Positions 1 through 64,000 of a stretch of 64,000 nt of DNA are shown here, piece after piece. The DNA lies in NCBI RefSeq assembly GCF_964212655.1, contig NZ_OZ156465.1:4030001-4094000 (forward strand), written 5' to 3'. A program made the translations under genes and the position numbers. This DNA is from Candidatus Thiodiazotropha sp. LNASS1. Lineage in GTDB: Bacteria; Pseudomonadota; Gammaproteobacteria; Chromatiales; Chromatiaceae. How positions within the stretch are numbered: position 1 is the first letter of the stretch; each line of letters starts with the position of its first letter. Under the pieces are notes generated by a model. The model worked only from the letters and a program-made list of their open reading frames with translations. It ran no database searches and was not told the origin of the DNA.

Positions 1-1
1 A

Positions 2-127
2 TGGAAAGTTATAGCTAGCATACTCAATCCATTTGGTAAAAACCTGCATTATGAGGTGCTCAGTTTTAAGGATATAAAACCATGGTTTCATGAGAGCAGG
101 CAATGGATTAGTAATTTAGTAAAATAA
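2..127 (+). CDS. 3' end of an unidentified gene (partial)
   Basis: An open frame enters from the left edge and ends at TAA (125-127), giving 41 residues with normal amphipathic composition (it starts WKVIASILNP and ends SNLVK). It is cut by the window boundary, so the start and most of the protein are missing. The fragment is too short to assign a family. The minus-strand lipoprotein gene ends 19 bp further on, so the two genes converge. The frame could be open by chance, but the codon use and the absence of stops make a real C-terminus plausible. Confidence 0.4.
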   Translation, partial: WKVIASILNPFGKNLHYEVLSFKDIKPWFHESRQWISNLVK

Positions 128-146
128 AGGGTTAATATCAGTAGAA

Positions 147-539
147 TTAATCGTCGAAGGAGATAGCTTCCTTAAGTTCAATATTAGATAATTCGCCTTC
201 TATTCCTTGTGTATCATAAGCGGCTATCGCAAAAAAATAACTTCCAGCAGTTGGTACACCAATACGGTATTCATCGATTCCAGTACCTTGAATATCGACA
301 AGAAGTTTTAGATTGGCATTATCATCTCCATAGTAGACCTTATATCCGGCAATGCTGGTTGATAAGAGATAGCTACCATCTGTTCGTGTTTTAGGGGATA
401 TCCATGAAAGATCTGTGTAGGCAGTAAAGGTAACTGGGTCCTGCGTGCCGCCGCCGGAACTGCCGCTACCGCCGCCACAGCCTTGAAATAGCATTGCAAA
501 ACTAAGCATACTTATGGAAATAAAAAGCTTGTGATACAT
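147..539 (-). CDS. small lipoprotein with a fibronectin-III-like domain
   Basis: The 130-residue product starts with a lipoprotein signal peptide: positive n-region (MYHK), hydrophobic core, and a lipobox-like FQGC with the lipidated Cys near residue 21. A Gly/Ser-rich linker follows. The rest resembles one fibronectin type III fold: a YKVYYG strand, then a SYFFAIAAYDTQGIEGELSN segment typical of the F-G strands. Such proteins are usually anchored in the inner or outer membrane and carry a binding module; no enzyme motif is visible. The gene stands alone, with an AT-rich 261-bp region upstream (540-800) in which I see no clear structure. The specific role is unknown. Confidence 0.7.
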   Translation of the reverse strand: MYHKLFISISMLSFAMLFQGCGGGSGSSGGGTQDPVTFTAYTDLSWISPKTRTDGSYLLSTSIAGYKVYYGDDNANLKLLVDIQGTGIDEYRIGVPTAGSYFFAIAAYDTQGIEGELSNIELKEAISFDD

Positions 540-800
540 GCGGTAAAGCTCCCTTGATTCTATACAGACATTAATATCACATAAAATGTCCGTAAATCAG
601 TGAAACATATCCTAATAGTAAAAAATGTCTGTTAAAAGTAATAAATACCTGCAAAAACAGGATATAATGAATATTAGTGGATACTAATGTTCTGCTTGTA
701 CATATTGTATGTTGATGACACGCTGAATATGCGCAACATAGTTTAAAAAAGCATAATTTAAAAAAATATAAAGTAGATTAAAGAGTTATATTCCACATAA

Positions 801-3434
801 TTACTCCAACATTTTCTCTATGACTGCGTTTTTCAGGCAATTCAATCTCTCTTCATCCAGGATTGGTTGATTATCCCTGTCTGTAATAAAAAATATATCC
901 TCTACCTGTGCCCCGAGTGTGGTTATCTTGGAGTGCTTTAGTCTGATCTTGCACTCTGCAAAAGCCTGACCAACATTCGACAAAAGGCCCGGTCGATCCA
1001 ATGTGACCAGGCGCATGGTTGTTCTTTGCAGTTTTGGTTCCTGGGTAAAATAGATAAACGTCTCGTGGTCAAAATGCTTGTTTTTTCGGGGAATGCGCCG
1101 AGTTACTTTGAATGGTTGGGTACCTTCCAAGCGAAGGCCATCAGAGAGTGTGTCAATGATTTCTCCGCTGCGTTGACCAATTTCAACCGGACTGCCATCC
1201 TGCTCCAGTACAAGATAGGAATTAAGTGAATGACCGTCGGATGTACTCATTACCCTTGCATTGACAATTGATAGTGCCAGTTGATCAAGCAGCATAGTCG
1301 TAACAGCAAAAAGATTGTCTCTGTCCAAGCAATAAATCAGCACTTCACTTCCGCCACGCTTTTCCGTCTGGCGCATCTGTATTAATGGCAGTGCACTTTT
1401 TGGAGTATCAATGATTGCCTTCGTATGTCGTTGTATGGCATTTGGAGAGTGTGTGAGGAAGTACTCTTTGGTAAAGGTCGCCCATAAATCGCTGATAGCT
1501 TCGTCTGGAATACTCTGCAACGTTAATTGATACAACGCTGCTGATTTCTTTTCTTCAATCAACTCATCCTGTGCAAGTGGATTTTCCAGTCCCCTGATCA
1601 GAGCCCGGTGTGTCGCATTGAACAGGTCACGCAATAGTGAGTCTTTCCAGGAATTCCAGGCTGCAGGATTTGTCGCTCTACTGTCTGCAAAGGTAAGCAA
1701 GTACAAATAAGTCAATCGGTTGAGATCGCCTACAAGTGACGCGAACTCCTGTACCACCTCTGGATCGGTGATATCTTTGCGTTGGGCGGTCATAGACATA
1801 ACCAAATGATTACGTACAAGCCAACCGACCAAGTGGCTGTCATATTCACTTAAATGGTGTAACCGGCAAAAATCATAGGCATCGATAGCGCCCAGCTCTG
1901 AGTGATTGCCACCCCGTCCCTTGGCGATATCATGAAATATTGCCGCCAAATAAATAAGTTCTTCTTTTGGAAGAGTGCTCATCAACTGGCTGCAGAGTGG
2001 GTACTCTTCAGCATACTTTTCCGTGGTCAAACGCCGCAGATTTCTAACCACCATGAGGGTGTGTTCATCAACGGTATAGACATGAAAAAGATCATACTGC
2101 ATTCGGCCGACAATATTTTCGAATATCGGTATGTAGACTGCCAGTATGCCATAAATATTCATGCGCCTAAGGGCGCTGGTAATACCAAACGGTTGGCGCA
2201 GGATTTCCATAAAAAGGCTTTGTGCGCGAATGTCTTGGCGGAATTTTTCGTCTATCAGATAGGTATGATTGCGTACAAGGCGAATAGTGCTGGCTCTGAC
2301 TCCTCTCAACTCGGGATTTTCCTGCATTATCAAGAACAACTCCAAAAGGGAGGTAGGATATTTCTTGAATATATTCTTATGGGTGACTTCGAGAAAGTAG
2401 CCGCGTTTTTGAAAGCGTTTATTGATGGAAACCGGTTCACCCAGTTCACCCTTGAAAAGAATATCCTCCTGAAAATGCTGCAACAGCATTTCATTGAGAC
2501 GGCTCAACTCCATTACGGTGCGATAGTAGTCGCGCATGAAGCACTCGACCGCCATGTTGGCATGGTCTGCATCATAACCCAGATAGGAAGCGAGTGTGCG
2601 TTGATGATCGAAAAGCAATCGGTCGTCGTGGCGACCGGTAAGCAAGTGGAGCGCGAATCTTACCCGCCACAAATGCTCCTGTCCCTCGATCAGGGTATGA
2701 TACTCGGCTTCCGTGAGGAAGGCGTGTTCCACCAAGTCATGCAAACTCTTGGTCTTGAAATGGCGTTTCGCAACCCACCCAATCATATGAATATCCCTCA
2801 AACCTCCGGGACTCTCTTTAATGTTTGGTTCCAGGTTACTGATAGTGTCATCGTGTTTGGCGTGGCGAACGCGTTGCTCGTTCCATTTGGCCTCGAAGAA
2901 ATCATGGCTGTTCCACATCCGACCAGGTCCGGTGGCCTCCAGCATTTCACTGAACAGCCGCGCCGAACCAACCAGGCGACGGGATTCGATCAGATTGGTC
3001 ATAACAGTGATGTCCTGGTCGGCCTCTCGAACGCAGTCGTCAATAGTTCGAACACTGTGGCCGACATCAAGGCCGATGTCCCAGAGCAGGGTAAGAAACT
3101 GTGTGAGAGGATCCTTGAATGATTCAAACAGATCCTCATGGTCTAGTAGGACTAACAGATCTATATCAGAAGCCGGATGTAACTCACCACGCCCATATCC
3201 CCCAACGGCAACCAGGCAGGCTTCAATGGAGATGTCCAGATAGCGATTCCAAGCACGGACCAGGATTTCATCGATCAGCTGAGCGCGTTCGGCGACAAGC
3301 TTGCTGATGGGGGTCTGTCCGGTGGAGAAGCGTTCTTCAACGCCTTCCTTATAGTGCTTGAGTATGACCTTGCATGGCTGAATGGGAGAGCCATCTTCTG
3401 CGAATGCCTGATTCAGTGACGCGAAGTCGATCAT
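801..3434 (-). CDS. glnD: [protein-PII] uridylyltransferase / uridylyl-removing enzyme
   Basis: GlnD senses glutamine and adds or removes UMP on PII signalling proteins, setting nitrogen assimilation. The 877-aa length fits the family (about 890 in E. coli). Domains in order: nucleotidyltransferase with GGYGRGEL at 78-85 and SDID at 89-92 (metal-binding Asp pair); a linker; an HD hydrolase domain containing HDIAKGRGGNHSELG; and two C-terminal ACT domains, the second starting near TMRLVTLDRPGLLS, which bind glutamine. The start ATG lies 7 bp after the map stop, so map and glnD form an operon, an arrangement common in gammaproteobacteria. Long open frames on the opposite strand are shadows of this gene. 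The target PII genes are outside the window. Confidence 0.97.
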   Translation of the reverse strand: MIDFASLNQAFAEDGSPIQPCKVILKHYKEGVEERFSTGQTPISKLVAERAQLIDEILVRAWNRYLDISIEACLVAVGGYGRGELHPASDIDLLVLLDHEDLFESFKDPLTQFLTLLWDIGLDVGHSVRTIDDCVREADQDITVMTNLIESRRLVGSARLFSEMLEATGPGRMWNSHDFFEAKWNEQRVRHAKHDDTISNLEPNIKESPGGLRDIHMIGWVAKRHFKTKSLHDLVEHAFLTEAEYHTLIEGQEHLWRVRFALHLLTGRHDDRLLFDHQRTLASYLGYDADHANMAVECFMRDYYRTVMELSRLNEMLLQHFQEDILFKGELGEPVSINKRFQKRGYFLEVTHKNIFKKYPTSLLELFLIMQENPELRGVRASTIRLVRNHTYLIDEKFRQDIRAQSLFMEILRQPFGITSALRRMNIYGILAVYIPIFENIVGRMQYDLFHVYTVDEHTLMVVRNLRRLTTEKYAEEYPLCSQLMSTLPKEELIYLAAIFHDIAKGRGGNHSELGAIDAYDFCRLHHLSEYDSHLVGWLVRNHLVMSMTAQRKDITDPEVVQEFASLVGDLNRLTYLYLLTFADSRATNPAAWNSWKDSLLRDLFNATHRALIRGLENPLAQDELIEEKKSAALYQLTLQSIPDEAISDLWATFTKEYFLTHSPNAIQRHTKAIIDTPKSALPLIQMRQTEKRGGSEVLIYCLDRDNLFAVTTMLLDQLALSIVNARVMSTSDGHSLNSYLVLEQDGSPVEIGQRSGEIIDTLSDGLRLEGTQPFKVTRRIPRKNKHFDHETFIYFTQEPKLQRTTMRLVTLDRPGLLSNVGQAFAECKIRLKHSKITTLGAQVEDIFFITDRDNQPILDEERLNCLKNAVIEKMLE

Positions 3435-3441
3435 TATTCAG

Positions 3442-4233
3442 TCAGTTTGATCCCATGGAAGGGATTTTACCGCGCTCTTCATCTCGCAGTGTGAGTACTT
3501 CAAAACCATTATCTTTGACCAGTATGGTGTGTTCGAATTGCGCCGAGAGACTGCGATCCTTGGTTACCACTGTCCAGCCGTCGGGTTTGAGTTTCACCTG
3601 TTGTTTACCGGCATTCACCATGGGTTCGATGGTAAAGCACATCCCCGGCTTAAGTTCGACGCCCGTCCCGGGTTGCCCATAGTGGAGAATTTGGGGGTCC
3701 TCATGAAACTCACGTCCGATACCATGCCCACAGTACTCACGTACAATTGAGTAATTGTAGCTCTCCACATGGGTTTGGATGGCATGACCGATATCACCCA
3801 AATGGCATCCGGGTTTGACCTTGTTTATACCGATCCAGAGCGCCTGCTGCGTCACTTCAATCAAACGTTTGGCCAACACCGAGGGTTGACCGATACAGAA
3901 CATCTTGCTGGTATCGCCGTGGTATCCGTCTTTGATGACAGTGATGTCGATATTGACGATATCCCCCTTTTTCAGCCTCTTCTCTCCGGGTATGCCATGG
4001 CAGACGACTTGATTCACCGAAGTGCAGATCGATTTGGGGAATCCTCGATAATTGAGCGGTGCCGGGATGGCGTCTTGTTCATTTACGATGAATTCATGAC
4101 AGATGCGATCCAGTTCCTGTGTGGTCACGCCAGGTTGGACATGAGGAACGATCATCTCCAATACCTCAGCCGCCAGTCTTCCGGCGATACGCATCTTTTC
4201 GATCTCTTCGGCGGTTTTTATTGTGATACCCAT
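3442..4233 (-). CDS. map: methionine aminopeptidase, type I
   Basis: Removes the initiator methionine from nascent proteins; cytosolic dinuclear metalloenzyme. At 263 aa it matches the E. coli length (264). All ligands can be read: H79 (VCHGIPG), D96 and D107 (NIDITVIKDGYHGDTSK), H170 (YCGHGIGREFHEDP), E203 (TIEPM) and E234 (FEHTILV), in the spacing of E. coli MAP minus one residue. It is first in a minus-strand map-glnD operon and divergent from rpsB, separated by a 293-bp region that must carry promoters for both. No anomalies. Confidence 0.97.
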   Translation of the reverse strand: MGITIKTAEEIEKMRIAGRLAAEVLEMIVPHVQPGVTTQELDRICHEFIVNEQDAIPAPLNYRGFPKSICTSVNQVVCHGIPGEKRLKKGDIVNIDITVIKDGYHGDTSKMFCIGQPSVLAKRLIEVTQQALWIGINKVKPGCHLGDIGHAIQTHVESYNYSIVREYCGHGIGREFHEDPQILHYGQPGTGVELKPGMCFTIEPMVNAGKQQVKLKPDGWTVVTKDRSLSAQFEHTILVKDNGFEVLTLRDEERGKIPSMGSN

Positions 4234-4287
4234 TTGAAAATGCTAAAAAATCCGGGGAAATGAAGGGGCTAGGGGGATTCGGCGCGA

Positions 4288-4316
4288 TTGTCGCAACAAG
4301 CAGGTTATGGTATAAA
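4288..4316 (+). promoter_or_regulatory. sigma-70 type promoter and leader of rpsB-tsf
   Basis: TTGTCG (4288-4293) is separated by exactly 17 bp from TATAAA (4311-4316), a good housekeeping promoter pointing at rpsB. The predicted transcript would carry an untranslated leader of about 200 nt before the ATG at 4527, preceded by AGGAG at 4516-4520. In E. coli the rpsB leader is the site of autogenous control by protein S2. A long leader here is consistent with that, but I cannot assign the binding structure by eye. Confidence 0.55.
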
Positions 4317-4526
4317 ACGCCCCGCCGAATCGCAAACGCTTCGGCGTACTAAATCCGCTGTAAGACTTAGGGTATTAACGGCGGCAAACGACACACACAT
4401 ATCGACACATGGGCCTGGGTGCCGGAAGATGTCGTGATTATAAGTAATAATTACTTATTAATCAGTCTCTTATGGTTGGGCCATGGGATATGTGGAGGTA
4501 TAACCCGATACAATTAGGAGTCACTC

Positions 4527-5276
4527 ATGAGTGAAGTATCAATGCGCCAAATGCTTGAGGCTGGCGTGCACTTCGGGCATCAGACCCGTTATTGGAATCC
4601 CAAAATGGGTTCCTACATCTTTGGTCATCGCAACAAGATTCATATCGTCAATCTTGAAAAGACCATGCCACTGTTCAAGGATGCGATGAATTTCATCGGG
4701 TCCCTCTCCGCCAACGGCGGTAAAGTTCTCTTCGTAGGAACCAAGCGTGCGGCACAGAATGTGATTCGGGAAGAGTCAGATCGTTGCAGCATGCCCTATG
4801 TCAACCATCGCTGGTTGGGCGGTATGCTGACAAACTACAAGACCATCAAGCAGTCAATCAAGCGGCTGAAAGAACTGGAGGCCATGTTTGAAGACGGAAG
4901 TGTTGAGCAACGCTTCAACAAAAAGGAAACCCTGGGATTGAGCAGAGAGCTGGAAAAGCTCGAGCGGAGCCTGGGTGGAATAAAGAATATGAATGGCCTG
5001 CCTGATGCGCTTTTTATAGTTGACGTTGGCCACGAGAAGAATGCCGTGGCCGAGGCGCGTAAATTGGGTATACCTGTTATAGGTGTGGTTGATACCAACA
5101 ATGACCCTGATGGTATCGACTATGTGATCCCCGGCAACGATGATGCTATTCGAGCAATTCAGCTTTATGTGCAAGGGGCTTCTGCAGCCATTCTCGAAGG
5201 TCGTGCGAGTGCCGCAACCATGGTTGGCGGCAATGGCAACGAAGAGTTTGTAGAGGTATCGGAAAGCAGTTCCTGA
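4527..5276 (+). CDS. rpsB: 30S ribosomal protein S2 (uS2)
   Basis: Small-subunit protein required for S1 binding. 249 aa, slightly longer than E. coli S2 (241) because of an acidic Ser-rich tail. Diagnostic blocks are [22 protein letters not shown] at the N-terminus, then [11 protein letters not shown], the WLGGMLTN block, and [26 protein letters not shown] strong ribosome-binding site (AGGAG, 6-nt spacing) sets the ATG. First gene of the translation-factor cluster, with tsf 104 bp downstream as in most bacteria. Confidence 0.98.
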
Positions 5277-5380
5277 AGCTGTGACTAAGCTCGGGGATGC
5301 CGGCTGGCGATTGGTAGATGTCCATATCCCAGCCTCCGCAATTAACAAATTTCAGCTTAATTATTTAAGGTAGACAGACT

Positions 5381-6265
5381 ATGGCGATTACAGCCTCTCT
5401 GGTTAAGGAGCTGCGTGAACGTACAGGCGCAGGCATGATGGAATGCAAAAAGGCACTGGTTGAAACCAATGGTGATATCGATGCCGCTATTGAGCAGATG
5501 CGCAAATCCGGGCAGGCCAAAGCGGCCAAAAAGGCCGGGCGCATTGCCGCTGAAGGGGTGATTGTCATCAGCTTCAGCGAAGACAGCGGCCAGGCAGCAA
5601 TGGTTGAGGTCAACTGCGAAACAGACTTTGTCGCAAAAGATGACAATTTCACTTCATTTGCAAAGGCGGTTGCCGAGCGGGTATTGGCTGGCGGTGCAGA
5701 GGATGTTGCGGGATTGATGGAACTGCCGCTGCACGAGGGCGAGGACACCACGGTGAATCAAGCTCGCGAAGCGCTGGTATCGAAGCTCGGTGAGAATATG
5801 AACGTACGTCGTTTTTCCCGTATCCAGGCCAGTAGCGGTAAGCTTTCGAGCTATCAACACGGTTCGCGCATCGGTGTCGTACTGGAGCTCGATGGTGGGG
5901 ATGAGGCACTTGGCAAGGATCTGGCTATGCATATTGCGGCTACCAATCCAATCAGTCTCTCTGCTGAGCAGATGCCACAGGATCTGCTCGACAAGGAACG
6001 CGATATCGTAACCGCTCAGGCAAAGGAGAGTGGAAAGCCGGATGAGATCGTTGCCAAAATGGTGGATGGTCGTATGCGTAAGTACCTGGCTGAAAACACA
6101 TTGCTTGGTCAGGCCTTTGTCAAGGATCCGGATACTACGGTGGAAAAATTGCTAAAGAGCAACGCCTCCTCGATCATCCAATATACCCGTTTCGAGGTTG
6201 GTGAGGGAATTGAGAAGAAGCAGGAAAATTTTGCGGAAGAGGTTTTGGCGCAGGCAAAAATGTAG
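5381..6265 (+). CDS. tsf: translation elongation factor Ts
   Basis: Guanine-nucleotide exchange factor for EF-Tu. 294 aa. The N-terminal UBA-like module ([22 protein letters not shown]) is followed by the TDFVA exchange motif ([14 protein letters not shown]) and two dimerisation subdomains. It follows rpsB with 104 bp between them, a gap in which I see no clear terminator, so co-transcription is likely. AAGG just upstream of the ATG serves as the ribosome-binding site. Confidence 0.98.
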
Positions 6266-6282
6266 CCCGGATAAGGATATAA

Positions 6283-7005
6283 ATGACTGATCTGATTTGC
6301 CAGCGCATTCTCCTTAAACTCAGTGGCGAGGCCCTCATGGGCGGAGGGGATTTCGGTATTGACCCTGCTGTCATTCGACGGGTTTCAGAAGAGATCATGG
6401 AGCTGGTGAATGCAGGCATTCAGATCGGATTGGTGATCGGAGGCGGCAATATCTTTCGCGGTGCTGGCTTGGCGCAGGGTGGTTTCGACCGGGTGCGCGG
6501 CGATCACATGGGAATGTTGGCAACCGTCATGAATTCTTTGGCGATGCAGGATGCACTGTCACGGATTGATGTCGATGCTGTGGTGTTTTCTGCGCTGCAG
6601 ATGCCTGATGTGTGTGAGACCTTTACTGCGAGAGGTGCGCGCTGTGCACTGGATGAAGGTAAGGTGGCGATTCTGGCGGCCGGTACAGGCAATCCCTATT
6701 TCACGACCGATTCGGCAGCCAGTCTCCGTGCTGTGGAGATAAAAGCCGACCTGATGATCAAAGCGACCAAGGTCAATGGCGTCTATTCGGCTGATCCGGT
6801 AAAGGATCCACAAGCTGTCTTTTATCCTCAATTGACTTATGATCGGGCATTGGCGGAAAACCTGCAGGTGATGGATGCAACGGCAATCGTCCTCTGTCGG
6901 GATAATGAGGTGCCACTTCGCATCATGAATATTAATGATCCAGGTGCTCTCATGCGCTTGATGCAGGGAGAAGAGATCGGTTCACTAGTGGTAAAAGGCG
7001 GCTGA
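6283..7005 (+). CDS. pyrH: uridylate kinase (UMP kinase)
   Basis: Phosphorylates UMP to UDP in pyrimidine synthesis; a hexameric amino-acid-kinase-fold enzyme. 240 aa, the family length. Visible motifs are [11 protein letters not shown] (phosphate loop), [39 protein letters not shown] and [14 protein letters not shown]. It lies 17 bp after tsf and one base before frr, in the conserved tsf-pyrH-frr order. Confidence 0.98.
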
Positions 7006-7006
7006 C

Positions 7007-7564
7007 ATGATAGACGACATTAAGAAAGATGCTAATACCCGTATGGGCAAGAGTGTTGAGTCTTTGGTGCATGAATTAGCCAAAGTGCGCACAGGAAGGG
7101 CTCATCCCAGTCTGTTGGATCACATTCGTGTAGATTATTACGGTTCAGACGTTCCAATCAGTCAAGTTGCCAATATCAATGTCGAGGATGCGCGAACATT
7201 GACTGTCGTTCCTTGGGAAAAGAGCATGGTGGCTGTTGTTGAGAAGGCGATTCTTACTTCCGATCTAGGCCTCAATCCCATGAGTGCCGGCACTGTCATT
7301 CGGGTACCCATGCCCCCCTTGACCGAAGAGCGGCGTAAAGACCTGATACGTGTTGTACGCCATGAGGCCGAGGGTGCCAAAGTAGCGATTCGGAACATCC
7401 GTCGTGATGCCAACCATGATCTTAAGGATTTGGTGAAGGAGAAGATGATTTCCGAAGACGACGAGCGACGGGGTCAGGATGTAATCCAGGGCTTGACAGA
7501 TCAGCATATCGGGCAGGTTGACGAGCTGTTGGCTGAGAAAGAGAAAGACCTCATGGAAATTTAG
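7007..7564 (+). CDS. frr: ribosome recycling factor
   Basis: Splits post-termination ribosomes together with EF-G. 185 aa, exactly the usual length. The N-terminal helix ([18 protein letters not shown]), the [16 protein letters not shown] block and the C-terminal helix with the [19 protein letters not shown] signature are all present. The ATG follows the pyrH stop by one base, so the two are translationally linked. Confidence 0.98.
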
Positions 7565-7727
7565 CCGGGGCCTGTGCAACGGTTTTTTTGGCATAAATTC
7601 TGTTTAAGGTCCTAAAATCTGGTTCATCCAACAGGTGAATTCCACCTATACTGAATCAATGTTCATGAATTCAATGCGCACAGGACAGAATTTACCAATC
7701 CCAACCCTCATAAAACCTTATTCAACG

Positions 7728-7760
7728 AGCCGCTGTGCGGCTATCCACGGCGATACGCCG
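7728..7760 (+). other. two tandem short hairpins in the frr-uppS gap
   Basis: AGCCGC-TGT-GCGGCT (7728-7742) is a perfect 6-bp stem with a 3-nt loop. It is followed after five bases by CGGCG-ATA-CGCCG (7748-7760), a 5-bp stem. No T-tract follows, so this is not an intrinsic terminator. It lies in the 227-bp frr-uppS interval, which otherwise shows no gene. It could be a leader structure for uppS or chance GC-rich palindromes. Confidence 0.35.
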
Positions 7761-7791
7761 GTAGTAACACTCAACCGGGGATTCTAGGGTA

Positions 7792-8565
7792 ATGACTAAC
7801 GGCACGACAAAGGAATCTGTACCTGTCGAGAAACGACTACCGAGGCATATCGCGATAATCATGGATGGTAACGGTCGTTGGGCTAAGAAGCGCGGCCTTC
7901 CGCGCTATGCCGGTCATCCTGCAGGGGTGGAAGCGGTTCGTGGGGTGGTTGAGGCCTGTGTCGAACTGCAGATTCCGGTACTGACTCTGTTTGCCTTCAG
8001 CAGTGAGAACTGGCAGCGGCCTCAGAAGGAGGTCAACCTCATCATGGATCTTTTCTTAAGGTCGCTGAAGAAAGAGGTTCGTCGTCTCGATCGGAATCAT
8101 GTTAAGCTCAAAGTGATCGGTGATCGTAGCGCCTTCGCCACCAATCTGCAGGCGCAGATTGATGAGGCTGAACAGCAGACCGCATCCAATCAGGGCTTGT
8201 TGTTACAGGTGGCAGCCAACTACGGTGGTCGCTGGGACATAACACAGGCTGCAAAACGGCTGGCTGAACAGGTACAGAGTGGAGAAATATCGCCAGATCA
8301 GATCGATGAGGAGCGTTTTTCCCAAAATCTCTGTATTACCAATCTACCCGAACCGGACCTGTTTATCCGTACTGGCGGTGAACAGCGGATCAGTAATTTT
8401 CTATTGTGGCAATGTGCCTATACGGAACTCTATTTCACCGACCTGCTTTGGCCTGATTTCAACCGCAAAGCCCTGGATGAGGCGCTGCACGATTTTTCCT
8501 GCCGACAGCGACGCTTCGGCCGCACTGGTGATCAGGTCCAGGATCAGACCGCAGAGGCCTCTTAA
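7792..8565 (+). CDS. uppS: undecaprenyl diphosphate synthase
   Basis: Cis-prenyltransferase making the C55 lipid carrier for peptidoglycan and O-antigen from farnesyl-PP and IPP. 257 aa. The active-site block IIMDGNGRWAKKRGLPR has the catalytic Asp at residue 25. FAFSSENWQRP and PEPDLFIRTGGEQRISNFLLWQ are the other family signatures. The ATG has only a weak ribosome-binding site (AGGG very close to it), but no better in-frame start exists. It begins the lipid/envelope part of the cluster (uppS-cdsA-dxr-rseP-bamA). Confidence 0.97.
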   Translation: MTNGTTKESVPVEKRLPRHIAIIMDGNGRWAKKRGLPRYAGHPAGVEAVRGVVEACVELQIPVLTLFAFSSENWQRPQKEVNLIMDLFLRSLKKEVRRLDRNHVKLKVIGDRSAFATNLQAQIDEAEQQTASNQGLLLQVAANYGGRWDITQAAKRLAEQVQSGEISPDQIDEERFSQNLCITNLPEPDLFIRTGGEQRISNFLLWQCAYTELYFTDLLWPDFNRKALDEALHDFSCRQRRFGRTGDQVQDQTAEAS

Positions 8566-8673
8566 GGCCTTCGATATGAAGTATCGGTCAAATGTCGGTA
8601 GCCAGCTCGATACCAGGTCGACATGGGGTGCAGTCTACTGGCAACTAACAAGCAAAATGCCGTTCAATCGCCC

Positions 8674-9492
8674 ATGTTGAAACAGCGCGTTATCACCGCC
8701 CTAATACTTGCGCCATTGGTTGTCGCAGCGGTATTACTGCTGCCAAACCATTACTTGGCGCTGATCGTCGCCTTGGTGGTTTCAGTCGGAGGCTGGGAGT
8801 GGGCTCGGCTGAGCGGCATTGAAACCTCATTCCTGCAGATAGTCTATTCAGGTTCGCTGGTTCTCTGTCTGGTTGCACTCTACTATCTGCTACCGTCGGC
8901 ATGGGTACCGGGAGTGATGTTGTTCTCTGTGGTGTGGTGGTTACTCGTCGTGTGGCGCTTGACTCGCTATCACGCCGACCAGCAACAGTCCGACAGATTA
9001 CTGATGCGGGCAACTGAAGGTTTTGTCGTACTGCTACCTGCCGGGTTGGCGTTAGTCTCGATACATCGTATACACACCACCGGTCCCGGACTTCTGCTGT
9101 TTGTGCTGATCCTGATCTGGAGCGCGGATATAGGTGCCTATTTTGCCGGGCACCGTTGGGGGAAACATAAGCTTGCCCCCCAGGTAAGTCCGGGAAAAAC
9201 CCGTGAAGGTGTCTATGGTGCTATGGCGAGCGCCTTGCTTTGTGCGGTATTTCTCTCTTTTTGGTTGGCTGGCAGTTTGGGCCAATCCCTGTTGATCGTC
9301 TTACTCTGTCTGATCACCATGCTTGCATCAGTGGTGGGGGATCTTTTTGAAAGCCTGACCAAACGTCTACAGGGTGTCAAGGACAGTGGGCAACTGCTAC
9401 CCGGCCATGGCGGCATGTTGGACCGGATAGACAGCCTTACAGCAGCAGCCCCTGTTTTTCTGTTTGGATTAATCCTTCTGGGAGAGGCGTGA
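8674..9492 (+). CDS. cdsA: phosphatidate cytidylyltransferase (CDP-diglyceride synthase)
   Basis: Makes CDP-diacylglycerol for phospholipid synthesis; polytopic inner-membrane enzyme. I chose the ATG at 8674 (272 aa) because [16 protein letters not shown] aligns with the E. coli N-terminus. The frame extends upstream to 8623, but that segment (MGCSLLATNKQN...) does not look like the family. Multiple hydrophobic segments precede the C-terminal signature [21 protein letters not shown] followed by MLDRID. The stop TGA overlaps the dxr ATG by one base. Confidence 0.95.
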
Positions 9493-10688
9493 TGAAGGGT
9501 TTAACCGTACTTGGATCCACCGGCTCAATAGGTGTGAGTACCCTGGATGTGGTTGCCAGGCATCCCGAGAAATATCATATCGTCGCCCTGACGGCCAAAA
9601 GTGATGTGCAGGGCATGCTGCATCAGTGTGAACGTTTCAAGCCTAAAATAGCGGTGATGGCAGATACGGAATCCGCAAACCTGTTGGCTATAGGCTTAAG
9701 TCAAAAAGGTATATCAACTGAAGTATTATCCGGATTGCGAGGGCTGGAGATAGCAGCCGCTATACCCGATGCCGAAATCGTAATGGCAGCTATCGTTGGT
9801 GCGGCGGGGCTGTTGCCTGCACTGGCAGCGGTGCGCGCTGGAAAGCGTTTGTTGTTAGCGAATAAAGAGGCGCTGGTGGTCGCGGGTAGTCTGTTTATGG
9901 CGGAAGTGGCTGCCCATGGCGCAGAGATTTTGCCGATCGATAGTGAGCATAACGCGGTTTTTCAATGCCTGCCGCCCGGAGTGGAAGAGAAGTTGACCGC
10001 AGGCGGGGTAAAACGCATCCTGTTGACTGCCTCTGGCGGGCCTTTTCGTACCATGCCGATTGAGCAATTGGCAAGCGTCACTCCGGCACAGGCCTGTGCC
10101 CATCCGAATTGGGATATGGGACGGAAAATCTCGGTTGATTCCGCAACCATGATGAACAAGGGCTTGGAGGTTATAGAGGCACACTGGCTGTTCGGGGCCG
10201 ATGCAGAAGAGATTCAGGTAGTTCTGCATCCACAAAGTATCATCCACTCCATGGTTGAGTACGTCGATGGTTCAGTACTCGCTCAGCTCGGCAATCCCGA
10301 TATGCGAACGCCGATCGCACATGCCCTGGCATGGCCTCAGCGAATTGAATCGGGTGTCGACAGCCTCGATCTGTTCCAGGTTGCACGGCTAGACTTTGAT
10401 CAGCCTGATCTGCAGCGATACCCTTGCCTGAAACTTGCCTATCAGGCAATTCAGGCGGGCGGCACGGCGAGTGTGATCCTGAATGCGGCGAATGAGGTGG
10501 CGGTAGAGGCTTTTTTATCGGAGCGTTTGGGTTTTACCGATATTGCCTCGGTGGTTGATGAGACCTTACAGCGGATGCCGGTTGAAAATGCCGAGGATCT
10601 AGGCACTTTGCTCAATATCGACAGGCAAGGGCGTGCCATCGCGGAACAAGTCGTACATAACAGGGTCATAACCAGCGGTATAGGCTAA
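9492..10688 (+). CDS. dxr: 1-deoxy-D-xylulose 5-phosphate reductoisomerase
   Basis: Second enzyme of the MEP isoprenoid pathway: converts DXP to MEP with NADPH. With the ATG at 9492 the protein is 398 aa, identical in length to E. coli Dxr; a GTG three bases upstream is the alternative start. NADPH-binding [16 protein letters not shown], the metal-binding [10 protein letters not shown], the flexible-loop block [20 protein letters not shown] and NAANEVAV are present. It supplies precursors for the neighbouring uppS. Confidence 0.97.
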
Positions 10689-10698
10689 TCATTTTTCA

Positions 10699-12063
10699 AT
10701 GGACTCACTACTCTTCACCCTCGTTTCATTTATCGTTGCCCTGGCAATCCTGATTGCAGTGCACGAGTTTGGTCACTTCTGGGTTGCGCGAAAATTGGGT
10801 GTCAAGGTGTTACGATTCTCGATCGGTTTCGGCCGAGCCCTGTGGCGACGCACCAGCGGGGCTGATGGTACCGAATATGTGATTGCCGCCATTCCCCTGG
10901 GCGGTTATGTGAAGATGCTGGATGAACGCGAGGCGCCGGTGGAGGCAGAGGAGCAGCATCGTGCGTTTAATCGCCAGTCATTGGGTGTGCGCAGCGCCAT
11001 TGTTGTGGCGGGCCCGCTGTTCAATTTCCTCTTTGCCATCCTGGCGTTCTGGCTCATTTTCGTTACCGGCGATACGGGACTCAAACCCATAGTGGGTGAG
11101 GTTGAGGGCGGCTCGATCGCGGAACAGGTAGGATTTACCCAAGGTGACGAGATACTGGCGGTGGCGGATCAGCCTACACCGACCTGGGAGAGTGTCGTCT
11201 ATGTGATGTTGTCAGAAGCGCTCGACACTACCAACCTTGCTGTCAGAGTGCGTAGTCAGACGGGTGTGGAGCACATCTATCGAGTGGCAAGTGATGGTCT
11301 CTCCGGGCTGGCAGAGGATGGTTTGCTGTTGCAGAATCTCGGACTCACTCCCGATCGACCCACCCTGCCACCTGTCATCGGTGAGGTGTTGGATGGAGAA
11401 CCGGCTGCATTGGCCGGCCTGAAACCCGGAGATCGTATTGTCACTGTCGACGGTGTCGATGTGGTGGATTGGAGTGATTGGGTCAATTATGTACGCAAGC
11501 GACCGGGCCAGAACCTCGATCTGGAGGTCGACCGCAATGGGGATTATATTGTATTGAGCGTCACCCCTTTGATGATTGAGGGGGATGGGGAGAGCTATGG
11601 TCGTATTGGCGCAAGTGTGGATGTGCCCGATGATCTGATGGATGACTATCGGGCTGTTGTCAGATATGGACCGATCGACGCAATAGGCCAATCTCTCTAT
11701 AAGACCTGGGACCTGTCCCTGTTGATGTTACGGATGCTGGGCAAGATGATCATCGGCGAGGTTTCTGTAAAGAATCTCAGCGGCCCGATATCAATTGCGG
11801 ATTATGCTGGTAAATCAGCAAGTTATGGCATCAGTTATTTTCTTAAATTCCTTGCGGTGGTGAGTGTCAGCCTGGGCGTGTTGAACCTGTTGCCGATTCC
11901 TGTTCTGGATGGCGGACATCTGTTTTTCTTCCTGATAGAAGGGATTAAAGGCCGGCCATTATCGGATCGATTTATGGAACAAGGCCAAAAAATCGGATTA
12001 TTGATCCTATTGGCGATTATGAGTCTCGCCTTCTATGTCGACATAAACAGGTTTCTTGGGTAG
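10699..12063 (+). CDS. rseP: site-2 intramembrane protease RseP
   Basis: Zinc metalloprotease of the inner membrane that cleaves RseA after DegS, releasing sigma-E. 454 aa (E. coli 450). HEFGH with zinc-binding H22, E23 and H26 lies in the first membrane helix. Two tandem PDZ domains follow (around GEVEGGSIAEQVGFTQGDE and GEVLDGEPAALAGLKPGD). The second metal-binding motif is NLLPIPVLDGGH near the C-terminus. It lies 10 bp after dxr and upstream of bamA, as in other gammaproteobacteria. Confidence 0.97.
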   Translation: MDSLLFTLVSFIVALAILIAVHEFGHFWVARKLGVKVLRFSIGFGRALWRRTSGADGTEYVIAAIPLGGYVKMLDEREAPVEAEEQHRAFNRQSLGVRSAIVVAGPLFNFLFAILAFWLIFVTGDTGLKPIVGEVEGGSIAEQVGFTQGDEILAVADQPTPTWESVVYVMLSEALDTTNLAVRVRSQTGVEHIYRVASDGLSGLAEDGLLLQNLGLTPDRPTLPPVIGEVLDGEPAALAGLKPGDRIVTVDGVDVVDWSDWVNYVRKRPGQNLDLEVDRNGDYIVLSVTPLMIEGDGESYGRIGASVDVPDDLMDDYRAVVRYGPIDAIGQSLYKTWDLSLLMLRMLGKMIIGEVSVKNLSGPISIADYAGKSASYGISYFLKFLAVVSVSLGVLNLLPIPVLDGGHLFFFLIEGIKGRPLSDRFMEQGQKIGLLILLAIMSLAFYVDINRFLG

Positions 12064-12230
12064 ATGTCGGCAATTATCGAAGAGTTTGGGTTGTACTGCC
12101 GCATAAAGGCTTTCAGTATCCTGATCAATTAAGATCACTTATACTAACGCGCTGTTTCGTCGCCGTAGTCGTTCTGAGCATGAATCAGCAGAACGGATAA
12201 TATGAAAAAACACTGTTGTAATTATAGATA

Positions 12231-14522
12231 ATGTCTCTATTTTCCCGGACTTTGATCCTCATGGCTCTGATGGGTGGACTGCTATTCTCCCAGCAGGCCA
12301 CCGCCTTCGTGGTCGAGGACATACGGGTAGAGGGTCTGCAACGGATCTCGGCCGGCACGGTATTCAATTACCTGCCGATAAAGACTGGGGATGAGGTCGA
12401 TGCAGGCAATTCTTCCCATATTATCCGCACACTCTACAAAACGGGTTTTTTCAAGGATATAAGGCTCGAACAGGATGGGAATGTCCTGATTGTGTTCGTC
12501 CGTGAAAGACCTGCTATCGCAGAGATAAATATCACTGGAAACAAGGAGTTGGATACAGAACCATTGATGGCTGGATTAAAGGATATCGGTCTTGCCGAGG
12601 GCCGGGTCTTTAAGCGGGCATTACTGGAAAAGGTCGAGCAGGAGCTCAACCGCCAATATTTCGCGCGGGGTAAATATGGGATCAAGATCCAATCAAAAGT
12701 GACTCCATTGGAGAGAAACCGTGTGGGTCTGGATATCGAGATATCAGAGGGCCTGACCGCCAGGATCAAGCACATAAACATTATCGGCAATCGGGCCTAT
12801 GAAGATGACGAGTTGTTGGATAAGTTCGAATTGGGTGTGCCGTCCTGGTACGCCGTCTTCTCCAGCCGCGACAAATATTCCAAGCAAGCGCTCTCAGGCG
12901 ACCTGGAGACACTGCGCTCATTCTATCTTGATCGGGGTTATATCGATTTCAAGATCGAGTCCACCCAGGTATCCATAACACCGGACAAGAAGGATATCTA
13001 CATTACCGTGGTGATCGACGAGGGTGATGTTTTCACCCTCAGCGATATCAAGTTGGCCGGAGACCTGGAACTCAATCCGGAGGAGCTGTTTCCTCTAATC
13101 CACCTCAAACGGGGGGCGGTCTTCTCCCGTAAAAAACTGACAGCCAGCGCAGACAGGCTGAACCGGCACTATTCCGATGTGGGATACGCCTTTGCCAACG
13201 TCAACACCATTCCCGATATTGATCGTGAAAAGATGCAGGTGGCCATCACATTCTTCGTCGATCCGGGAAAAAGGGTCTATGTCCGCTATATCAATGTATC
13301 GGGTAATACCAACACCCGTGATGAGGTGTTGCGTCGGGAGTTGAGACAGATGGAATCAGCCTGGTTTTCCGGTGAGAAGACCCGGCTCTCAAGGGAACGC
13401 CTGCAGCGTTTGGGCTTTTTCAGTGAAGTGAATATGGAGACCCCAGCAGTACCGGGCTCCACGGATCAACTAGATGTGAACCTTGCTGTGACCGAGGCTG
13501 CATCCGGGCAGTTCAGTGCCGGTGTCGGGTTTACCCAGACCCAGGGAGTGATCTTCAATGCCAGCATCAGTGAAAACAATTTTCTCGGTACGGGGAACCG
13601 CTTCAGCGCTGGCTTCGATACCAGTGATGCAACCAAAAAGCTCTCCTTGTCCTACACCAATCCCTACTACACCATTGACGGCGTAAGTCAGGGTTATGAG
13701 CTGAGCTACCGGGAGACCGATTTCTCAGAATTGAATATCTCCAGCTATTCCACCGACGTGGGGCGTCTCGGGGTCCATTTCGGCATACCCCTGACGGAAT
13801 ACGACCGCTTTAGATTCAGTCTGGCCTACGAGCATACGACCTTTTTTCTTGGCTCATCCCCTTCCGATGAGATCGAGGAATTCATAGAAACCAACGGAGA
13901 TAAGTTCAGCGATTTCGAATTGGTGGGCAGCTGGATTCACGACACCAGGGATCGCGCCATATTTCCCAATCGAGGTAACCGGCAGGTCTTCACCATCGAG
14001 ACCAACACCCCCGGCAGTGATCTGCAGTACTACCGCGTTAGATACTCAAATGCCCACTATTTCCAGCTCACCAACTCTCTGACCTTGAAGCTGAACGGGG
14101 AGCTGGGATATGGCGATGGTTACGGGGAAGATGATGAGCTGCCGTTTTTCCGTAATTTCTATGCCGGCGGTATCGGTTCGGTCAGGGGATTCGAGGAGAA
14201 TACCCTGGGACCGCAGGACTCCCAGGATGATGCTTTGGGAGCAAATGCTAGAATCGTGGGTCAGATGGAGTTACTCTTTCCCGCCTTTGGCGATGACTTT
14301 AAGGACACGGTGCGTGCCGGTTTGTTTGTCGATGTCGGCAACGTATTCGATCTGGCTGGAGATGAGAAGGTCGAGTGGGACCTGTTTAGGGCTTCCACCG
14401 GTCTGATGTTATCCTGGTTCTCGCCAGTAGGAGCCCTCTCTTTCAGCTGGGGGTATCCGATCAAAGAGGAAGAGGGTGATGATATCAAGAACCTTCAATT
14501 CAGGATTGGTAGTGGTTTCTAA
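12231..14522 (+). CDS. bamA: outer-membrane assembly factor BamA
   Basis: Core of the BAM complex that inserts beta-barrel proteins. 763 aa, somewhat shorter than the E. coli protein (810). The signal peptide ends around AQQATA / [10 protein letters not shown]. Five POTRA domains fill about residues 24-420, and the rest is a 16-strand barrel with the conserved [12 protein letters not shown] loop motif. The chain ends in phenylalanine (RIGSGF), the usual barrel-recognition signal. A 167-bp gap after rseP probably carries its own promoter; I saw no sigma-E consensus there. Confidence 0.97.
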
Positions 14523-14541
14523 ACAGTTAGGGAGTGAATGG

Positions 14542-15057
14542 GTGAATTCGCTAAGACATATATTACTTGCTTTGACCCTTGGGTTTTTCGTGACCGGCAG
14601 TGCTGTAGCCGAGGAGTATCGTATCGGCTTCGTGAACGCCACAAAAGTCTTCGAGGAGTCGCCGCAATACAAATCAGCCAGGGAGCGGTTGCAGACCGAG
14701 TTTTCCCGACGGGAGAAAGACCTGCTCGCCTCCCAGAAGCAGCTGAAACAGCTCGAAGAGAAGCTGCAGCGGGACGGATCGGTGATGAGCGAGTCCGAGG
14801 TCAAACGGCTGGAGCGGGATATTCTCAGTCGCAGCCGCAAGTTGAAAAACGCCCAGACCGAGTTTCGTGAGGACCTCAACCTGCGCCAGAACGAGGAGTT
14901 CAAGAAACTCCGCCAGCAGGTGCGTGAAGTGATCCGGGAAGTGGGTAAGAGTGAAAAGATAGACCTTATCGTTTCAGATGGTGTCGTCTATTTCAGTAAA
15001 AAGATCGACATCTCAGATAAGGTGTTGGAAAAACTGCGTCAGTTAAAAGCTGAATAA
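14542..15057 (+). CDS. skp: periplasmic chaperone Skp (OmpH)
   Basis: Holds unfolded outer-membrane proteins on their way to BamA. I place the start at GTG 14542 (171 aa): AGGGAG at 14529-14534 gives a 7-nt spacing, and the signal peptide MNSLRHILLALTLGFFVTGSAVA / EEYRIGF then begins cleanly. The longer open frame from 14476 overlaps bamA and is not needed. The mature part has the IGFVNATKVFEESPQYK N-terminal strand, then a long charged coiled coil (the tentacles). Directly after bamA, as usual. Confidence 0.94.
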   Translation: MNSLRHILLALTLGFFVTGSAVAEEYRIGFVNATKVFEESPQYKSARERLQTEFSRREKDLLASQKQLKQLEEKLQRDGSVMSESEVKRLERDILSRSRKLKNAQTEFREDLNLRQNEEFKKLRQQVREVIREVGKSEKIDLIVSDGVVYFSKKIDISDKVLEKLRQLKAE

Positions 15058-15058
15058 G

Positions 15059-16093
15059 GTGGTATCAAGATCATCTGGATCCAGTCTCGGGGACCTGGCG
15101 GATACCGTTGGGGCGAAGCTGCTGGGTGATCCGGAAACGATGATCAGAGGGGTTGGGACGCTGCAGAGCGCACAACCCGGAGAGATCAGTTTTCTCAGTA
15201 ATCCCTCCTATCGTAGATACCTTTCAGCAACACAGGCCTCGGCGGTGATCCTATATGAAAAGGATGCCGCCGATTGCCCGACTTCAGCGTTGATCTCCGA
15301 TAACCCCTATCTTGCCTATGCCAGGGTGGCAACAAAGCTGTTTCCCCACAAAGCCGTTACGCCCGGTATCGATGCCACTGCGGTTGTGGGTCGGTCATCG
15401 TCGATCGACAGCAGTGCCTGGATCGGGCCCTGCGTTGTGATTGGGGAAGGTGTGACTGTTGAATCCGGTGTCTGTATAGGTCCGGGTTGTGTGGTCGAGG
15501 ACAATTGCCGGATCGGTGCCGATAGCCGGTTGGTGGCGAATGTGACCCTGTGTCACGACACCCGCCTGGGTCAGCGTTGCCTGGTTCATCCAGGGGCGGT
15601 ACTGGGTGCGGACGGCTTCGGCCTGGCAAATGACGAAGGGCATTGGGTCAAAGTGCCGCAACTCGGTCGGGTACGGGTTGGGGACGATGTGGAAATCGGC
15701 GCCAACACCACCATCGACCGCGGTGCGCTGGAAGATACGATCCTGCATGACGGGGTTAAGCTGGATAATCTCATTCAGATTGCGCACAACGTGGAAATAG
15801 GCCGGAATACGGCAATGGCCGGTTGCTCGGCGGTTGCCGGATCAACAAAGATTGGAGGCCATTGCACCATCGGTGGACAAACAGGTCTGGTGGGACATTT
15901 GACGATAGGTGATAATGTGCACTTTTCGGCGGCCACCCTGGTTACCCGCTCATTCACCGAGGCGGGGTACTACAGCGGTAACCTGCCCGCCATGGAAAAT
16001 GGCGCCTGGAAACGCGTGATTGCCCGGCTGCGAAATCTGGAGTCGATGGCAAAAGAGATGAAATTTCTGAAAAAAAACCTGAACAACCAATAA
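15059..16093 (+). CDS. lpxD: UDP-3-O-(3-hydroxyacyl)glucosamine N-acyltransferase
   Basis: Third enzyme of lipid A synthesis; adds the N-linked hydroxyacyl chain. 344 aa (E. coli 341). The N-terminal uridine-binding domain (VGTLQSAQPGEISFLSNPSYRRYL) is followed by a left-handed beta-helix of hexapeptide repeats, including the VLGADGFGLAND and LIQIAHNVEIG blocks with the catalytic His, and a C-terminal helix. It starts with GTG one base after the skp stop, without a strong ribosome-binding site, so coupling to skp translation is likely. Confidence 0.96.
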   Translation: MVSRSSGSSLGDLADTVGAKLLGDPETMIRGVGTLQSAQPGEISFLSNPSYRRYLSATQASAVILYEKDAADCPTSALISDNPYLAYARVATKLFPHKAVTPGIDATAVVGRSSSIDSSAWIGPCVVIGEGVTVESGVCIGPGCVVEDNCRIGADSRLVANVTLCHDTRLGQRCLVHPGAVLGADGFGLANDEGHWVKVPQLGRVRVGDDVEIGANTTIDRGALEDTILHDGVKLDNLIQIAHNVEIGRNTAMAGCSAVAGSTKIGGHCTIGGQTGLVGHLTIGDNVHFSAATLVTRSFTEAGYYSGNLPAMENGAWKRVIARLRNLESMAKEMKFLKKNLNNQ

Positions 16094-16134
16094 AAAGCCG
16101 TTGAAATGAATGGCATGAGTAACTGGAGGACAGT

Positions 16135-16584
16135 TTGATCGCAATGGATATCAACAAGGTGCTGAGCCTGCTGCCGCACCGCTATCCTTTCCTGCTAATC
16201 GATCGGGTTCTTGAATACGAAAAGGATGCACGCCTCCTGGCGTTGAAAAATGTCACTTACAATGAACCCTTTTTCAACGGTCACTTTCCCATTCAACCGG
16301 TGATGCCGGGTGTCCTGATTGTCGAAGCGATGGCGCAGGCGACCGGACTGTTGGCGATGGAGTCCAATCCGGAAACAGTCAATGAGACGACCATCTATCT
16401 TTTCGTCGGCATCGATAAGGCTCGCTTCAAGCATCAGGTGGAGCCTGGTGATCAGCTGATCATCGAAGTCGTTCAGACCAAAATGAAGCGAGGCATCGGC
16501 TTTTTCACCTGCTCCGCGAAAGTCGAGGATAAAACCGTAGCGACGGCGGATATCATGTGTACGGCACGGGAGATAGGCAGCTGA
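16135..16584 (+). CDS. fabZ: 3-hydroxyacyl-[ACP] dehydratase FabZ
   Basis: Dehydrates hydroxyacyl-ACP in fatty acid elongation and competes with LpxA for its substrate. 149 aa. The hotdog-fold core has [13 protein letters not shown], the catalytic His in [13 protein letters not shown] and Glu in [11 protein letters not shown]. Start choice: GGAGG at 16125-16129 stands 5 bp before TTG 16135 but 14 bp before ATG 16144, so the TTG start is favoured. Between lpxD and lpxA in the standard lipid A cluster. Confidence 0.96.
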
Positions 16585-17351
16585 TCGACCCACGCGCAGT
16601 TATCGATCCGGATGCCGAGCTCGATGAAGGGGTCAGTATTGGTCCCTTCTCCATCATTGGTGCCGGGGTCAAGATTGCAGCAGGTACCGAAGTCGGCCCC
16701 CATGTGGTGATCAAAGGGCCGACCCAAATTGGCCGGGACAACCGGATCTACCAGTTCGCCTCGGTTGGGGAGAATCCCCAGGACATGAAATATGCCGGCG
16801 AGCCGACCATCCTGGAGATCGGCGACCGCAACGTTATCCGTGAATTTGCCACCCTGCATCGCGGCACCGTGCAGGACCAGGGTGTGACACGGATCGGCAA
16901 TGACAATCTGCTGATGGCCTATATCCATGTCGCCCACGATTGTCTGCTGGAGGACCATATCATCATGGCCAATGCCGCATCCCTGGGCGGCCATGTGAAG
17001 ATCGGAAGGCACGCCATTCTGGGTGGATTCACGAAAGTGCACCAATTCTGCCGGGTGGGCGCACACAGCTTCTGCGGGATGGGGTCGGCTATCAGCATGG
17101 ATCTGCCACCCTATGTGATGGCATCGGGGCATCCGGCGAAACCACATGGTATCAACCGGGAGGGGTTGAGCCGCCGTGGATTCAGTGATGAAACTATTCA
17201 GCAGATCAAGCGTGCCTACAAACTGCTCTACCTTTCCAAAAAGCGTTTGGAAGAGGCACGGGAGGGAATCGACGGGATGTTGAATGAAACCCCGGAGCTT
17301 GAAATTCTTTCCGATTTTCTCAAACATAAGGGCCGGGGTATTTTACGTTAG
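16557..17351 (+). CDS. lpxA: UDP-N-acetylglucosamine acyltransferase
   Basis: First enzyme of lipid A synthesis; trimeric left-handed beta-helix acyltransferase in the cytosol. The frame from GTG 16557 encodes 264 aa. The catalytic His is H127 in IHVAHDC, and the C-terminal helical domain ([26 protein letters not shown]) is present. The start is uncertain: E. coli LpxA begins at the residue aligned with CTG 16581 (LIDPRAV). That CTG overlaps the fabZ stop by four bases and has GGGAG 8 bp upstream. The GTG would overlap fabZ by 28 bp. Confidence 0.95.
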
Positions 17352-17393
17352 GCCCTCCTACCCTGGCACAGGGGATACACCAGTAGAACGCGA

Positions 17394-18578
17394 ATGTCTC
17401 TATCCCCGTCTATGCAGAACACGCAACAACAACGCCCGCCGAGGATTGGTATCCTGGCCAATGAGGTGTCAGGCGATCAGCTGGCAGCGGCATTGATCGA
17501 TGCCCTGCATGCCCAACGGGCAGATATCGAGTTTGAGGGCATGACAGGACCGTTGATGGAGGCTGCGGGATGCCGCTCCCTTGCCAAGATGGATCCGGTA
17601 ATGGGGTTTGCCGAGGTGATCGCTCATCTGCCGGGATTGCTGCGCAGCCGTAGAAAACTGGTGGCCCATTTTCTTGACGATCCACCCGATCTGGTATTGG
17701 GTGTCGATGCCCCCGATTTCAACCTGGCACTGGAGGCGCAACTCAAAGCGGCCGGCATCCCGACAGCGCATTTTGTCAGCCCAACGGTTTGGGCGTGGCG
17801 GCAGGGAAGAGTGAAGAAGCTGCAAAAGGCGGTTGACCTGATGCTCTGCATCTTTGATTTCGAGGTCGATTTCCTGTTGCGACACAATGTGCCGGCGGTC
17901 TATGTGGGACACCCCCTGGCGGACCAGATCCCGCTGCAACCCGCCGACCCCGGAGTGATTCGGGATGGATTGGGCCTTGATAGGGAAAAGTCTGTCGTAG
18001 CGCTACTACCCGGCAGCCGCATGAGCGAGGTAAGCAGGCTGGCTCCGTTATTTCTGCAGACAGCGTTGTGGCTGCAACAACAAAAGCCGGATCTGCAGTT
18101 TATCGCTCCCATGGTGGATCAGAAGGTCAAACAGCTTTTTCAGGAACAGATAGAATCGATCGCACCGGAACTGCCGATTATGTTGTTGAACGGCAGGCCC
18201 AGAGAGGCGATCCGTTCTGCGGATGCAGTGTTGACCGCATCGGGTACGGCTACCCTCGAGACCATGTTGTTGAAGCGTCCCATGGTGGTGGCCTACCGGC
18301 TTTCTCCACTCTCGGTCTGGTTGATTCGTCGCTTTAATCTATTAAAAACGCCTCACGTGGCGTTGGCAAATCTGCTTGCGGATAAACCCTACGCGCCTGA
18401 ATTTATCCAGGAGGCGTGTAAACCTGATTCCATGGGCAGGGCCTTGCTGGATTTTCTCGATAACCCGAAAAAGTGTGGGCAGATAGCAAAGGCCTATATC
18501 AAAGTCCACGAGAAATTACGCCAAAACGCCGCCCATGCAGCCGCCCATGCAGTTCTGGAGATGCTGGCAGATAGTTAG
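17394..18578 (+). CDS. lpxB: lipid-A-disaccharide synthase
   Basis: Glycosyltransferase (GT19) that joins UDP-2,3-diacylglucosamine and lipid X; peripheral to the inner membrane. 394 aa (E. coli 382); the extra length is an N-terminal tail before RIGILANEVSGD, so a start at the second ATG (17412) is possible. HFVSPTVWAWRQGRVKKL, the VGHPLAD loop, LLPGSRMSEV and the LTASGTATLE nucleotide-sugar site are present. It closes the lpxD-fabZ-lpxA-lpxB run. Confidence 0.96.
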   Translation: MSLSPSMQNTQQQRPPRIGILANEVSGDQLAAALIDALHAQRADIEFEGMTGPLMEAAGCRSLAKMDPVMGFAEVIAHLPGLLRSRRKLVAHFLDDPPDLVLGVDAPDFNLALEAQLKAAGIPTAHFVSPTVWAWRQGRVKKLQKAVDLMLCIFDFEVDFLLRHNVPAVYVGHPLADQIPLQPADPGVIRDGLGLDREKSVVALLPGSRMSEVSRLAPLFLQTALWLQQQKPDLQFIAPMVDQKVKQLFQEQIESIAPELPIMLLNGRPREAIRSADAVLTASGTATLETMLLKRPMVVAYRLSPLSVWLIRRFNLLKTPHVALANLLADKPYAPEFIQEACKPDSMGRALLDFLDNPKKCGQIAKAYIKVHEKLRQNAAHAAAHAVLEMLADS

Positions 18579-18705
18579 GATCTGTCAATGCGGGCATCAC
18601 TCATCAATTGATTAGACAGAGAGAGGTTTTTTTGCTCTTATTGTCACATCCGGAAAATCATATAGAACGCATCAATTTTCAGCGCAGGGATACCGATAGT
18701 TAGCG

Positions 18706-20289
18706 ATGGCTGTACTACTCCATGATCTGATCTTCGAATCGGCCACCCGCACTCCGTCAAAGACGGCCTTAAAGTACAAATCGACCTCGCTGACCTATGC
18801 CGAACTGGCGCAACAGGTCGGCCGCTTATCACGGGCATTAGTCGACATCGGTATCGAGAAACAGGATCGCATTGCGATCTATCTGCCGAAGTGTCTGGAG
18901 AATGTCATCGCTATCTTCGCGGCAGCCGCAGCCGGTGCTGTGTTCGTACCGATCAATCCAGCCCTTAAGTCCCACCAGGTGTCGCATATTCTGTTGGATT
19001 GCGATGCCAAGGTTCTGATTACTGTACAGGGCAAGTGCAGGGCCTTGAATACGGCTCTCGGTTATTGCGTCGATCTGCAGACCGTGGTTCTGATCGATGG
19101 TGTGGACAGCGAAGAAGAAGGATTGCACGCCCAGCGTTTGCTTGCCTGGGATGAGCTGATCGCCAATCCTGTCGCTCCTCACGGCCATCGCGTGATCGAT
19201 TCGGATATGGTTTCACTCATCTATACGTCAGGCAGCACCGGTGATCCGAAGGGCGTGATCCTCTCCCATCGCAATATGGTGACCGGTGCAAAAAGTGTCG
19301 CCCAATACCTGAAAAATACCTCATCAGACAGGATCCTGGCCGTACTACCTCTCAGCTTCGACTATGGTATGAGCCAGTTGACAACCGCATTTCTGGTCGG
19401 TGCCACTGCCATATTGATCAACTACCTGTTGCCTATGGAGGTACTCAACACCCTTGCCCAGGAAAAGATTACCGGGTTGGCGGCAGTACCCCCGTTATGG
19501 AATCTGTTGGTCGAGCTGCCCTGGCCGACTGAGGCCGCATCGAGCCTGCGTTATATCACCAGCTCCGGTGGTGTGGTGCCGGTTGAGACCACAGAGCTGT
19601 TACGTCAGGTACTGCCCAATACTGAGATCTTTCTCATGTATGGCCTCACAGAAGCGTTTCGATCGACCTACCTGGCACCGGATCAAATAGATAAAAGGCC
19701 CACCTCCATCGGCAAAGCCATTCCGAATGCCGAAGTGCTGGTGTTGAGAAGTGACGGTACCCCTTGTGCCGTGGATGAACCCGGCGAACTGGTGCATCGG
19801 GGATCGTTGGTGGCAATGGGCTACTGGAATGATGTCGAGGCTACCCGGCAGCGTTTTCGGCCTATCCCCAATCGGTTTGATGGCTTACCCGGCGATGAGC
19901 TGGCCGTCTGGTCGGGGGACATCGTCAAAATGGACGGCGAAGGCTATCTCTATTTCTTACGAAGAGATGATGAATTGATCAAAACGATGGGCTATCGGGT
20001 AAGTCCGAATGAGATCGAAGAGGTATTCTACCGCACCGGTCTGGTATCTGAAGTGGTTGCATTGGGTATTCCCCACACCACAATGGGTCAATCGATCGTT
20101 CTGGTAGCAATCCTCAAAAACGGTTCGGAAGTGACGGAAAAACAACTACTCGATAACTGTAAGCAGCGATTGGCGAACTACATGATGCCGGCCGAAGTTA
20201 TATTACGTACCATGCTGCCGACGAATCCCAATGGCAAGGTCGATAGAAAACAACTTAGATTGGAGATAATGACGTCAATATCCGAATGA
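18706..20289 (+). CDS. AMP-forming acyl-CoA/ACP ligase, exosortase-A-associated type
   Basis: ANL-superfamily adenylating enzyme, 527 aa, full length. Motifs in order: phosphate loop YTSGSTGDPKG at 174-184, MYGLTE, a W-S-GD hinge region, GYRVSPNEIEEV, and the C-terminal NPNGKVDRK carrying the catalytic lysine. The sequence most resembles ligases I know from exosortase A (PEP-CTERM) polysaccharide clusters. That match is from memory of the family, and no exosortase or partner decarboxylase is in the window. It lies between lpxB and rnhB with gaps of 127 bp and 78 bp, an unusual insertion into a conserved neighbourhood. The substrate is unknown; an acyl or amino-acyl group for cell-surface sugars is one possibility. 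Confidence 0.75.
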   Translation: MAVLLHDLIFESATRTPSKTALKYKSTSLTYAELAQQVGRLSRALVDIGIEKQDRIAIYLPKCLENVIAIFAAAAAGAVFVPINPALKSHQVSHILLDCDAKVLITVQGKCRALNTALGYCVDLQTVVLIDGVDSEEEGLHAQRLLAWDELIANPVAPHGHRVIDSDMVSLIYTSGSTGDPKGVILSHRNMVTGAKSVAQYLKNTSSDRILAVLPLSFDYGMSQLTTAFLVGATAILINYLLPMEVLNTLAQEKITGLAAVPPLWNLLVELPWPTEAASSLRYITSSGGVVPVETTELLRQVLPNTEIFLMYGLTEAFRSTYLAPDQIDKRPTSIGKAIPNAEVLVLRSDGTPCAVDEPGELVHRGSLVAMGYWNDVEATRQRFRPIPNRFDGLPGDELAVWSGDIVKMDGEGYLYFLRRDDELIKTMGYRVSPNEIEEVFYRTGLVSEVVALGIPHTTMGQSIVLVAILKNGSEVTEKQLLDNCKQRLANYMMPAEVILRTMLPTNPNGKVDRKQLRLEIMTSISE

Positions 20290-20367
20290 AGTAAACGTCC
20301 AATCGATTCCTGTCTACACAATGAAATTGGGCCTTAGTTTGTAACTCTATATTCAGTGAGTTGGAGC

Positions 20368-20943
20368 ATGTCAAAAGCGTTTGCCCTGGTCGCAGGTGTT
20401 GATGAGGTAGGGAGAGGGCCCCTGGCGGGACCGGTTGTCGCAGCTGCAGTGATCCTTCATCCGGAGCGACCCATCGAGGGACTGGCCGATTCCAAGAAGC
20501 TGAGTGAAAAACGCCGGGAACAACTCTCCCAGTTGATCAAGGAACAGGCCCACAGCTGGTGTTTGGGACGGGCTGAAGTGGAGGAGATCGATCGGATAAA
20601 TATCCTGCAGGCAAGCCTGTTGGCCATGAAACGGGCTGTCGAGGGGCTTCCAAGAATGCCCGGTCTGGCTATGGTGGATGGCAAGCATGCTCCGCGACTG
20701 GCCTGCAGGGTGGATACGGTGATCGGCGGGGACGCCCTTGTCGAGGCGATCAGCGCGGCATCGATCATTGCCAAGGTGGCGCGGGATCGGGAGATGGTGG
20801 AATTGGACCGCCGCTATCCCGGTTATGGTCTCGCCCGCCACAAAGGCTATCCAACCAAGCAGCACCTGGAAGGCCTGCAAGCCCTGGGCATCACCCCCAT
20901 TCACCGGCGTTCTTTCGGGCCGGTCAAGAGGCTCATGACCTGA
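20368..20943 (+). CDS. rnhB: ribonuclease HII
   Basis: Cleaves the RNA strand of RNA-DNA hybrids and single ribonucleotides in DNA. From ATG 20368 the protein has 191 aa; a GTG at 20356 would add four residues. The DEDD metal site is visible: the Asp-Glu pair in [17 protein letters not shown], then VDGKHAPRL and [17 protein letters not shown]. It lies 27 bp before dnaE, the normal gammaproteobacterial order lpxB-rnhB-dnaE apart from the inserted ligase. Confidence 0.95.
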
Positions 20944-20970
20944 GACCGTTTCGGGGTAGAATAGGCAACT

Positions 20971-23900
20971 ATGGAAGTCCCCTTTGTTCATCTTCGCGTT
21001 CACTCCGAGTACTCTCTGGTAGACGGCCTGGTGCGTGTCAAGCCCCTGGTCAGACAGGTGGCCGAGACGGGTATGCCGGCAGTGGCCCTGACCGATCAGT
21101 CAAACCTCTTCGCTCTTGTTCGATTTTATCAGGCCGCCCTGGCCGCCGGGATCAAACCGATTGCCGGTGTCGACGCCTGGATTCGCAATCCTGAGGATAT
21201 CAATACACCCTTCCGTCTGGTGTTGTTGGTGCAGAACCAGGCGGGCTACATGAATCTGACGCGTCTGGTATCACGCAGCTACCGCGAGGGCCAGCACCTT
21301 GGGCGTCCATTGATGGAGCGGGAATGGCTGAATGGCAACACGGATGGGCTGATAGCCCTCTCCGCGGGTCGCCAGGGGGATGTGGGCCGTGCCCTGCTGG
21401 CCGGCAACCAGGCAGAGGCGGAGCGGCTGCTCAGTCAATGGTTGGAGCTGTTTGGTGACCGCTATTATCTGGAGCTGCATCGCACCGGCCGTGCCGATGA
21501 GGAGCGCTGCCTGCATGACAGTGTCGTCCTGGCAGCCGATTACGGTGTTCCCGTGGTGGCCACCAATGATGTGCATTTCCTGCAAGCGGAGGATTTCGAT
21601 GCCCACGAGGTGCGGGTCTGTATTCATGAGGGCCGCACCCTCGACGATCCGAGACGGCCGAGAAATTACGGCCAGCAGCAATATCTTCGTACCCCGGAAG
21701 AGATGGCGGAGCTGTTTTCCGATATTCCGGAGGCGCTGCAGAATACGGTGGAAATCGCCAAACGCTGTACCATCGAACTGACTTTGGGTAAAAACTATCT
21801 CCCCGATTTTCCCATTCCCGAGGGAATGACCATCGAGGAGTTTCTGGCGGCCGAATCCCGCAAGGGGCTGGAGTGGCGGCTGCACTCCACCTTCGATACC
21901 CAGTGCGCCGACTTTCCACAACAGAGAAAGATCTACGACGATCGCCTGCAGGTGGAGCTGGATGTCATCAACACAATGGGTTTTCCCGGCTACTTTCTTA
22001 TCGTTGCCGACTTTATCCGGTGGGCCAAGGACAATGACATTCCGGTGGGCCCCGGTCGTGGCTCGGGTGCGGGTTCGCTGGTCGCCTATGCCCTGAAGAT
22101 CACCGATCTCGATCCCATCGAGCACGAGCTGCTGTTCGAGCGCTTTCTCAATCCGGAGCGTGTCTCCATGCCCGATTTCGATGTCGATTTCTGCATGGAT
22201 AAACGCGATCAGGTGATCGATTACGTGGCCCAACGCTATGGACGTGATTCGGTATCCCAAATTATTACCTACGGTTCAATGGCGGCCAAGGCGGTGGTGC
22301 GTGACGTGGGCCGGGTACTGGGCCATCCCTACGGTTTCACCGACCGGGTGGCGAAGATGATCCCCTTCGAGATCGGCATGACCCTCGACAAGGCGCTGGT
22401 GGAGAGCGACGATCTGAAACAGGCCTACGCCAGCGATGATGAGGTGGGTGAACTCATCGACATGGCGAAGAAGCTGGAGGGTTGCGCCAGGAATGCGGGC
22501 AAGCATGCCGGCGGCGTGGTCATCTCGCCCGGGTTGTTGACCGATTTCACACCCCTCTACTGTGAGGCCAACGGAGAGGGACTGGTTACCCAGTTCGATA
22601 AGGATGACGTGGAGAAGGTCGGCCTGGTGAAATTCGATTTTCTCGGTCTGCGCACCCTGACCATTGTCGACTGGGCATTGAAGACGGTGAATGGGGAACG
22701 CGCCAGGCAGGGCGAGGAGCCGGTCGATATCAATGCCATCGCCATGGATGACGAGGTTTCCTTCAAATTACTCAAGAGTGCCGAGACCACAGCCGTATTC
22801 CAGTTGGAATCCCGCGGTATGAAGGAGCTGATCAAAAAGCTCCAACCCGATTGCTTCGAGGATATCACCGCCCTGGTGGCGCTATTTCGCCCGGGTCCCC
22901 TGCAGTCAGGCATGGTGGACGACTTCATCAACCGTAAACATGGCCGGGCCAAGGTCTCCTACCCGCACCCGGATCTGGAACCGATCCTGAAACCGACCTA
23001 CGGCGTCATTCTCTATCAGGAGCAGGTCATGCAGATTGCCCAGGTGTTGGCGGGCTATTCCCTTGGGGGAGCGGATCTGCTGCGCCGGGCCATGGGCAAG
23101 AAGAAGCCGGAGGAGATGGCGAAACAGGGTGAGATCTTTCGCAAGGGCGCCGTGGAGCGGGGGGTTGAGGAGGAGACCGCCACCTATATCTTCGACCTGA
23201 TGGAGAAGTTTGCCGGGTACGGCTTCAATAAATCCCACTCCGCCGCCTATGCTTTGGTCTCCTACCAGACCATGTGGCTGAAGGCGCACTATCCAGCTGC
23301 CTTCATGGCCGCGGTCTGTTCCGCCGACATGGACAATACCGACAAGGTGGTGCCGTTGATCGAAGAGTGTCGGCGCATGCGGCTCAGGGTCGAGGCGCCC
23401 CAGGTCAACCTGTCGGAGTATAAGTTTACCGCTACCGATAAAAAGACCGTGGTCTATGGTCTCGGCGCCATCAAGGGGGTGGGTGAGGCAGCCATAGAGG
23501 CGGTGATCGATGAACGCAACAGCAACGGTCCCTACCAGGATATCTTCGAATTCTGTCGCCGTATCGATCTGCGCAAGGTCAACCGGCGGGTAATTGAGTC
23601 GCTGATCCGTGCCGGCGCTCTCGACGGGCTCGGTGCCAATCGCGCCACTCTGATGATGCAGCTGCCGCTGGCGTTGAAGCTGGCCGAACAGCACAGCGCT
23701 ATGCAGGCAGTGGGTCAGAACGACCTCTTCGGTATGGGAGATCCGCAACCGGAGGAGGCCAGTCATGCCCAGGTGATACCCAAGGATTTGGATGAATGGG
23801 AGGAGGAGCAGCGCCTGCAGGGTGAAAAAGAGACCCTCGGTCTCTACCTTACCGGCCATCCCATCGACCGCTATGCAGAGGAGCTGAGCCATATCAGCAG

Positions 23901-24507
23901 CAGCCGTATCGGCGATCTCAGCCTCGATGGAACGCCGGAACCGGGTCAACGACGTCGCGGTGTACCGGTGGTGGTGACAGGTCTGGTAGTCAGCGCCAGC
24001 CACCGGCAGACCCAACGGGGTCGCATGGGTACCCTGGTATTGGACGATCGTAGCGGACGTATCGAATGTACCCTCTTCAGCGAAGTCTATGAACAGCATC
24101 GGGATCTGATCGCTGCGGATAATATACTGGTGGTTTCGGGCAGCCTGAACTATGACGAATTCCGCGGTGGACTCAGCATCCGTGCCGACAATCTGCTGAC
24201 CTTTGAGCAGGCACGGTCACACTATGCGGGCCTGTTAAAAATCAAAGTCTCTCTCAACGGTCTCGACATATCGGGCTTCAGCGAACAGTTGCAACAGATA
24301 CTCACTCCCTTTCGAGGGGGTACCACTGGAATCAGGCTGCACTATAAGGCCAAGGATGCCTGTGGCGATATCCAGTTGGGCAAGGAGTGGCAGGTCAAAC
24401 CGACTGACGAGTTACTGCGAAGACTGGAACAATATCTCGGGGCAGGCTCGGTCGATGTCGGCTATCGTCAATCGGCTGCCCAGCCGCGGCAGTCGAATCA
24501 CGCTTAA
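20971..24507 (+). CDS. dnaE: DNA polymerase III alpha subunit
   Basis: Replicative polymerase catalytic subunit, 1178 aa (E. coli 1160). Order: PHP domain (FVHLRVHSEYSLVDGLVR); C-family palm with VGPGRGSGAGSLVAYAL and the catalytic aspartates in MPDFDVDFCMDKRDQ; fingers (YGFNKSHSAAYALVSYQT); helix-hairpin-helix region; OB fold (VTGLVVSASHRQTQRGRMG); and C-terminal tau-binding part. It terminates at a strong hairpin shared with the convergent gene downstream. Confidence 0.98.
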   Translation: MEVPFVHLRVHSEYSLVDGLVRVKPLVRQVAETGMPAVALTDQSNLFALVRFYQAALAAGIKPIAGVDAWIRNPEDINTPFRLVLLVQNQAGYMNLTRLVSRSYREGQHLGRPLMEREWLNGNTDGLIALSAGRQGDVGRALLAGNQAEAERLLSQWLELFGDRYYLELHRTGRADEERCLHDSVVLAADYGVPVVATNDVHFLQAEDFDAHEVRVCIHEGRTLDDPRRPRNYGQQQYLRTPEEMAELFSDIPEALQNTVEIAKRCTIELTLGKNYLPDFPIPEGMTIEEFLAAESRKGLEWRLHSTFDTQCADFPQQRKIYDDRLQVELDVINTMGFPGYFLIVADFIRWAKDNDIPVGPGRGSGAGSLVAYALKITDLDPIEHELLFERFLNPERVSMPDFDVDFCMDKRDQVIDYVAQRYGRDSVSQIITYGSMAAKAVVRDVGRVLGHPYGFTDRVAKMIPFEIGMTLDKALVESDDLKQAYASDDEVGELIDMAKKLEGCARNAGKHAGGVVISPGLLTDFTPLYCEANGEGLVTQFDKDDVEKVGLVKFDFLGLRTLTIVDWALKTVNGERARQGEEPVDINAIAMDDEVSFKLLKSAETTAVFQLESRGMKELIKKLQPDCFEDITALVALFRPGPLQSGMVDDFINRKHGRAKVSYPHPDLEPILKPTYGVILYQEQVMQIAQVLAGYSLGGADLLRRAMGKKKPEEMAKQGEIFRKGAVERGVEEETATYIFDLMEKFAGYGFNKSHSAAYALVSYQTMWLKAHYPAAFMAAVCSADMDNTDKVVPLIEECRRMRLRVEAPQVNLSEYKFTATDKKTVVYGLGAIKGVGEAAIEAVIDERNSNGPYQDIFEFCRRIDLRKVNRRVIESLIRAGALDGLGANRATLMMQLPLALKLAEQHSAMQAVGQNDLFGMGDPQPEEASHAQVIPKDLDEWEEEQRLQGEKETLGLYLTGHPIDRYAEELSHISSSRIGDLSLDGTPEPGQRRRGVPVVVTGLVVSASHRQTQRGRMGTLVLDDRSGRIECTLFSEVYEQHRDLIAADNILVVSGSLNYDEFRGGLSIRADNLLTFEQARSHYAGLLKIKVSLNGLDISGFSEQLQQILTPFRGGTTGIRLHYKAKDACGDIQLGKEWQVKPTDELLRRLEQYLGAGSVDVGYRQSAAQPRQSNHA

Positions 24508-24527
24508 CTGCGCCTGGAATAGAGTAC

Positions 24528-24576
24528 CCTCATCCGCATCATCCATTGATTGTTTATCATGGATGTGCGGGTGAGG
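24528..24576. terminator. bidirectional hairpin between dnaE and the convergent gene
   Basis: An 11-bp stem pairs 24528-24538 with 24566-24576 (one G-T pair). After a single bulged base it continues for about 7 more pairs, closing a short AT-rich loop. It lies in the 105-bp gap between two convergent stop codons and is followed on the plus strand by a T5 run a few bases later, so it probably terminates both transcripts. Confidence 0.75.
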
Positions 24577-24612
24577 AGACAGCGCTATTTTTGCGTCCAA
24601 GCATTATTCGGA

Positions 24613-25950
24613 TCAGAAGGACCAGCGCCATGACACCTGGAACATGTCGAGGCCGTCTTGACTGGCGTCAGCCTGTTTTTCACTCGCCAGGTAGTTGGTC
24701 AGCCCCGTGACCTTATCCGTTGTCGTCGCATAGTGTGTGAGGCGTAACAGATCTGTGGAGACTACGTTCCAGTCAACCGACCAACTGGCGAAATCCGTCG
24801 CCTCGACGGGGATACTGATGTTGCTGTCGAACCGATCCGATGAGTGATATATATTCCAGGTGATCTCAGGCTTGCGCAACACCAGACGCCGCCAGGTATC
24901 ATCCATTCCGGCAACCCCATTGTCATAAGCACTGTCGTAGTCGACACGGATCATATCCGTCACCGAGCTGCTGAAACTGAGTGTCGGTAGATAGTTGGGG
25001 ACCTCGTCAAAGGCGAGACTGCTGTCGGGGTTGTTGCGCAACTTGATGACCTTGCTGACCTGGGTGCCGTCGAGGAATACATTTTCCCGCTCTACGGAGG
25101 TGAAATAGATATCATCACTCTGTCTTTTGCTTGCCGGGAGCTTCTGGAATGACGGATTGGCACTGGTATCATCCTCCTGGAACTGCACCTTAGTCCCCAA
25201 TAAATCGAGTTTGCTTCTAAAGCCTTTATAGTCGGGCAGACCCAAATAGGCGCTGACATCGGGTGATACGGCTTCACCTACATCACTCGCGACGGGAGTG
25301 TAGTTGATAGTGGGGTTTGTGGCGAGATCGATGCCTCGAGCGATGTTGACGTGAAATTGGCCGAAGGTGAAGACCTGATAATAGAGATCAACAGTGGTTG
25401 GTTCATCATCATCGAGTTCGGCATCTACGCTATAGGCGGTGTTCACACCCACGCCTGCAGCCAAGCTGTACCAGTTGCTTCGGAACGCATTGGTGAAGCT
25501 GAGCTGCGCGGTGAAGTTGTCACCTGGATAGCCGATTGTGCCACCCACGTTATATGTGGCTGTAGCGTTTGTTTCGTCACACAACAGGAAATCCCTTTTG
25601 TATCTGCTCAAGCTTGTCCTGAACAGGTAGGCGCGACGTTCGGCACGGTAGTCGCAGACTGTCAGCAGTGAAAAAAATCCGGATGGATCTGTGATGTTGA
25701 GACCGATGGAAGGCCCCGTCACATCCACGTTTTGCCAGCTGCCGGAATCACCGTCCTTGTAACTGAGATAGAGGGGTAGTCCTCGGTCAAAGGTAAACGA
25801 GAGATTGGGTGTCAGTCCGCCGTCACCTGGGTCGGTGTCTATATCGGTATCGGGATCGATATCAATCAGGGTAATGTCATCATCGTCATCATTATGAAAA
25901 CTGCCCAGGGTGGAGACGATGCCGAACAGGATGACGCATAGGACTAGCAT
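24613..25950 (-). CDS. exported or surface protein of unknown function
   Basis: 445 aa. The N-terminus has one hydrophobic segment (MLVLCVILFGIVSTLG) and then a striking Asp-rich stretch of alternating D and I/T/P residues (about residues 20-43). The remainder is beta-rich with many aromatic and Ser/Thr residues and ends in Phe (SWRWSF), which would suit an outer-membrane or periplasmic beta protein. I recognise no family. The open frame continues about 130 bp upstream of this ATG with a second hydrophobic segment but no ATG, GTG or TTG codon, so either the start is correct or an upstream start has been lost. It lies between dnaE and accA, which are adjacent in many relatives, and is therefore an insertion. 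Confidence 0.6.
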   Translation of the reverse strand: MLVLCVILFGIVSTLGSFHNDDDDDITLIDIDPDTDIDTDPGDGGLTPNLSFTFDRGLPLYLSYKDGDSGSWQNVDVTGPSIGLNITDPSGFFSLLTVCDYRAERRAYLFRTSLSRYKRDFLLCDETNATATYNVGGTIGYPGDNFTAQLSFTNAFRSNWYSLAAGVGVNTAYSVDAELDDDEPTTVDLYYQVFTFGQFHVNIARGIDLATNPTINYTPVASDVGEAVSPDVSAYLGLPDYKGFRSKLDLLGTKVQFQEDDTSANPSFQKLPASKRQSDDIYFTSVERENVFLDGTQVSKVIKLRNNPDSSLAFDEVPNYLPTLSFSSSVTDMIRVDYDSAYDNGVAGMDDTWRRLVLRKPEITWNIYHSSDRFDSNISIPVEATDFASWSVDWNVVSTDLLRLTHYATTTDKVTGLTNYLASEKQADASQDGLDMFQVSWRWSF

Positions 25951-26190
25951 GGACTGTATGGCCTTACGGCCGACATTCTTTGTTGGGGATAAACATACAG
26001 CTAACCCCGCTATGGCGCATATTGGGGTAATAAAATATCCGAAACGGTTTGAGGAATCAGGTTCCTGTCCGCAGGGGGATCAATTGCTGATCCACACAAA
26101 CAGCGAGGTGAAACGCTGATCTAAAAAGAGTGCCCGAAATTAGTGCAAACCGGACTGTCCTAACACTATCGAATCCGGTATATTTCGCGT

Positions 26191-27150
26191 ATGGATCTGA
26201 ATTTTCTAGAATTTGAACAACCTATTGCCGAACTCGAAGCGAAGATCGAAGAGCTCCGCCTGGTCGGTACCGACAACGAGATCAACATCCAGGATGAGAT
26301 CGCCCGGCTGGAGAACAAGTGTCAGACGTTGACCGAATCGATCTTCTCCAATCTCAAGCCGTGGGATATCTCGCAACTGTCGCGTCATCCCCAGCGGCCC
26401 TATGTGCTCGACTATATCGACCGCATCTTCGATGAGTTCCATGAGCTGCACGGTGACCGGGCCTTTGCCGACGATCATGCCATTGTTGGTGGTGTGGCGC
26501 GCCTCGAAGGGCGTCCGGTGATGGTGATCGGCCATCAGAAGGGCAGAGACACCAAGGACAAACTCTTTCGTAACTTTGGCATGCCCCGTCCCGAAGGTTA
26601 TCGCAAGGCATTGCGTCTGATGGAACTGGCGGAGCGTTTCAAGCTGCCTATCATGACCTTCATCGACACCCCGGGCGCCTATCCCGGTGTCGGCGCCGAA
26701 GAGCGGGGGCAGAGCGAGGCCATTGCCCGCAATCTCAAAGTGATGTCGGGTCTGCGTACACCGATCATCTGTACCGTGATCGGGGAGGGTGGATCCGGTG
26801 GCGCACTGGCGGTCGGTGTCGGTGACCGCATCCTGATGCTGCAATACAGCACCTACTCGGTGATCTCCCCCGAGGGATGCGCCTCGATTCTCTGGAAGAG
26901 TGCGGAAAAGGCGCCTCTGGCCGCCGAAGCCATGGCGATCACCTCGGACCGGCTCAAGGAGTTGGGGCTGATCGACGAGATCGTGCCGGAACCCTTGGGC
27001 GGCGCCCATCGCGACATCGAAACAATGGCCAAGAACCTCAAACATGCACTGGTGGAGGGGATGGACAACATCACCAGCATGGCCATCGACAAACTGCTCG
27101 ACACCCGTTATCAGCGGCTCATGCAGTATGGCCAGTTTTCCGGAGACTGA
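26191..27150 (+). CDS. accA: acetyl-CoA carboxylase carboxyltransferase subunit alpha
   Basis: Transfers the carboxyl group from biotin to acetyl-CoA with AccD, giving malonyl-CoA. 319 aa, the E. coli length. [20 protein letters not shown] opens the coiled N-terminus. [51 protein letters not shown] and [11 protein letters not shown] are the family's CoA and oxyanion-site blocks. It starts a short accA-tilS operon (15-bp gap). Confidence 0.98.
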
Positions 27151-27165
27151 CTGTAGGAATGCCTT

Positions 27166-28491
27166 GTGAACCTCACGGCCGCACGGCTGTTTGAGATACT
27201 CAGGCAACTGCCAGGCGCAACCTGTTGCCATATTGCCCTCAGTGGCGGACTCGATTCCTGCGTTCTGCTCAATCTGCTCGCTGAGCTCAGGTCCCAGCTC
27301 CCCTATGATCTTCATGCAATCCATGTCCACCATGGACTGCAGCGCCAGGCCGATAGCTGGCAAACCCACTGTGAAAGAGTGTGCCAGGGCTATGACATTC
27401 CTCTGGAGACCGTCCGGCTGACGCTCAACGTGAACAGTGGCGAAAGTTTGGAGGCAGTGGCCAGGGAGGCCCGCTACCGGGCAATGGCGGAACAGATGGG
27501 GGAGGGGGACCTGTTGCTGACGGCCCAGCACCTGGACGATCAGGCGGAGACACTCCTGTTACAATTGATGCGTGGCAGCGGCCCCGCCGGGCTTGCTTCG
27601 ATGCCACCCCTGACCCACTTCGGCCCCGGCTGGCTGGCACGGCCGCTGCTGACATTTTCCCGCGAGTCGCTGGAAGCGTATGCCGGACATCACAATCTAA
27701 GCTGGCAGGAGGATCCCTCGAACAGGGACCAGCGTTTCGATCGAAACTTCATTCGCCACCAGGTCATGCCATTACTCCGTTCTCGCTGGCCGGCAGCCGC
27801 CACTACCCTGTCAAGAGCGGCTCGCTTCAGCGGTGAACTATTGATGCTGGTGAGAGAAGAGGCGGAGGAAGACCTGGCCAAGGCCCGCTCAAAAGATGGC
27901 GATACCCTTTCAATCGCGGCATTGAAGCAATTAAATTCCGTTCGACTCAGAAATCTGTTGCGTCACTGGGTCAGCGCCACAGGCGCACCCCTGCCCAGTT
28001 CGAAAAAACTTGCCCGCATCGAGCGCGAGGCTGTGCATGGTCGTATCGATGCAGTACCGCTGATTACCTGGGAGGATTGGGAGGTGCGTCGTTATCGCGA
28101 CCGGCTTTATCTCTGTCGTGCCCGAGTTATAGACCTCCCCAACCAGCCTCTGATCTGGTCCAATGGCGACGAGTTGGTCTTGCCGGAAGGTCTGGGCCGG
28201 TTGATTGCCAGACCCGGTGAAGATGGGATCTCAGCGGCACATTGGCAGAATGCTAAAGTGGAAGTGCGATTCCGTCATGGCGGTGAGCGTTGCCGGCTTT
28301 TCAGACAGAGTCATCATCGTCCATTGAAAAAACTTTTTCAGGAGTGGGGCGTGCCGCCGTGGCAGCGTTCACGGATTCCATTGATATTTCTCGACGGAGA
28401 GCTCACGGCTGTACCGGGACACTGCGTTTGCGGGCCACCCCTTGCGCGATCAGGAGAGGAGGCGATAGTGGTTGAGTGGGTGAATGGGTGA
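27166..28491 (+). CDS. tilS: tRNA(Ile)-lysidine synthase
   Basis: Modifies cytidine 34 of tRNA-Ile2 to lysidine so that it reads AUA. 441 aa. The PP-loop SGGLDSCVLL lies near residue 27 (N-type ATP pyrophosphatase). DDQAETLLLQLMRGSG and the FDRNFIRHQVMPLL block follow, with the two C-terminal TilS substrate-binding domains (WGVPPWQRSRIPLIF). The start is GTG 27166 with AGGA upstream. Conserved partner of accA. Confidence 0.96.
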   Translation: MNLTAARLFEILRQLPGATCCHIALSGGLDSCVLLNLLAELRSQLPYDLHAIHVHHGLQRQADSWQTHCERVCQGYDIPLETVRLTLNVNSGESLEAVAREARYRAMAEQMGEGDLLLTAQHLDDQAETLLLQLMRGSGPAGLASMPPLTHFGPGWLARPLLTFSRESLEAYAGHHNLSWQEDPSNRDQRFDRNFIRHQVMPLLRSRWPAAATTLSRAARFSGELLMLVREEAEEDLAKARSKDGDTLSIAALKQLNSVRLRNLLRHWVSATGAPLPSSKKLARIEREAVHGRIDAVPLITWEDWEVRRYRDRLYLCRARVIDLPNQPLIWSNGDELVLPEGLGRLIARPGEDGISAAHWQNAKVEVRFRHGGERCRLFRQSHHRPLKKLFQEWGVPPWQRSRIPLIFLDGELTAVPGHCVCGPPLARSGEEAIVVEWVNG

Positions 28492-28703
28492 TTTTTTCCG
28501 ATAACGGTATTTAAAATCCGTGCAAGACATACATTGGATATCATGACATTTATGGATTGCCCCTTAGCTCGATTGGGTAACCATATGGATTGAATTGAAC
28601 AAACAGATAAAAAATAATACAGATGTAAGATTGCAATCCTGCGGATTCGGTTAGTATTGATCTTCATTAAGGTATCATCATCGGCTGTTGTGTAACTAAG
28701 AGT

Positions 28704-29348
28704 ATGAGCGGACGAAGCTTTACAAACGGTTTGTTCTTCGGGGCGGGGATGGTAATCGGGTTGCTAATGCTGATGTTTTTTTTGGCACCACAAATATACC
28801 TGTCCACAGAAAATAGTAATTTTGAGAAGTTACGGGAAAAATCAAAACTGGACTGCAAAACAATGCCATTGCATTGTTTGGTCAGAGATGAAGATATTAA
28901 TGGTGTTAAGACCTATATTGTTAAAGGCAGTAATCTCGAATTTACTGACAATTGGGGGAGAACCGCACTGTTTTACGCTTTATGGAACGATAAACATGAA
29001 ATCTTCAAAATGCTATTGAGCGCTGGAGCAGATGCGAACACGATGGATGAAAATCAGCGGTCGGTTTTTTTTCAATCGGTTGCATGGGATAAATACGCTA
29101 TGGCGAATCGATTGTTGGGAAAAGGCGCAGATATCGACAGGTACAATGGCAGTCAATATCCGGAAACCGCCCTGCATTACTGTGTCATGAAAAATAAACC
29201 GGATTGTGTGGAGTTCCTGCTGAAACACGGTGCAGACAGAACTTTAAAAGATGCATATGGATACACTGTGTATGAGAGAGTACAGATGCACAACCATATT
29301 GATGCCAAGATTGGGGATTTGTTAAACAAAGAACAACAAGTCAAATAG
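28704..29348 (+). CDS. membrane-anchored ankyrin-repeat protein
   Basis: 214 aa. One transmembrane helix at about residues 8-30 (FTNGLFFGAGMVIGLLMLMFF), then a short linker and about four ankyrin repeats. Two are very clear: GRTALFYALWNDKHEIFKML-LSAGADAN and ETALHYCVMKNKPDCVEFLL-KHGADR. Such proteins act as protein-binding scaffolds; the partner cannot be deduced. The codon use is more AT-rich than in the housekeeping genes before it, consistent with accessory origin. It stands alone, 212 bp after tilS. Confidence 0.8.
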   Translation: MSGRSFTNGLFFGAGMVIGLLMLMFFLAPQIYLSTENSNFEKLREKSKLDCKTMPLHCLVRDEDINGVKTYIVKGSNLEFTDNWGRTALFYALWNDKHEIFKMLLSAGADANTMDENQRSVFFQSVAWDKYAMANRLLGKGADIDRYNGSQYPETALHYCVMKNKPDCVEFLLKHGADRTLKDAYGYTVYERVQMHNHIDAKIGDLLNKEQQVK

Positions 29349-29495
29349 ATATGTATTGTAGTGGTTCGTAAATATGGCACTGGCTATGTTGGGGGTGTAT
29401 TTGAAATCGCCTGCGAGCTGTGATGCATTTTCCCTTTTGCAAGGTTAAGTCAGGGTAGTGGAACTGTATTAGCATGTGGCAGACAGAGGCAAGCT

Positions 29496-29936
29496 ATGAA
29501 AATCCTGTTGGCTGTTGATCTTTCTGAATCGACAGAAAAAATTGTAAAAAAGGCTGAAGGATTGGCCGATGCGCTATCAGCAGATTTATGGTTGTTGCAT
29601 GTTGCGGAGCCAGAACCGGACTTCGTTGGTTATGAAGTGGGACCGCAATCGGTTCGAGATACACTTTCACAGAAATTCCACGATCAACACAGACAGATAC
29701 AAGAGATCGCCGAACGTATGCGTGAGAATGGCATTGACGCAACTGCACTTCTTGTACAGGGATCTACGGTTGAAACCATTCTGCACGAGGCCTCCAGGCT
29801 TGATGTGGATATGATTTTCATAGGATCTCATGGGCGAGGCGCCATGTATCATCTGCTTATGGGGAGTGTTACGGAAGGAGTTCTTCATGCGGCAAAATGC
29901 CCGATCCATATTGTTCCAACGCATAACCGGAAATAA
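29496..29936 (+). CDS. universal stress protein (UspA family)
   Basis: 146 aa, one Usp domain. MKILLAVDLSESTEKIVKKA gives the first strand and the ATP-contact Asp. The C-terminal GSHGRGAMYHLLMGSVTEGV is the G-x2-G-x9-G-S nucleotide-binding signature, so this is an ATP-binding Usp. It probably dimerises in the cytosol and acts in stress survival. It lies 15 bp upstream of the DUF123 gene, so the two may be co-transcribed. Confidence 0.9.
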   Translation: MKILLAVDLSESTEKIVKKAEGLADALSADLWLLHVAEPEPDFVGYEVGPQSVRDTLSQKFHDQHRQIQEIAERMRENGIDATALLVQGSTVETILHEASRLDVDMIFIGSHGRGAMYHLLMGSVTEGVLHAAKCPIHIVPTHNRK

Positions 29937-29951
29937 CGCCGGCAAGTTTGA

Positions 29952-30392
29952 ATGAACGCAAAACCCGGGACCTATGGCCTGGTGCTGCAGGTAGATACGG
30001 GCACTGTTGTGCAGGTGGGACGTTGGGGCGCCATCGACATAAGACCCGGCTGCTATATCTACATTGGCAGTGCATTCGGGCCTGGCGGTGTGCTGGCGCG
30101 GGTCTCGAGACATTGCCGGAAAATGAAGCCGAAGCATTGGCATATCGACTATCTGCGTGAGAAAGCAGTACTTGAATCGGTCTGGTACAGCCAGAGGCAG
30201 ACTCGCCTCGAGCACCGATGGGCAAAGGCGCTGGCAACTTGGGGCAATACAGAACCGGTCCACGGTTTCGGCTGCAGCGACTGCAGCTGCGATTCGCATC
30301 TCTTCTATTGCAAAAAGCCCCCGACCTTGTCCGGATTTGCCAACATAGTTGGATGCTCGGTTAAATCATGGTCCTGCGATGAGACCGGTTAG
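29952..30392 (+). CDS. DUF123 GIY-YIG nuclease-fold protein
   Basis: 146 aa. The GIY-YIG-like strands are GTYGLVLQVD and CYIYIGSAFGPGGVLARVSRHCR, followed by HWHIDYL and a C-terminal cysteine cluster in FGCSDCSCDSHLFYC. These are the features of DUF123, a family sometimes fused to endonuclease III. The function is not established; DNA repair is the usual guess. It follows the Usp gene closely. Confidence 0.85.
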   Translation: MNAKPGTYGLVLQVDTGTVVQVGRWGAIDIRPGCYIYIGSAFGPGGVLARVSRHCRKMKPKHWHIDYLREKAVLESVWYSQRQTRLEHRWAKALATWGNTEPVHGFGCSDCSCDSHLFYCKKPPTLSGFANIVGCSVKSWSCDETG

Positions 30393-30413
30393 CTGGGGCA
30401 GATTGGATGAGTG

Positions 30414-31277
30414 TCAGTGCAGGAAGTTAAACATCCTATTGCGGTAACGCTTTACCAGATCGCCCTGTCCACCCAATAACTCGAAGATCCGCAGCATCTC
30501 TTTCTGGGCGGCATTGTCGCCATAACTGCGATCCTTCTGCAACAGGGTCATGAGTAACTCCAGTGCCCCTTCGTAATCGTTTTCCATGACCTTGTGGGAC
30601 GCCAGCATGTGGATGGCCTCGCTGTCAGCCGGATTCTCCTGCAGGCGCTTTTCGAGCTCCTCGGTTGGCGGGCTGTCGGCCGTCGCCCGGTCGATCTCGA
30701 TCCGCGCCAGCATGGAGGCCACTTCTGGCTTGTTCCGCTCCTCAATGGGCAGGGCCCTGAGCAGTTGCTCGGCTTCGTCCAGTTTGCCCGTGGTGGCCAG
30801 ATAGCGGGCGTGGGAGATTTTGACCCGCGGACTTTCAGGATCGATCTCGCTGGCCTGTTTGAGCAGGGCGCCGGCACCCTCGGCATCACCCTGAAGCAGC
30901 ATGGCATCCGCCTGGGCCAACAGAGCGTCGGACTCACGGGGTATGTGCTTGTCGAGAAAACTGCGGATCTCCGCTTCCGGCAACGCCCCCATGAATTCAT
31001 CCACCACCTGTCCCTGGTGGAACAGCTTGACACTGGGAATGCTGCGGACCTGGAAATGGGCGGCCAGTTGCTGCTCCTGCTCGGTATTGACCTTTGCCAC
31101 CAGGAATTTTCCCTGATATTCATCGGCCAGTTTCGCCAACGTAGGCATCAGAGTCTTACAGGGATTACACCACTCGGCCCAGAAATCGACCAGCACAGGA
31201 ACGTGCATGGAGTTCTCCAGCACCAACTGCTGAAAACGGTCCGTCGTGACATCAAAGACAAAGGATTGGTCCGCCAT
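30414..31277 (-). CDS. cnoX: thioredoxin-TPR chaperedoxin (CnoX / YbbN family)
   Basis: 287 aa. N-terminal thioredoxin fold with AEWCNPCKTLMPTLA (Cys 37 and 40), then TPR-like helices (AEGAGALLKQASEIDPESPRVKISHARYLA) to the C-terminus. The family protects proteins during oxidative stress. E. coli CnoX has lost the first active-site Cys, whereas this protein keeps a full CxxC and could be redox-active. It is divergent from thioredoxin 2 across 130 bp that holds promoters for both. Confidence 0.9.
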   Translation of the reverse strand: MADQSFVFDVTTDRFQQLVLENSMHVPVLVDFWAEWCNPCKTLMPTLAKLADEYQGKFLVAKVNTEQEQQLAAHFQVRSIPSVKLFHQGQVVDEFMGALPEAEIRSFLDKHIPRESDALLAQADAMLLQGDAEGAGALLKQASEIDPESPRVKISHARYLATTGKLDEAEQLLRALPIEERNKPEVASMLARIEIDRATADSPPTEELEKRLQENPADSEAIHMLASHKVMENDYEGALELLMTLLQKDRSYGDNAAQKEMLRIFELLGGQGDLVKRYRNRMFNFLH

Positions 31278-31315
31278 ACTGTGAATGCTCCTGTGTGTCA
31301 GCCAATAAGGGGCGC

Positions 31316-31321
31316 ATTATA
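31316..31321 (-). promoter_or_regulatory. -10 element of the cnoX promoter
   Basis: The minus strand reads a perfect TATAAT here, about 40 bp upstream of the cnoX ATG. The -35 region at 17-bp spacing (CCACCA) is poor, so transcription may need an activator. Confidence 0.45.
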
Positions 31322-31345
31322 CTGAATTCAGATAGAAATGGTGGA

Positions 31346-31374
31346 CTTGAAATCTCTATTGTTGCGCCCCATCT
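31346..31374 (+). promoter_or_regulatory. sigma-32 (heat-shock) promoter of trxC
   Basis: CTTGAAA (31346-31352), 14 bp, then CCCCATCT (31367-31374). This is almost the exact sigma-32 consensus with optimal spacing, pointing at the ATG at 31408 and predicting a start site near 31381. In E. coli trxC is known as an OxyR target, so heat-shock control would be a difference. The call rests on sequence alone. Confidence 0.7.
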
Positions 31375-31407
31375 AATGGAAAAATTCAGAGCATTGGAAT
31401 CAGTATC

Positions 31408-31848
31408 ATGAGTGAAGCCCTACATATCGTCTGCCCCCATTGTGACGGCATCAACCGGGTTCCAGCCGACCGGCTGCGGGATGGGGCGAAATGCGGCAAA
31501 TGCCACCAGTCACTATTCGCCGGCCAACCCCTGGCATTGGACGAAGGACGATTCCAACGCCACGCACAGAAAAGCGACATCCCCCTGCTCATCGATTTCT
31601 GGGCTCCCTGGTGTGGACCCTGCCAAATGATGGCCCCCGCCTTCGAACAGGCGGCCGCTCAGCTTGAGCCGGCAGTGAGGTTGGTCAAGGTCAACACGGA
31701 AGCGGCTCAACAGCTGGGGGCCCGCTTCGGTATCCGCAGTATTCCCACACTGATGCTGATGCACGGTGGCAGAGAGGTTGCCCGCCAGGCGGGGGCGATG
31801 GATCAGGGGGGTATAGTAAATTGGACCCGTCAACATCTCACGGGATAG
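31408..31848 (+). CDS. trxC: thioredoxin 2
   Basis: Cytosolic disulfide reductase, 146 aa (E. coli TrxC 139). The N-terminal zinc finger has Cys 9, 12, 29 and 32 (VCPHCDG and CGKCHQ). The active site is FWAPWCGPCQMMAP at about residues 64-77, and SIPTLMLMHGG carries the cis-proline. It stands next to cnoX, making a divergent redox/proteostasis pair, and has a heat-shock promoter upstream. Confidence 0.95.
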   Translation: MSEALHIVCPHCDGINRVPADRLRDGAKCGKCHQSLFAGQPLALDEGRFQRHAQKSDIPLLIDFWAPWCGPCQMMAPAFEQAAAQLEPAVRLVKVNTEAAQQLGARFGIRSIPTLMLMHGGREVARQAGAMDQGGIVNWTRQHLTG

Positions 31849-31860
31849 CTGGCTGTATTG

Positions 31861-31883
31861 GATTAGTGTTAACAGGCCCTAAG
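31861..31883 (+). repeat. dispersed 23-bp motif, copy 1
   Basis: Contains the core TTAGTGYTAACRGGYYCTA, which also occurs at 53016-53038 and 60376-60398 in the same orientation. This copy lies 13 bp after the trxC stop and 44 bp before the next start codon. The ends are inverted (TTAG / CTAA), but the middle is not a good hairpin. Confidence 0.55.
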
Positions 31884-31926
31884 TTGTATGCTGTGCTTTT
31901 TGGCAGTGCTTGATACGAGGTATACA

Positions 31927-33384
31927 ATGGCGAACGGTCCAGAAAACGCCAGGAAAGGATTCTTCGCCAAGCTGAAATCTGCATTTTCTCAGGCCTCCCA
32001 ATACACGGAGCATCGACTGCAGGAGAGTTTTCTGCTACGAGGCGGCAGTATCCGTGTTCCCTATGAAGATATCCCGATCGAAATTGAATTTGGGAATGAT
32101 TTTAGGCTTCTGCTCTATGCTGAACAGTCAGTGCATGGAAATAACCTACAGGAGCAACCCGGATTTCTGCTCATCAATCCGGAACACTATTTCAAAGAGA
32201 TCAGTGGATTTCTTCGTCTGAGCAAAGGCGATCATCTTATACTTGGGTATGAGGATGATCTGCAGAAGCGTATCTTTAAGTATCCACGTAACTTGGCTAA
32301 ACGTCAGCTCTCGATTATCCATGACGGCGATGCGTTATTGTTTAAAGACCTGGAAGCCGATAAGGGAACTCGGTTGATCCCGTTATTGAATGAGAAAGAG
32401 AAGAGCAGGGCCAACAGAAGACGCTTGGCGAATCTCCAGGAGATACGTCGCATCTTCGGTGGCCCCATCCAACTGCTGCCCCCCGAGGAGGCGTTGGCGG
32501 ATCTCAAGGCTGTTAATGAAATTCTGGAAAAAGAGCCTTTGCGACCGAGAGACGATCGGGGAATGCCTGGCGGTGTGGTAGAACTGCCAAAAAAGATGAT
32601 ACCTGTCATTCTAGGTGACCTGCATGCTCAGGTGGATAATCTGCTTACTATACTGAGCCATAATGAATTTCTCGAAATGATGGGTGACGGAAAGGCAGCG
32701 ATGGTCTTTTTGGGCGATGCGGTCCATTCGGAAATGGACGGCAAGCTGGCGGAAATGGAGAGTTCACTACTGATCATGGATCTGATCTTTCGACTCAAGT
32801 TGTGGTTTCCTCAGCAGGTATTCTATGTGCGCGGCAACCACGACAGTTTTTCTGAAGAGATCGGTAAGGATGGCGTGCCGCAAGGATTGCTGTGGGCCAA
32901 GGAGGTGAAACGTGTTCGCGGTGAGGCCTACAAGAAGGCAATGGAATATTTTTATGAGCTGCTCCCCTATGTTGCGGTATCGAAAGATTATGTGGCCTGT
33001 CATGCGGCACCGCCGAAGAGCAAGGTGACAATGGATATGCTGGTAAACGTACACAGCTATCCCAGCCTGATGGAGGAGTTGACCTGTAACAGGCTGTACA
33101 GGCCGAATCGACTGGCTGGTTATACCAAAGGCGACGTGAAACGCTTCCGGAGTTCACTCAGCTTGAAACCGGATGCAGAGCTTTTTGTCGGACATACCCC
33201 ATTAACCCGACACGATACTCTGTGGCACAACGTTGGAGGCATTGACCATCACGATGTCGTATTCAGTGGTAATCTTCCCTGGATCGGCCTGTTCACCAGC
33301 GTCGCAGGACATATGATTCCGATTCGATATCGTAGCGAACCGCTGTTGTCGGTACTTAATGAACTCCGGGATAGCGATGATTAA
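31927..33384 (+). CDS. FHA-like domain + metallophosphoesterase
   Basis: 485 aa from ATG 31927, chosen because GAGG lies 6 bp upstream; the frame also allows an ATG at 31888. Residues 85-155 resemble a degenerate forkhead-associated (FHA) domain: LRLSKGDHLILGYEDD, NLAKRQLSIIHDGDALLFKD, DKGT. The C-terminal half is a calcineurin-like phosphatase with the complete metal set: GDLH 230-233, GDAVH 263-267, GNHD 303-306, His 359 and GHT 422-424. The order and spacing resemble PPP-type protein or nucleotide phosphatases. First of three genes in a compact operon with a GHKL ATPase and a second phosphatase. The substrate is unknown. The FHA-like call is by eye and less certain than the phosphatase. 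Confidence 0.8.
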   Translation: MANGPENARKGFFAKLKSAFSQASQYTEHRLQESFLLRGGSIRVPYEDIPIEIEFGNDFRLLLYAEQSVHGNNLQEQPGFLLINPEHYFKEISGFLRLSKGDHLILGYEDDLQKRIFKYPRNLAKRQLSIIHDGDALLFKDLEADKGTRLIPLLNEKEKSRANRRRLANLQEIRRIFGGPIQLLPPEEALADLKAVNEILEKEPLRPRDDRGMPGGVVELPKKMIPVILGDLHAQVDNLLTILSHNEFLEMMGDGKAAMVFLGDAVHSEMDGKLAEMESSLLIMDLIFRLKLWFPQQVFYVRGNHDSFSEEIGKDGVPQGLLWAKEVKRVRGEAYKKAMEYFYELLPYVAVSKDYVACHAAPPKSKVTMDMLVNVHSYPSLMEELTCNRLYRPNRLAGYTKGDVKRFRSSLSLKPDAELFVGHTPLTRHDTLWHNVGGIDHHDVVFSGNLPWIGLFTSVAGHMIPIRYRSEPLLSVLNELRDSDD

Positions 33385-33419
33385 TCCGAGGTCTTGTCTC
33401 AATATGCTTAGTTTGTTTC

Positions 33420-34184
33420 ATGAGTAAGCAGAGTGATCTTTCGAAAGCGGCCAAGTCGCTTAAAGAGGGGCCTGTCATCTATCAGTCAGAAGATTCTCTA
33501 CTCGATGAGGATCGAGTGAAAAAGGACCTCACCCTGGCTGAACTTAATCATATCTTCAAGCTTTATCTGGCAAAAAAAAGTTCACGCCTCTCGGACCTGT
33601 CCATTCTGGGACAGTTCTCCGTGATTTTCAACGATAGCCGCATGGCGGAATGGCATAGCTTCAATAAGCGTGAGCAGAACGATGCACTCTCGGAGCTGGT
33701 GATATTGCCTGAAGTTTACAATGAACTGATCGGTAAGATCGGAGAAGCAGCGGGGGATGCACAGATAATAAGCTCGATCGTCAAGGATGCCTATCAGAAT
33801 TCAATAGATAGCTTTTCTCATGCCGCCTATATACAACAGAAGTATACAAGCAGATTTCCCGGTTTTAAGGTCATTCTCTATCTCGATCAGAAAAAGAAGC
33901 ATACCGTATTGTTGGTTGTTGATAATGGCTACGGTAAGAATGTCGCCAAGCCAAAAAAATCATACTTGGGTGAGGATATTGAAAACAGCTTGTCCAACAG
34001 GATCATCGAGTGGTGCATCAACAAATTCGATAAAAGCGAAGATATAGTGGACCGCAGGATCGCCTATACCGGTGGCCAGGGTATGGCCTTGAAAAAAATC
34101 AAGATAGAATTGGATCTGGACGTCAATGTGCACTATCTGACTACTGGGGCGGTATTTGAGTTGCAGCTGACCAATTTTTTCTGA
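33420..34184 (+). CDS. GHKL-type ATPase-domain protein
   Basis: 254 aa. The Bergerat ATP-binding fold is visible in residues 115-230: N-box VKDAYQNSIDS (121-131), G1 box VVDNGYG (166-172) and G2 box GGQGMALKKIK (218-228). No phosphoacceptor His domain, transducer domain or membrane segment is present, so it is neither a standard sensor kinase nor a MutL/Hsp90 homologue. The N-terminal 110 residues are helical and match nothing I know. It lies 35 bp after the FHA-like phosphatase and 3 bp before the second phosphatase, implying a shared function. It could bind or hydrolyse ATP, or act as a protein kinase countered by the phosphatases; that is inference. Confidence 0.75.
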   Translation: MSKQSDLSKAAKSLKEGPVIYQSEDSLLDEDRVKKDLTLAELNHIFKLYLAKKSSRLSDLSILGQFSVIFNDSRMAEWHSFNKREQNDALSELVILPEVYNELIGKIGEAAGDAQIISSIVKDAYQNSIDSFSHAAYIQQKYTSRFPGFKVILYLDQKKKHTVLLVVDNGYGKNVAKPKKSYLGEDIENSLSNRIIEWCINKFDKSEDIVDRRIAYTGGQGMALKKIKIELDLDVNVHYLTTGAVFELQLTNFF

Positions 34185-34187
34185 ACG

Positions 34188-35270
34188 ATGGATAAACGAA
34201 TAAAAGGGGGGGGTCTATTTGGCATTATTCAACGATCAATACGCTTTGCCAAACACTTGTTAACACGCTCTTACCCCCATTCCGAAGGTAGACAACATGA
34301 CATTGAGTCATCGGCGCCATCAACGACGCCGATTCCAGAGGAGCATCTTCAATCCCCCGATGACTCTGTTGAAAGCCACCTCAGATGTATTGTGCTCTCC
34401 GATACTGACAACACCTTAGCCCCGGTTAAAAACACATTAGGTTACGCTGCACTCCTCAATGATCGGGGTGAGCTGACGGATGATATGAACGGTGTCGTTA
34501 TATTCCACACAGGCGACCTGGTGGATAAAAAAAGTCCTGATCCCTCGGTTGTGGACTTCTGGCGGGAGGCTCGGCGACAAGCGGAGATGAAAGGTGGACG
34601 TGTAAAGATAATAGTCGGTAACCATGAGCAGGAGGTCTGGCGAAAAATCGCTGCCGGCAAGAAAATCGGTCTGGGAAAGGATCATTTGGAGAGTTTAAAG
34701 AAATTCATCGAATCGCTGGACCTGTTTTATCTGGAGAGAGGAATTCTTTTTATTCATGGTTATCCGACGCTGGAGTTTTTACGTACATTGCAACACTACG
34801 GTGAGGTGACGGAAAATAACCTGAATCAATTTAATTCGGACCACTATAAGAAAGCCTTTAAAAGCCCTGAAGCAATGCAGCTATACGCCTATACACGAGA
34901 TAATAAACAGAGGAATTACCTGCTATATGATGTTAAGGATGCGGCACAATATTATAAGAAGCATGGGAAATCGATAGATATGCTTTTCAAGGCACTAAAA
35001 ATAGAAATTGTCATCCACGGGCACAGGCCGCAGCGTTCAGGTACGCAGATTGACTATGAATTCAGGAAATGGCTTCCGAATGTAAGAATGATCGGCAACG
35101 ATACAATGGTGAGGCGTAAGGGATTGGGTGCAACCGTGGTTCGGTCGTGCGCAGACGGGAAAACCGATATTCTGTTCATCAATACCAAAAACAAGTCTAA
35201 AAAACAGCGTAAAATCGTATCTGAATATCTTGCTGCCAATCAGAGTGAATTTTTAGCAGAGATCCAATAA
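34188..35270 (+). CDS. second metallophosphoesterase of the operon
   Basis: 360 aa. After about 65 low-complexity residues comes a calcineurin-like fold: SDTDN 71-75 (motif I, with Asp in place of the usual metal-binding His), HTGDLVD 107-113, GNHE 144-147, His 190 (FIHGYP) and IHGHRP 276-281. The changed motif I means the first metal site may be altered. It is not closely similar to the FHA-linked phosphatase upstream, so the pair is not a recent duplication. It starts 3 bp after the ATPase stop and ends 3 bp before the convergent CHAD gene's stop codon. Substrate unknown. Confidence 0.78.
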   Translation: MDKRIKGGGLFGIIQRSIRFAKHLLTRSYPHSEGRQHDIESSAPSTTPIPEEHLQSPDDSVESHLRCIVLSDTDNTLAPVKNTLGYAALLNDRGELTDDMNGVVIFHTGDLVDKKSPDPSVVDFWREARRQAEMKGGRVKIIVGNHEQEVWRKIAAGKKIGLGKDHLESLKKFIESLDLFYLERGILFIHGYPTLEFLRTLQHYGEVTENNLNQFNSDHYKKAFKSPEAMQLYAYTRDNKQRNYLLYDVKDAAQYYKKHGKSIDMLFKALKIEIVIHGHRPQRSGTQIDYEFRKWLPNVRMIGNDTMVRRKGLGATVVRSCADGKTDILFINTKNKSKKQRKIVSEYLAANQSEFLAEIQ

Positions 35271-35273
35271 CTA

Positions 35274-36200
35274 TCAGGGGTGTTTTCTCCACCAGGGTTG
35301 CTTTGCATTGATGAACTCCTCCCAACGATCATCGAACGTGTCCAACATTTCATAATATTGACGCGTACGCCAGCCGACCAGGCCTCCGGCATACTCCAGA
35401 ACTTCATGGTTGTCCTCATCTTCCATCATGATATCCAGAAGATGCTTCATGACCGATACATCGTTCAAGATGCCCAGTAGATCCTGCAATCTTTTCATGT
35501 GGCGTATAAAATCATCTAATCCTTTCAATACCGGAATGAAAAATTCGGCTGCATAACGTAATTTTTTACATTCGATACGCAGCTTATGCATCTCGTGCGC
35601 TGATTCCTTATTCACATGGCTGCCGGCTTCCAATACGCCTCGTTCCAGGCTGTCCAGCAACTTACGGGAAAAGGGGACAATATTGGTTGATAAGTTGTTT
35701 CGGTGTTTAGCCTTCAATTCCGCCTGTTCCCACTCCTTACCGTCGATCCATTTAGGGAAATTGTCTTTGAAGTGTTTGTATTGGTCGCTGTCGAGCATGG
35801 CGTTGACTTGCAGGTATGCCTGTTCCCTGTGCTGGTGGGCGATTTGGGTAACCCCCTCTTCCCCCCGAAGCGGCAGTTTGCCTCGTATCGCACCAAGTCC
35901 TTCATCGATGAAGACATCCAGGTCCCGCGCCATCCCCAACTGACTGGCAAGGTCTCGTAATTCGTTGGACCAGGGTTTACTGACTTTGCGAGGAATGGCT
36001 GTACGAAAGGCCGACAGGGCTGAACGCATCCGTCTGAACGCGACCCGTGTTTGGTGTACACCCTCAATGTCGTCCCAAGAACGTGCACTCTGTTCCCATG
36101 CAAGCAGATAATTGTAATTATGTTTGAGAATGATCTGGACAGCTTCGCTGACGGATTGATCAGTATTAATGGGTGCAGGTGATTTGTTTTTTTTTGTCAT
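35274..36200 (-). CDS. CHAD-domain protein
   Basis: 308 aa, one CHAD domain with its conserved basic and histidine helices: GVHQTRVAFRRMRSALSAFR, MARDLDVF, HEMHKLRIECKKLRYAAEFF and LQDLLGILNDVSVM. CHAD proteins bind inorganic polyphosphate and often localise to polyphosphate granules; many sit beside a CYTH triphosphatase, which is absent here. Instead the neighbours are two metallophosphatases and an ATPase in convergent orientation, which suggests a link to phosphate or polyphosphate chemistry. Confidence 0.9.
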   Translation of the reverse strand: MTKKNKSPAPINTDQSVSEAVQIILKHNYNYLLAWEQSARSWDDIEGVHQTRVAFRRMRSALSAFRTAIPRKVSKPWSNELRDLASQLGMARDLDVFIDEGLGAIRGKLPLRGEEGVTQIAHQHREQAYLQVNAMLDSDQYKHFKDNFPKWIDGKEWEQAELKAKHRNNLSTNIVPFSRKLLDSLERGVLEAGSHVNKESAHEMHKLRIECKKLRYAAEFFIPVLKGLDDFIRHMKRLQDLLGILNDVSVMKHLLDIMMEDEDNHEVLEYAGGLVGWRTRQYYEMLDTFDDRWEEFINAKQPWWRKHP

Positions 36201-36588
36201 TTCTAAAAAACCATTTAGAGAGCAGGTTTCATTACTAAGGTGCGGTTATGAAGCAGCCGGGCAACGGCGTTATGCTCAAAAGCTGACTTTAGCAGAAAAA
36301 ATCAGATTAGGTAGTAAATTGTGGATGACGTCAAGGTTGTTAAAAAATGTGTAGCGTGAGTACGGTTCACACAACAGGGGAATAATCATCAAGCAGCTAC
36401 AGAGCAATATCAGGGCAGGGGAATATGATGGGTGAAATGTAAGGTCCGGCCACATTGATCGATGCCATATGCGCCGAACGCGTAACATGGGTTTATCGAC
36501 GGGTTGGATGGAGAGCAATACGTAACTGCGGTATGATGCTGACTGATCGATTTGCTCTTGATGACCTCGATTAGTACCGGAGATTGTA
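36201..36588. other. 388-bp intergenic region
   Basis: This lies between the start of the minus-strand CHAD gene and the plus-strand DUF2058 gene, so it should hold both promoters. It is AT-rich near the CHAD start and mixed elsewhere. I see no convincing gene, repeat or terminator; short open frames on both strands have no family features or ribosome-binding sites. Confidence 0.5.
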
Positions 36589-37128
36589 TTGGCTAACTCA
36601 CTACAGGATCAGCTGCTCAAGGCCGGCTTGACTGACAAGAACAAAGTCAACAAGGCGAAAAAGGCAAAACAACGCAAGGAGAAAGAGCAGCGGCATCGCA
36701 AGCAGAAAGCGGAAGACGAAGCCGTGCGTTGGGCAAAACAGGCGAAAGCCAAGGATGTCGAACGGGATCGTGCGCTGAATCAGAAAAAGAATGAGCAGGC
36801 GAAGCAAAAAGCGATTGCCGCCCAGATCAGGCAGTTGATTGAGATGAATCGTCTTCCGTTGGAGGAGGGCGAGGTGGTTTACCATTTCGATGACGAAGCC
36901 AAGGTGCGGCGGATTTTTATCACAGACGAGATTCATGGCCAACTGATCGGCGGGCGGCTGGCGATTGTCAAAATAGATGATCGCTATGACGTCATCCCTG
37001 CCGCAGTGGCAGACAAAATCAGTATGAGAAACCGTAATTGTATCGTTGTACGCAATGATCGTGAACAGCAGGATGATAGCGACGATCCCTATGCTGACTA
37101 TATCGTGCCTGACGATTTGATGTGGTGA
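36589..37128 (+). CDS. DUF2058 family protein
   Basis: 179 aa. The N-terminus MANSLQDQLLKAGL(T)DKNKVNKAKK and a highly charged Lys/Arg/Glu/Gln coiled region (residues 20-80) are followed by a small folded domain (YHFDDEAKVRRIFITDEIHGQLIGGRLAIV). This is the DUF2058 pattern common in gammaproteobacteria and probably nucleic-acid associated. The start is TTG 36589 with CGGAG six bases upstream. Confidence 0.88.
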   Translation: MANSLQDQLLKAGLTDKNKVNKAKKAKQRKEKEQRHRKQKAEDEAVRWAKQAKAKDVERDRALNQKKNEQAKQKAIAAQIRQLIEMNRLPLEEGEVVYHFDDEAKVRRIFITDEIHGQLIGGRLAIVKIDDRYDVIPAAVADKISMRNRNCIVVRNDREQQDDSDDPYADYIVPDDLMW

Positions 37129-37235
37129 TGGCCACTGGTGCTGATTGCCGGTAAGTCGAAGTTGTAGCTGTGAAAAAACCGTTCGATTCTTAACCTGGTT
37201 CTGCCCGATTCGCCAGCCGATTGGATTTTTCAAAA

Positions 37236-37263
37236 TTGACTTCTTAATACCACTGCGTTTAAT
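37236..37263 (+). promoter_or_regulatory. candidate sigma-70 promoter for the kor-rnf cluster
   Basis: TTGACT (37236-37241), 16 bp, TTTAAT (37258-37263), upstream of the korA start at 37379. It would drive the 15-kb run of overlapping genes to 52633, since no other gap in that run is large enough to suggest a separate promoter. It leaves a leader of about 110 nt with a weak hairpin. Confidence 0.5.
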
Positions 37264-37378
37264 GTGGACTTAAACAGCAGGGAAGATACTAGGCTTTTTT
37301 CATGACGAAGCCCTGACAGAAACAGAATTAACAGGGCGCAGGAAATCGTTTCACTTCTTTGTAACGAGGGCCAATGAT

Positions 37379-39280
37379 GTGGTGGATGCAACAACTGCCG
37401 AGGAGCTTGCTCCGAGGTTGACGCTAACCCGTGAGCACATCGTGGAGATCGTCAGCGACTCTGGTGAAGGCGCACAAAAAGCCGGCCAGACCTTTGGCAC
37501 GGTATCCGCTCGAATGGGCAATGGTGTCTGGACGGTGGAGATCATTCCCGCCGAGATCCAACCCCCAGCTCGCTCACCGGCCGGTGCCAGCGGTATTCGA
37601 ATTCGTCTGGCATCACATGCGGTTACCAATATGGGCGACGAAGCCGATATTGTGGTCGCCTTCAACGAACAGGTTCTCTATTCGCGTATTGTCAACGGCG
37701 CTTACAAGGAGGGTACCCAAGTGCTGTTGGAGGATAAATGGCGCGACGACAGCGTGCCTGAAATCCGTGAGCAGTATGCGAAGGCGGTTGCCGAGTTTCG
37801 TAGAAACGGCCTGATCGTTCACGAATTGCCGATTGAAACGGCCTGTCTGGAGATTACGCCGAATCCCCGGCGTGGTAAGAATATGTTCGTGCTGGGGATG
37901 TTGTGCCGTATCTATTCGCGGGATGTGGAAATTGCCAAAGGCGAGATCGCCACCACCTTCAAACGCAAGGGCGACAAGGTGATCGATATGAATCACCGCT
38001 TGTTCGATGCCGGTTACCGATTTGCCGCAGAGAAACTGGATCTGAGTTACCAGGTTCCAGCACAGCCGGCAGAGGACAGGGAGGGGAAGCGTTATATCGT
38101 CACCAATGGGAATACAGCATTGGGGCTCGGGGTGATGGCATCCGGTATGGAACTGGTTTCCATGTACCCGATCACGCCGGCAACCTCGGCATCCCACTAT
38201 CTGGCGGATGTCTATCATGAGGTTGGGGGCTTTGTGCATCAGGCCGAGGATGAGATAGCCGCCGCCGGTTTCGCCATTGGATCCTCGTTTGCCGGAAAGA
38301 CCGCCTGTACCATCACCTCAGGACCGGGACTGGCCCTAAAGACAGAGATGCTGGCATTGGCCGTGATGGCGGAACTCCCCCTGGTAGTGTGTGTCGTGCA
38401 GCGCGGTGGCCCATCCACCGGTCTGCCCACCAAGGTAGAGCAGGGTGATTTGCTGGCTGCGCTTTTCGGGGAACCTGGCGATGCACCCAAGGTGGTGATC
38501 GCCGCAGCCACGATTGAGGAGTGCCTGCATTTTGTGGTGATGTCGCGACGGCTTGCCGAGGCGTTCCGAACCCCGGTGATACTGCTGACAGATGCGAATC
38601 TGGCAACCGGGGTTCAACCCTACCAGAGACCGGAGCCAAGCCTGGACTGGATGGCGCCGCCCATCGATCAATCAGACTGGGATGAGCATATTCCTCCCTA
38701 CAATTGGGATTCGGAGAGTGGGCTCTCCCCTCGACCCGTACCGGGTATGCCGGGTGGCCAGTACATCCTCACCGGCCTTGCTCACACCAACCACAGCAAG
38801 GTGGCCTACGATTCCGATTCAAATCAACACGGCGCGAATATGCGCAGTCGGAAATTTGCCGCCCTGGCCAGTACCCTGAAGCCACCCGTCGTGCGCGGCG
38901 ATGATTCAGGCGATCTGCTGGTGGTTGGGTGGGGATCAACCCTTGGCGCCATTGAGGAGGCGGTGGATCGTGCGCGCGCTGACGGCCATCAAGTCTCTTC
39001 CCTGCATCTTCGCTTTATTTTACCCATGGAGCCCGGGCTGAAAGAGATCTTCAAGGGTTTTCGCAAAGTAATGACAGTGGAGATCAACTACAGCGATGAT
39101 CCCGGTTCACCGCTGATTACCGACGAGACACGCCGTTATGCCCAACTGGCCCTGCTGTTACGCGCCCATACCCTGATCGATATCGATTGCTGGTCGGTGG
39201 TATATGGACACCCGCTGCAGCCGGGGATGATCAAGAATGAACTCGTAAAAAGACTCAAAGCAATGCAAGGAGAGGGCTGA
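37379..39280 (+). CDS. korA: 2-oxoacid:ferredoxin oxidoreductase, fused gamma-alpha subunit (KorA type)
   Basis: With KorB, oxidatively decarboxylates a 2-oxoacid (most likely 2-oxoglutarate) to acyl-CoA and reduces ferredoxin, or runs in reverse to fix CO2. 633 aa. The gamma domain comes first (residues about 20-200), followed by the pyrimidine-binding alpha domain with YPITPATS at 263-270, HQAEDEIAA and TSGPGLALKTE. The start is GTG 37379 with GAGGG eight bases upstream. The fused, ferredoxin-domain-free layout matches aerobic or autotrophic KorA enzymes. Substrate choice cannot be proved from sequence. It overlaps korB by one base. Confidence 0.92.
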   Translation: MVDATTAEELAPRLTLTREHIVEIVSDSGEGAQKAGQTFGTVSARMGNGVWTVEIIPAEIQPPARSPAGASGIRIRLASHAVTNMGDEADIVVAFNEQVLYSRIVNGAYKEGTQVLLEDKWRDDSVPEIREQYAKAVAEFRRNGLIVHELPIETACLEITPNPRRGKNMFVLGMLCRIYSRDVEIAKGEIATTFKRKGDKVIDMNHRLFDAGYRFAAEKLDLSYQVPAQPAEDREGKRYIVTNGNTALGLGVMASGMELVSMYPITPATSASHYLADVYHEVGGFVHQAEDEIAAAGFAIGSSFAGKTACTITSGPGLALKTEMLALAVMAELPLVVCVVQRGGPSTGLPTKVEQGDLLAALFGEPGDAPKVVIAAATIEECLHFVVMSRRLAEAFRTPVILLTDANLATGVQPYQRPEPSLDWMAPPIDQSDWDEHIPPYNWDSESGLSPRPVPGMPGGQYILTGLAHTNHSKVAYDSDSNQHGANMRSRKFAALASTLKPPVVRGDDSGDLLVVGWGSTLGAIEEAVDRARADGHQVSSLHLRFILPMEPGLKEIFKGFRKVMTVEINYSDDPGSPLITDETRRYAQLALLLRAHTLIDIDCWSVVYGHPLQPGMIKNELVKRLKAMQGEG

Positions 39281-40233
39281 TGTTCGGATTGAAAGCTGAC
39301 TGGTCACTCGAAGTCTTTGAGCGCTATTTCACCATGGGCGACTATGCGGGCGGCGAGGCCCGATGGTGTCCCGGCTGCGGTGATCATGCGGTGCTGACAG
39401 CCGCACAAAAGGTCTTGCGTGACGAGCAGCAGCGGCCGGAGATGTCTGTATGTGTTTCCGGTATCGGCTGCTCCAGCCGTATGCCTCATTATCTCGGCAC
39501 ATTCGGTTTTCATGGCCTGCATGGGCGTGCGCTGCCCGTTGCCTGCGGCATCAAGGCCAGACGGCCTGAACTGGATGTGTGGGTGGCGACGGGCGACGGT
39601 GATTGTTTTTCTATCGGCACCGCTCATTGGATCCATGCTCTGCGCTACAACATGGATATGACTCTGATGGTGTTTGACAATGCCATCTACGGCTTGACCA
39701 AGGCCCAGACATCTCCCACCAGCCCCCATGGCTTCAAGACCAACACCCATCCTTTCGGCGCCATACTCGAGCCGCATAATCCGTTAACGGTAACGCTGGG
39801 TGTTACCAACGTCTCTTTCGTGGCACAGGTGGCCGACTGGAATCCCCCTTTACTCTACGAAACATTAAAAGCCGCATACCGACACAAAGGGACTGGGTTT
39901 GTGCGCATTATTCAGCGTTGCCCGGTGTATGCGGACAGTTTTTCAAAAGAGCTGCAGCAGAACCCGGACCGGTTCCTGCTGTTGCAGCATCAGCGGGGAA
40001 TTCCAGTGGACAAGAGTGTCAGCCGTCAATTCCCCAATCAGACGGAACACGACCCCTCGGATCTGGCCCGGGCCTTCCAGCTCGCTGCAGACACCGCGAG
40101 ACTGCCGTTGGGACTGCTTTACCATAACCCGGATGCCCAGTGTTACGAGGATCTGTCGAGTCAGGGTGTGGAGATGACGCCTGAGAAAAGGCTGGAGGGC
40201 TTCAACGCAGTGTTGGACCGAATCACTATCTGA
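39280..40233 (+). CDS. korB: 2-oxoacid:ferredoxin oxidoreductase, beta subunit (KorB type)
   Basis: TPP- and [4Fe-4S]-binding catalytic subunit, 317 aa. Cluster ligands can be read at C30 and C33 (WCPGCGDH) and in VCVSGIGCSS (C57/C63). The TPP-Mg motif is intact: GDGD at 104-107 and N133 in VFDNAIYGLTKAQTSPTS. Catalytic competence therefore looks normal, in contrast to the degenerate PFOR-like proteins downstream. The ATG overlaps the korA stop (TGATG). Confidence 0.93.
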   Translation: MFGLKADWSLEVFERYFTMGDYAGGEARWCPGCGDHAVLTAAQKVLRDEQQRPEMSVCVSGIGCSSRMPHYLGTFGFHGLHGRALPVACGIKARRPELDVWVATGDGDCFSIGTAHWIHALRYNMDMTLMVFDNAIYGLTKAQTSPTSPHGFKTNTHPFGAILEPHNPLTVTLGVTNVSFVAQVADWNPPLLYETLKAAYRHKGTGFVRIIQRCPVYADSFSKELQQNPDRFLLLQHQRGIPVDKSVSRQFPNQTEHDPSDLARAFQLAADTARLPLGLLYHNPDAQCYEDLSSQGVEMTPEKRLEGFNAVLDRITI

Positions 40234-40288
40234 TCACGAAATCGGGAAAGCTTGACGAACTCCTGATCGCAACGAGAGTTTTTCTGAA

Positions 40289-42808
40289 ATGACAACGACA
40301 CAAAAGGCCGCAGAGGAGCAATCAACCCAGTTGCCCAGCAATGAATCGGGGCGGGTGCCATCCCTGCCGACGGCAGTCAAGGATGCCCGGGCAACCCGTG
40401 AGTTGATGTTTCTTCTGCGCCATTTCCACCTGGGTGACCCTGCGGCCAAGGCGCAGTTGGAATCGATTGGCGACGACTATCTCCCGGCCTTGCTCGATCC
40501 CTATCGCGATACGTCCAGGCTACGCTATGACTACCCCCTGTTCCTTTTTCCTCCCAATACCGAAGAGACCTATCAGACAGCCGAAGAACTTGCCTGCCCC
40601 CTTGTGCAATGGCTTCAGGAGGCAGTGACCGCCAATGCACCGGAGGAGGAGAAGGCACGGATTCTGAAACACCATCTGCCCTGGCTGGAACACCATATTC
40701 GCAATCTGTTGCAGCAGCGCGAAGGACCGGTGGATGCCGGAGCGACATTGGCGGAGTCCTGCATCGCGCTACAGACGCATCTCAGTCTCAATGAACAGGA
40801 GAGAAAGAGACTGGAAGATGACCTGGACCTGTTGCTGCAGTCTGTGCCGGAGGGCGCCCAGCTGTTGGGTTATGGCCGCTATCCCTCACTCCATCTTCTG
40901 ATTCATGCGGTACGCAGTCAGTTTCTCCACATGCAACGACGTTTTCAGGAGCGAATCGATGCCTCCATACGCGGCCTGAAGGAGCTCCTCGAAGTCGAAT
41001 GGATCAAATCCGATGAGTCGATCGAACCCAAGATGGCCCGAGACAGCGTCGGCCTGGGCGGTGAACGCTTCGACCCCGAGATACTCTCCGCGGTGATGGA
41101 TCATTCCCGGGGCACCCGGTCTATTTCAGAGGAGCGGCGTGAGCGTATCGAACATGCGCTGGAGATCATGCAAGGCTGGCATCCCGACCCGGTGCTGGTC
41201 CGTTTCCTGCACATTGGCACGCTTACCGATCCCTGGCTTCAGGAGGTCGATTTCTGCCAGGAGATCACCGATCATGATCCCTGCGCCAAAGCGATGGAAA
41301 TATTCGATCGTGAGGCTGAGAAGCTGACCTCGATCTACAGTGCGGTGCGTATCGCACAGCTGGAGATCGACGCTATCTACAACCCGGAGATTCACGACCC
41401 CTGGTTCGCCAATTTCAGCTGGGAGGCCTTTTCACAAGAAGAGCTGCGAATGGTGCCCTCGGTGATTGCGTTGGGATCGGCCGATCAGGTGGCCGGCGAG
41501 GGATTGCGTACCTTTTCCCGACTGCTCAGCTCGGGGCGGCCTGTACAGATTCTGATCCGGGTGTTGGCGCATGCCGATCCCGGTGCCGGTCTCGATGGCG
41601 ATCCACTCAAGAGTTACCGGACCGAATTGAGTTATCTGGGCATCAGTCATCGCCAAGCCGTTGTCGACCAGTCTTCCGCTGCCCGGCATCAGCACCTGTT
41701 GAAGTGCTACCTGATGGCTTTGGATGCCACCCGCACCAGTCTGCATGTCATCAATACGGGCATGCGCCCACCCGGCAGACTGCTTCCGCTGAATGCCTGG
41801 TTGGTGGCCGGCGCTGCCATCGAAAGCCGGGCCCACCCCTTTTTCCGTATCAACCCGGAGGCTGGCGATTCGGCAGCTGTGCGGATGGACTTCAGCGGTA
41901 ATCCCCAGGCTGATCGGGACTGGCCTTTGCACCCGTTTCAGTACCTGGATGACAACGGCAATAGTGTCACCACTGAACTGGCATTCACCTTTGCCGATCA
42001 TGCCCTGCTGATCGAGCGTCTACGGGATCACTTCCGACTGATCCCGGCCGGTTGCGATTCAGACGGACTGTTATCGATACAGGACTATCTGGCCATGAGT
42101 CCGGAGGATGCCTATAGACGCGTGCCGTTTGTCTGGGCCATCGACGGCAACGCCATGCTGCACCGTGTGGTGATCTCAAGAGAACTCGCACTGGCTTGCC
42201 GTGACCGCCTCAACTATTGGCACACCCTGCAGGAGATGGCGGGCGTGCGCAACCGTTATGTCGATATGGCGGTGGAAAAAACCCGGGCGGAGGAACGTGA
42301 GCTAGCCAGCAATGAGCTGGTTCGCGTACAGGCTGCACATGCCGAAGAGGTGGAGCGGGTGAGAAACGAAGCTGCCGGCGAGGCGATGCAGCGACTCACG
42401 GATGTGTTGCTTGGCCTGGATGTCGAGGGGGGATTGCGTCCCGGTGACATACCCTCCGGGTCTGTCGCCATGGTCAGTGATGAAGTGATGCCTGAACAGC
42501 AGTGCGAGGAAGCCGAGGAGAGCGGGTCACCCGAAGAAGAGCAGGAGAACCTGAGTTTTGATGACCCCTGGATCGATACTCCCCTTTGCACCAGTTGCAA
42601 TGACTGCCTGCCGATCAACCCGCAGCTGTTTATCTATAACGACGAGAAGCAGGCCATGCTCGGGGATCTCGGCAATGCCACTTTTGCTCAGCTGGTGCAG
42701 GCGGCTGAACTTTGTCCGGCGAAATGCATTCATCCTGGGAAGCCCCTCAATCACGATGAGCCCGATCTGGACTCATTGATTGAACGAGCGGCGCCGTTCA
42801 ACCAATGA
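40289..42808 (+). CDS. PFOR C-terminal-like protein with a single-cluster ferredoxin tail
   Basis: 839 aa. The first 370 residues match nothing I know. From about residue 390 the sequence parallels the TPP domain of PFOR and the C-terminal part of the 1526-aa protein downstream: MVPSVIALGSADQVAGEGL(RTFSRLLSSGRP), then a shared RINPEAG...LDGNP-like segment, the CRDRLNYWHTLQEMAGV motif and a charged coiled coil. The GDG of the TPP site reads GSAD, so it is probably not catalytic. The C-terminus has C767, C770, C773 and C809 followed by Pro, the pattern of a one-[4Fe-4S] ferredoxin. It overlaps rnfB by 4 bp (ATGA). Likely role: electron transfer or scaffolding between the oxidoreductase and Rnf (inference). 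Confidence 0.7.
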   Translation: MTTTQKAAEEQSTQLPSNESGRVPSLPTAVKDARATRELMFLLRHFHLGDPAAKAQLESIGDDYLPALLDPYRDTSRLRYDYPLFLFPPNTEETYQTAEELACPLVQWLQEAVTANAPEEEKARILKHHLPWLEHHIRNLLQQREGPVDAGATLAESCIALQTHLSLNEQERKRLEDDLDLLLQSVPEGAQLLGYGRYPSLHLLIHAVRSQFLHMQRRFQERIDASIRGLKELLEVEWIKSDESIEPKMARDSVGLGGERFDPEILSAVMDHSRGTRSISEERRERIEHALEIMQGWHPDPVLVRFLHIGTLTDPWLQEVDFCQEITDHDPCAKAMEIFDREAEKLTSIYSAVRIAQLEIDAIYNPEIHDPWFANFSWEAFSQEELRMVPSVIALGSADQVAGEGLRTFSRLLSSGRPVQILIRVLAHADPGAGLDGDPLKSYRTELSYLGISHRQAVVDQSSAARHQHLLKCYLMALDATRTSLHVINTGMRPPGRLLPLNAWLVAGAAIESRAHPFFRINPEAGDSAAVRMDFSGNPQADRDWPLHPFQYLDDNGNSVTTELAFTFADHALLIERLRDHFRLIPAGCDSDGLLSIQDYLAMSPEDAYRRVPFVWAIDGNAMLHRVVISRELALACRDRLNYWHTLQEMAGVRNRYVDMAVEKTRAEERELASNELVRVQAAHAEEVERVRNEAAGEAMQRLTDVLLGLDVEGGLRPGDIPSGSVAMVSDEVMPEQQCEEAEESGSPEEEQENLSFDDPWIDTPLCTSCNDCLPINPQLFIYNDEKQAMLGDLGNATFAQLVQAAELCPAKCIHPGKPLNHDEPDLDSLIERAAPFNQ

Positions 42809-43668
42809 ACAGCTTTGTTATCGCACCCGCCATCATGACCGGTATCGGTCTGGTTTTTGCGGTTATCCTGGCGGTGGCCTACAGATTTCTGAAAGTGCAG
42901 GAGGATCCCCGGATCGAAGAGACCGAAGATCTGCTGCCCGGTTCAAATTGCGGTGCCTGTGGGCAACCGGGCTGCCATGCTTTTGCCGAGCAGTTGGTGC
43001 AACTCACCACATCACCGAGCAAGTGCACTGTCGCAAGCCAGGAGACGATCGATGCCGTGGCTGAACTGCTGGATGTGGATCCGGGGCAGCAAGAGAAGCG
43101 GGTGGCGCGACTGCATTGTGCCGGGGGGAAAGGCCAGGCATACCAGATCGCCGAATACAGGGGATTCGAAAGCTGTCTTGCGGCATCCGTGGTTTCCGGC
43201 GGTGGCAAAGGTTGTTCCTGGGGATGTTTCGGCCTCGGTGACTGTCAGCGAGCCTGCAGCTTCAATGCGATCAATACCAATTCAAACGGGCTGCCTGTGG
43301 TCGATATCGAGCACTGTACCGCCTGTGGTGATTGTGTGGATGTCTGTCCAAGGGATCTGTTCGAGCTGGTGCCGTTGAGCCAGCATCTTTTCGTACAATG
43401 CATGGCGCCCCTTGCCGGTGATATGGCAGTGGCGCTCTGCACCACGGCGTGCGATGCCTGTGAGCGCTGTGTAGCGGATGCGGCGCCCGGTCTGATCCAC
43501 ATGAAGGATAACCTGCCGGTCGTGGACTACTCAGGGGGTGGACCGGCCCATCCTGCGGCGACCTACCGCTGTCCTACCGGTGCCATTCAATGGTTGGAAG
43601 GGGGGCAGTTTGCAAACCAGGCCCCTTCACGGATTCAGAGTGAGAACCGTTATGCCCGACCTCGTTAA
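42805..43668 (+). CDS. rnfB: RnfB, long multi-cluster type
   Basis: Electron-transfer subunit of the Rnf ion-pumping complex that receives electrons from ferredoxin. 287 aa, against about 190 in E. coli RsxB. One N-terminal membrane helix (IAPAIMTGIGLVFAVILAVAY); the RnfB four-Cys domain (SNCGACGQPGCHAF plus a later Cys in SKC); a cluster block GGGKGCSWGCFGLGDCQRACSF; a ferredoxin repeat CTACGDCVDVCP; and further Cys (CTTACDACERC). This layout resembles RnfB of acetogens, Bacteroidetes and Desulfobacterota more than that of ordinary gammaproteobacteria. It is placed ahead of the giant PFOR-like gene rather than next to rnfA. Confidence 0.92.
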   Translation: MNSFVIAPAIMTGIGLVFAVILAVAYRFLKVQEDPRIEETEDLLPGSNCGACGQPGCHAFAEQLVQLTTSPSKCTVASQETIDAVAELLDVDPGQQEKRVARLHCAGGKGQAYQIAEYRGFESCLAASVVSGGGKGCSWGCFGLGDCQRACSFNAINTNSNGLPVVDIEHCTACGDCVDVCPRDLFELVPLSQHLFVQCMAPLAGDMAVALCTTACDACERCVADAAPGLIHMKDNLPVVDYSGGGPAHPAATYRCPTGAIQWLEGGQFANQAPSRIQSENRYARPR

Positions 43669-46600
43669 TTCGGCTTTACGGTTATTGAAGCGCCTGCTTG
43701 GGACGCCCTCGCGCACCCAGGGCCCCTATGCGGGCAACAGCACATTGTTGGACGGTAATACGGCCGTATCTGTATTGGAAGCGGGAATCAGTGAAGGGGC
43801 CGGGCTGGGGGCGTCCTACCCGGCACTGACAGCTGACCTGGCCTGGCGCAGTGAACTGAATCAGCAACGGCTGAATTTCCTGGGTTCACCGGTCAGCATG
43901 CAGTCAACAGAAGGGGCGCGTGGGGCGCTGGCTGCGAGCATCGGTATGTCAATGAGCGGCATACGGGCAACCAGTTTTTTATCCGGGCCCGATCTGGCTT
44001 GCAGCAGTGACCTGTTGACCGTCGCCGCCGGCCGCCGGCTGCCGTTGGTCATACACCTCACTGCACGCAGTCTTGCCGGTCATGCACCGGCGCTGGGCAG
44101 TGGTCATGAAGCCTTTCATCTGGCAGCTGATTCCGGCTGTTTCCAGTTGATTGCAGCGAATGTCCAGGAGGCTGTGGATTTCTCCCTGATCGTGCGACGC
44201 GCAGCCGAGCAGTCACTGATGCCTGGCCTGGTCGGTATGGATGGAGAGCAGACGGCGCTGGCACTGCAGGAGGTCAGCCTGCCGCCTCCGGGCTTGGTGG
44301 AGCGCTACCTGGGACGACCGGATGATCTGATTACATCCCCGACTGCGGCACAGCAGTTGTTGCTGGGTGAGTCGCGCCAGCGGGTAACCCGTTGGCATAA
44401 TCCTGACCGGCCTGTCATGCTGGGCGGGCTTCAGGCCCCGGAGGTGTGGGGGCAGGCCAAAGCGTCGGGGCGTGTCTTCTTTGACGATGCCCTATCGGAT
44501 TGTCTCGATGACGCCTTTGTTGTTTTTTCCGAACAGACGGGTCGGCGATATCGATCACTTTCAGCTTACCGGGTTGATGACGCCAAACTGATTCTGGTGG
44601 CGCAGGGTGCTGCAATAGAGGTCCTCGAGGCAGTGGCAGACTACCTGCGTGCCAGCGACCGTTTGAAGATTGGTGTGTTGGGTGTGCGCTGTCTGCGTCC
44701 CTTCCCCGCTAAAGAGATAGCACGCTGTCTCGCAGGCGGCGCCAGTGTTTGCGTACTGGAGCGCATGGATGTCCCGCTGGCAACAGACCCGCCATTGATG
44801 AGAGAGGTGCGTGGTGCGTTTGACCATGCCGCGGAAAACCATCGGTTCGGGCTCGAAGCGCATCCGGGCTATCCATCGATAAGCGATAAACAGCGCCCCA
44901 GGTTTCTCTCAGCCATATATGGGTTGGGCGGGCTTCCCCTGCGCGGTTCGGATCTGACTTCACTATGCAGAAACCTGGATAGGATCAACCAGCAGCAGGT
45001 CTATCTGGGCATCAACTTTTCCCAAACATCCAGCGACTATCCGAAACGACAGGTCTTGTTGGACCGTTTACGCCGCAGCTATCCGGGGCTCGAGTCGATG
45101 GGACTCTACGATGAGGCCGTCTCACCCGACCTGCGGCCTGAAGGCGCCCTGACACTGGCACTGCACCGGTTGTCGGGAGCAGCCGGAGAGGGATTGATGG
45201 TGGAAACGGCCGCCTTCCTGCATCGAATCTTCGATGGTGGCGTGCGTAGCCGACCGGCGTTGTTCAGCAAATCCTGGAGCGGTGTCTGCAGCGATCGGTT
45301 CAGTTTCTGCAGTGATGAACTTAGAGATCCCGGAGACGACACCCCCGTGGATCTATCGATACTGGTGACAACCACCGGCATGCAGCGGTTGATGCCGCAC
45401 CATGGTCTGGCGAAGGGAGGAACACTGCTTGTGCAGAGCGCGCTTCCCGATGAATCGGTTTGGACGCAGCTGCCCAGGGCGGCACGCTCTCACATCAGGG
45501 AAAGCGGGATACGCCTATTTAGAGTGGCCCCGACAGAGGAATCCGAGTCCCTGCCGAATGAATATCTGTTAGGTGCTGTTTCCGCCGTATTGATCAAGAC
45601 TGAGCGGTTGACGACGACACCACGTCGGTTGCTGAGTCTGCGTGAAGAGCTGTTGGGAGAGTCAGTGGCCGATGTCGATGCCTGTTTGCAGCATTTCGAA
45701 GGGGGCATGAATCAGGTCAGGGAGATCAGCCTGAAACGTCTTCCTCTGGTTCCGGCGCGCTCGATTTCGGATGTCGATGATGAGGTGCCGGCCCTGGTTC
45801 GTCGATTGGGAAGCCTGGATGATGCCTATGACAGTCTGCCCCGGTTCTGGGACCAGGTCGGGGTATTGTATAAACAGGGCAAGAGCGGTGAACTGGCGCC
45901 TGATCCCTATCTGGCAGTGGGGGCCGTACCCCCCTGGTCAGCGGGATTTCGTGATTTGAGCAGGTTTCGCAAGCAACTGCCGCAATTCAATCCGCTGTTA
46001 TGCACCGGATGCGGCGACTGCTGGTGCGCCTGTCCCGATTCAGCCATCAAGGTCGTCTCGATTTCTCCCGCGCGCCTGATGGATGCCGCAATCCGTCACA
46101 GTGGTGTCGAGGCGCTCAGACCGGTGGCCTCGAAACTCGCTGCCGGTATTAGTTCGTTATGTCGACAGCAGGAGAAGCCCTATTCCACATTGGAAGAGAT
46201 GCTTGTCGTCAGTTATGACGGGATCAAAGAGAAACTGCCCTTTCCTCAAGACCGCAAACAAGCGATTGCGCAGGGTATTGAACAATTGCAAAGTGACATG
46301 GGCAGTCTGCAGATTGCCGTCACCAACCCGATGTTCAATGAACCCGAAACAGCGAACAGGGGGAGTGGTGAATTATTGGCGCTGGCCGTGGAGCCGGATG
46401 GTTGCAAGGGTTGCGGAATCTGTATTCAAGCCTGTGGAGAGCAAGCGCTGCAGCTCGTACCGCAGGCTACGCAATCTCTCTCCCGAGCGCGCCGGATTCA
46501 GAAGGCATGGCATGGGTTGCCCGACGGTGAGCTGAATACAATTCGCAGGCTGGCAGAGGATCCGCAAGTCGGTGTGGCGGCCGCTGCCCATCTGGCGCAC

Positions 46601-48232
46601 TGCGCAGGGCTGGCGATGGCCGGTGGTGATGGCGTCGAACCTGGATGCGGGGCGAAATTGGCGTTGCGTCTGGCCCTTGCCATTGTCGAGGCTCAGCAGA
46701 CACCGCGGTTTGAATCGTTTCTGCAACAGGTCGAGACAACCCGGGAAAAGATCACCGGATCGATCCGCAATCTATTGGCGGATGCCCTTCCTGCCGATGA
46801 CCTGGATGCACTCTCACGTGGCCTGGAAAAGAGCGGCGCGAGGCAGGCTGATATGAGCAGCCTGATCGGTGAAGCGGAGGATGCCATCACCAATCAGGTG
46901 GATGCAGCCCGATTACGCCGCCTGGTGGATCTGGCGCGTGACCTGATCGATCTCACCTGGCGGCTCAGCAGTGGACGTCAGGAAATGGGGCGCGCCAGGG
47001 TAAGCATTGTGCTTTCTCCAGGTTCAGTGGTCGGTTGGGCCGGTGGTTTTCCTCACAACCCATTCTCGACACCAGTCACACTCGATGCCACCGGTGACGG
47101 CGCACAGTTGGCCGCCGGTCTGCTGGAGGGCCAACTGCGGCAGGCAACGGAAGGCTTCGTGCTGATGCGTAAGGCGCGTGCGGAGTTGGAGCAGTCCGCG
47201 GATGCGGCGCGTCTCTGGTCCGATCTCGAGACAATGACCTGGCGTGATCTCGATGATGAAGAGAGAGCATTGTGTCCAACCCTGCTGCTGGTGGGCGACA
47301 GCGGTCAGTTAGCTGGTCACGGACTGGGTCAGCTTGTCCGGGTTTTGGGCGATGAACTGCCGATTAAAACAGTATTGCTCGCCGATCTGGATCTGGGGCT
47401 TGCAGAACGGACGGGCCTGGAGTCGCCGCTGACCTCAGTGGATGACGTGGCTATCGATTTGGCGCTGCTGTCGCTTGTTCAGCGGGGGGCATTTATTGCC
47501 CAGACCTCAATCAGTGATAGGGAGCATTTTGCAGAATGCATCCAGTCTGCCTTGGCCCACAGGGGTCCGGCGCTGGTGCACTTGCATGCCCCGAGCCCCT
47601 CACGACACGGTTTCGCGCCCGATCAGACACTGTATCGTGCCCGGACGGCAGTGATCAGCCGACTCTTTCCCCTGTTCCGATACGATCCGCAAGCGGAAGG
47701 AGTATTCGGTTCCCGGATCAGCCTGGATGGTAATCCGGCGCTTACGGAGCCGTGGGAAAAAGATGCCGGGCTGGGGGTGTATACACCTGTCGATTGGGCA
47801 CTCGGCGAGACGCGCTTCAGTGGCAATTTCTCACCGCTCAATCGTGACGAGGAAGCCGTAAGGCTTGCAGAGTATCTCGATCTGTCAGCCGGGGAGAGAG
47901 AAGAGAAGTCGGTTTACGTTGAACTGAACCGGCAGGGGGATGAGGTCCAGCGTTTCAGTATAGACAGGCGTTTGCTGGAGGTCACCGAGAAGCGGCAACG
48001 GACATGGCGCATGCTGCAGGAACTGGCGGGACTGGTGACGCCGTTTACCGCACGGGTGCGCGGGGAGGCGGAAGCAGCCGTGGCTGCAGAGCATGAAGAG
48101 GCGCTGCAGATACAGGCGGAAAAGTATGAGCAACGCATCAGTGACCTGACCAATCTACTCCAACAGGAGACCCGCAAAGCGATGCATGAGCGTCTGATGA
48201 GGCTTGCCGGGTATAGGGAACCGGTACAGTAA
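43652..48232 (+). CDS. giant PFOR-like protein with degenerate active site, in an rnf operon
   Basis: 1526 aa from ATG 43652, 17 bp inside the rnfB end; the frame is open back to 43538, but that part only shadows rnfB. The domain order is that of pyruvate:ferredoxin oxidoreductase. Pyrimidine domain at about 30-230 (LLDGNTAVSVLEAGISEG, with the usual YPITP read as YPALT); domain II at about 255-380; gamma-like domain at about 565-650; an EKR-like linker; a two-cluster ferredoxin domain (C784/787/790/794 and C918/921/924/928); an extended insert; a TPP-like domain from about 1210 with GDSG at 1215-1218 in place of GDG; and a C-terminal coiled coil. Classical PFOR has about 1170-1200 aa. The altered motifs argue against normal catalysis; a structural or electron-wire role is inferred. 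Confidence 0.82.
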   Translation: MPDLVNSALRLLKRLLGTPSRTQGPYAGNSTLLDGNTAVSVLEAGISEGAGLGASYPALTADLAWRSELNQQRLNFLGSPVSMQSTEGARGALAASIGMSMSGIRATSFLSGPDLACSSDLLTVAAGRRLPLVIHLTARSLAGHAPALGSGHEAFHLAADSGCFQLIAANVQEAVDFSLIVRRAAEQSLMPGLVGMDGEQTALALQEVSLPPPGLVERYLGRPDDLITSPTAAQQLLLGESRQRVTRWHNPDRPVMLGGLQAPEVWGQAKASGRVFFDDALSDCLDDAFVVFSEQTGRRYRSLSAYRVDDAKLILVAQGAAIEVLEAVADYLRASDRLKIGVLGVRCLRPFPAKEIARCLAGGASVCVLERMDVPLATDPPLMREVRGAFDHAAENHRFGLEAHPGYPSISDKQRPRFLSAIYGLGGLPLRGSDLTSLCRNLDRINQQQVYLGINFSQTSSDYPKRQVLLDRLRRSYPGLESMGLYDEAVSPDLRPEGALTLALHRLSGAAGEGLMVETAAFLHRIFDGGVRSRPALFSKSWSGVCSDRFSFCSDELRDPGDDTPVDLSILVTTTGMQRLMPHHGLAKGGTLLVQSALPDESVWTQLPRAARSHIRESGIRLFRVAPTEESESLPNEYLLGAVSAVLIKTERLTTTPRRLLSLREELLGESVADVDACLQHFEGGMNQVREISLKRLPLVPARSISDVDDEVPALVRRLGSLDDAYDSLPRFWDQVGVLYKQGKSGELAPDPYLAVGAVPPWSAGFRDLSRFRKQLPQFNPLLCTGCGDCWCACPDSAIKVVSISPARLMDAAIRHSGVEALRPVASKLAAGISSLCRQQEKPYSTLEEMLVVSYDGIKEKLPFPQDRKQAIAQGIEQLQSDMGSLQIAVTNPMFNEPETANRGSGELLALAVEPDGCKGCGICIQACGEQALQLVPQATQSLSRARRIQKAWHGLPDGELNTIRRLAEDPQVGVAAAAHLAHCAGLAMAGGDGVEPGCGAKLALRLALAIVEAQQTPRFESFLQQVETTREKITGSIRNLLADALPADDLDALSRGLEKSGARQADMSSLIGEAEDAITNQVDAARLRRLVDLARDLIDLTWRLSSGRQEMGRARVSIVLSPGSVVGWAGGFPHNPFSTPVTLDATGDGAQLAAGLLEGQLRQATEGFVLMRKARAELEQSADAARLWSDLETMTWRDLDDEERALCPTLLLVGDSGQLAGHGLGQLVRVLGDELPIKTVLLADLDLGLAERTGLESPLTSVDDVAIDLALLSLVQRGAFIAQTSISDREHFAECIQSALAHRGPALVHLHAPSPSRHGFAPDQTLYRARTAVISRLFPLFRYDPQAEGVFGSRISLDGNPALTEPWEKDAGLGVYTPVDWALGETRFSGNFSPLNRDEEAVRLAEYLDLSAGEREEKSVYVELNRQGDEVQRFSIDRRLLEVTEKRQRTWRMLQELAGLVTPFTARVRGEAEAAVAAEHEEALQIQAEKYEQRISDLTNLLQQETRKAMHERLMRLAGYREPVQ

Positions 48233-48239
48233 TCACGAT

Positions 48240-49580
48240 ATGCCAGCGCTCTCCACACTGTTCAAACGCAGCTTCTCACACGGTATTCACCCGCAGGAAT
48301 ACAAACACCGGACCGCCTCCCTGCATACCCAGAGAATGCCTTTTGTAGAGCGCTACATATTGCCTTTGCACCAGCACTTGGGAGCACCCGCGAAGGCGGT
48401 GGTGGAGGCAGGGCAACAGGTAGGGCGAGGTCAACTGATTGCCGAGCCTGGGGCATTCGTATCCGCCAGTCTGCACAGTCCGGTCACCGGCCGGGTCAAG
48501 GCCATTGGAAGACGGCGTTTTCCCGGCGGACGATATGAACAGGCCATCGAGATCGAAGCCGATCTGTATGCCACCCAGCGCCTCGATGTTGAGCAGCCGC
48601 CCGACTGGCGGGGACTGTCGCTGGAGGATTTAGTCTCCGTTATTCAACGGACGGGCATTGTGGGTCTGGGAGGGGCTTCGCTTCCCGCGCATGTCAAATA
48701 CTCTTTGCGTGAAGGTGTGAAGATCAAACACCTGATTGCCAATGGCGCCGAGTGTGAACCTTATCTGACCAACGATCATAGAATCATGGTGGAGCGTCCT
48801 GAGGCGTTACTGCGGGGCGTCGAGATTCTGCACAACCTGTTGGGGGCCGAGGAGTCCATTCTCGGGATCGAACTCAACAAGCCGGACGCCATCGCGGCCC
48901 TGGATAGGCGTATCCCCTCCGACAAGCCGTTTCGTGTAGCTCCCCTGAGGGTCAAATACCCACAGGGGGATTCCAAAATGATGATCAAATCCCTGCTGAA
49001 TGTAGAGATACCCAAGGGACTGCATGCGGCGGACATGGGTATCATCATGAACAATGTCAGCACCCTTGTCGCTATCGCTGACTATTTCGAGTCCGGCATG
49101 CCCTATATCGACCGTATGGTGACGGTATCAGGGCCCGGTATTGAATATCCCGCCAACCTGATCGTCCCACTGGGCACCCCCGTCCGGGAGGTGCTTCGAT
49201 TCTGCGGCGGGCTCAAGGAGGATACCAAAGAGGTGCTCATGGGGGGACCCATGATGGGTACTCCCATTGCCAGTCTGGATGCGCCGATCATCAAATCCAG
49301 CTCCGGAATACTGGCCTTTACCGCGGAACAGACAGCTCGTCCGAAGGAGTATCCCTGCATACGCTGTGGCAGGTGTGTGGAGGCATGCCCCTATTTTCTC
49401 AATCCGTCCAAACTGGCCCGTCTTGCCAGAGCGCGTCAGTTCGATCAGATCAAACAGGCCAATGTCACCGAGTGTGTGGAGTGTGGCTCCTGCACCTACT
49501 CCTGCCCCTCGGGTATACCCATCGTGCAACTGATACGCAGCGCTAAAAGCGAGTTGCGCGGAAAGCGGGGCAGGCACTGA
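48240..49580 (+). CDS. rnfC: RnfC
   Basis: NAD- and FMN-linked peripheral subunit of Rnf. 446 aa from ATG 48240; the open frame to TTG 48204 overlaps the previous gene. GVKIKHLIANGAECEPYLTND and the SLBB-type middle domain lead to two [4Fe-4S] motifs, CIRCGRCVEACPYF and CVECGSCTYSCPSG. There is no long Ala/Lys-rich tail as in E. coli RsxC, so it is the short form found in anaerobes. The gene starts 7 bp after the PFOR-like stop. Confidence 0.95.
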   Translation: MPALSTLFKRSFSHGIHPQEYKHRTASLHTQRMPFVERYILPLHQHLGAPAKAVVEAGQQVGRGQLIAEPGAFVSASLHSPVTGRVKAIGRRRFPGGRYEQAIEIEADLYATQRLDVEQPPDWRGLSLEDLVSVIQRTGIVGLGGASLPAHVKYSLREGVKIKHLIANGAECEPYLTNDHRIMVERPEALLRGVEILHNLLGAEESILGIELNKPDAIAALDRRIPSDKPFRVAPLRVKYPQGDSKMMIKSLLNVEIPKGLHAADMGIIMNNVSTLVAIADYFESGMPYIDRMVTVSGPGIEYPANLIVPLGTPVREVLRFCGGLKEDTKEVLMGGPMMGTPIASLDAPIIKSSSGILAFTAEQTARPKEYPCIRCGRCVEACPYFLNPSKLARLARARQFDQIKQANVTECVECGSCTYSCPSGIPIVQLIRSAKSELRGKRGRH

Positions 49581-50587
49581 TGAACGACAAGGATCCGAGA
49601 TTACTGGTGCAGCCATCCCCCCTGTTGAAACAGGAGATGACAACCGCTCAGACCATGAAGGATCTGCTGTATGCGTTGTTGCCAGCCACTCTGGCTGGAA
49701 TTTGGCTGTTCGGTCTGGGTGCGCTTCTGGTTATTGTGGCGAGTGTCCTGGGGGCGGTGCTTACAGAATGGCTCTTCTCCCCGGGAGACCAGCGATGGCA
49801 GCGACTGCTGGATGGCAGCGGCGTGCTGACGGGTCTGTTGCTGGGCCTGACCCTGCCCCCCGCGTTACCGCTGTGGATGGCTTTTCTCGGTGGGGTAGTC
49901 TCCATTGGTATAGGCAAGGTGATCTGGGGTGGACTGGGACACAATCTGTTCAATCCGGCCCTGGTCGGGCGGGCCTTTCTGCTTGCGACCTTCCCGAATG
50001 CCATGACGACCTGGAGTGTCCAGGCAAGTGGAGATGGCTTTCTGTTGTGGTATCCCTCCAACTTTGCACTGCCATTCATGCAACCCCACTACGATGCGGT
50101 ATCCGCAGCCACACCCCTGGGATTGATGAAATTCGAGCAGCAGCCGACCCCGCTGGTCGATTTGGCATTGGGTAATAGCGCAGGCTGTATCGGCGAGACC
50201 AGTGGGGTGTTGTTGCTGGCGGGAGGGATCTATCTGCTGTTGCGTCGAGATATCGACTGGCGTATCCCGGTGGGTATCATGCTTTCGGCTGCACTCTTTT
50301 CGGGTGTGCTTTACGCCATCGATACAGCTCGGTATCCGGATCCTTTATTCGCCCTGTTATCCGGGGGATTGTTGCTGGCGGCTTTCTATATGGCGACGGA
50401 CCCGGTTACCTCCCCCCTGACACCGCGCGGCGCCTGGATCTTCGCCATAGGTATCGGACTGCTGGTTGTACTGATCCGGCTTTTCGGCGGCTTTCCCGAG
50501 GGGGTTATGTACGCCATCTTGTTGATGAATGCGGCCACGCCTCTGATCGACCGCTACACTCAGCCCCGCGTGTTCGGCAAGGAGTGA
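49580..50587 (+). CDS. rnfD: RnfD
   Basis: Membrane subunit with covalently bound FMN. 335 aa with many hydrophobic helices. The flavinylation site reads YDAVSAATPL with Thr 178, a slight variant of the S/TGAT motif. GGLGHNLFNPALVGRAFLL and the MATDPVTSPLTPRG block are typical of NqrB/RnfD. The start overlaps the rnfC stop by one base. Confidence 0.95.
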   Translation: MNDKDPRLLVQPSPLLKQEMTTAQTMKDLLYALLPATLAGIWLFGLGALLVIVASVLGAVLTEWLFSPGDQRWQRLLDGSGVLTGLLLGLTLPPALPLWMAFLGGVVSIGIGKVIWGGLGHNLFNPALVGRAFLLATFPNAMTTWSVQASGDGFLLWYPSNFALPFMQPHYDAVSAATPLGLMKFEQQPTPLVDLALGNSAGCIGETSGVLLLAGGIYLLLRRDIDWRIPVGIMLSAALFSGVLYAIDTARYPDPLFALLSGGLLLAAFYMATDPVTSPLTPRGAWIFAIGIGLLVVLIRLFGGFPEGVMYAILLMNAATPLIDRYTQPRVFGKE

Positions 50588-50594
50588 CATTCAG

Positions 50595-51221
50595 TTGAAT
50601 CAGCAGAGCCGACAACAGATGAAGGTCAGCGAACCCGGATCCAACCGTTTGGTGGCGACACTTGGCTTTGCGGGACTGCTATCCGGCCTGATCATCGTCT
50701 CCGTATTTGAAGCCACCCTGCCCACTATTACCGCCTATAAAGCGAAAGTTCTGCAGGAGGCGGTATTCAAAGTGTTGCCCGGCTCCACGCAACTGCAGCG
50801 ATTGGTCTACCGGGATGGTCGATTGACGCCGGTGGAAGAGGTCGGGAAGGGTGAGGAATTCGTCTTCGGCGGCCAAGATGCGCAGGGTGTGCTGGTGGGG
50901 TATGCCATTCCCGGTTCAGGTCCCGGTTTCCAGGACACCATTCGATTGCTCTATGGCTATCAGCCCAAGCAGCGCAGGGTGGTTGGCATGGAGATACTCG
51001 AGAGCCGGGAAACGCCGGGTCTGGGTGACAAGATCTACAAAGATGCCGAGTTCGTTTCGAATTTCGATGCCTTATCCGTCGAACCGGAAATAGTGACCGT
51101 GAAGCGAGGCGCTAAAGCAGCGCCGAACGAGGTTGATGCCATCACCGGTGCGACTATCTCCTCCAAGGCGGTGGTGCGGATTATCAACCAGACGAACCAA
51201 CAGTGGTTACAGCGTTTCTAA
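50595..51221 (+). CDS. rnfG: RnfG
   Basis: Periplasmic-facing flavoprotein subunit. 208 aa: one N-terminal membrane helix (LVATLGFAGLLSGLIIVSVFEATLP) and an FMN-binding domain with LESRETPGLGDKI. The covalent-FMN motif is DAITGATISSKAVV, with Thr 187. TTG 50595 has GGAG ten bases upstream; an in-frame ATG at 50619 is the alternative. No ApbE flavin transferase gene is in the window. Confidence 0.95.
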   Translation: MNQQSRQQMKVSEPGSNRLVATLGFAGLLSGLIIVSVFEATLPTITAYKAKVLQEAVFKVLPGSTQLQRLVYRDGRLTPVEEVGKGEEFVFGGQDAQGVLVGYAIPGSGPGFQDTIRLLYGYQPKQRRVVGMEILESRETPGLGDKIYKDAEFVSNFDALSVEPEIVTVKRGAKAAPNEVDAITGATISSKAVVRIINQTNQQWLQRF

Positions 51222-51234
51222 CAGGGTGAAGAGC

Positions 51235-51885
51235 ATGCCTGAGAAAAAACAAGACGCTTATCAGGAGTTCATCAAGGGGCTTTGGCGCGACAACCCGGTT
51301 TTTGTTCAAGTGCTGGGCATGTGTCCCATGCTTGCAGTCACCAACTCTGCGATGAATGCACTGGTTATGGGAGGGGCGACTTTTTTTGTTCTGGTGGCCT
51401 CGAGTTTTTTCGTTTCATCATTGAAAAACTGGATACCCAAACAGGTACGTATCTCCACGTATATCATTATCATCGCCACTTTTGTCACCGTCACCGACTT
51501 TACCCTTGAGGCGCTGATGCCAAAGGTCCACAAAGAGCTGGGGGCCTTCATACCCTTGATCGTAGCCAACTGCATGATCCTGGGACGGCAGGAGGCCTTT
51601 GCTGCTCGCAACTCGGTGCGTTTCGCCGTGGTGGATGCGCTGGGTATGGCCAGTGGTTTCCTGTTCGCCCTGTTCTCACTGGGTGCGGTTCGTGAGTTAC
51701 TGGGAGAGGGAGCGCTGTTCGGATTCAAACTCTTCAGTGAGAACTTCGAACCCTGGGTGATCATGATCCTGCCGCCCGGCGGTTTCATCACCTTGGGCCT
51801 TTTATTGCTCTTTTTCAACTGGCTGAAAGAGCGTAAGGACAGACTGGCGCAACAACTGGATCAGATGGAGATTGAAGCACCATGA
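51235..51885 (+). CDS. rnfE: RnfE
   Basis: Integral membrane subunit of the NqrD/RnfE family, about six helices, 216 aa. I start it at ATG 51235 (MPEKKQDAYQEFIKGLWRDNP). The frame runs upstream to 51133 but there only overlaps rnfG. Diagnostic parts are NPVFVQVLGMCPMLAVTNSA with the membrane Cys, PLIVANCMILGRQEAFA and the PPGGFITLGLLL end. Overlaps rnfA by four bases. Confidence 0.95.
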   Translation: MPEKKQDAYQEFIKGLWRDNPVFVQVLGMCPMLAVTNSAMNALVMGGATFFVLVASSFFVSSLKNWIPKQVRISTYIIIIATFVTVTDFTLEALMPKVHKELGAFIPLIVANCMILGRQEAFAARNSVRFAVVDALGMASGFLFALFSLGAVRELLGEGALFGFKLFSENFEPWVIMILPPGGFITLGLLLLFFNWLKERKDRLAQQLDQMEIEAP

Positions 51886-52460
51886 ACGAACTTGTGTGGA
51901 TTTTCATCAGCGCCCTGCTAATCAACAATTTTGTACTGGCCTATTTTCTCGGCTTGTGTCCTTTTTTGGGTGTATCGCAGCGATTGGAAACCGCTTTCCG
52001 ATTGGGCTTGGCCACCATATTCGTGATGCTGATTACCGCATTGTGCGCCTGGCTGCTCAATACCTATATTCTGATTTATGCACCTTATCTAAGGTTGATC
52101 AGTTTTATCGTGGTCATTGCCAGCACGGTTCAATTCATTGAGATGGTGATAAAAAAGCTGAGTCCGGCTCTGTTCAAGGCATTGGGGATATTCCTTCCCT
52201 TGATCACCACCAACTGCGCGATTCTCGGTCTGGCCATCTTCGCCACCAACAAAGGGTATGGATTCACACAGGGTATGACCTATGCTTTGGGAGCAGGGTT
52301 GGGTTTTACGCTTGCTCTGGTGCTGATGGCCGGATTGCGGGAGGAGACCGAGCTGGCTGAAGTGCCTAGACTGATTAAAGGGACTGCCATGAACCTGATT
52401 ATTGCCGGAATTCTCTCCATGGCATTCATGGGATTTGCCGGCCTGTTCAGTGCGGCATGA
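51882..52460 (+). CDS. rnfA: RnfA
   Basis: Integral membrane subunit paired with RnfE; together they hold the intramembrane Fe-S site. 192 aa, about six helices. LLINNFVLAYFLGLCPFLGVS and LPLITTNCAILGLAIF supply the two conserved cysteines. The ATG overlaps the rnfE stop (ATGA). With rnfB, C, D, G and E this completes all six core Rnf subunits, in the order B-(giant)-C-D-G-E-A. Confidence 0.96.
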   Translation: MNELVWIFISALLINNFVLAYFLGLCPFLGVSQRLETAFRLGLATIFVMLITALCAWLLNTYILIYAPYLRLISFIVVIASTVQFIEMVIKKLSPALFKALGIFLPLITTNCAILGLAIFATNKGYGFTQGMTYALGAGLGFTLALVLMAGLREETELAEVPRLIKGTAMNLIIAGILSMAFMGFAGLFSAA

Positions 52461-52633
52461 CCATGTGGATACACGTGTTCGCCATATTGGGATTAGTGGC
52501 CTTGTGTGCAGGCTGGGTGGTATTTCAATTGTGGTTGAACAGGCTGGATCCTGAGAGAGTAGCGTCCTCGGACAACTGCTCAGGATGTGGTTCCTGCGCT
52601 CATTCCACGTCGAGCGAGACAGAGCGGGACTAA
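52457..52633 (+). CDS. 58-aa membrane peptide with a CxxCxxC motif, last gene of the rnf operon
   Basis: The ATG at 52457 overlaps the rnfA stop by four bases (ATGA), the same coupling used between several genes in this operon. The product has one membrane helix (WIHVFAILGLVALCAGWVVF), a short linker, then NCSGCGSC (Cys 41, 44, 47) and a charged tail. This recalls small maturation factors such as NqrM of the Na+-NQR complex and FeoB-associated Cys-rich proteins, though I cannot claim homology. A role in delivering iron or assembling the RnfA/E metal site is a reasonable inference. Confidence 0.75.
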   Translation: MTMWIHVFAILGLVALCAGWVVFQLWLNRLDPERVASSDNCSGCGSCAHSTSSETERD

Positions 52634-52841
52634 CATCAAGGATCAGGAATCATCCCGCTTCATTTTTCGGTCAAACCGACAATTGTGCAGTTGATGGACT
52701 ATTGTTTCAGATGAGCATCATCTCATTTCGATGAGTGGTGTAGGGCCGGCAAGCCGATTCAGGGACAGTATAAAAAAGCATTTAAAAAATAGTGGACGTC
52801 AGATGCCGGTATGACTCAGTGTGAGGAGGCATTGGAATTTA

Positions 52842-53021
52842 ATGACGACCAAACAATCCGATCATGACAACGATCAACAGCAGCAGGCTGAAGCCAAACC
52901 GGGCTCGAGCGATGGTCAGTTTAAGGAGATCATGTGCTGGAAAGATCCCTTTAAGGTCTGTAAATGCGAGCATGCGCAGCAGGGCGTCTATTGTGGCCGC
53001 TTCCCCATTCCCACGGATTAG
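52842..53021 (+). CDS. small Cys-rich protein of unknown function
   Basis: 59 aa from ATG 52842 (AGGAGG 12 bp upstream; a GTG at 52821 is in frame). A polar, disordered N-terminus rich in Gln/Asp precedes a compact CWKDPFKVCKCEHAQQGVYCG tail with four cysteines (C-x7-C-x-C-x9-C) that could bind a metal. The stop TAG is the beginning of the dispersed 23-bp motif. It lies 208 bp after the Rnf-linked peptide; that gap holds two weak hairpins but no T-tract. Confidence 0.5.
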   Translation: MTTKQSDHDNDQQQQAEAKPGSSDGQFKEIMCWKDPFKVCKCEHAQQGVYCGRFPIPTD

Positions 53022-53038
53022 TGTTAACAGGCTCTAGC
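53016..53038 (+). repeat. dispersed 23-bp motif, copy 2
   Basis: Differs from copy 1 (31861-31883) at two positions over the 23 bp, near the 3' end. It provides the stop codon of the small Cys-rich gene, so either the motif inserted there or the gene call is too long. Confidence 0.55.
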
Positions 53039-53159
53039 AGATAAGGATTGCTGTTTCCAGGAAATTCGAGGCTTCCTTTTGTTAAGAGGCCACACCACTG
53101 TTGCGTTACCGTCTCTGGCGGATGCCAACAATACCAAGTCGCCATGAGGAGGAGTCGAT

Positions 53160-53726
53160 ATGGGTGCCGGTGTTATACCCTTCTCTGTACATGAAGATGA
53201 TGTCTGTTTCCTGTTTCAATCAACTTTCAGTGGCCGCAAGACAGGCTATCTGATCGATTTTGGCGGTGGCCTGGGTGAAGGCGAGAGTTTCAGACAGACC
53301 GCAGTCAGGGAATTCGTCGAGGAGACGGAAACCATGTATTTCTCCGACGATCTGCAACAGGCGAGCCGGAATGCCGAAAAGGTCGATCATCAGATTCCAA
53401 TTGTGGACGCCTTGTTCGAAAAAACCCTTTCTGACCATCCCGATTGGTGGTGCAACAGGGCGTCAGGCAACCGGCTGCAGCCTAAAAAGTGGAGAACCTA
53501 CTTCATTGAATTTCCATACCGGGACATCCAAGCGCTGAATCGTGAATGGCAGCAGGACTCGGTGGGCAGATTCAAGAAAAGACGTGAGCTGTCATGGTTG
53601 GCTTCCACTGAATTGCTTGCCCTCTACGCGAACAGGCCGGGTCGTCTATGGAAGCGTGTGCGCCAGTTGGAAAGTGCGCCGGCTCTTATTCGATCGATTG
53701 TGGAAACCAAGCTTGGGGATAGCTAG
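53160..53726 (+). CDS. Nudix hydrolase
   Basis: 188 aa. The Nudix box reads G36-x5-E42-x7-REF-x-EE (residues 36-55), giving the Mg-binding REFVEE, but the final Gly of the consensus is Glu. A strong ribosome-binding site (GGAGGAG) fixes ATG 53160. Substrate not predictable: nucleoside diphosphate derivatives are typical. It stands alone in the accessory stretch between rnf and carAB. Confidence 0.88.
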   Translation: MGAGVIPFSVHEDDVCFLFQSTFSGRKTGYLIDFGGGLGEGESFRQTAVREFVEETETMYFSDDLQQASRNAEKVDHQIPIVDALFEKTLSDHPDWWCNRASGNRLQPKKWRTYFIEFPYRDIQALNREWQQDSVGRFKKRRELSWLASTELLALYANRPGRLWKRVRQLESAPALIRSIVETKLGDS

Positions 53727-53776
53727 TCCCGCCGGTAGGGTGCCGTAAGGGCTCCGCTAAGGGGCTATTGAAATCA

Positions 53777-53833
53777 ATGCGTGTAAATCGCGATATGATG
53801 GATGAAGACTCTCTGCAAACTGTATTGAAGTGA
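53777..53833 (+). CDS. 18-codon leader or antitoxin remnant overlapping the PIN gene
   Basis: ATG 53777 to TGA 53833 encodes MRVNRDMMDEDSLQTVLK. Its stop overlaps the GTG start of the PIN gene (GTGA), the coupling normally seen between an antitoxin and its toxin. It is far too short for a VapB antitoxin, so it may be the remains of one or a translation leader. Confidence 0.3.
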   Translation: MRVNRDMMDEDSLQTVLK

Positions 53834-54258
53834 TAGCAGTCGATACTGATGTAATACTACGCTGCCTACTTGAAGATGATGCCGGTCAAACTGTCATTGC
53901 GGTATGGTTGATTACAGGTAAGCGCCCTGTATTGATCACAGATGCTGTGTTGGCGGAGTTGATTTGGACGCTGAGAGGAAAAAAGTATCAGCTCAAAAAG
54001 CCCGATGCAATTGCCGTCATTCTGGCCCTTTTTCATGAGCCCAATATCAGGTTCGAGGATGGACAAGTGGTATGGATTGTATTGAACGGCTACCGTAAAT
54101 CTAAGCCTGTCAACAGTAAAGAAGCGGATTTTGCCGATGCACTGATCGTCAATAAGGCCAAATCCATAGCGGTCAGAAAGAAGCAGCGGTTTCAAGGGAG
54201 CTATACTTTCGATACGGCTGCGCAGTCATTGTCCGTGCCCAATGCCCCGATAGGATAG
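53830..54258 (+). CDS. PIN-domain protein (VapC-like)
   Basis: 142 aa, complete PIN fold with the acidic residues of the RNase site: D5 (AVDTDVIL), E43 (LAELIW), D100/D103 (DFADALI) and D128 (TFDTAA). VapC toxins cleave tRNA or rRNA and are normally preceded by an antitoxin gene. Here only an 18-codon frame overlaps the start. The toxin may be orphaned and tolerated, or controlled from elsewhere. GTG start. Confidence 0.75.
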   Translation: MIAVDTDVILRCLLEDDAGQTVIAVWLITGKRPVLITDAVLAELIWTLRGKKYQLKKPDAIAVILALFHEPNIRFEDGQVVWIVLNGYRKSKPVNSKEADFADALIVNKAKSIAVRKKQRFQGSYTFDTAAQSLSVPNAPIG

Positions 54259-54353
54259 ACAGCCTCCTTTCCCATCAGTACAATACCCGCTCAACTATTT
54301 CGGGTGTTCTCCTCGATCGACACGCCCGGAACCTACTGATTTACGCATACATT

Positions 54354-54384
54354 GGGGCAGGCACTTCGTGACCTGCCCCTTTTT
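54354..54384 (+). terminator. intrinsic terminator just upstream of carA
   Basis: GGGGCAGG (54354-54361) pairs perfectly with CCTGCCCC (54372-54379). The inner CAC/GTG extends the stem and a T5 run follows (54380-54384). It ends 23 bp before the carA start. It may end the PIN transcript, or, if the carAB promoter lies upstream, act as an attenuator. Confidence 0.85.
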
Positions 54385-54407
54385 GCACGCCTGTAGTGGA
54401 GAGACTC

Positions 54408-55562
54408 TTGAGAAAACCCGCAATTCTGGTCCTGGAGGATGGCAGCCGGTTCAGGGGCGAAGCCATCGGTGCCGAGGGTGAGACCGTCGGCGAAGTGGTT
54501 TTCAATACGGCGATGACCGGTTATCAGGAGATTCTGACCGATCCCTCCTATCGTCAGCAGATCGTTACCCTGACCTATCCCCATATCGGCAACACCGGCA
54601 TCAACCAGGAGGATGAGGAGTCCACCCAGATCCACGCCGCCGGCCTGGTGATACGGGACCTGCCGCTGATCACCAGCAATTGGCGCTCGGAGGAGTCCCT
54701 CGAGCTCTACCTGCAGCGTCACGGCATCATCGCCATTGCCGGCATCGATACCCGCAAGCTGACCCGTATCCTGCGGGAGAAGGGCGCTCAAAACGGCGCA
54801 ATCATAGCGGGAGACAATATCGATCCCGCCAAGGGACTGGAGTTGGCCAAGGGATTCCCCGGGCTGAAAGGTATGGACTTGGCAAAAGAAGTCACTACCT
54901 CATTACCCTATGAATGGGCTCAGGGCTCCTGGTCGCTGGAAGAGGGCCATCCCGAGGCGCCCCATCCGATCGACGAGAAGCTGCCGTATCATGTAGTGGC
55001 TTACGATTACGGTATCAAGCGCAATATCCTGCGTATGTTGGTCGACAGGGAGTGCCGCGTCACCGTGGTGCCGGCACAGATGCCGGCGGAAGATGTTCTG
55101 GCATTGCAGCCCGATGGGGTCTTTCTCTCCAATGGACCGGGTGATCCGGAGCCCTGCGACTACGCCATCGATGCCATCGGCAAGATCGTCGATACAGGCA
55201 TGCCTGTGTTCGGCATCTGTTTGGGGCATCAGTTGCTGGCATTGGCCTCCGGCGCCAAGACCATGAAGATGAAATTCGGCCATCACGGCGCCAACCATCC
55301 GGTGCAGGATCTGGAGCAGGGCACGGTGATGATCAGCAGCCAGAACCACGGTTTTGCGGTGGACGAGCAGAGCCTCCCCGATCACCTGACCGCCACCCAT
55401 CGGTCCCTGTTCGATGGCACGCTGCAGGGCATTCATCGCAGCGACAAACCCGCCTTCAGCTTCCAGGGCCACCCGGAAGCCAGCCCGGGACCCCATGACG
55501 TGGCGCCGGTATTCGATCATTTTATCGATTTGATGAAAGAAAGAGATTCAAGCCGCGAATAG
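54408..55562 (+). CDS. carA: carbamoyl-phosphate synthase small subunit
   Basis: Glutamine amidotransferase subunit feeding ammonia to CarB for arginine and pyrimidine synthesis. 384 aa from TTG 54408 (GGAG six bases upstream; aligns with the E. coli start); a GTG at 54396 is in frame. [17 protein letters not shown], the nucleophile Cys in [17 protein letters not shown], and the [14 protein letters not shown] His/Glu are present. The last codons (SRE-stop) come from the left arm of an inserted element. Known arginine/pyrimidine control cannot be seen. Confidence 0.97.
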
Positions 55563-56008
55563 ACGCTAATCACCGCAAATGGACACAAATAGTACGAAAA
55601 GGATTTCGGAACGGGTTATTGGATGCGCCTACACCGTCGGTAATGAGTGGGACCGGGATTTCTAGAGAGTGTTTATGAGAAAGCACTATGTGTAGAAATG
55701 GTTAGGAATGGTCTCGGGGTAGAGCGACAGAAACAATTGAACGTTACCTATAAAGGGGAAGTTGTTGGAAAGTACTTTGCAGATATTCTTGTTGAAAATT
55801 GCCTGTTGCTTGAGGTGAAGGCGGTTGCAAGATTGTCACCAGAACATAAGGCACAAGTCATCAATTATTTAAAGGCAACAGATTTAACTGTTTCGCTGCT
55901 CATAAATTTCGGAACACCCAGAACCGAAATTAAACGTATCGTCTGGCGGCATGACGATTCAAAAGTGATTTAGCGAAAATTTGCGGTGATTAGCGTCCAT
56001 TTGCGGCT
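55551..56008. mobile_element. 458-bp inverted-repeat element between carA and carB
   Basis: The left arm 55551-55580 and the reverse complement of the right arm 55979-56008 agree at 28 of 30 positions by my count. The arms are built of decamers (CGCRAATRGA, CGCTAATCAC, CGCAAAT...). Between them lies a frameshifted GxxExxY gene. No transposase, and no clear target duplication. It splits the carAB operon and supplies the carA stop codon. It ends 24 bp before the carB ATG, so carB may rely on read-through. Confidence 0.75.
55579..55973 (+). pseudogene. GxxExxY-family gene with a -1 frameshift
   Basis: An ATG at 55579 opens a frame reading MDTNSTKRISERVIGCAYTVGNE, then shifts to stop at 55665. 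The following frame from GTG 55647 continues GPGFLESVYEKALCVEM to a stop at 55973. Family members read ...NELGPGFLESVYEKAL without a break, so one base is missing near 55647-55649. The GxxExxY signature (GFLESVY), FADILVENCLLLEVKA (PD-(D/E)XK-like core) and QVINYLKATD are intact. Function unknown; members are often multicopy and repeat-associated. Confidence 0.8.
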
Positions 56009-56032
56009 AATTTGAGGTTCGACGGTAGATAA

Positions 56033-59000
56033 ATGCCAAAACGTACAGACATAAATAGCATCATGATCATAGGCGCCGGTCCGATCGTTATCGGGCAGGC
56101 GTGTGAATTCGACTACTCCGGGGCGCAGGCGTGTAAAGCGTTGCGGGAGGAGGGTTTCCGGGTGGTACTGGTGAACTCCAACCCGGCGACGATCATGACC
56201 GATCCGGACATGGCGGATGCGATCTATATCGAACCGATCACCTGGAAGACCCTCGAGCGCATCATCGAAAAGGAGCGGCCGAATGTCCTGCTGCCCACCA
56301 TGGGCGGGCAGACCGCGCTCAACTCGGCCCTTGACCTGGTGCGCGAAGGGGTGCTGGAGAAGTACGGTGTGGAGATGATCGGCGCCTCGCGGGAGGCCAT
56401 CGACAAGGCGGAAGACCGGGATCTGTTCCGCCAGGCGATGCGCAAGATCGGCCTCGACATGCCCCGTTCCGCCATCGCCCACAGCATGGAGGAGGCGCAG
56501 CAGGTTCAGGCACAGATCGGCTTCCCCACCATAATCCGTCCCTCTTTCACGATGGGCGGCAGCGGCGGCGGCATCGCCTATAATCCGGATGAGTTCGAGG
56601 AGATCTGCGAGCGCGGCCTCGACCTTTCGCCCACCAACGAATTGCTGATCGAGGAATCGATCCTCGGTTGGAAAGAGTATGAGATGGAGGTGGTGCGGGA
56701 CCGCAACGACAACTGCATCATCATCTGCTCCATCGAGAACCTGGACCCCATGGGAGTGCATACCGGCGACTCCATCACCGTGGCCCCGGCCCAGACCCTG
56801 ACCGATAAGGAGTACCAGATCATGCGCGACGCCTCACTGGCGGTGTTGCGCGAGATCGGTGTGGAGACCGGTGGTTCCAACGTCCAGTTCGCCATCAATC
56901 CGGAGAACGGGCGCATGATCATCATCGAGATGAATCCCCGGGTCTCACGTTCCTCCGCGCTGGCCTCCAAGGCCACCGGTTTCCCCATCGCCAAGGTGGC
57001 GGCCAAGCTGGCGGTGGGCTACACACTGGACGAACTGCAGAACGAGATCACCGGCGGTGCCACCCCGGCCTCCTTCGAACCCAGCATCGACTATGTGGTG
57101 ACCAAGGTGCCCCGTTTCGCCTTCGAGAAATTTCCTCTGGCCGACGATCGTCTGACCACGCAGATGAAGTCGGTGGGCGAGGTGATGGCCATTGGCCGCA
57201 CCTTCCAGGAGTCGCTGCAGAAGGCGCTGCGTGGCCTGGAGACAGGGAAATACGGTCTTAACGAGATCCTCGATCTCAACGAAGAGGATGTGCGCGACAC
57301 CCTGGTCAGGGAGATCCGCCTGCCTGGTCCCGAGCGGCTCTGGTATGTGGCCGAGTGCTTCCGCTTCGGCATGAGTCTGGAAGAGATATTCGAGATATGC
57401 GCCATCGACCCCTGGTTCCTGGTGCAGATCGAGGAGCTTGTGAATATCGAACGCGAACTCTCCGGTCAGGGGCTGGAGGCACTGGACGGTGAGCGGCTGC
57501 GCTTTCTCAAGCGTAAGGGATTCGCCGATCGGCGTATCGCCGAGCTGGTTGACAGCAGTGAGGCCGAGATTCGTCAGCGGCGTCACGATGCCGGCATCCG
57601 GCCGGTCTTCAAACGGGTCGATACCTGCGCCGCCGAATTTGCCACCAGTACCGCCTATATGTATTCCACTTATGAGGAAGAGTGCGAGGCCGAACCCTCG
57701 AACCGGAAAAAGATCATGGTCCTGGGTGGCGGGCCCAACCGTATCGGACAGGGTATTGAATTCGACTACTGTTGTGTCCACGCGGCCTTTGCGATGCGCG
57801 ACGACGGCTATGAAACGATCATGGTCAACTGTAACCCGGAGACGGTCTCCACCGATTACGATACCTCCGACCGGCTCTATTTCGAGCCCCTCACCCTGGA
57901 GGATGTGCTGGAAGTCATCCACAAGGAACAACCCGCTGGCGTGATCGTGCAGTATGGCGGCCAGACCCCGCTCAAGCTGGCCAATGACCTGGAGGCGGCG
58001 GGTGCGCCGATCATCGGTACCAGCCCCGACTCGATCGATCTCGCCGAGGATCGCGAGCGTTTTCAGCAACTGGTGGAAAAACTCAACCTCAGGCAGCCGC
58101 CCAACAGGACGGCAAGAGATACCGAGAGCGCGGTGCAACTGGCCGATGAGATCGGCTATCCCCTGGTGGTGCGCCCCTCTTATGTACTGGGCGGCCGGGC
58201 CATGGAGATCGTCTATAACGAGAACGAACTGCGGCGCTACATGCGCGAGGCGGTGAGTGTCTCAAACGATTCGCCGGTACTGCTGGATCGGTTTCTGGAC
58301 GACGCCATCGAGGTCGATATCGATGCCATCAGTGACGGCAAGGAAGTGCTCATCGGCGGCATCATGGAACATATCGAACAGGCAGGCGTCCACTCCGGGG
58401 ACTCTGCATGCTCACTGCCCCCCTACACCCTGTCGGCGGCGGTACAGGATCGTATGCGGGAACAGATGCGCAAGATGGCCCTGGAACTGAAGGTAATCGG
58501 GCTGATGAACGCACAGTTTGCGATCAAGGATGACATGATCTATCTGTTGGAAGTCAATCCCCGTGCCTCACGCACCGTGCCGTTCGTCTCCAAGGCGACC
58601 GGTGTGCAGTTGGCGAAGGTCGCCGCCCGCTGCATGGCGGGAACATCCCTCAAGGACCAGGGCATAACAAAAGAGGTGATTCCGGAGAACTATTTCGTCA
58701 AAGAGGCGGTCTTCCCCTTTGTGAAATTTCCCGGTGTGGATACCGTACTCGGACCCGAGATGAAATCCACCGGTGAAGTGATGGGGGTCGGCAGGACCTT
58801 CGGTGAGGCCTACAATAAGTCGATTATGGGCGCCGGCTCCGTGCTTCCCCAGGGAGGGCGGGCGCTGTTGAGTGTACGTAACGCCGACAAGGTGAGGGCC
58901 GTGCAGGTGGCGCAGGATCTGATCGATCTGGGTTTTACCCTGATGGCTACCGGGGGCACCTGTAAGGCGATTCAGGATGCCGGACTTGAATGCGCGCGGA

Positions 59001-59242
59001 TCAACAAGGTGATGGAGGGTAGACCGCATATCGTCGACTCCATCAAGAACCAGGAAGTCAGTTTTATCGTGAATACCACAGAAGGCGCCCAGGCGATTGC
59101 CGACTCGGCGGAGATACGCCGCACCGCGCTGCAATACAAGGTCAGCTATACCACCACAATATCCGGTGCCGAAGCGACCTGTCTGGCGCTGAAACAGCTG
59201 GATGATCTGAACGTCAACCGACTGCAGGACCTGCATCAATAG
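56033..59242 (+). CDS. carB: carbamoyl-phosphate synthase large subunit
   Basis: Makes carbamoyl phosphate from bicarbonate, ammonia and two ATP. 1069 aa (E. coli 1073). Two homologous ATP-grasp halves: the first begins [22 protein letters not shown], the second [21 protein letters not shown]. Each has its own nucleotide loop ([11 protein letters not shown] and [11 protein letters not shown]). The C-terminal MGS-like allosteric domain ([21 protein letters not shown]) normally binds UMP/ornithine. Intact despite the insertion just upstream. Confidence 0.98.
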
Positions 59243-59266
59243 ATGCATGTAGAAAAAAAGTAAACA

Positions 59267-59455
59267 AGCCGCAAATAGACGCTAATCACCACCAATTAAT
59301 GCAAACATAAGATACTTGAGGGTTACGGGAAATAGATTGCTTGTAATCAAACCTTATCAAATGGATAGTGAGAGATTTCATAGCGCCTATAAACTGATTG
59401 CCACTGAAACAGCCTAGTTTAATTGACATTTGCGTTAATTCGCGTTCATTTGCGG
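59267..59455. mobile_element. 189-bp inverted-repeat element, no gene (related to the carA-carB element)
   Basis: The left arm from 59267 (AGCCGCAAATAGACGCTAAT...) matches the left arm of the carA-carB element almost exactly over 24 bases. The right arm 59428-59455, reverse-complemented, shares CCGCAAATRRACGCKAAT with it. The 120 bp between the arms has no open frame of note. It lies between carB and greA and looks like a short non-coding derivative (MITE-like). Confidence 0.6.
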
Positions 59456-59513
59456 ATTGAGTATTAACAGTATTTTCTGATAGAGATAGACAGGATTACA
59501 GAGGATAGATCCG

Positions 59514-59990
59514 ATGAGTAAGGTACCGTTGACAGCCAAAGGCGCTGCAAAACTGCAAGAGGAACTGAAGCAGTTGAAAATCGTCGAGCGGCCGAAAGTC
59601 ATCAAAGCTATTGCGGAAGCGAGAGCGCACGGCGATCTGAAGGAGAATGCGGAGTATCATGCCGCCCGTGAACAGCAGGGTTTCGTCGAGGGACGTATAA
59701 AGGATATCGAAGGCAAACTTTCCCATGCCCAGATCATCGATGTAACAAAACTGGATGCCGGCGGGAAGGTGGTATTCGGTGCAACGGTTGTGGTGTTGGA
59801 GCTGGACAATGACGAGGAGTTTACCTATCAGATAGTCGGCGATGACGAAGCCGACATCAAGCATGGCCTGGTCTCTATCAGTTCGCCAATCGCACGTGCA
59901 CTGATCGGCAAGCAGGAGGGGGATGATGTATTCCTCGAGACTCCGGGCGGGCCGAGGGAGTTCGAGATTCTGGAAGTGAGATACGAGTAA
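59514..59990 (+). CDS. greA: transcription elongation factor GreA
   Basis: Stimulates RNA cleavage by backtracked RNA polymerase. 158 aa, the E. coli length. N-terminal coiled coil ([18 protein letters not shown]...) with the acidic tip [18 protein letters not shown], then the FKBP-like domain ending [13 protein letters not shown]. The gene follows carB as in many gammaproteobacteria and converges with yhbY (17-bp gap). Confidence 0.97.
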
Positions 59991-60007
59991 TAATTAACAA
60001 TTCAAAA

Positions 60008-60313
60008 TCAAACCACGATTCTGTTCTTCTTTTTCTTTGGATTGGGGCGATAGAAGATAGCCACCCGGCCAATGATCTGTACCAGTTCCGCTGACAGGCG
60101 TGCTACGATTTCGCCGCTGAGTGCTTTCCGATCCTCCTTGTCGGCACCCGCCAGTTTGACCTTGATCAGCTCATGGGTGTTGAGTGTGGTGTCGATTTCT
60201 TTGAGCACATTTTCACTCAGGCCGTGCTGACCTATGATGACCACTGGCTTGAGGTCGTGGGCGAGTTTTTTCAATGAGCGGTTTTGCGCGGCTGTAAGCG
60301 GCATGGCGGACAT
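60008..60313 (-). CDS. yhbY: ribosome assembly RNA-binding protein YhbY
   Basis: CRM-domain protein associated with pre-50S particles. 101 aa from the ATG at 60313; starting at 60304 (MPLTAAQNRSLKKLAHDLKP) would also fit E. coli YhbY (97 aa). The longer frame to 60367 adds a basic segment that is not family-like. HDLKPVVIIGQHGLSENVL is the GxxG-type RNA-binding motif; HELIKVKLAG and VQIIGRVAIFYRP follow. Divergent from rlmE, with element C between them. Confidence 0.93.
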   Translation of the reverse strand: MSAMPLTAAQNRSLKKLAHDLKPVVIIGQHGLSENVLKEIDTTLNTHELIKVKLAGADKEDRKALSGEIVARLSAELVQIIGRVAIFYRPNPKKKKNRIVV

Positions 60314-60375
60314 CTTGTTATGAATGGGGAGGCGGATTCTATATCTTTTCCACGTCGAGTGGAACATTGAGGCCT

Positions 60376-60398
60376 GATTAGTGCTAACGGGTTCTAAG
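60376..60398 (+). repeat. dispersed 23-bp motif, copy 3
   Basis: GATTAGTGCTAACGGG then TTCTAAG. Compared with copy 1 it carries a few C/T and A/G transitions only. It lies upstream of yhbY, 9 bp before the left arm of the third inverted-repeat element. Confidence 0.5.
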
Positions 60399-60407
60399 AG
60401 CTAAGCA

Positions 60408-60602
60408 GGCCGCAATTGGACGCGAATCACCGCAAATGTACGCCAACATAGTGATGGCCAATCCGTCATCTATAGATACGGCTCGACAAGTAAACTCTCG
60501 AATCAAAAAAGAATCAGGTCTTAGCCCATGTCAATCACCGGATTTCATAAACATGGGTTTCAATTTGCGTTCATTTACGGTGATTCGCGTCCATTTGCGG
60601 CT
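60408..60602. mobile_element. 195-bp inverted-repeat element, no gene
   Basis: Left arm 60408-60447 and right arm 60563-60602 are reverse complements at about 35 of 40 positions. They show a clean 10-bp rhythm: CGCAATTGGA, CGCGAATCAC, CGCAAATGTA, CGCCAACATA. The interior has no convincing gene; an open frame from 60436 runs through the right arm and is not protein-like. Same family as the elements at 55551 and 59267, but with longer arms. It lies in the yhbY-rlmE divergent region. Confidence 0.7.
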
Positions 60603-60729
60603 ATTAAATAATAGGTTTTTTAGGAATAGGATTCGGTTAAATTATCCAATCCATGCAATTTGATGTGAAATGAACGCCAATTATCATCTAACCTGTAGGT
60701 TATGCAGTCATTAAGGACTCAGCAGTCTC

Positions 60730-61368
60730 ATGAAGCGCAGTAAAAGTAGTCGCCAATGGCTGGACCGTCATTTCAAAGACGAATATGTAAAGCGGGCGCA
60801 AAAGGCGGGTTATCGTTCCCGGGCTGCTTTTAAGTTACTGGAAATCCAGCAAAAAGATAATATTTTCAAGCCAGGCATGAAGGTTGTGGATCTGGGTGCC
60901 GCCCCTGGTGGATGGTGTCAGGTGGCCCGGGATCTGGTAGGGCAGAAGGGGCGCATCGTGGCGATGGATATACTGCCAATGGAGCCCATGGCCGGTGTGG
61001 AGTTTATTCAGGGGGATTTTCGTGAAACGCAGCCACTTGAAGAACTGGAAAAAACCCTGGATGGGGAGGCCGTGGACCTTGTAATTTCAGATATGGCGCC
61101 CAATGTTACAGGTATAGCGAGCGTTGATCAGCCAAGGGCTATCTATCTTTGCGAGCTGGCCCTTGATTTTGCTCGCGAAGTGTTAAAGCCAGGCGGCTGT
61201 TTTGTCGTTAAGATATTCCAGGGAGAGGGATTCGACACTTACCTGAAGGCGCTTCGTCACGATTTTAAGCGGGTGGTGAGCCGTAAACCCAGCTCATCGC
61301 GGGCCAAAAGCCGTGAGGTCTATCTGGTAGCGGGGAACTTTAAGATGGTGTACCGTACCAACCAGTAA
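60730..61368 (+). CDS. rlmE: 23S rRNA 2'-O-methyltransferase RlmE (FtsJ)
   Basis: Methylates U2552 of 23S rRNA with SAM. 212 aa (E. coli 209). SAM loop [13 protein letters not shown] at about 52-64. The catalytic K-D-K-E set is readable as K35, D121, K161 and E196, each offset by three from E. coli. Upstream of ftsH as in E. coli, but 158 bp apart. Confidence 0.97.
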
Positions 61369-61420
61369 GTCCAAAAAATCAGTAATTTGCACAGATAATT
61401 AGGGTTTTTTAAGGGTATTA

Positions 61421-61458
61421 TTGACAAATCGGCCGTGCCGGATGGTGTAAAGCCATCC
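61421..61458 (+). promoter_or_regulatory. possible ftsH promoter and hairpin
   Basis: A perfect -35 box TTGACA (61421-61426) lies in the rlmE-ftsH gap. The best -10 (TGTAAA, 61446-61451) is 19 bp away, longer than ideal. It falls in the loop of a GGATGG/CCATCC hairpin (61440-61458). No sigma-32 consensus was seen here. Confidence 0.3.
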
Positions 61459-61526
61459 CCCGATCTGCAAATGCCGATATGGAAGATTTAGATCCCGCAC
61501 TACGACGGGATTGATAAAGAGGTTTT

Positions 61527-63464
61527 TTGATTTTGAACGACATGGCAAAAAATTTGATTCTCTGGGTAGTGATCGCCATCGTTTTGATGACGGTATTCAA
61601 TAATTTCTCGACTACCCAGCCGAAGGCGCAACCAATGAACTATTCCGAGTTCATTGTCAATGTGAAATCGGGGCAGGTGAAAGAGGTCGAGTTCAGCGGT
61701 AATGGGCGTGATATTACCGGTACATTGACTTCAGGGCAGCGCTTCTCCACCTACAGTCCGGGTGACGACATGCTGGTCAGTGACCTGCTCAATAGTAATG
61801 TTGAGATTAAGGCAAATCCGCCGGAGAAACCCTCTCTGTTGATGAATATTCTGATCAACTGGTTTCCGCTGTTCGTACTGATCGGTCTGTGGATATTTTT
61901 CATGCGTCAAATGCAGGGTGGTGGGGCTGGCCGTGGCGCCATGTCATTCGGTAAGAGCAAGGCTCGGATGTTGAGTGAGGACCAGGTCAAGGTGACCTTC
62001 AACGATGTGGCGGGTGTCGAGGAGGCCAAGGAAGAGGTATCCGAGATGGTCGACTTCCTGCGTGATCCCTCAAAATTCCAGAAACTCGGCGGCAAGATCC
62101 CCAAAGGTGTGTTGATGGTCGGTTCCCCCGGTACCGGTAAGACTCTGCTTGCCAAGGCGATCGCCGGTGAGGCCAAGGTACCGTTTTTCACTATCTCGGG
62201 TTCAGACTTCGTGGAGATGTTCGTGGGTGTCGGTGCCTCCCGGGTGCGCGATATGTTCGAACAGGCCAAGAAGCATGCGCCCTGCATCATTTTTATCGAC
62301 GAGATCGATGCCGTGGGACGGCATCGTGGCGCCGGGCTCGGCGGCGGTCATGACGAGCGCGAGCAGACCCTGAACCAACTGCTGGTGGAGATGGATGGTT
62401 TCGAGGGTAATGAAGGGGTTATCGTGATTGCTGCGACCAACCGTCCGGACGTGTTGGATCCGGCGTTGCTGCGCCCGGGCCGATTCGACCGCCAGGTGGT
62501 GGTGCCCCTGCCCGATGTGCGCGGACGTGAACAGATTCTCAAGGTCCATCTGCGTAAGGTGGCTGCATCCGAAGATGTGAAGCCCGCCATCATTGCCCGT
62601 GGTACACCCGGTTTCTCCGGCGCCGATCTGGCCAATCTGGTGAACGAGGCTGCCCTGTTCGCCGCTCGCGCCAATAAGACCCTGGTCGGCATGGAGGAGA
62701 TGGAGAAGGCGAAAGACAAGATCATGATGGGCACGGAGCGCCGTACCATGGTGATGAGTGAAGACGAGAAGAAACTGACCGCCTATCATGAGTCGGGTCA
62801 TGCCATCGTCGGCCGCCTGGTGCCGTCTCACGATCCGGTCTACAAAGTGAGCATCATCCCCCGTGGTAGAGCGCTCGGCGTTACCATGTTTCTCCCTGAG
62901 GCTGATCGTTACAGCTACAGTAAAGAGCATCTGGAGAGTCAGATCTCCAGTCTGTTCGGTGGGCGAATCGCCGAAGAGCTGATCTTCGGAATCGACAAGG
63001 TCACCACCGGCGCCTCCAACGATATCAAGCGTGCCACCGATCTGGCGCGCAACATGGTCACCAAATGGGGCCTGTCGGAACGCCTCGGACCGCTGATGTA
63101 CAGTGAGGAGGAAGAGGAAGTCTTTCTCGGACGCTCGGTGACCCAACACAAGAATGTATCCGACGATACGGCGCATACCATCGATGAGGAGATCCGTAGC
63201 TTTATCGACCGCAACTATGAGCGCGCCGAGAAGATACTCGACGAGAATCTGGAAAAGCTCCATGTCATGGCCAAGGCGTTGATGAAATACGAGACCATCG
63301 ATACGCAGCAGATCGACGACATCATGGCAGGCAAGACGCCACGACCGCCAAAGGATTGGGATGAGGGCGATATCGGTTCTGATGATGATACCCGTCCGTC
63401 CGGCGAGTCTCCCTCTTCTGATGATGTCTCGGGGACTATCGGCGGTCCCGCCGGCCAGCACTGA
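61527..63464 (+). CDS. ftsH: ATP-dependent zinc metalloprotease FtsH
   Basis: Membrane AAA+ protease that degrades misfolded membrane proteins and, in E. coli, LpxC and sigma-32. Up to 645 aa. Two N-terminal membrane helices flank a periplasmic domain. The AAA module has Walker A GSPGTGKT, Walker [11 protein letters not shown] and the second region of homology [19 protein letters not shown]. The zinc site is HESGH in [13 protein letters not shown]. Start: E. coli-like MAKNL begins at ATG 61542, but the ribosome-binding site AGAGG (61518-61522) fits TTG 61533 or 61527 better. Its LpxC role links it to the lipid A genes earlier in the window. Confidence 0.96.
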
Positions 63465-63479
63465 TATAGCTGTTTCTCA

Positions 63480-64000
63480 TTGATTCTCGATTGTGCAGGA
63501 AAACAACTGGACCTGGGCTCACCCCAGGTCATGGGAATTCTCAACCTGACACCCGACTCGTTTTCAGATGGCGGGCGTTTCCTGAATCCAGACGTGGCTT
63601 TAAAGCACGCCCTGCACATGGTGGAGGAGGGTGCTGCCGTTATCGATATTGGCGGGGAGTCCACCCGCCCCGGTGCGCAGCCGGTATCGGTAGATGAAGA
63701 ACTCGATCGGGTTATTCCCATCATAGAAAGGCTGGCGCAGGCCATTCCCGTACCGATCTCCATCGATACCAATAAACCGTTGGTGATGCGTGAAGCGGTT
63801 TCTGCCGGTGCCGGCATGATCAATGACGTCATGGCGCTGCAGGAACCCGGTGCATTGGAGACGGCGGCCGAGATAGCAGTTCCGGTCTGCCTCATGCATA
63901 TGCAGGGGAAACCGAGAACCATGCAGGAGGCACCCCACTACGGGAACGTGGTGGACGAGGTCAGGCGATTCCTGCGGCAGCGTCTGGATGCGGGCGAAGC
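63480..64000 (+). CDS. folP: dihydropteroate synthase (partial, runs off the window)
   Basis: Condenses pABA with dihydropterin pyrophosphate in folate synthesis. The open frame from TTG 63480 continues without a stop to the window end (173 codons visible; the full protein is about 280). Both pterin-binding signatures are present: MGILNLTPDSFSDGG and AAVIDIGGESTRPGA, followed by ISIDTNKP and MINDVMAL. It follows ftsH by 15 bp, the conserved ftsH-folP order. Confidence 0.94.
   Translation, partial: MILDCAGKQLDLGSPQVMGILNLTPDSFSDGGRFLNPDVALKHALHMVEEGAAVIDIGGESTRPGAQPVSVDEELDRVIPIIERLAQAIPVPISIDTNKPLVMREAVSAGAGMINDVMALQEPGALETAAEIAVPVCLMHMQGKPRTMQEAPHYGNVVDEVRRFLRQRLDAGE

Follow-up and report, generated by a model that had tools for sequence, protein, structure and literature searches.

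Gene content of the locus

We analysed a window of 64,000 nt from Candidatus Thiodiazotropha sp. LNASS1 (NCBI RefSeq GCF_964212655.1, contig NZ_OZ156465.1, forward strand, positions 4,030,001 to 4,094,000), in which 11 plus-strand genes follow one another in the order korA-korB-p839-rnfB-p1526-rnfCDGEA-p58 at 37379..52633. A first-pass annotation had described this run as korAB and rnf joined by two PFOR-like proteins, and our analysis confirmed it, with the following features (window coordinates).

37379..39280, plus strand: korA, 633 aa, GTG start; 2-oxoacid:acceptor oxidoreductase alpha subunit (TIGR03710 above cut-off; Pfam POR and POR_N)
39280..40233, plus strand: korB, 317 aa; beta subunit, TPP and one [4Fe-4S] cluster expected
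40289..42808, plus strand: p839; degenerate PFOR domains V-VI, a long helix and a C-terminal single-cluster ferredoxin domain
42572..42733, plus strand: ferredoxin tail of p839, residues 762-815 (Pfam Fer4_13, 2.2e-06; PDB 1dax, E 0.00064)
42805..43668, plus strand: rnfB, 287 aa (TIGR01944, 78.7 bits against a cut-off of 68.7)
43652..48232, plus strand: p1526; pseudo-PFOR, TPP site and proximal-cluster ligands missing
45983..46051, plus strand: first domain-V [4Fe-4S] motif of p1526, residues 778-800; four Cys in 37/37
46388..46450, plus strand: second domain-V [4Fe-4S] motif of p1526, residues 913-933; four Cys in 37/37
48240..49580, plus strand: rnfC, 446 aa (TIGR01945, 498.2 bits; scan started at 48204)
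49580..50587, plus strand: rnfD (TIGR01946 above cut-off)
50619..51221, alternative start 50595, plus strand: rnfG (TIGR01947, 89.3 bits, below the cut-off of 102; synteny)
51235..51885, plus strand: rnfE (TIGR01948 above cut-off; scan started at 51133)
51882..52460, plus strand: rnfA (TIGR01943 above cut-off)
52457..52633, plus strand: p58; hydrophobic stretch (by eye), then a Cys-rich tail

All six Rnf subunits, RnfABCDGE, are encoded in the cluster, as had been claimed; they were identified by TIGR profiles, RnfG, which scores under the curated cut-off, being assigned by its best family and its conserved gene position. Of 39 loci, 23 have the last gene, p58, downstream, 6 do not and 10 are cut. 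Its aligned homologues show a CxxC tail, and the window protein had no Pfam match at 0.01; kinship with NqrM-like maturation proteins, like a maturation role, would be a guess. Promoters and terminators were not in excess over shuffles, and no separate ferredoxin gene was seen within the gene run.

KorAB retains its catalytic motifs

The YPITP motif is present in the window KorA and in 16 of 17 aligned KorA homologues, the exception being a partial or fused reading in locus L039. The KorB motifs WCxGCGD, GDGDCFSIG and LTKxQxSPT occur in all 25 KorB sequences that passed the length filter. The earlier claim that KorAB is catalytically intact was thus borne out at the motif level, with YPITP, the TPP GDGD and the cluster CxxC all present. 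The nearest solved relative of the window KorA is the Magnetococcus OGOR (6n2n), with which KorB has the stretch GIGCSSRMP in common. An Arg occupies the position of StOFOR Lys49 in 25/25 KorB sequences and likewise in 6n2n; mutational work on StOFOR gives this position a role in substrate specificity (PMC5020499). The best reading of these sequences is that KorAB is a putative 2-oxoglutarate:acceptor oxidoreductase. Magnetococcus 6n2n and Sulfolobus StOFOR resemble it in KorA/KorB make-up and key motifs; StOFOR works with an external ferredoxin (PMC5020499), whereas in the window the candidate adapter genes follow korB.

p1526 and p839 appear to have lost the PFOR active site

Both domain-V [4Fe-4S] motifs of p1526 are conserved in 37/37 homologues. 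The proximal-cluster ligands are missing throughout (CxxC pair, ATGC Cys and fourth Cys each 0/37), and so, but for a single GDG (1/37, in L039), are the TPP/Mg motif (Asn of N.TGGQ 0/37) and YPITP (0/37). Judged by these motifs, p1526 is a PFOR-derived protein that has lost the TPP site and the proximal-cluster cysteines and retained the motifs for the two domain-V clusters. By VIA-align comparison, p839 retains the PFOR domain V-VI fold; it has none of the domain-V Cys (0/32), GDG (0/32) or TGGQ (0/32) and keeps its ferredoxin tail in 31/32 sequences, the exception carrying a frame break. p839, too, is PFOR-derived and devoid of TPP site and proximal-cluster cysteines. The view that the 839-aa and 1526-aa companions derive from PFOR is therefore supported, and we add that both have lost its active-site motifs. 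That p1526 keeps its relay-cluster cysteines in 37/37 sequences, with the catalytic ones lost, is more readily explained by electron transfer than by a structural function. Loss of the active site with retention of iron-sulfur centres in the two companions suggests that an enzyme no longer catalytic was recruited as an adapter for electrons.

p1526, p839 or both might instead still bind a cofactor or substrate and use the inherited PFOR fold for a new reaction or for sensing. The fold of p839 is kept, both families are conserved along their full length and p1526 shows conserved segments particular to it, for example PSPxRHG in 35/37; yet with GDG missing from the TPP/Mg site in 36/37 p1526 and 32/32 p839 sequences, we regard this as improbable.

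A sister operon in the same genome carries an intact PFOR

The window genome also encodes a sister operon at C1:1181-1191 kb, rnfB-PFOR-rnfCDGEA, in which the PFOR (1650 aa) retains its motifs intact and is fused to a ferredoxin. We refer to this arrangement as B-type and to the korAB/p839/p1526/rnf cluster as in the window as A-type; the window cluster falls outside the B-type definition, as it lacks an intact PFOR and contains korAB and p839. Among the 23 B-type class loci read, GGDGxxYDIG and SNTGGQ were present in all and rnf adjoined the PFOR gene in 22. A canonical Rnf (rnfABCDGE) lies at C1:2222189 of the window genome, with six subunits and no p1526 or p839 match in the stretch. Within this genome, the A-type RnfB is 28% identical to the canonical RnfB and 53% identical to the B-type RnfB, and in the Rnf tree A-type and B-type form sister clades (support 100 and 99).

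The domain V-VI tree (44 sequences, 666 sites, one outgroup) resolved p1526, p839 and the B-type PFOR as three separate clades, each with support of 100; p839 grouped with B-type at 86, on long branches. This tree gives no support to the idea that p839 and p1526 arose by a simple division of the B-type gene.

p839 accompanies KorAB and p1526 accompanies Rnf

The gene order of the cluster recurs in sulfur-oxidising and sediment Gammaproteobacteria. The korA subfamily (at least 56% identity; next-best match 43%) was found in 15 of 370 Gammaproteobacteria genomes, and p839-type matches, defined as starting at query residue 1-63 (PFOR matches start near 330), occurred in the same 15 (Fisher p 5e-27, shared ancestry ignored). 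The first-pass annotation had named homologues lying mostly away from rnf and kor as a refutation; its reading is not refuted by this check. In a phylum sample of 397 genomes, taken to look for spread beyond the class, 11 had any p839 match; other than that of the window, these were long PFOR frames or partial frames and none was of the p839 type. We also considered whether KorAB replaces 2-oxoglutarate dehydrogenase, and rejected this as a general rule, since sucA (E 1e-100 or better) was present in 9/15 A-type genomes versus 266/355 others (p 0.23).

Rearranged loci separate the two companions. In genomes G740 and G741 the p1526 locus (L008 and L028, respectively) is without adjacent korAB or p839, and korA (84 and 80%) and p839 (62 and 61%) lie together on a different contig; p839 stays with korA and p1526 with rnf, placing p839 on the KorAB side and p1526 on the Rnf side. 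Genomes G189 and G353 carry korAB and a p839-like protein with a GltD/NfnB-like gene, resembling an NADPH dehydrogenase, at most 50 nt away (TIGR01316 above cut-off); they have no p1526-type match at E 1e-10, and rnf is absent from the 15.5-19.9 kb read. On this comparative evidence, the probable partner of p839 is KorAB and that of p1526 is Rnf. Counted against the role of p839 on the KorAB side is that its occurrence with KorAB in loci without rnf comprises these two examples, none having been added in 36 genomes of the order of G189.

A candidate electron-transfer unit

On balance we favour the reading that these genes encode a unit dedicated to electron transfer, in which a pseudo-PFOR adapter of p839 and p1526 would link KorAB and the Rnf pump in either direction. 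The two descendants of a long PFOR would form the catalytically dead adapter, p839 serving the KorAB side with its built-in ferredoxin domain and p1526 the Rnf side with its two PFOR domain-V relay clusters. Electrons could pass from the KorAB TPP to the single KorB cluster, through the clusters of p839 and p1526 in either order, and on to RnfB, the membrane subunits and RnfC/NAD. We infer a physical complex, with electron transfer through the adapter and little need for free ferredoxin.

This reading draws on the co-occurrence of korA and p839, the rearranged clusters of G740 and G741, the korAB-p839 loci without p1526 in G189 and G353, the retention and loss of motifs in p1526 (n=37) and p839 (n=32), the sister operon with its intact PFOR and ferredoxin tail, the A/B Rnf sister clades and the GIGCSSRMP stretch common to KorB and the Magnetococcus OGOR. 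Counted against it are the presence of 2-oxoglutarate dehydrogenase in 9/15 A-type genomes, a p1526/p839/PFOR tree that lends no support to a simple one-gene split and the location of korAB far from rnf in some genomes, which means that tight co-translation is not required.

Operon conservation can also reflect shared regulation, with free ferredoxin carrying the electrons. The cluster would then be a metabolic operon only, KorAB and Rnf being co-regulated and p839 and p1526 having assembly or regulatory roles, as would suit the distant korAB genes and the description of Rnf as working with ferredoxin (PMC12174285). We consider this rather unlikely: we saw no separate ferredoxin gene among the cluster genes, p839 has a ferredoxin domain of its own, and p1526 has kept its relay cysteines while losing the catalytic ones.

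Direction of electron flow

Whether the dedicated unit would couple 2-oxoglutarate oxidation to an ion gradient or use a gradient to drive synthesis from succinyl-CoA and CO2 is about evenly balanced. That it works reductively, Rnf with NADH and the ion gradient driving 2-oxoglutarate synthesis in a reductive TCA branch, is a tentative proposal. We examined 19 upstream regions, of which L022 and L100 represent a single contig. In 13 of them korA follows a NuoF-like gene of the same orientation; 11 also encode a TfrA/SdhA-like flavoprotein, and 10 a 2Fe-2S/4Fe-4S protein. The families were assigned on L101 (all three) and L025 (NuoF). On thermodynamic grounds, a soluble NADH-linked enzyme of the NuoF/TfrA-SdhA-like kind should reduce fumarate. 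However, the same genes fit an oxidative arm that has succinate as its end product and fumarate as the sink, and the module is missing upstream of korA in the window and in 6/19 regions, although some may be masked by antisense ORFs. In Endoriftia under H2S limitation, korAB(3) and a 'PFOR-like' gene are reported to go down and rTCA genes to go up (PMC11636981), which argues against the reductive direction if these are the same genes.

A more far-reaching version, which we hold to be possible but doubtful, is that a single membrane-anchored machine unites KorAB and Rnf with p839 and p1526 and keeps electrons inside proteins along an evolved wire of two dead PFORs. Its NAD(P) end would be exchangeable, being either Rnf together with p1526 or a dehydrogenase of the GltD/NfnB-like type. 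Run reductively, it would give autotrophic sulfur bacteria a ferredoxin-free 2-oxoglutarate synthase powered by an ion gradient.

Relation to known systems

The first-pass annotation knew of no described system of this composition. Our search of an open-access library turned up no account of a KorAB/pseudo-PFOR/Rnf assembly; one element had nevertheless been in print since 2014, when a PFOR gene between rnfB and rnfC in rnf2 of the Solemya velum symbiont was proposed as the Rnf electron donor (PMC4287430). Like the window, rnf2 has an OFOR-family gene within an rnf operon, and we infer that this PFOR gene is B-type. In the B-type the PFOR motifs are intact and KorAB is absent, whereas the window has two PFOR-derived proteins without the active site, leaving catalysis to KorAB. 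The five-subunit OGOR/PFOR of Aquifex also includes a ferredoxin-type part, the epsilon subunit, in the enzyme complex, but its description, in the text available, mentions no Rnf link or PFOR-derived adapter (PMC10052474). In the rTCA clusters of tubeworm symbionts (KorABCD with Hdr-Flx, PntAB and Rnf), an OGOR is likewise fed by a dedicated electron complex, there with a four-subunit OGOR and with Hdr-Flx where the window has the pseudo-PFOR (PMC6315080).

If the favoured reading is true, an enzyme has lost its active site and been retained to carry electrons between an ion pump and a second enzyme, a case for which the sister operon with intact motifs in the same genome provides a comparison. 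A p1526-type 'PFOR-like' gene should then not be counted as a pyruvate oxidoreductase, and the 'KorAB' and 'PFOR-like' annotations in these Gammaproteobacteria genomes would become interpretable. The cluster would also be a defined, testable candidate for the link between a low-potential carboxylase and the membrane in sulfur-oxidising and sediment Gammaproteobacteria, including animal symbionts.

Operon organization and KorAB identity

The first-pass annotation had described a plus-strand run of eleven genes that joins korA and korB to rnf subunits and two PFOR-like companions (p839 and p1526), and this organization was confirmed in the window:

37379..52633, + strand: operon korA, korB, p839, rnfB, p1526, rnfC, rnfD, rnfG, rnfE, rnfA, p58; intergenic gaps −17 to 55 nt
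52457-52633: p58, 58-aa hydrophobic peptide with a CxxC-rich tail, 3′ of rnfA

We take p58 to resemble small Nqr maturation proteins, a candidate role. The window lies at C1:4030001-4094000 of a 4.75-Mb single-contig genome, and the closest relatives in the species collection are a Ctena orbiculata symbiont (98% identity in the best segment of the 1526-aa protein) and Ca. Thiodiazotropha endolucinida (94%), which marks the organism as Thiodiazotropha-like. Family profiles assigned KorA and KorB to the two-subunit OFOR family, with KorB under one subfamily cut-off, and the nearest solved structures are Magnetococcus OGOR and Sulfolobus OFOR. Among homologues surviving the length filter, YPITP was found in 16/17 KorA (the exception being a fused or partial second copy at locus L039), and WCxGCGD, SGIGCSSR, GDGDCFSIG and LTKxQxSPT in 25/25 KorB. 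Because the GIGCSSRMP stretch of KorB is also present in Magnetococcus OGOR, 2-oxoglutarate is favoured as the probable substrate.

Elsewhere in the window, a 254-aa protein without a Pfam match is encoded between two calcineurin-like phosphoesterase genes (31888-35270), and a 445-aa protein on the minus strand (24613-25950) has no Pfam match at 0.001.

Conservation across genomes

A species-level scan with one genome per species yielded 53 loci; counts use the 39 clear relatives (L002-L040), leaving out weak or PFOR-core-only matches (L041-L054). Nearly all 39 are gammaproteobacterial, with record names including Thiodiazotropha, Thiomargarita, Thiosymbion, Achromatium, Sedimenticola, Woeseiaceae and Chromatiales.

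Genes at the 39 clear-relative loci (yes/no/cut by contig end)
korA 28/1/10
korB 30/2/7
p839 34/2/3
rnfB 36/2/1
rnfC 32/1/6
rnfD 29/2/8
rnfG 28/2/9
rnfE 27/2/10
rnfA 27/2/10
p58 23/6/10

Among 370 genomes sampled from the class, korA matched 81 at E 1e-30, 15 of them at 56-100% identity and the next at 43%. The p839 search matched 32 genomes: 15 matches start at query residue 1-63, and the remaining 17 start near residue 330, like long PFORs. In a co-occurrence check of the kind that the first-pass annotation had proposed, the 15 p839-type genomes are the same 15 that carry high-identity korA (Fisher p 5e-27, a statistic that ignores shared ancestry). Within the family to which the window belongs, three of the genomes sampled lack both genes, so presence is patchy. 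Diverged members of the 15 are G292, G189 and G353 (p839 28-29%, KorA 56-59% identity). In G031 (L097) korA and p839 are both in several broken frames, and at L005 korB, p839 and p1526 are split likewise; either decay or sequencing error may account for these.

One locus, L039 from a Gemmatimonadetes MAG, departs from this organization. Its rnfB, one of the two scored 'no', lies 3.9 kb upstream, separated from p1526 by a restriction-modification pair, and its p1526 still has TPP-motif remnants. The contig carries a fuller korA elsewhere, besides a fused Kor-like frame.

L039:7580-9381: EcoRV-type endonuclease and D12-class methyltransferase genes, between rnfB and p1526
L039:59-1882: Kor-like fusion of beta and alpha parts (domain order TPP_enzyme_C, PFO_beta_C, POR_N), 5′ of korB

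Partners of p839 and p1526

Rearranged genomes separate the two companions. Two of them, Thiosymbion (L008, G740) and a Chromatiaceae MAG (L028, G741), have neither korAB nor p839 at the p1526 locus; in both, korA and p839 lie together on another contig, ~3.4 kb and ~1.7 kb apart, respectively. In G189 and G353, korAB (KorA 56-57%) is accompanied by a p839-like protein, of 972 aa in one genome (L115, three CxxCxxC motifs) and 759 aa in the other; there the p1526 query gave PFOR-core matches only, and the sequence read around korAB and the p839-like gene showed no rnf gene. Within 50 nt of this locus in both genomes lies a Fer4_20+Pyr_redox_2 protein above the TIGR01316 cut-off:

L115:4320-5828 and L111:7159-8673: GltD/NfnB-like NAD(P)H oxidoreductase adjoining korAB and p839-like, in genomes without p1526

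From these four genomes, p839 goes with KorAB and p1526 with Rnf, and the case for an adapter rests chiefly on this pattern. A Thiomargarita MAG (L006, G742; korA and p839 on two other short contigs) and Achromatium (L019, G743; p839 beside p1526, korA on another short contig) show only that all parts are present.

A sister PFOR-type operon

The window genome contains two further rnf sets:

Same genome: canonical rnfABCDGE
C1:1181105-1191493 (= L070:6106-16494): rnfB, p1650 (1650-aa PFOR with fused ferredoxin), rnfCDGEA

p1650 keeps YPITP, CLGCGE, ATGC, GGDG..YDIG and SNTGGQ and has the same ferredoxin tail as p839. We read 23 loci of this second (B) type in the class sample, two from one contaminated genome (G362) and one (L123) nearly identical to that of the window genome; all 23 contain GGDGxxYDIG and SNTGGQ, and an adjoining rnf gene occurs in 22/23, L120 being cut at one end with none on the other side. 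PFORs of ~1680-1720 aa with GGDG and SNTGGQ were found in other classes of the phylum, where neither a ferredoxin tail nor an rnf gene was detected in ~4-kb loci. In an RnfC+D+E+A tree (40 tips, 1187 sites, one outgroup), the window-type (100) and B-type (99) operons form sister groups, and L039 joins the B side with a support of 71. The genome paper on Solemya velum had already placed a PFOR between rnfB2 and rnfC2 and suggested that it may feed Rnf (PMC4287430).

Proposed electron path and direction

Domain V is absent from KorAB. StOFOR, likewise made of two subunits, relies on an external ferredoxin (PMC5020499), whereas in the window operon a ferredoxin domain comes with p839 and two relay clusters come with p1526. 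Electrons would pass from the KorB cluster through the p839/p1526 clusters to RnfB; the order of clusters within the adapter, its stoichiometry and any PFOR-dimer-like pairing between domain VI of p1526 and that of p839 are guesses. The dedicated KorAB/PFOR-like/Rnf machine of the first-pass annotation is partly supported and takes a sharper form. We found no description of such an assembly in searches of an open-access library; its parts are known, and their combination with pseudo-enzyme adapters is new.

Upstream of korA at 19 loci (L022 and L100 being one contig), we found NuoF-like (13/19), TfrA/SdhA-like (11/19) and 2Fe-2S/4Fe-4S (10/19) genes, counts from which antisense ORFs may hide some genes; this module is absent 5′ of korA in the window.

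L101:2281-5801: 2Fe-2S/4Fe-4S protein, TfrA/SdhA-like flavoprotein and NuoF-like protein, directly 5′ of korA

At L107:3887-6208, an aldehyde:ferredoxin oxidoreductase with a ThiS-like end lies directly 5′ of korA. OGDH occurs alongside the window-type operon in 9/15 genomes. In Endoriftia under H2S limitation, korAB(3) and a 'PFOR-like' gene decrease together (PMC11636981), which would be a hint on expression if they are the counterpart of the window locus. The upstream module resembles a soluble NADH:fumarate reductase that may be attached to the KorAB-Rnf unit; together with KorAB it would suit a reductive branch leading from fumarate to 2-oxoglutarate or, equally, an anaerobic mode with two arms and succinate as the end product.
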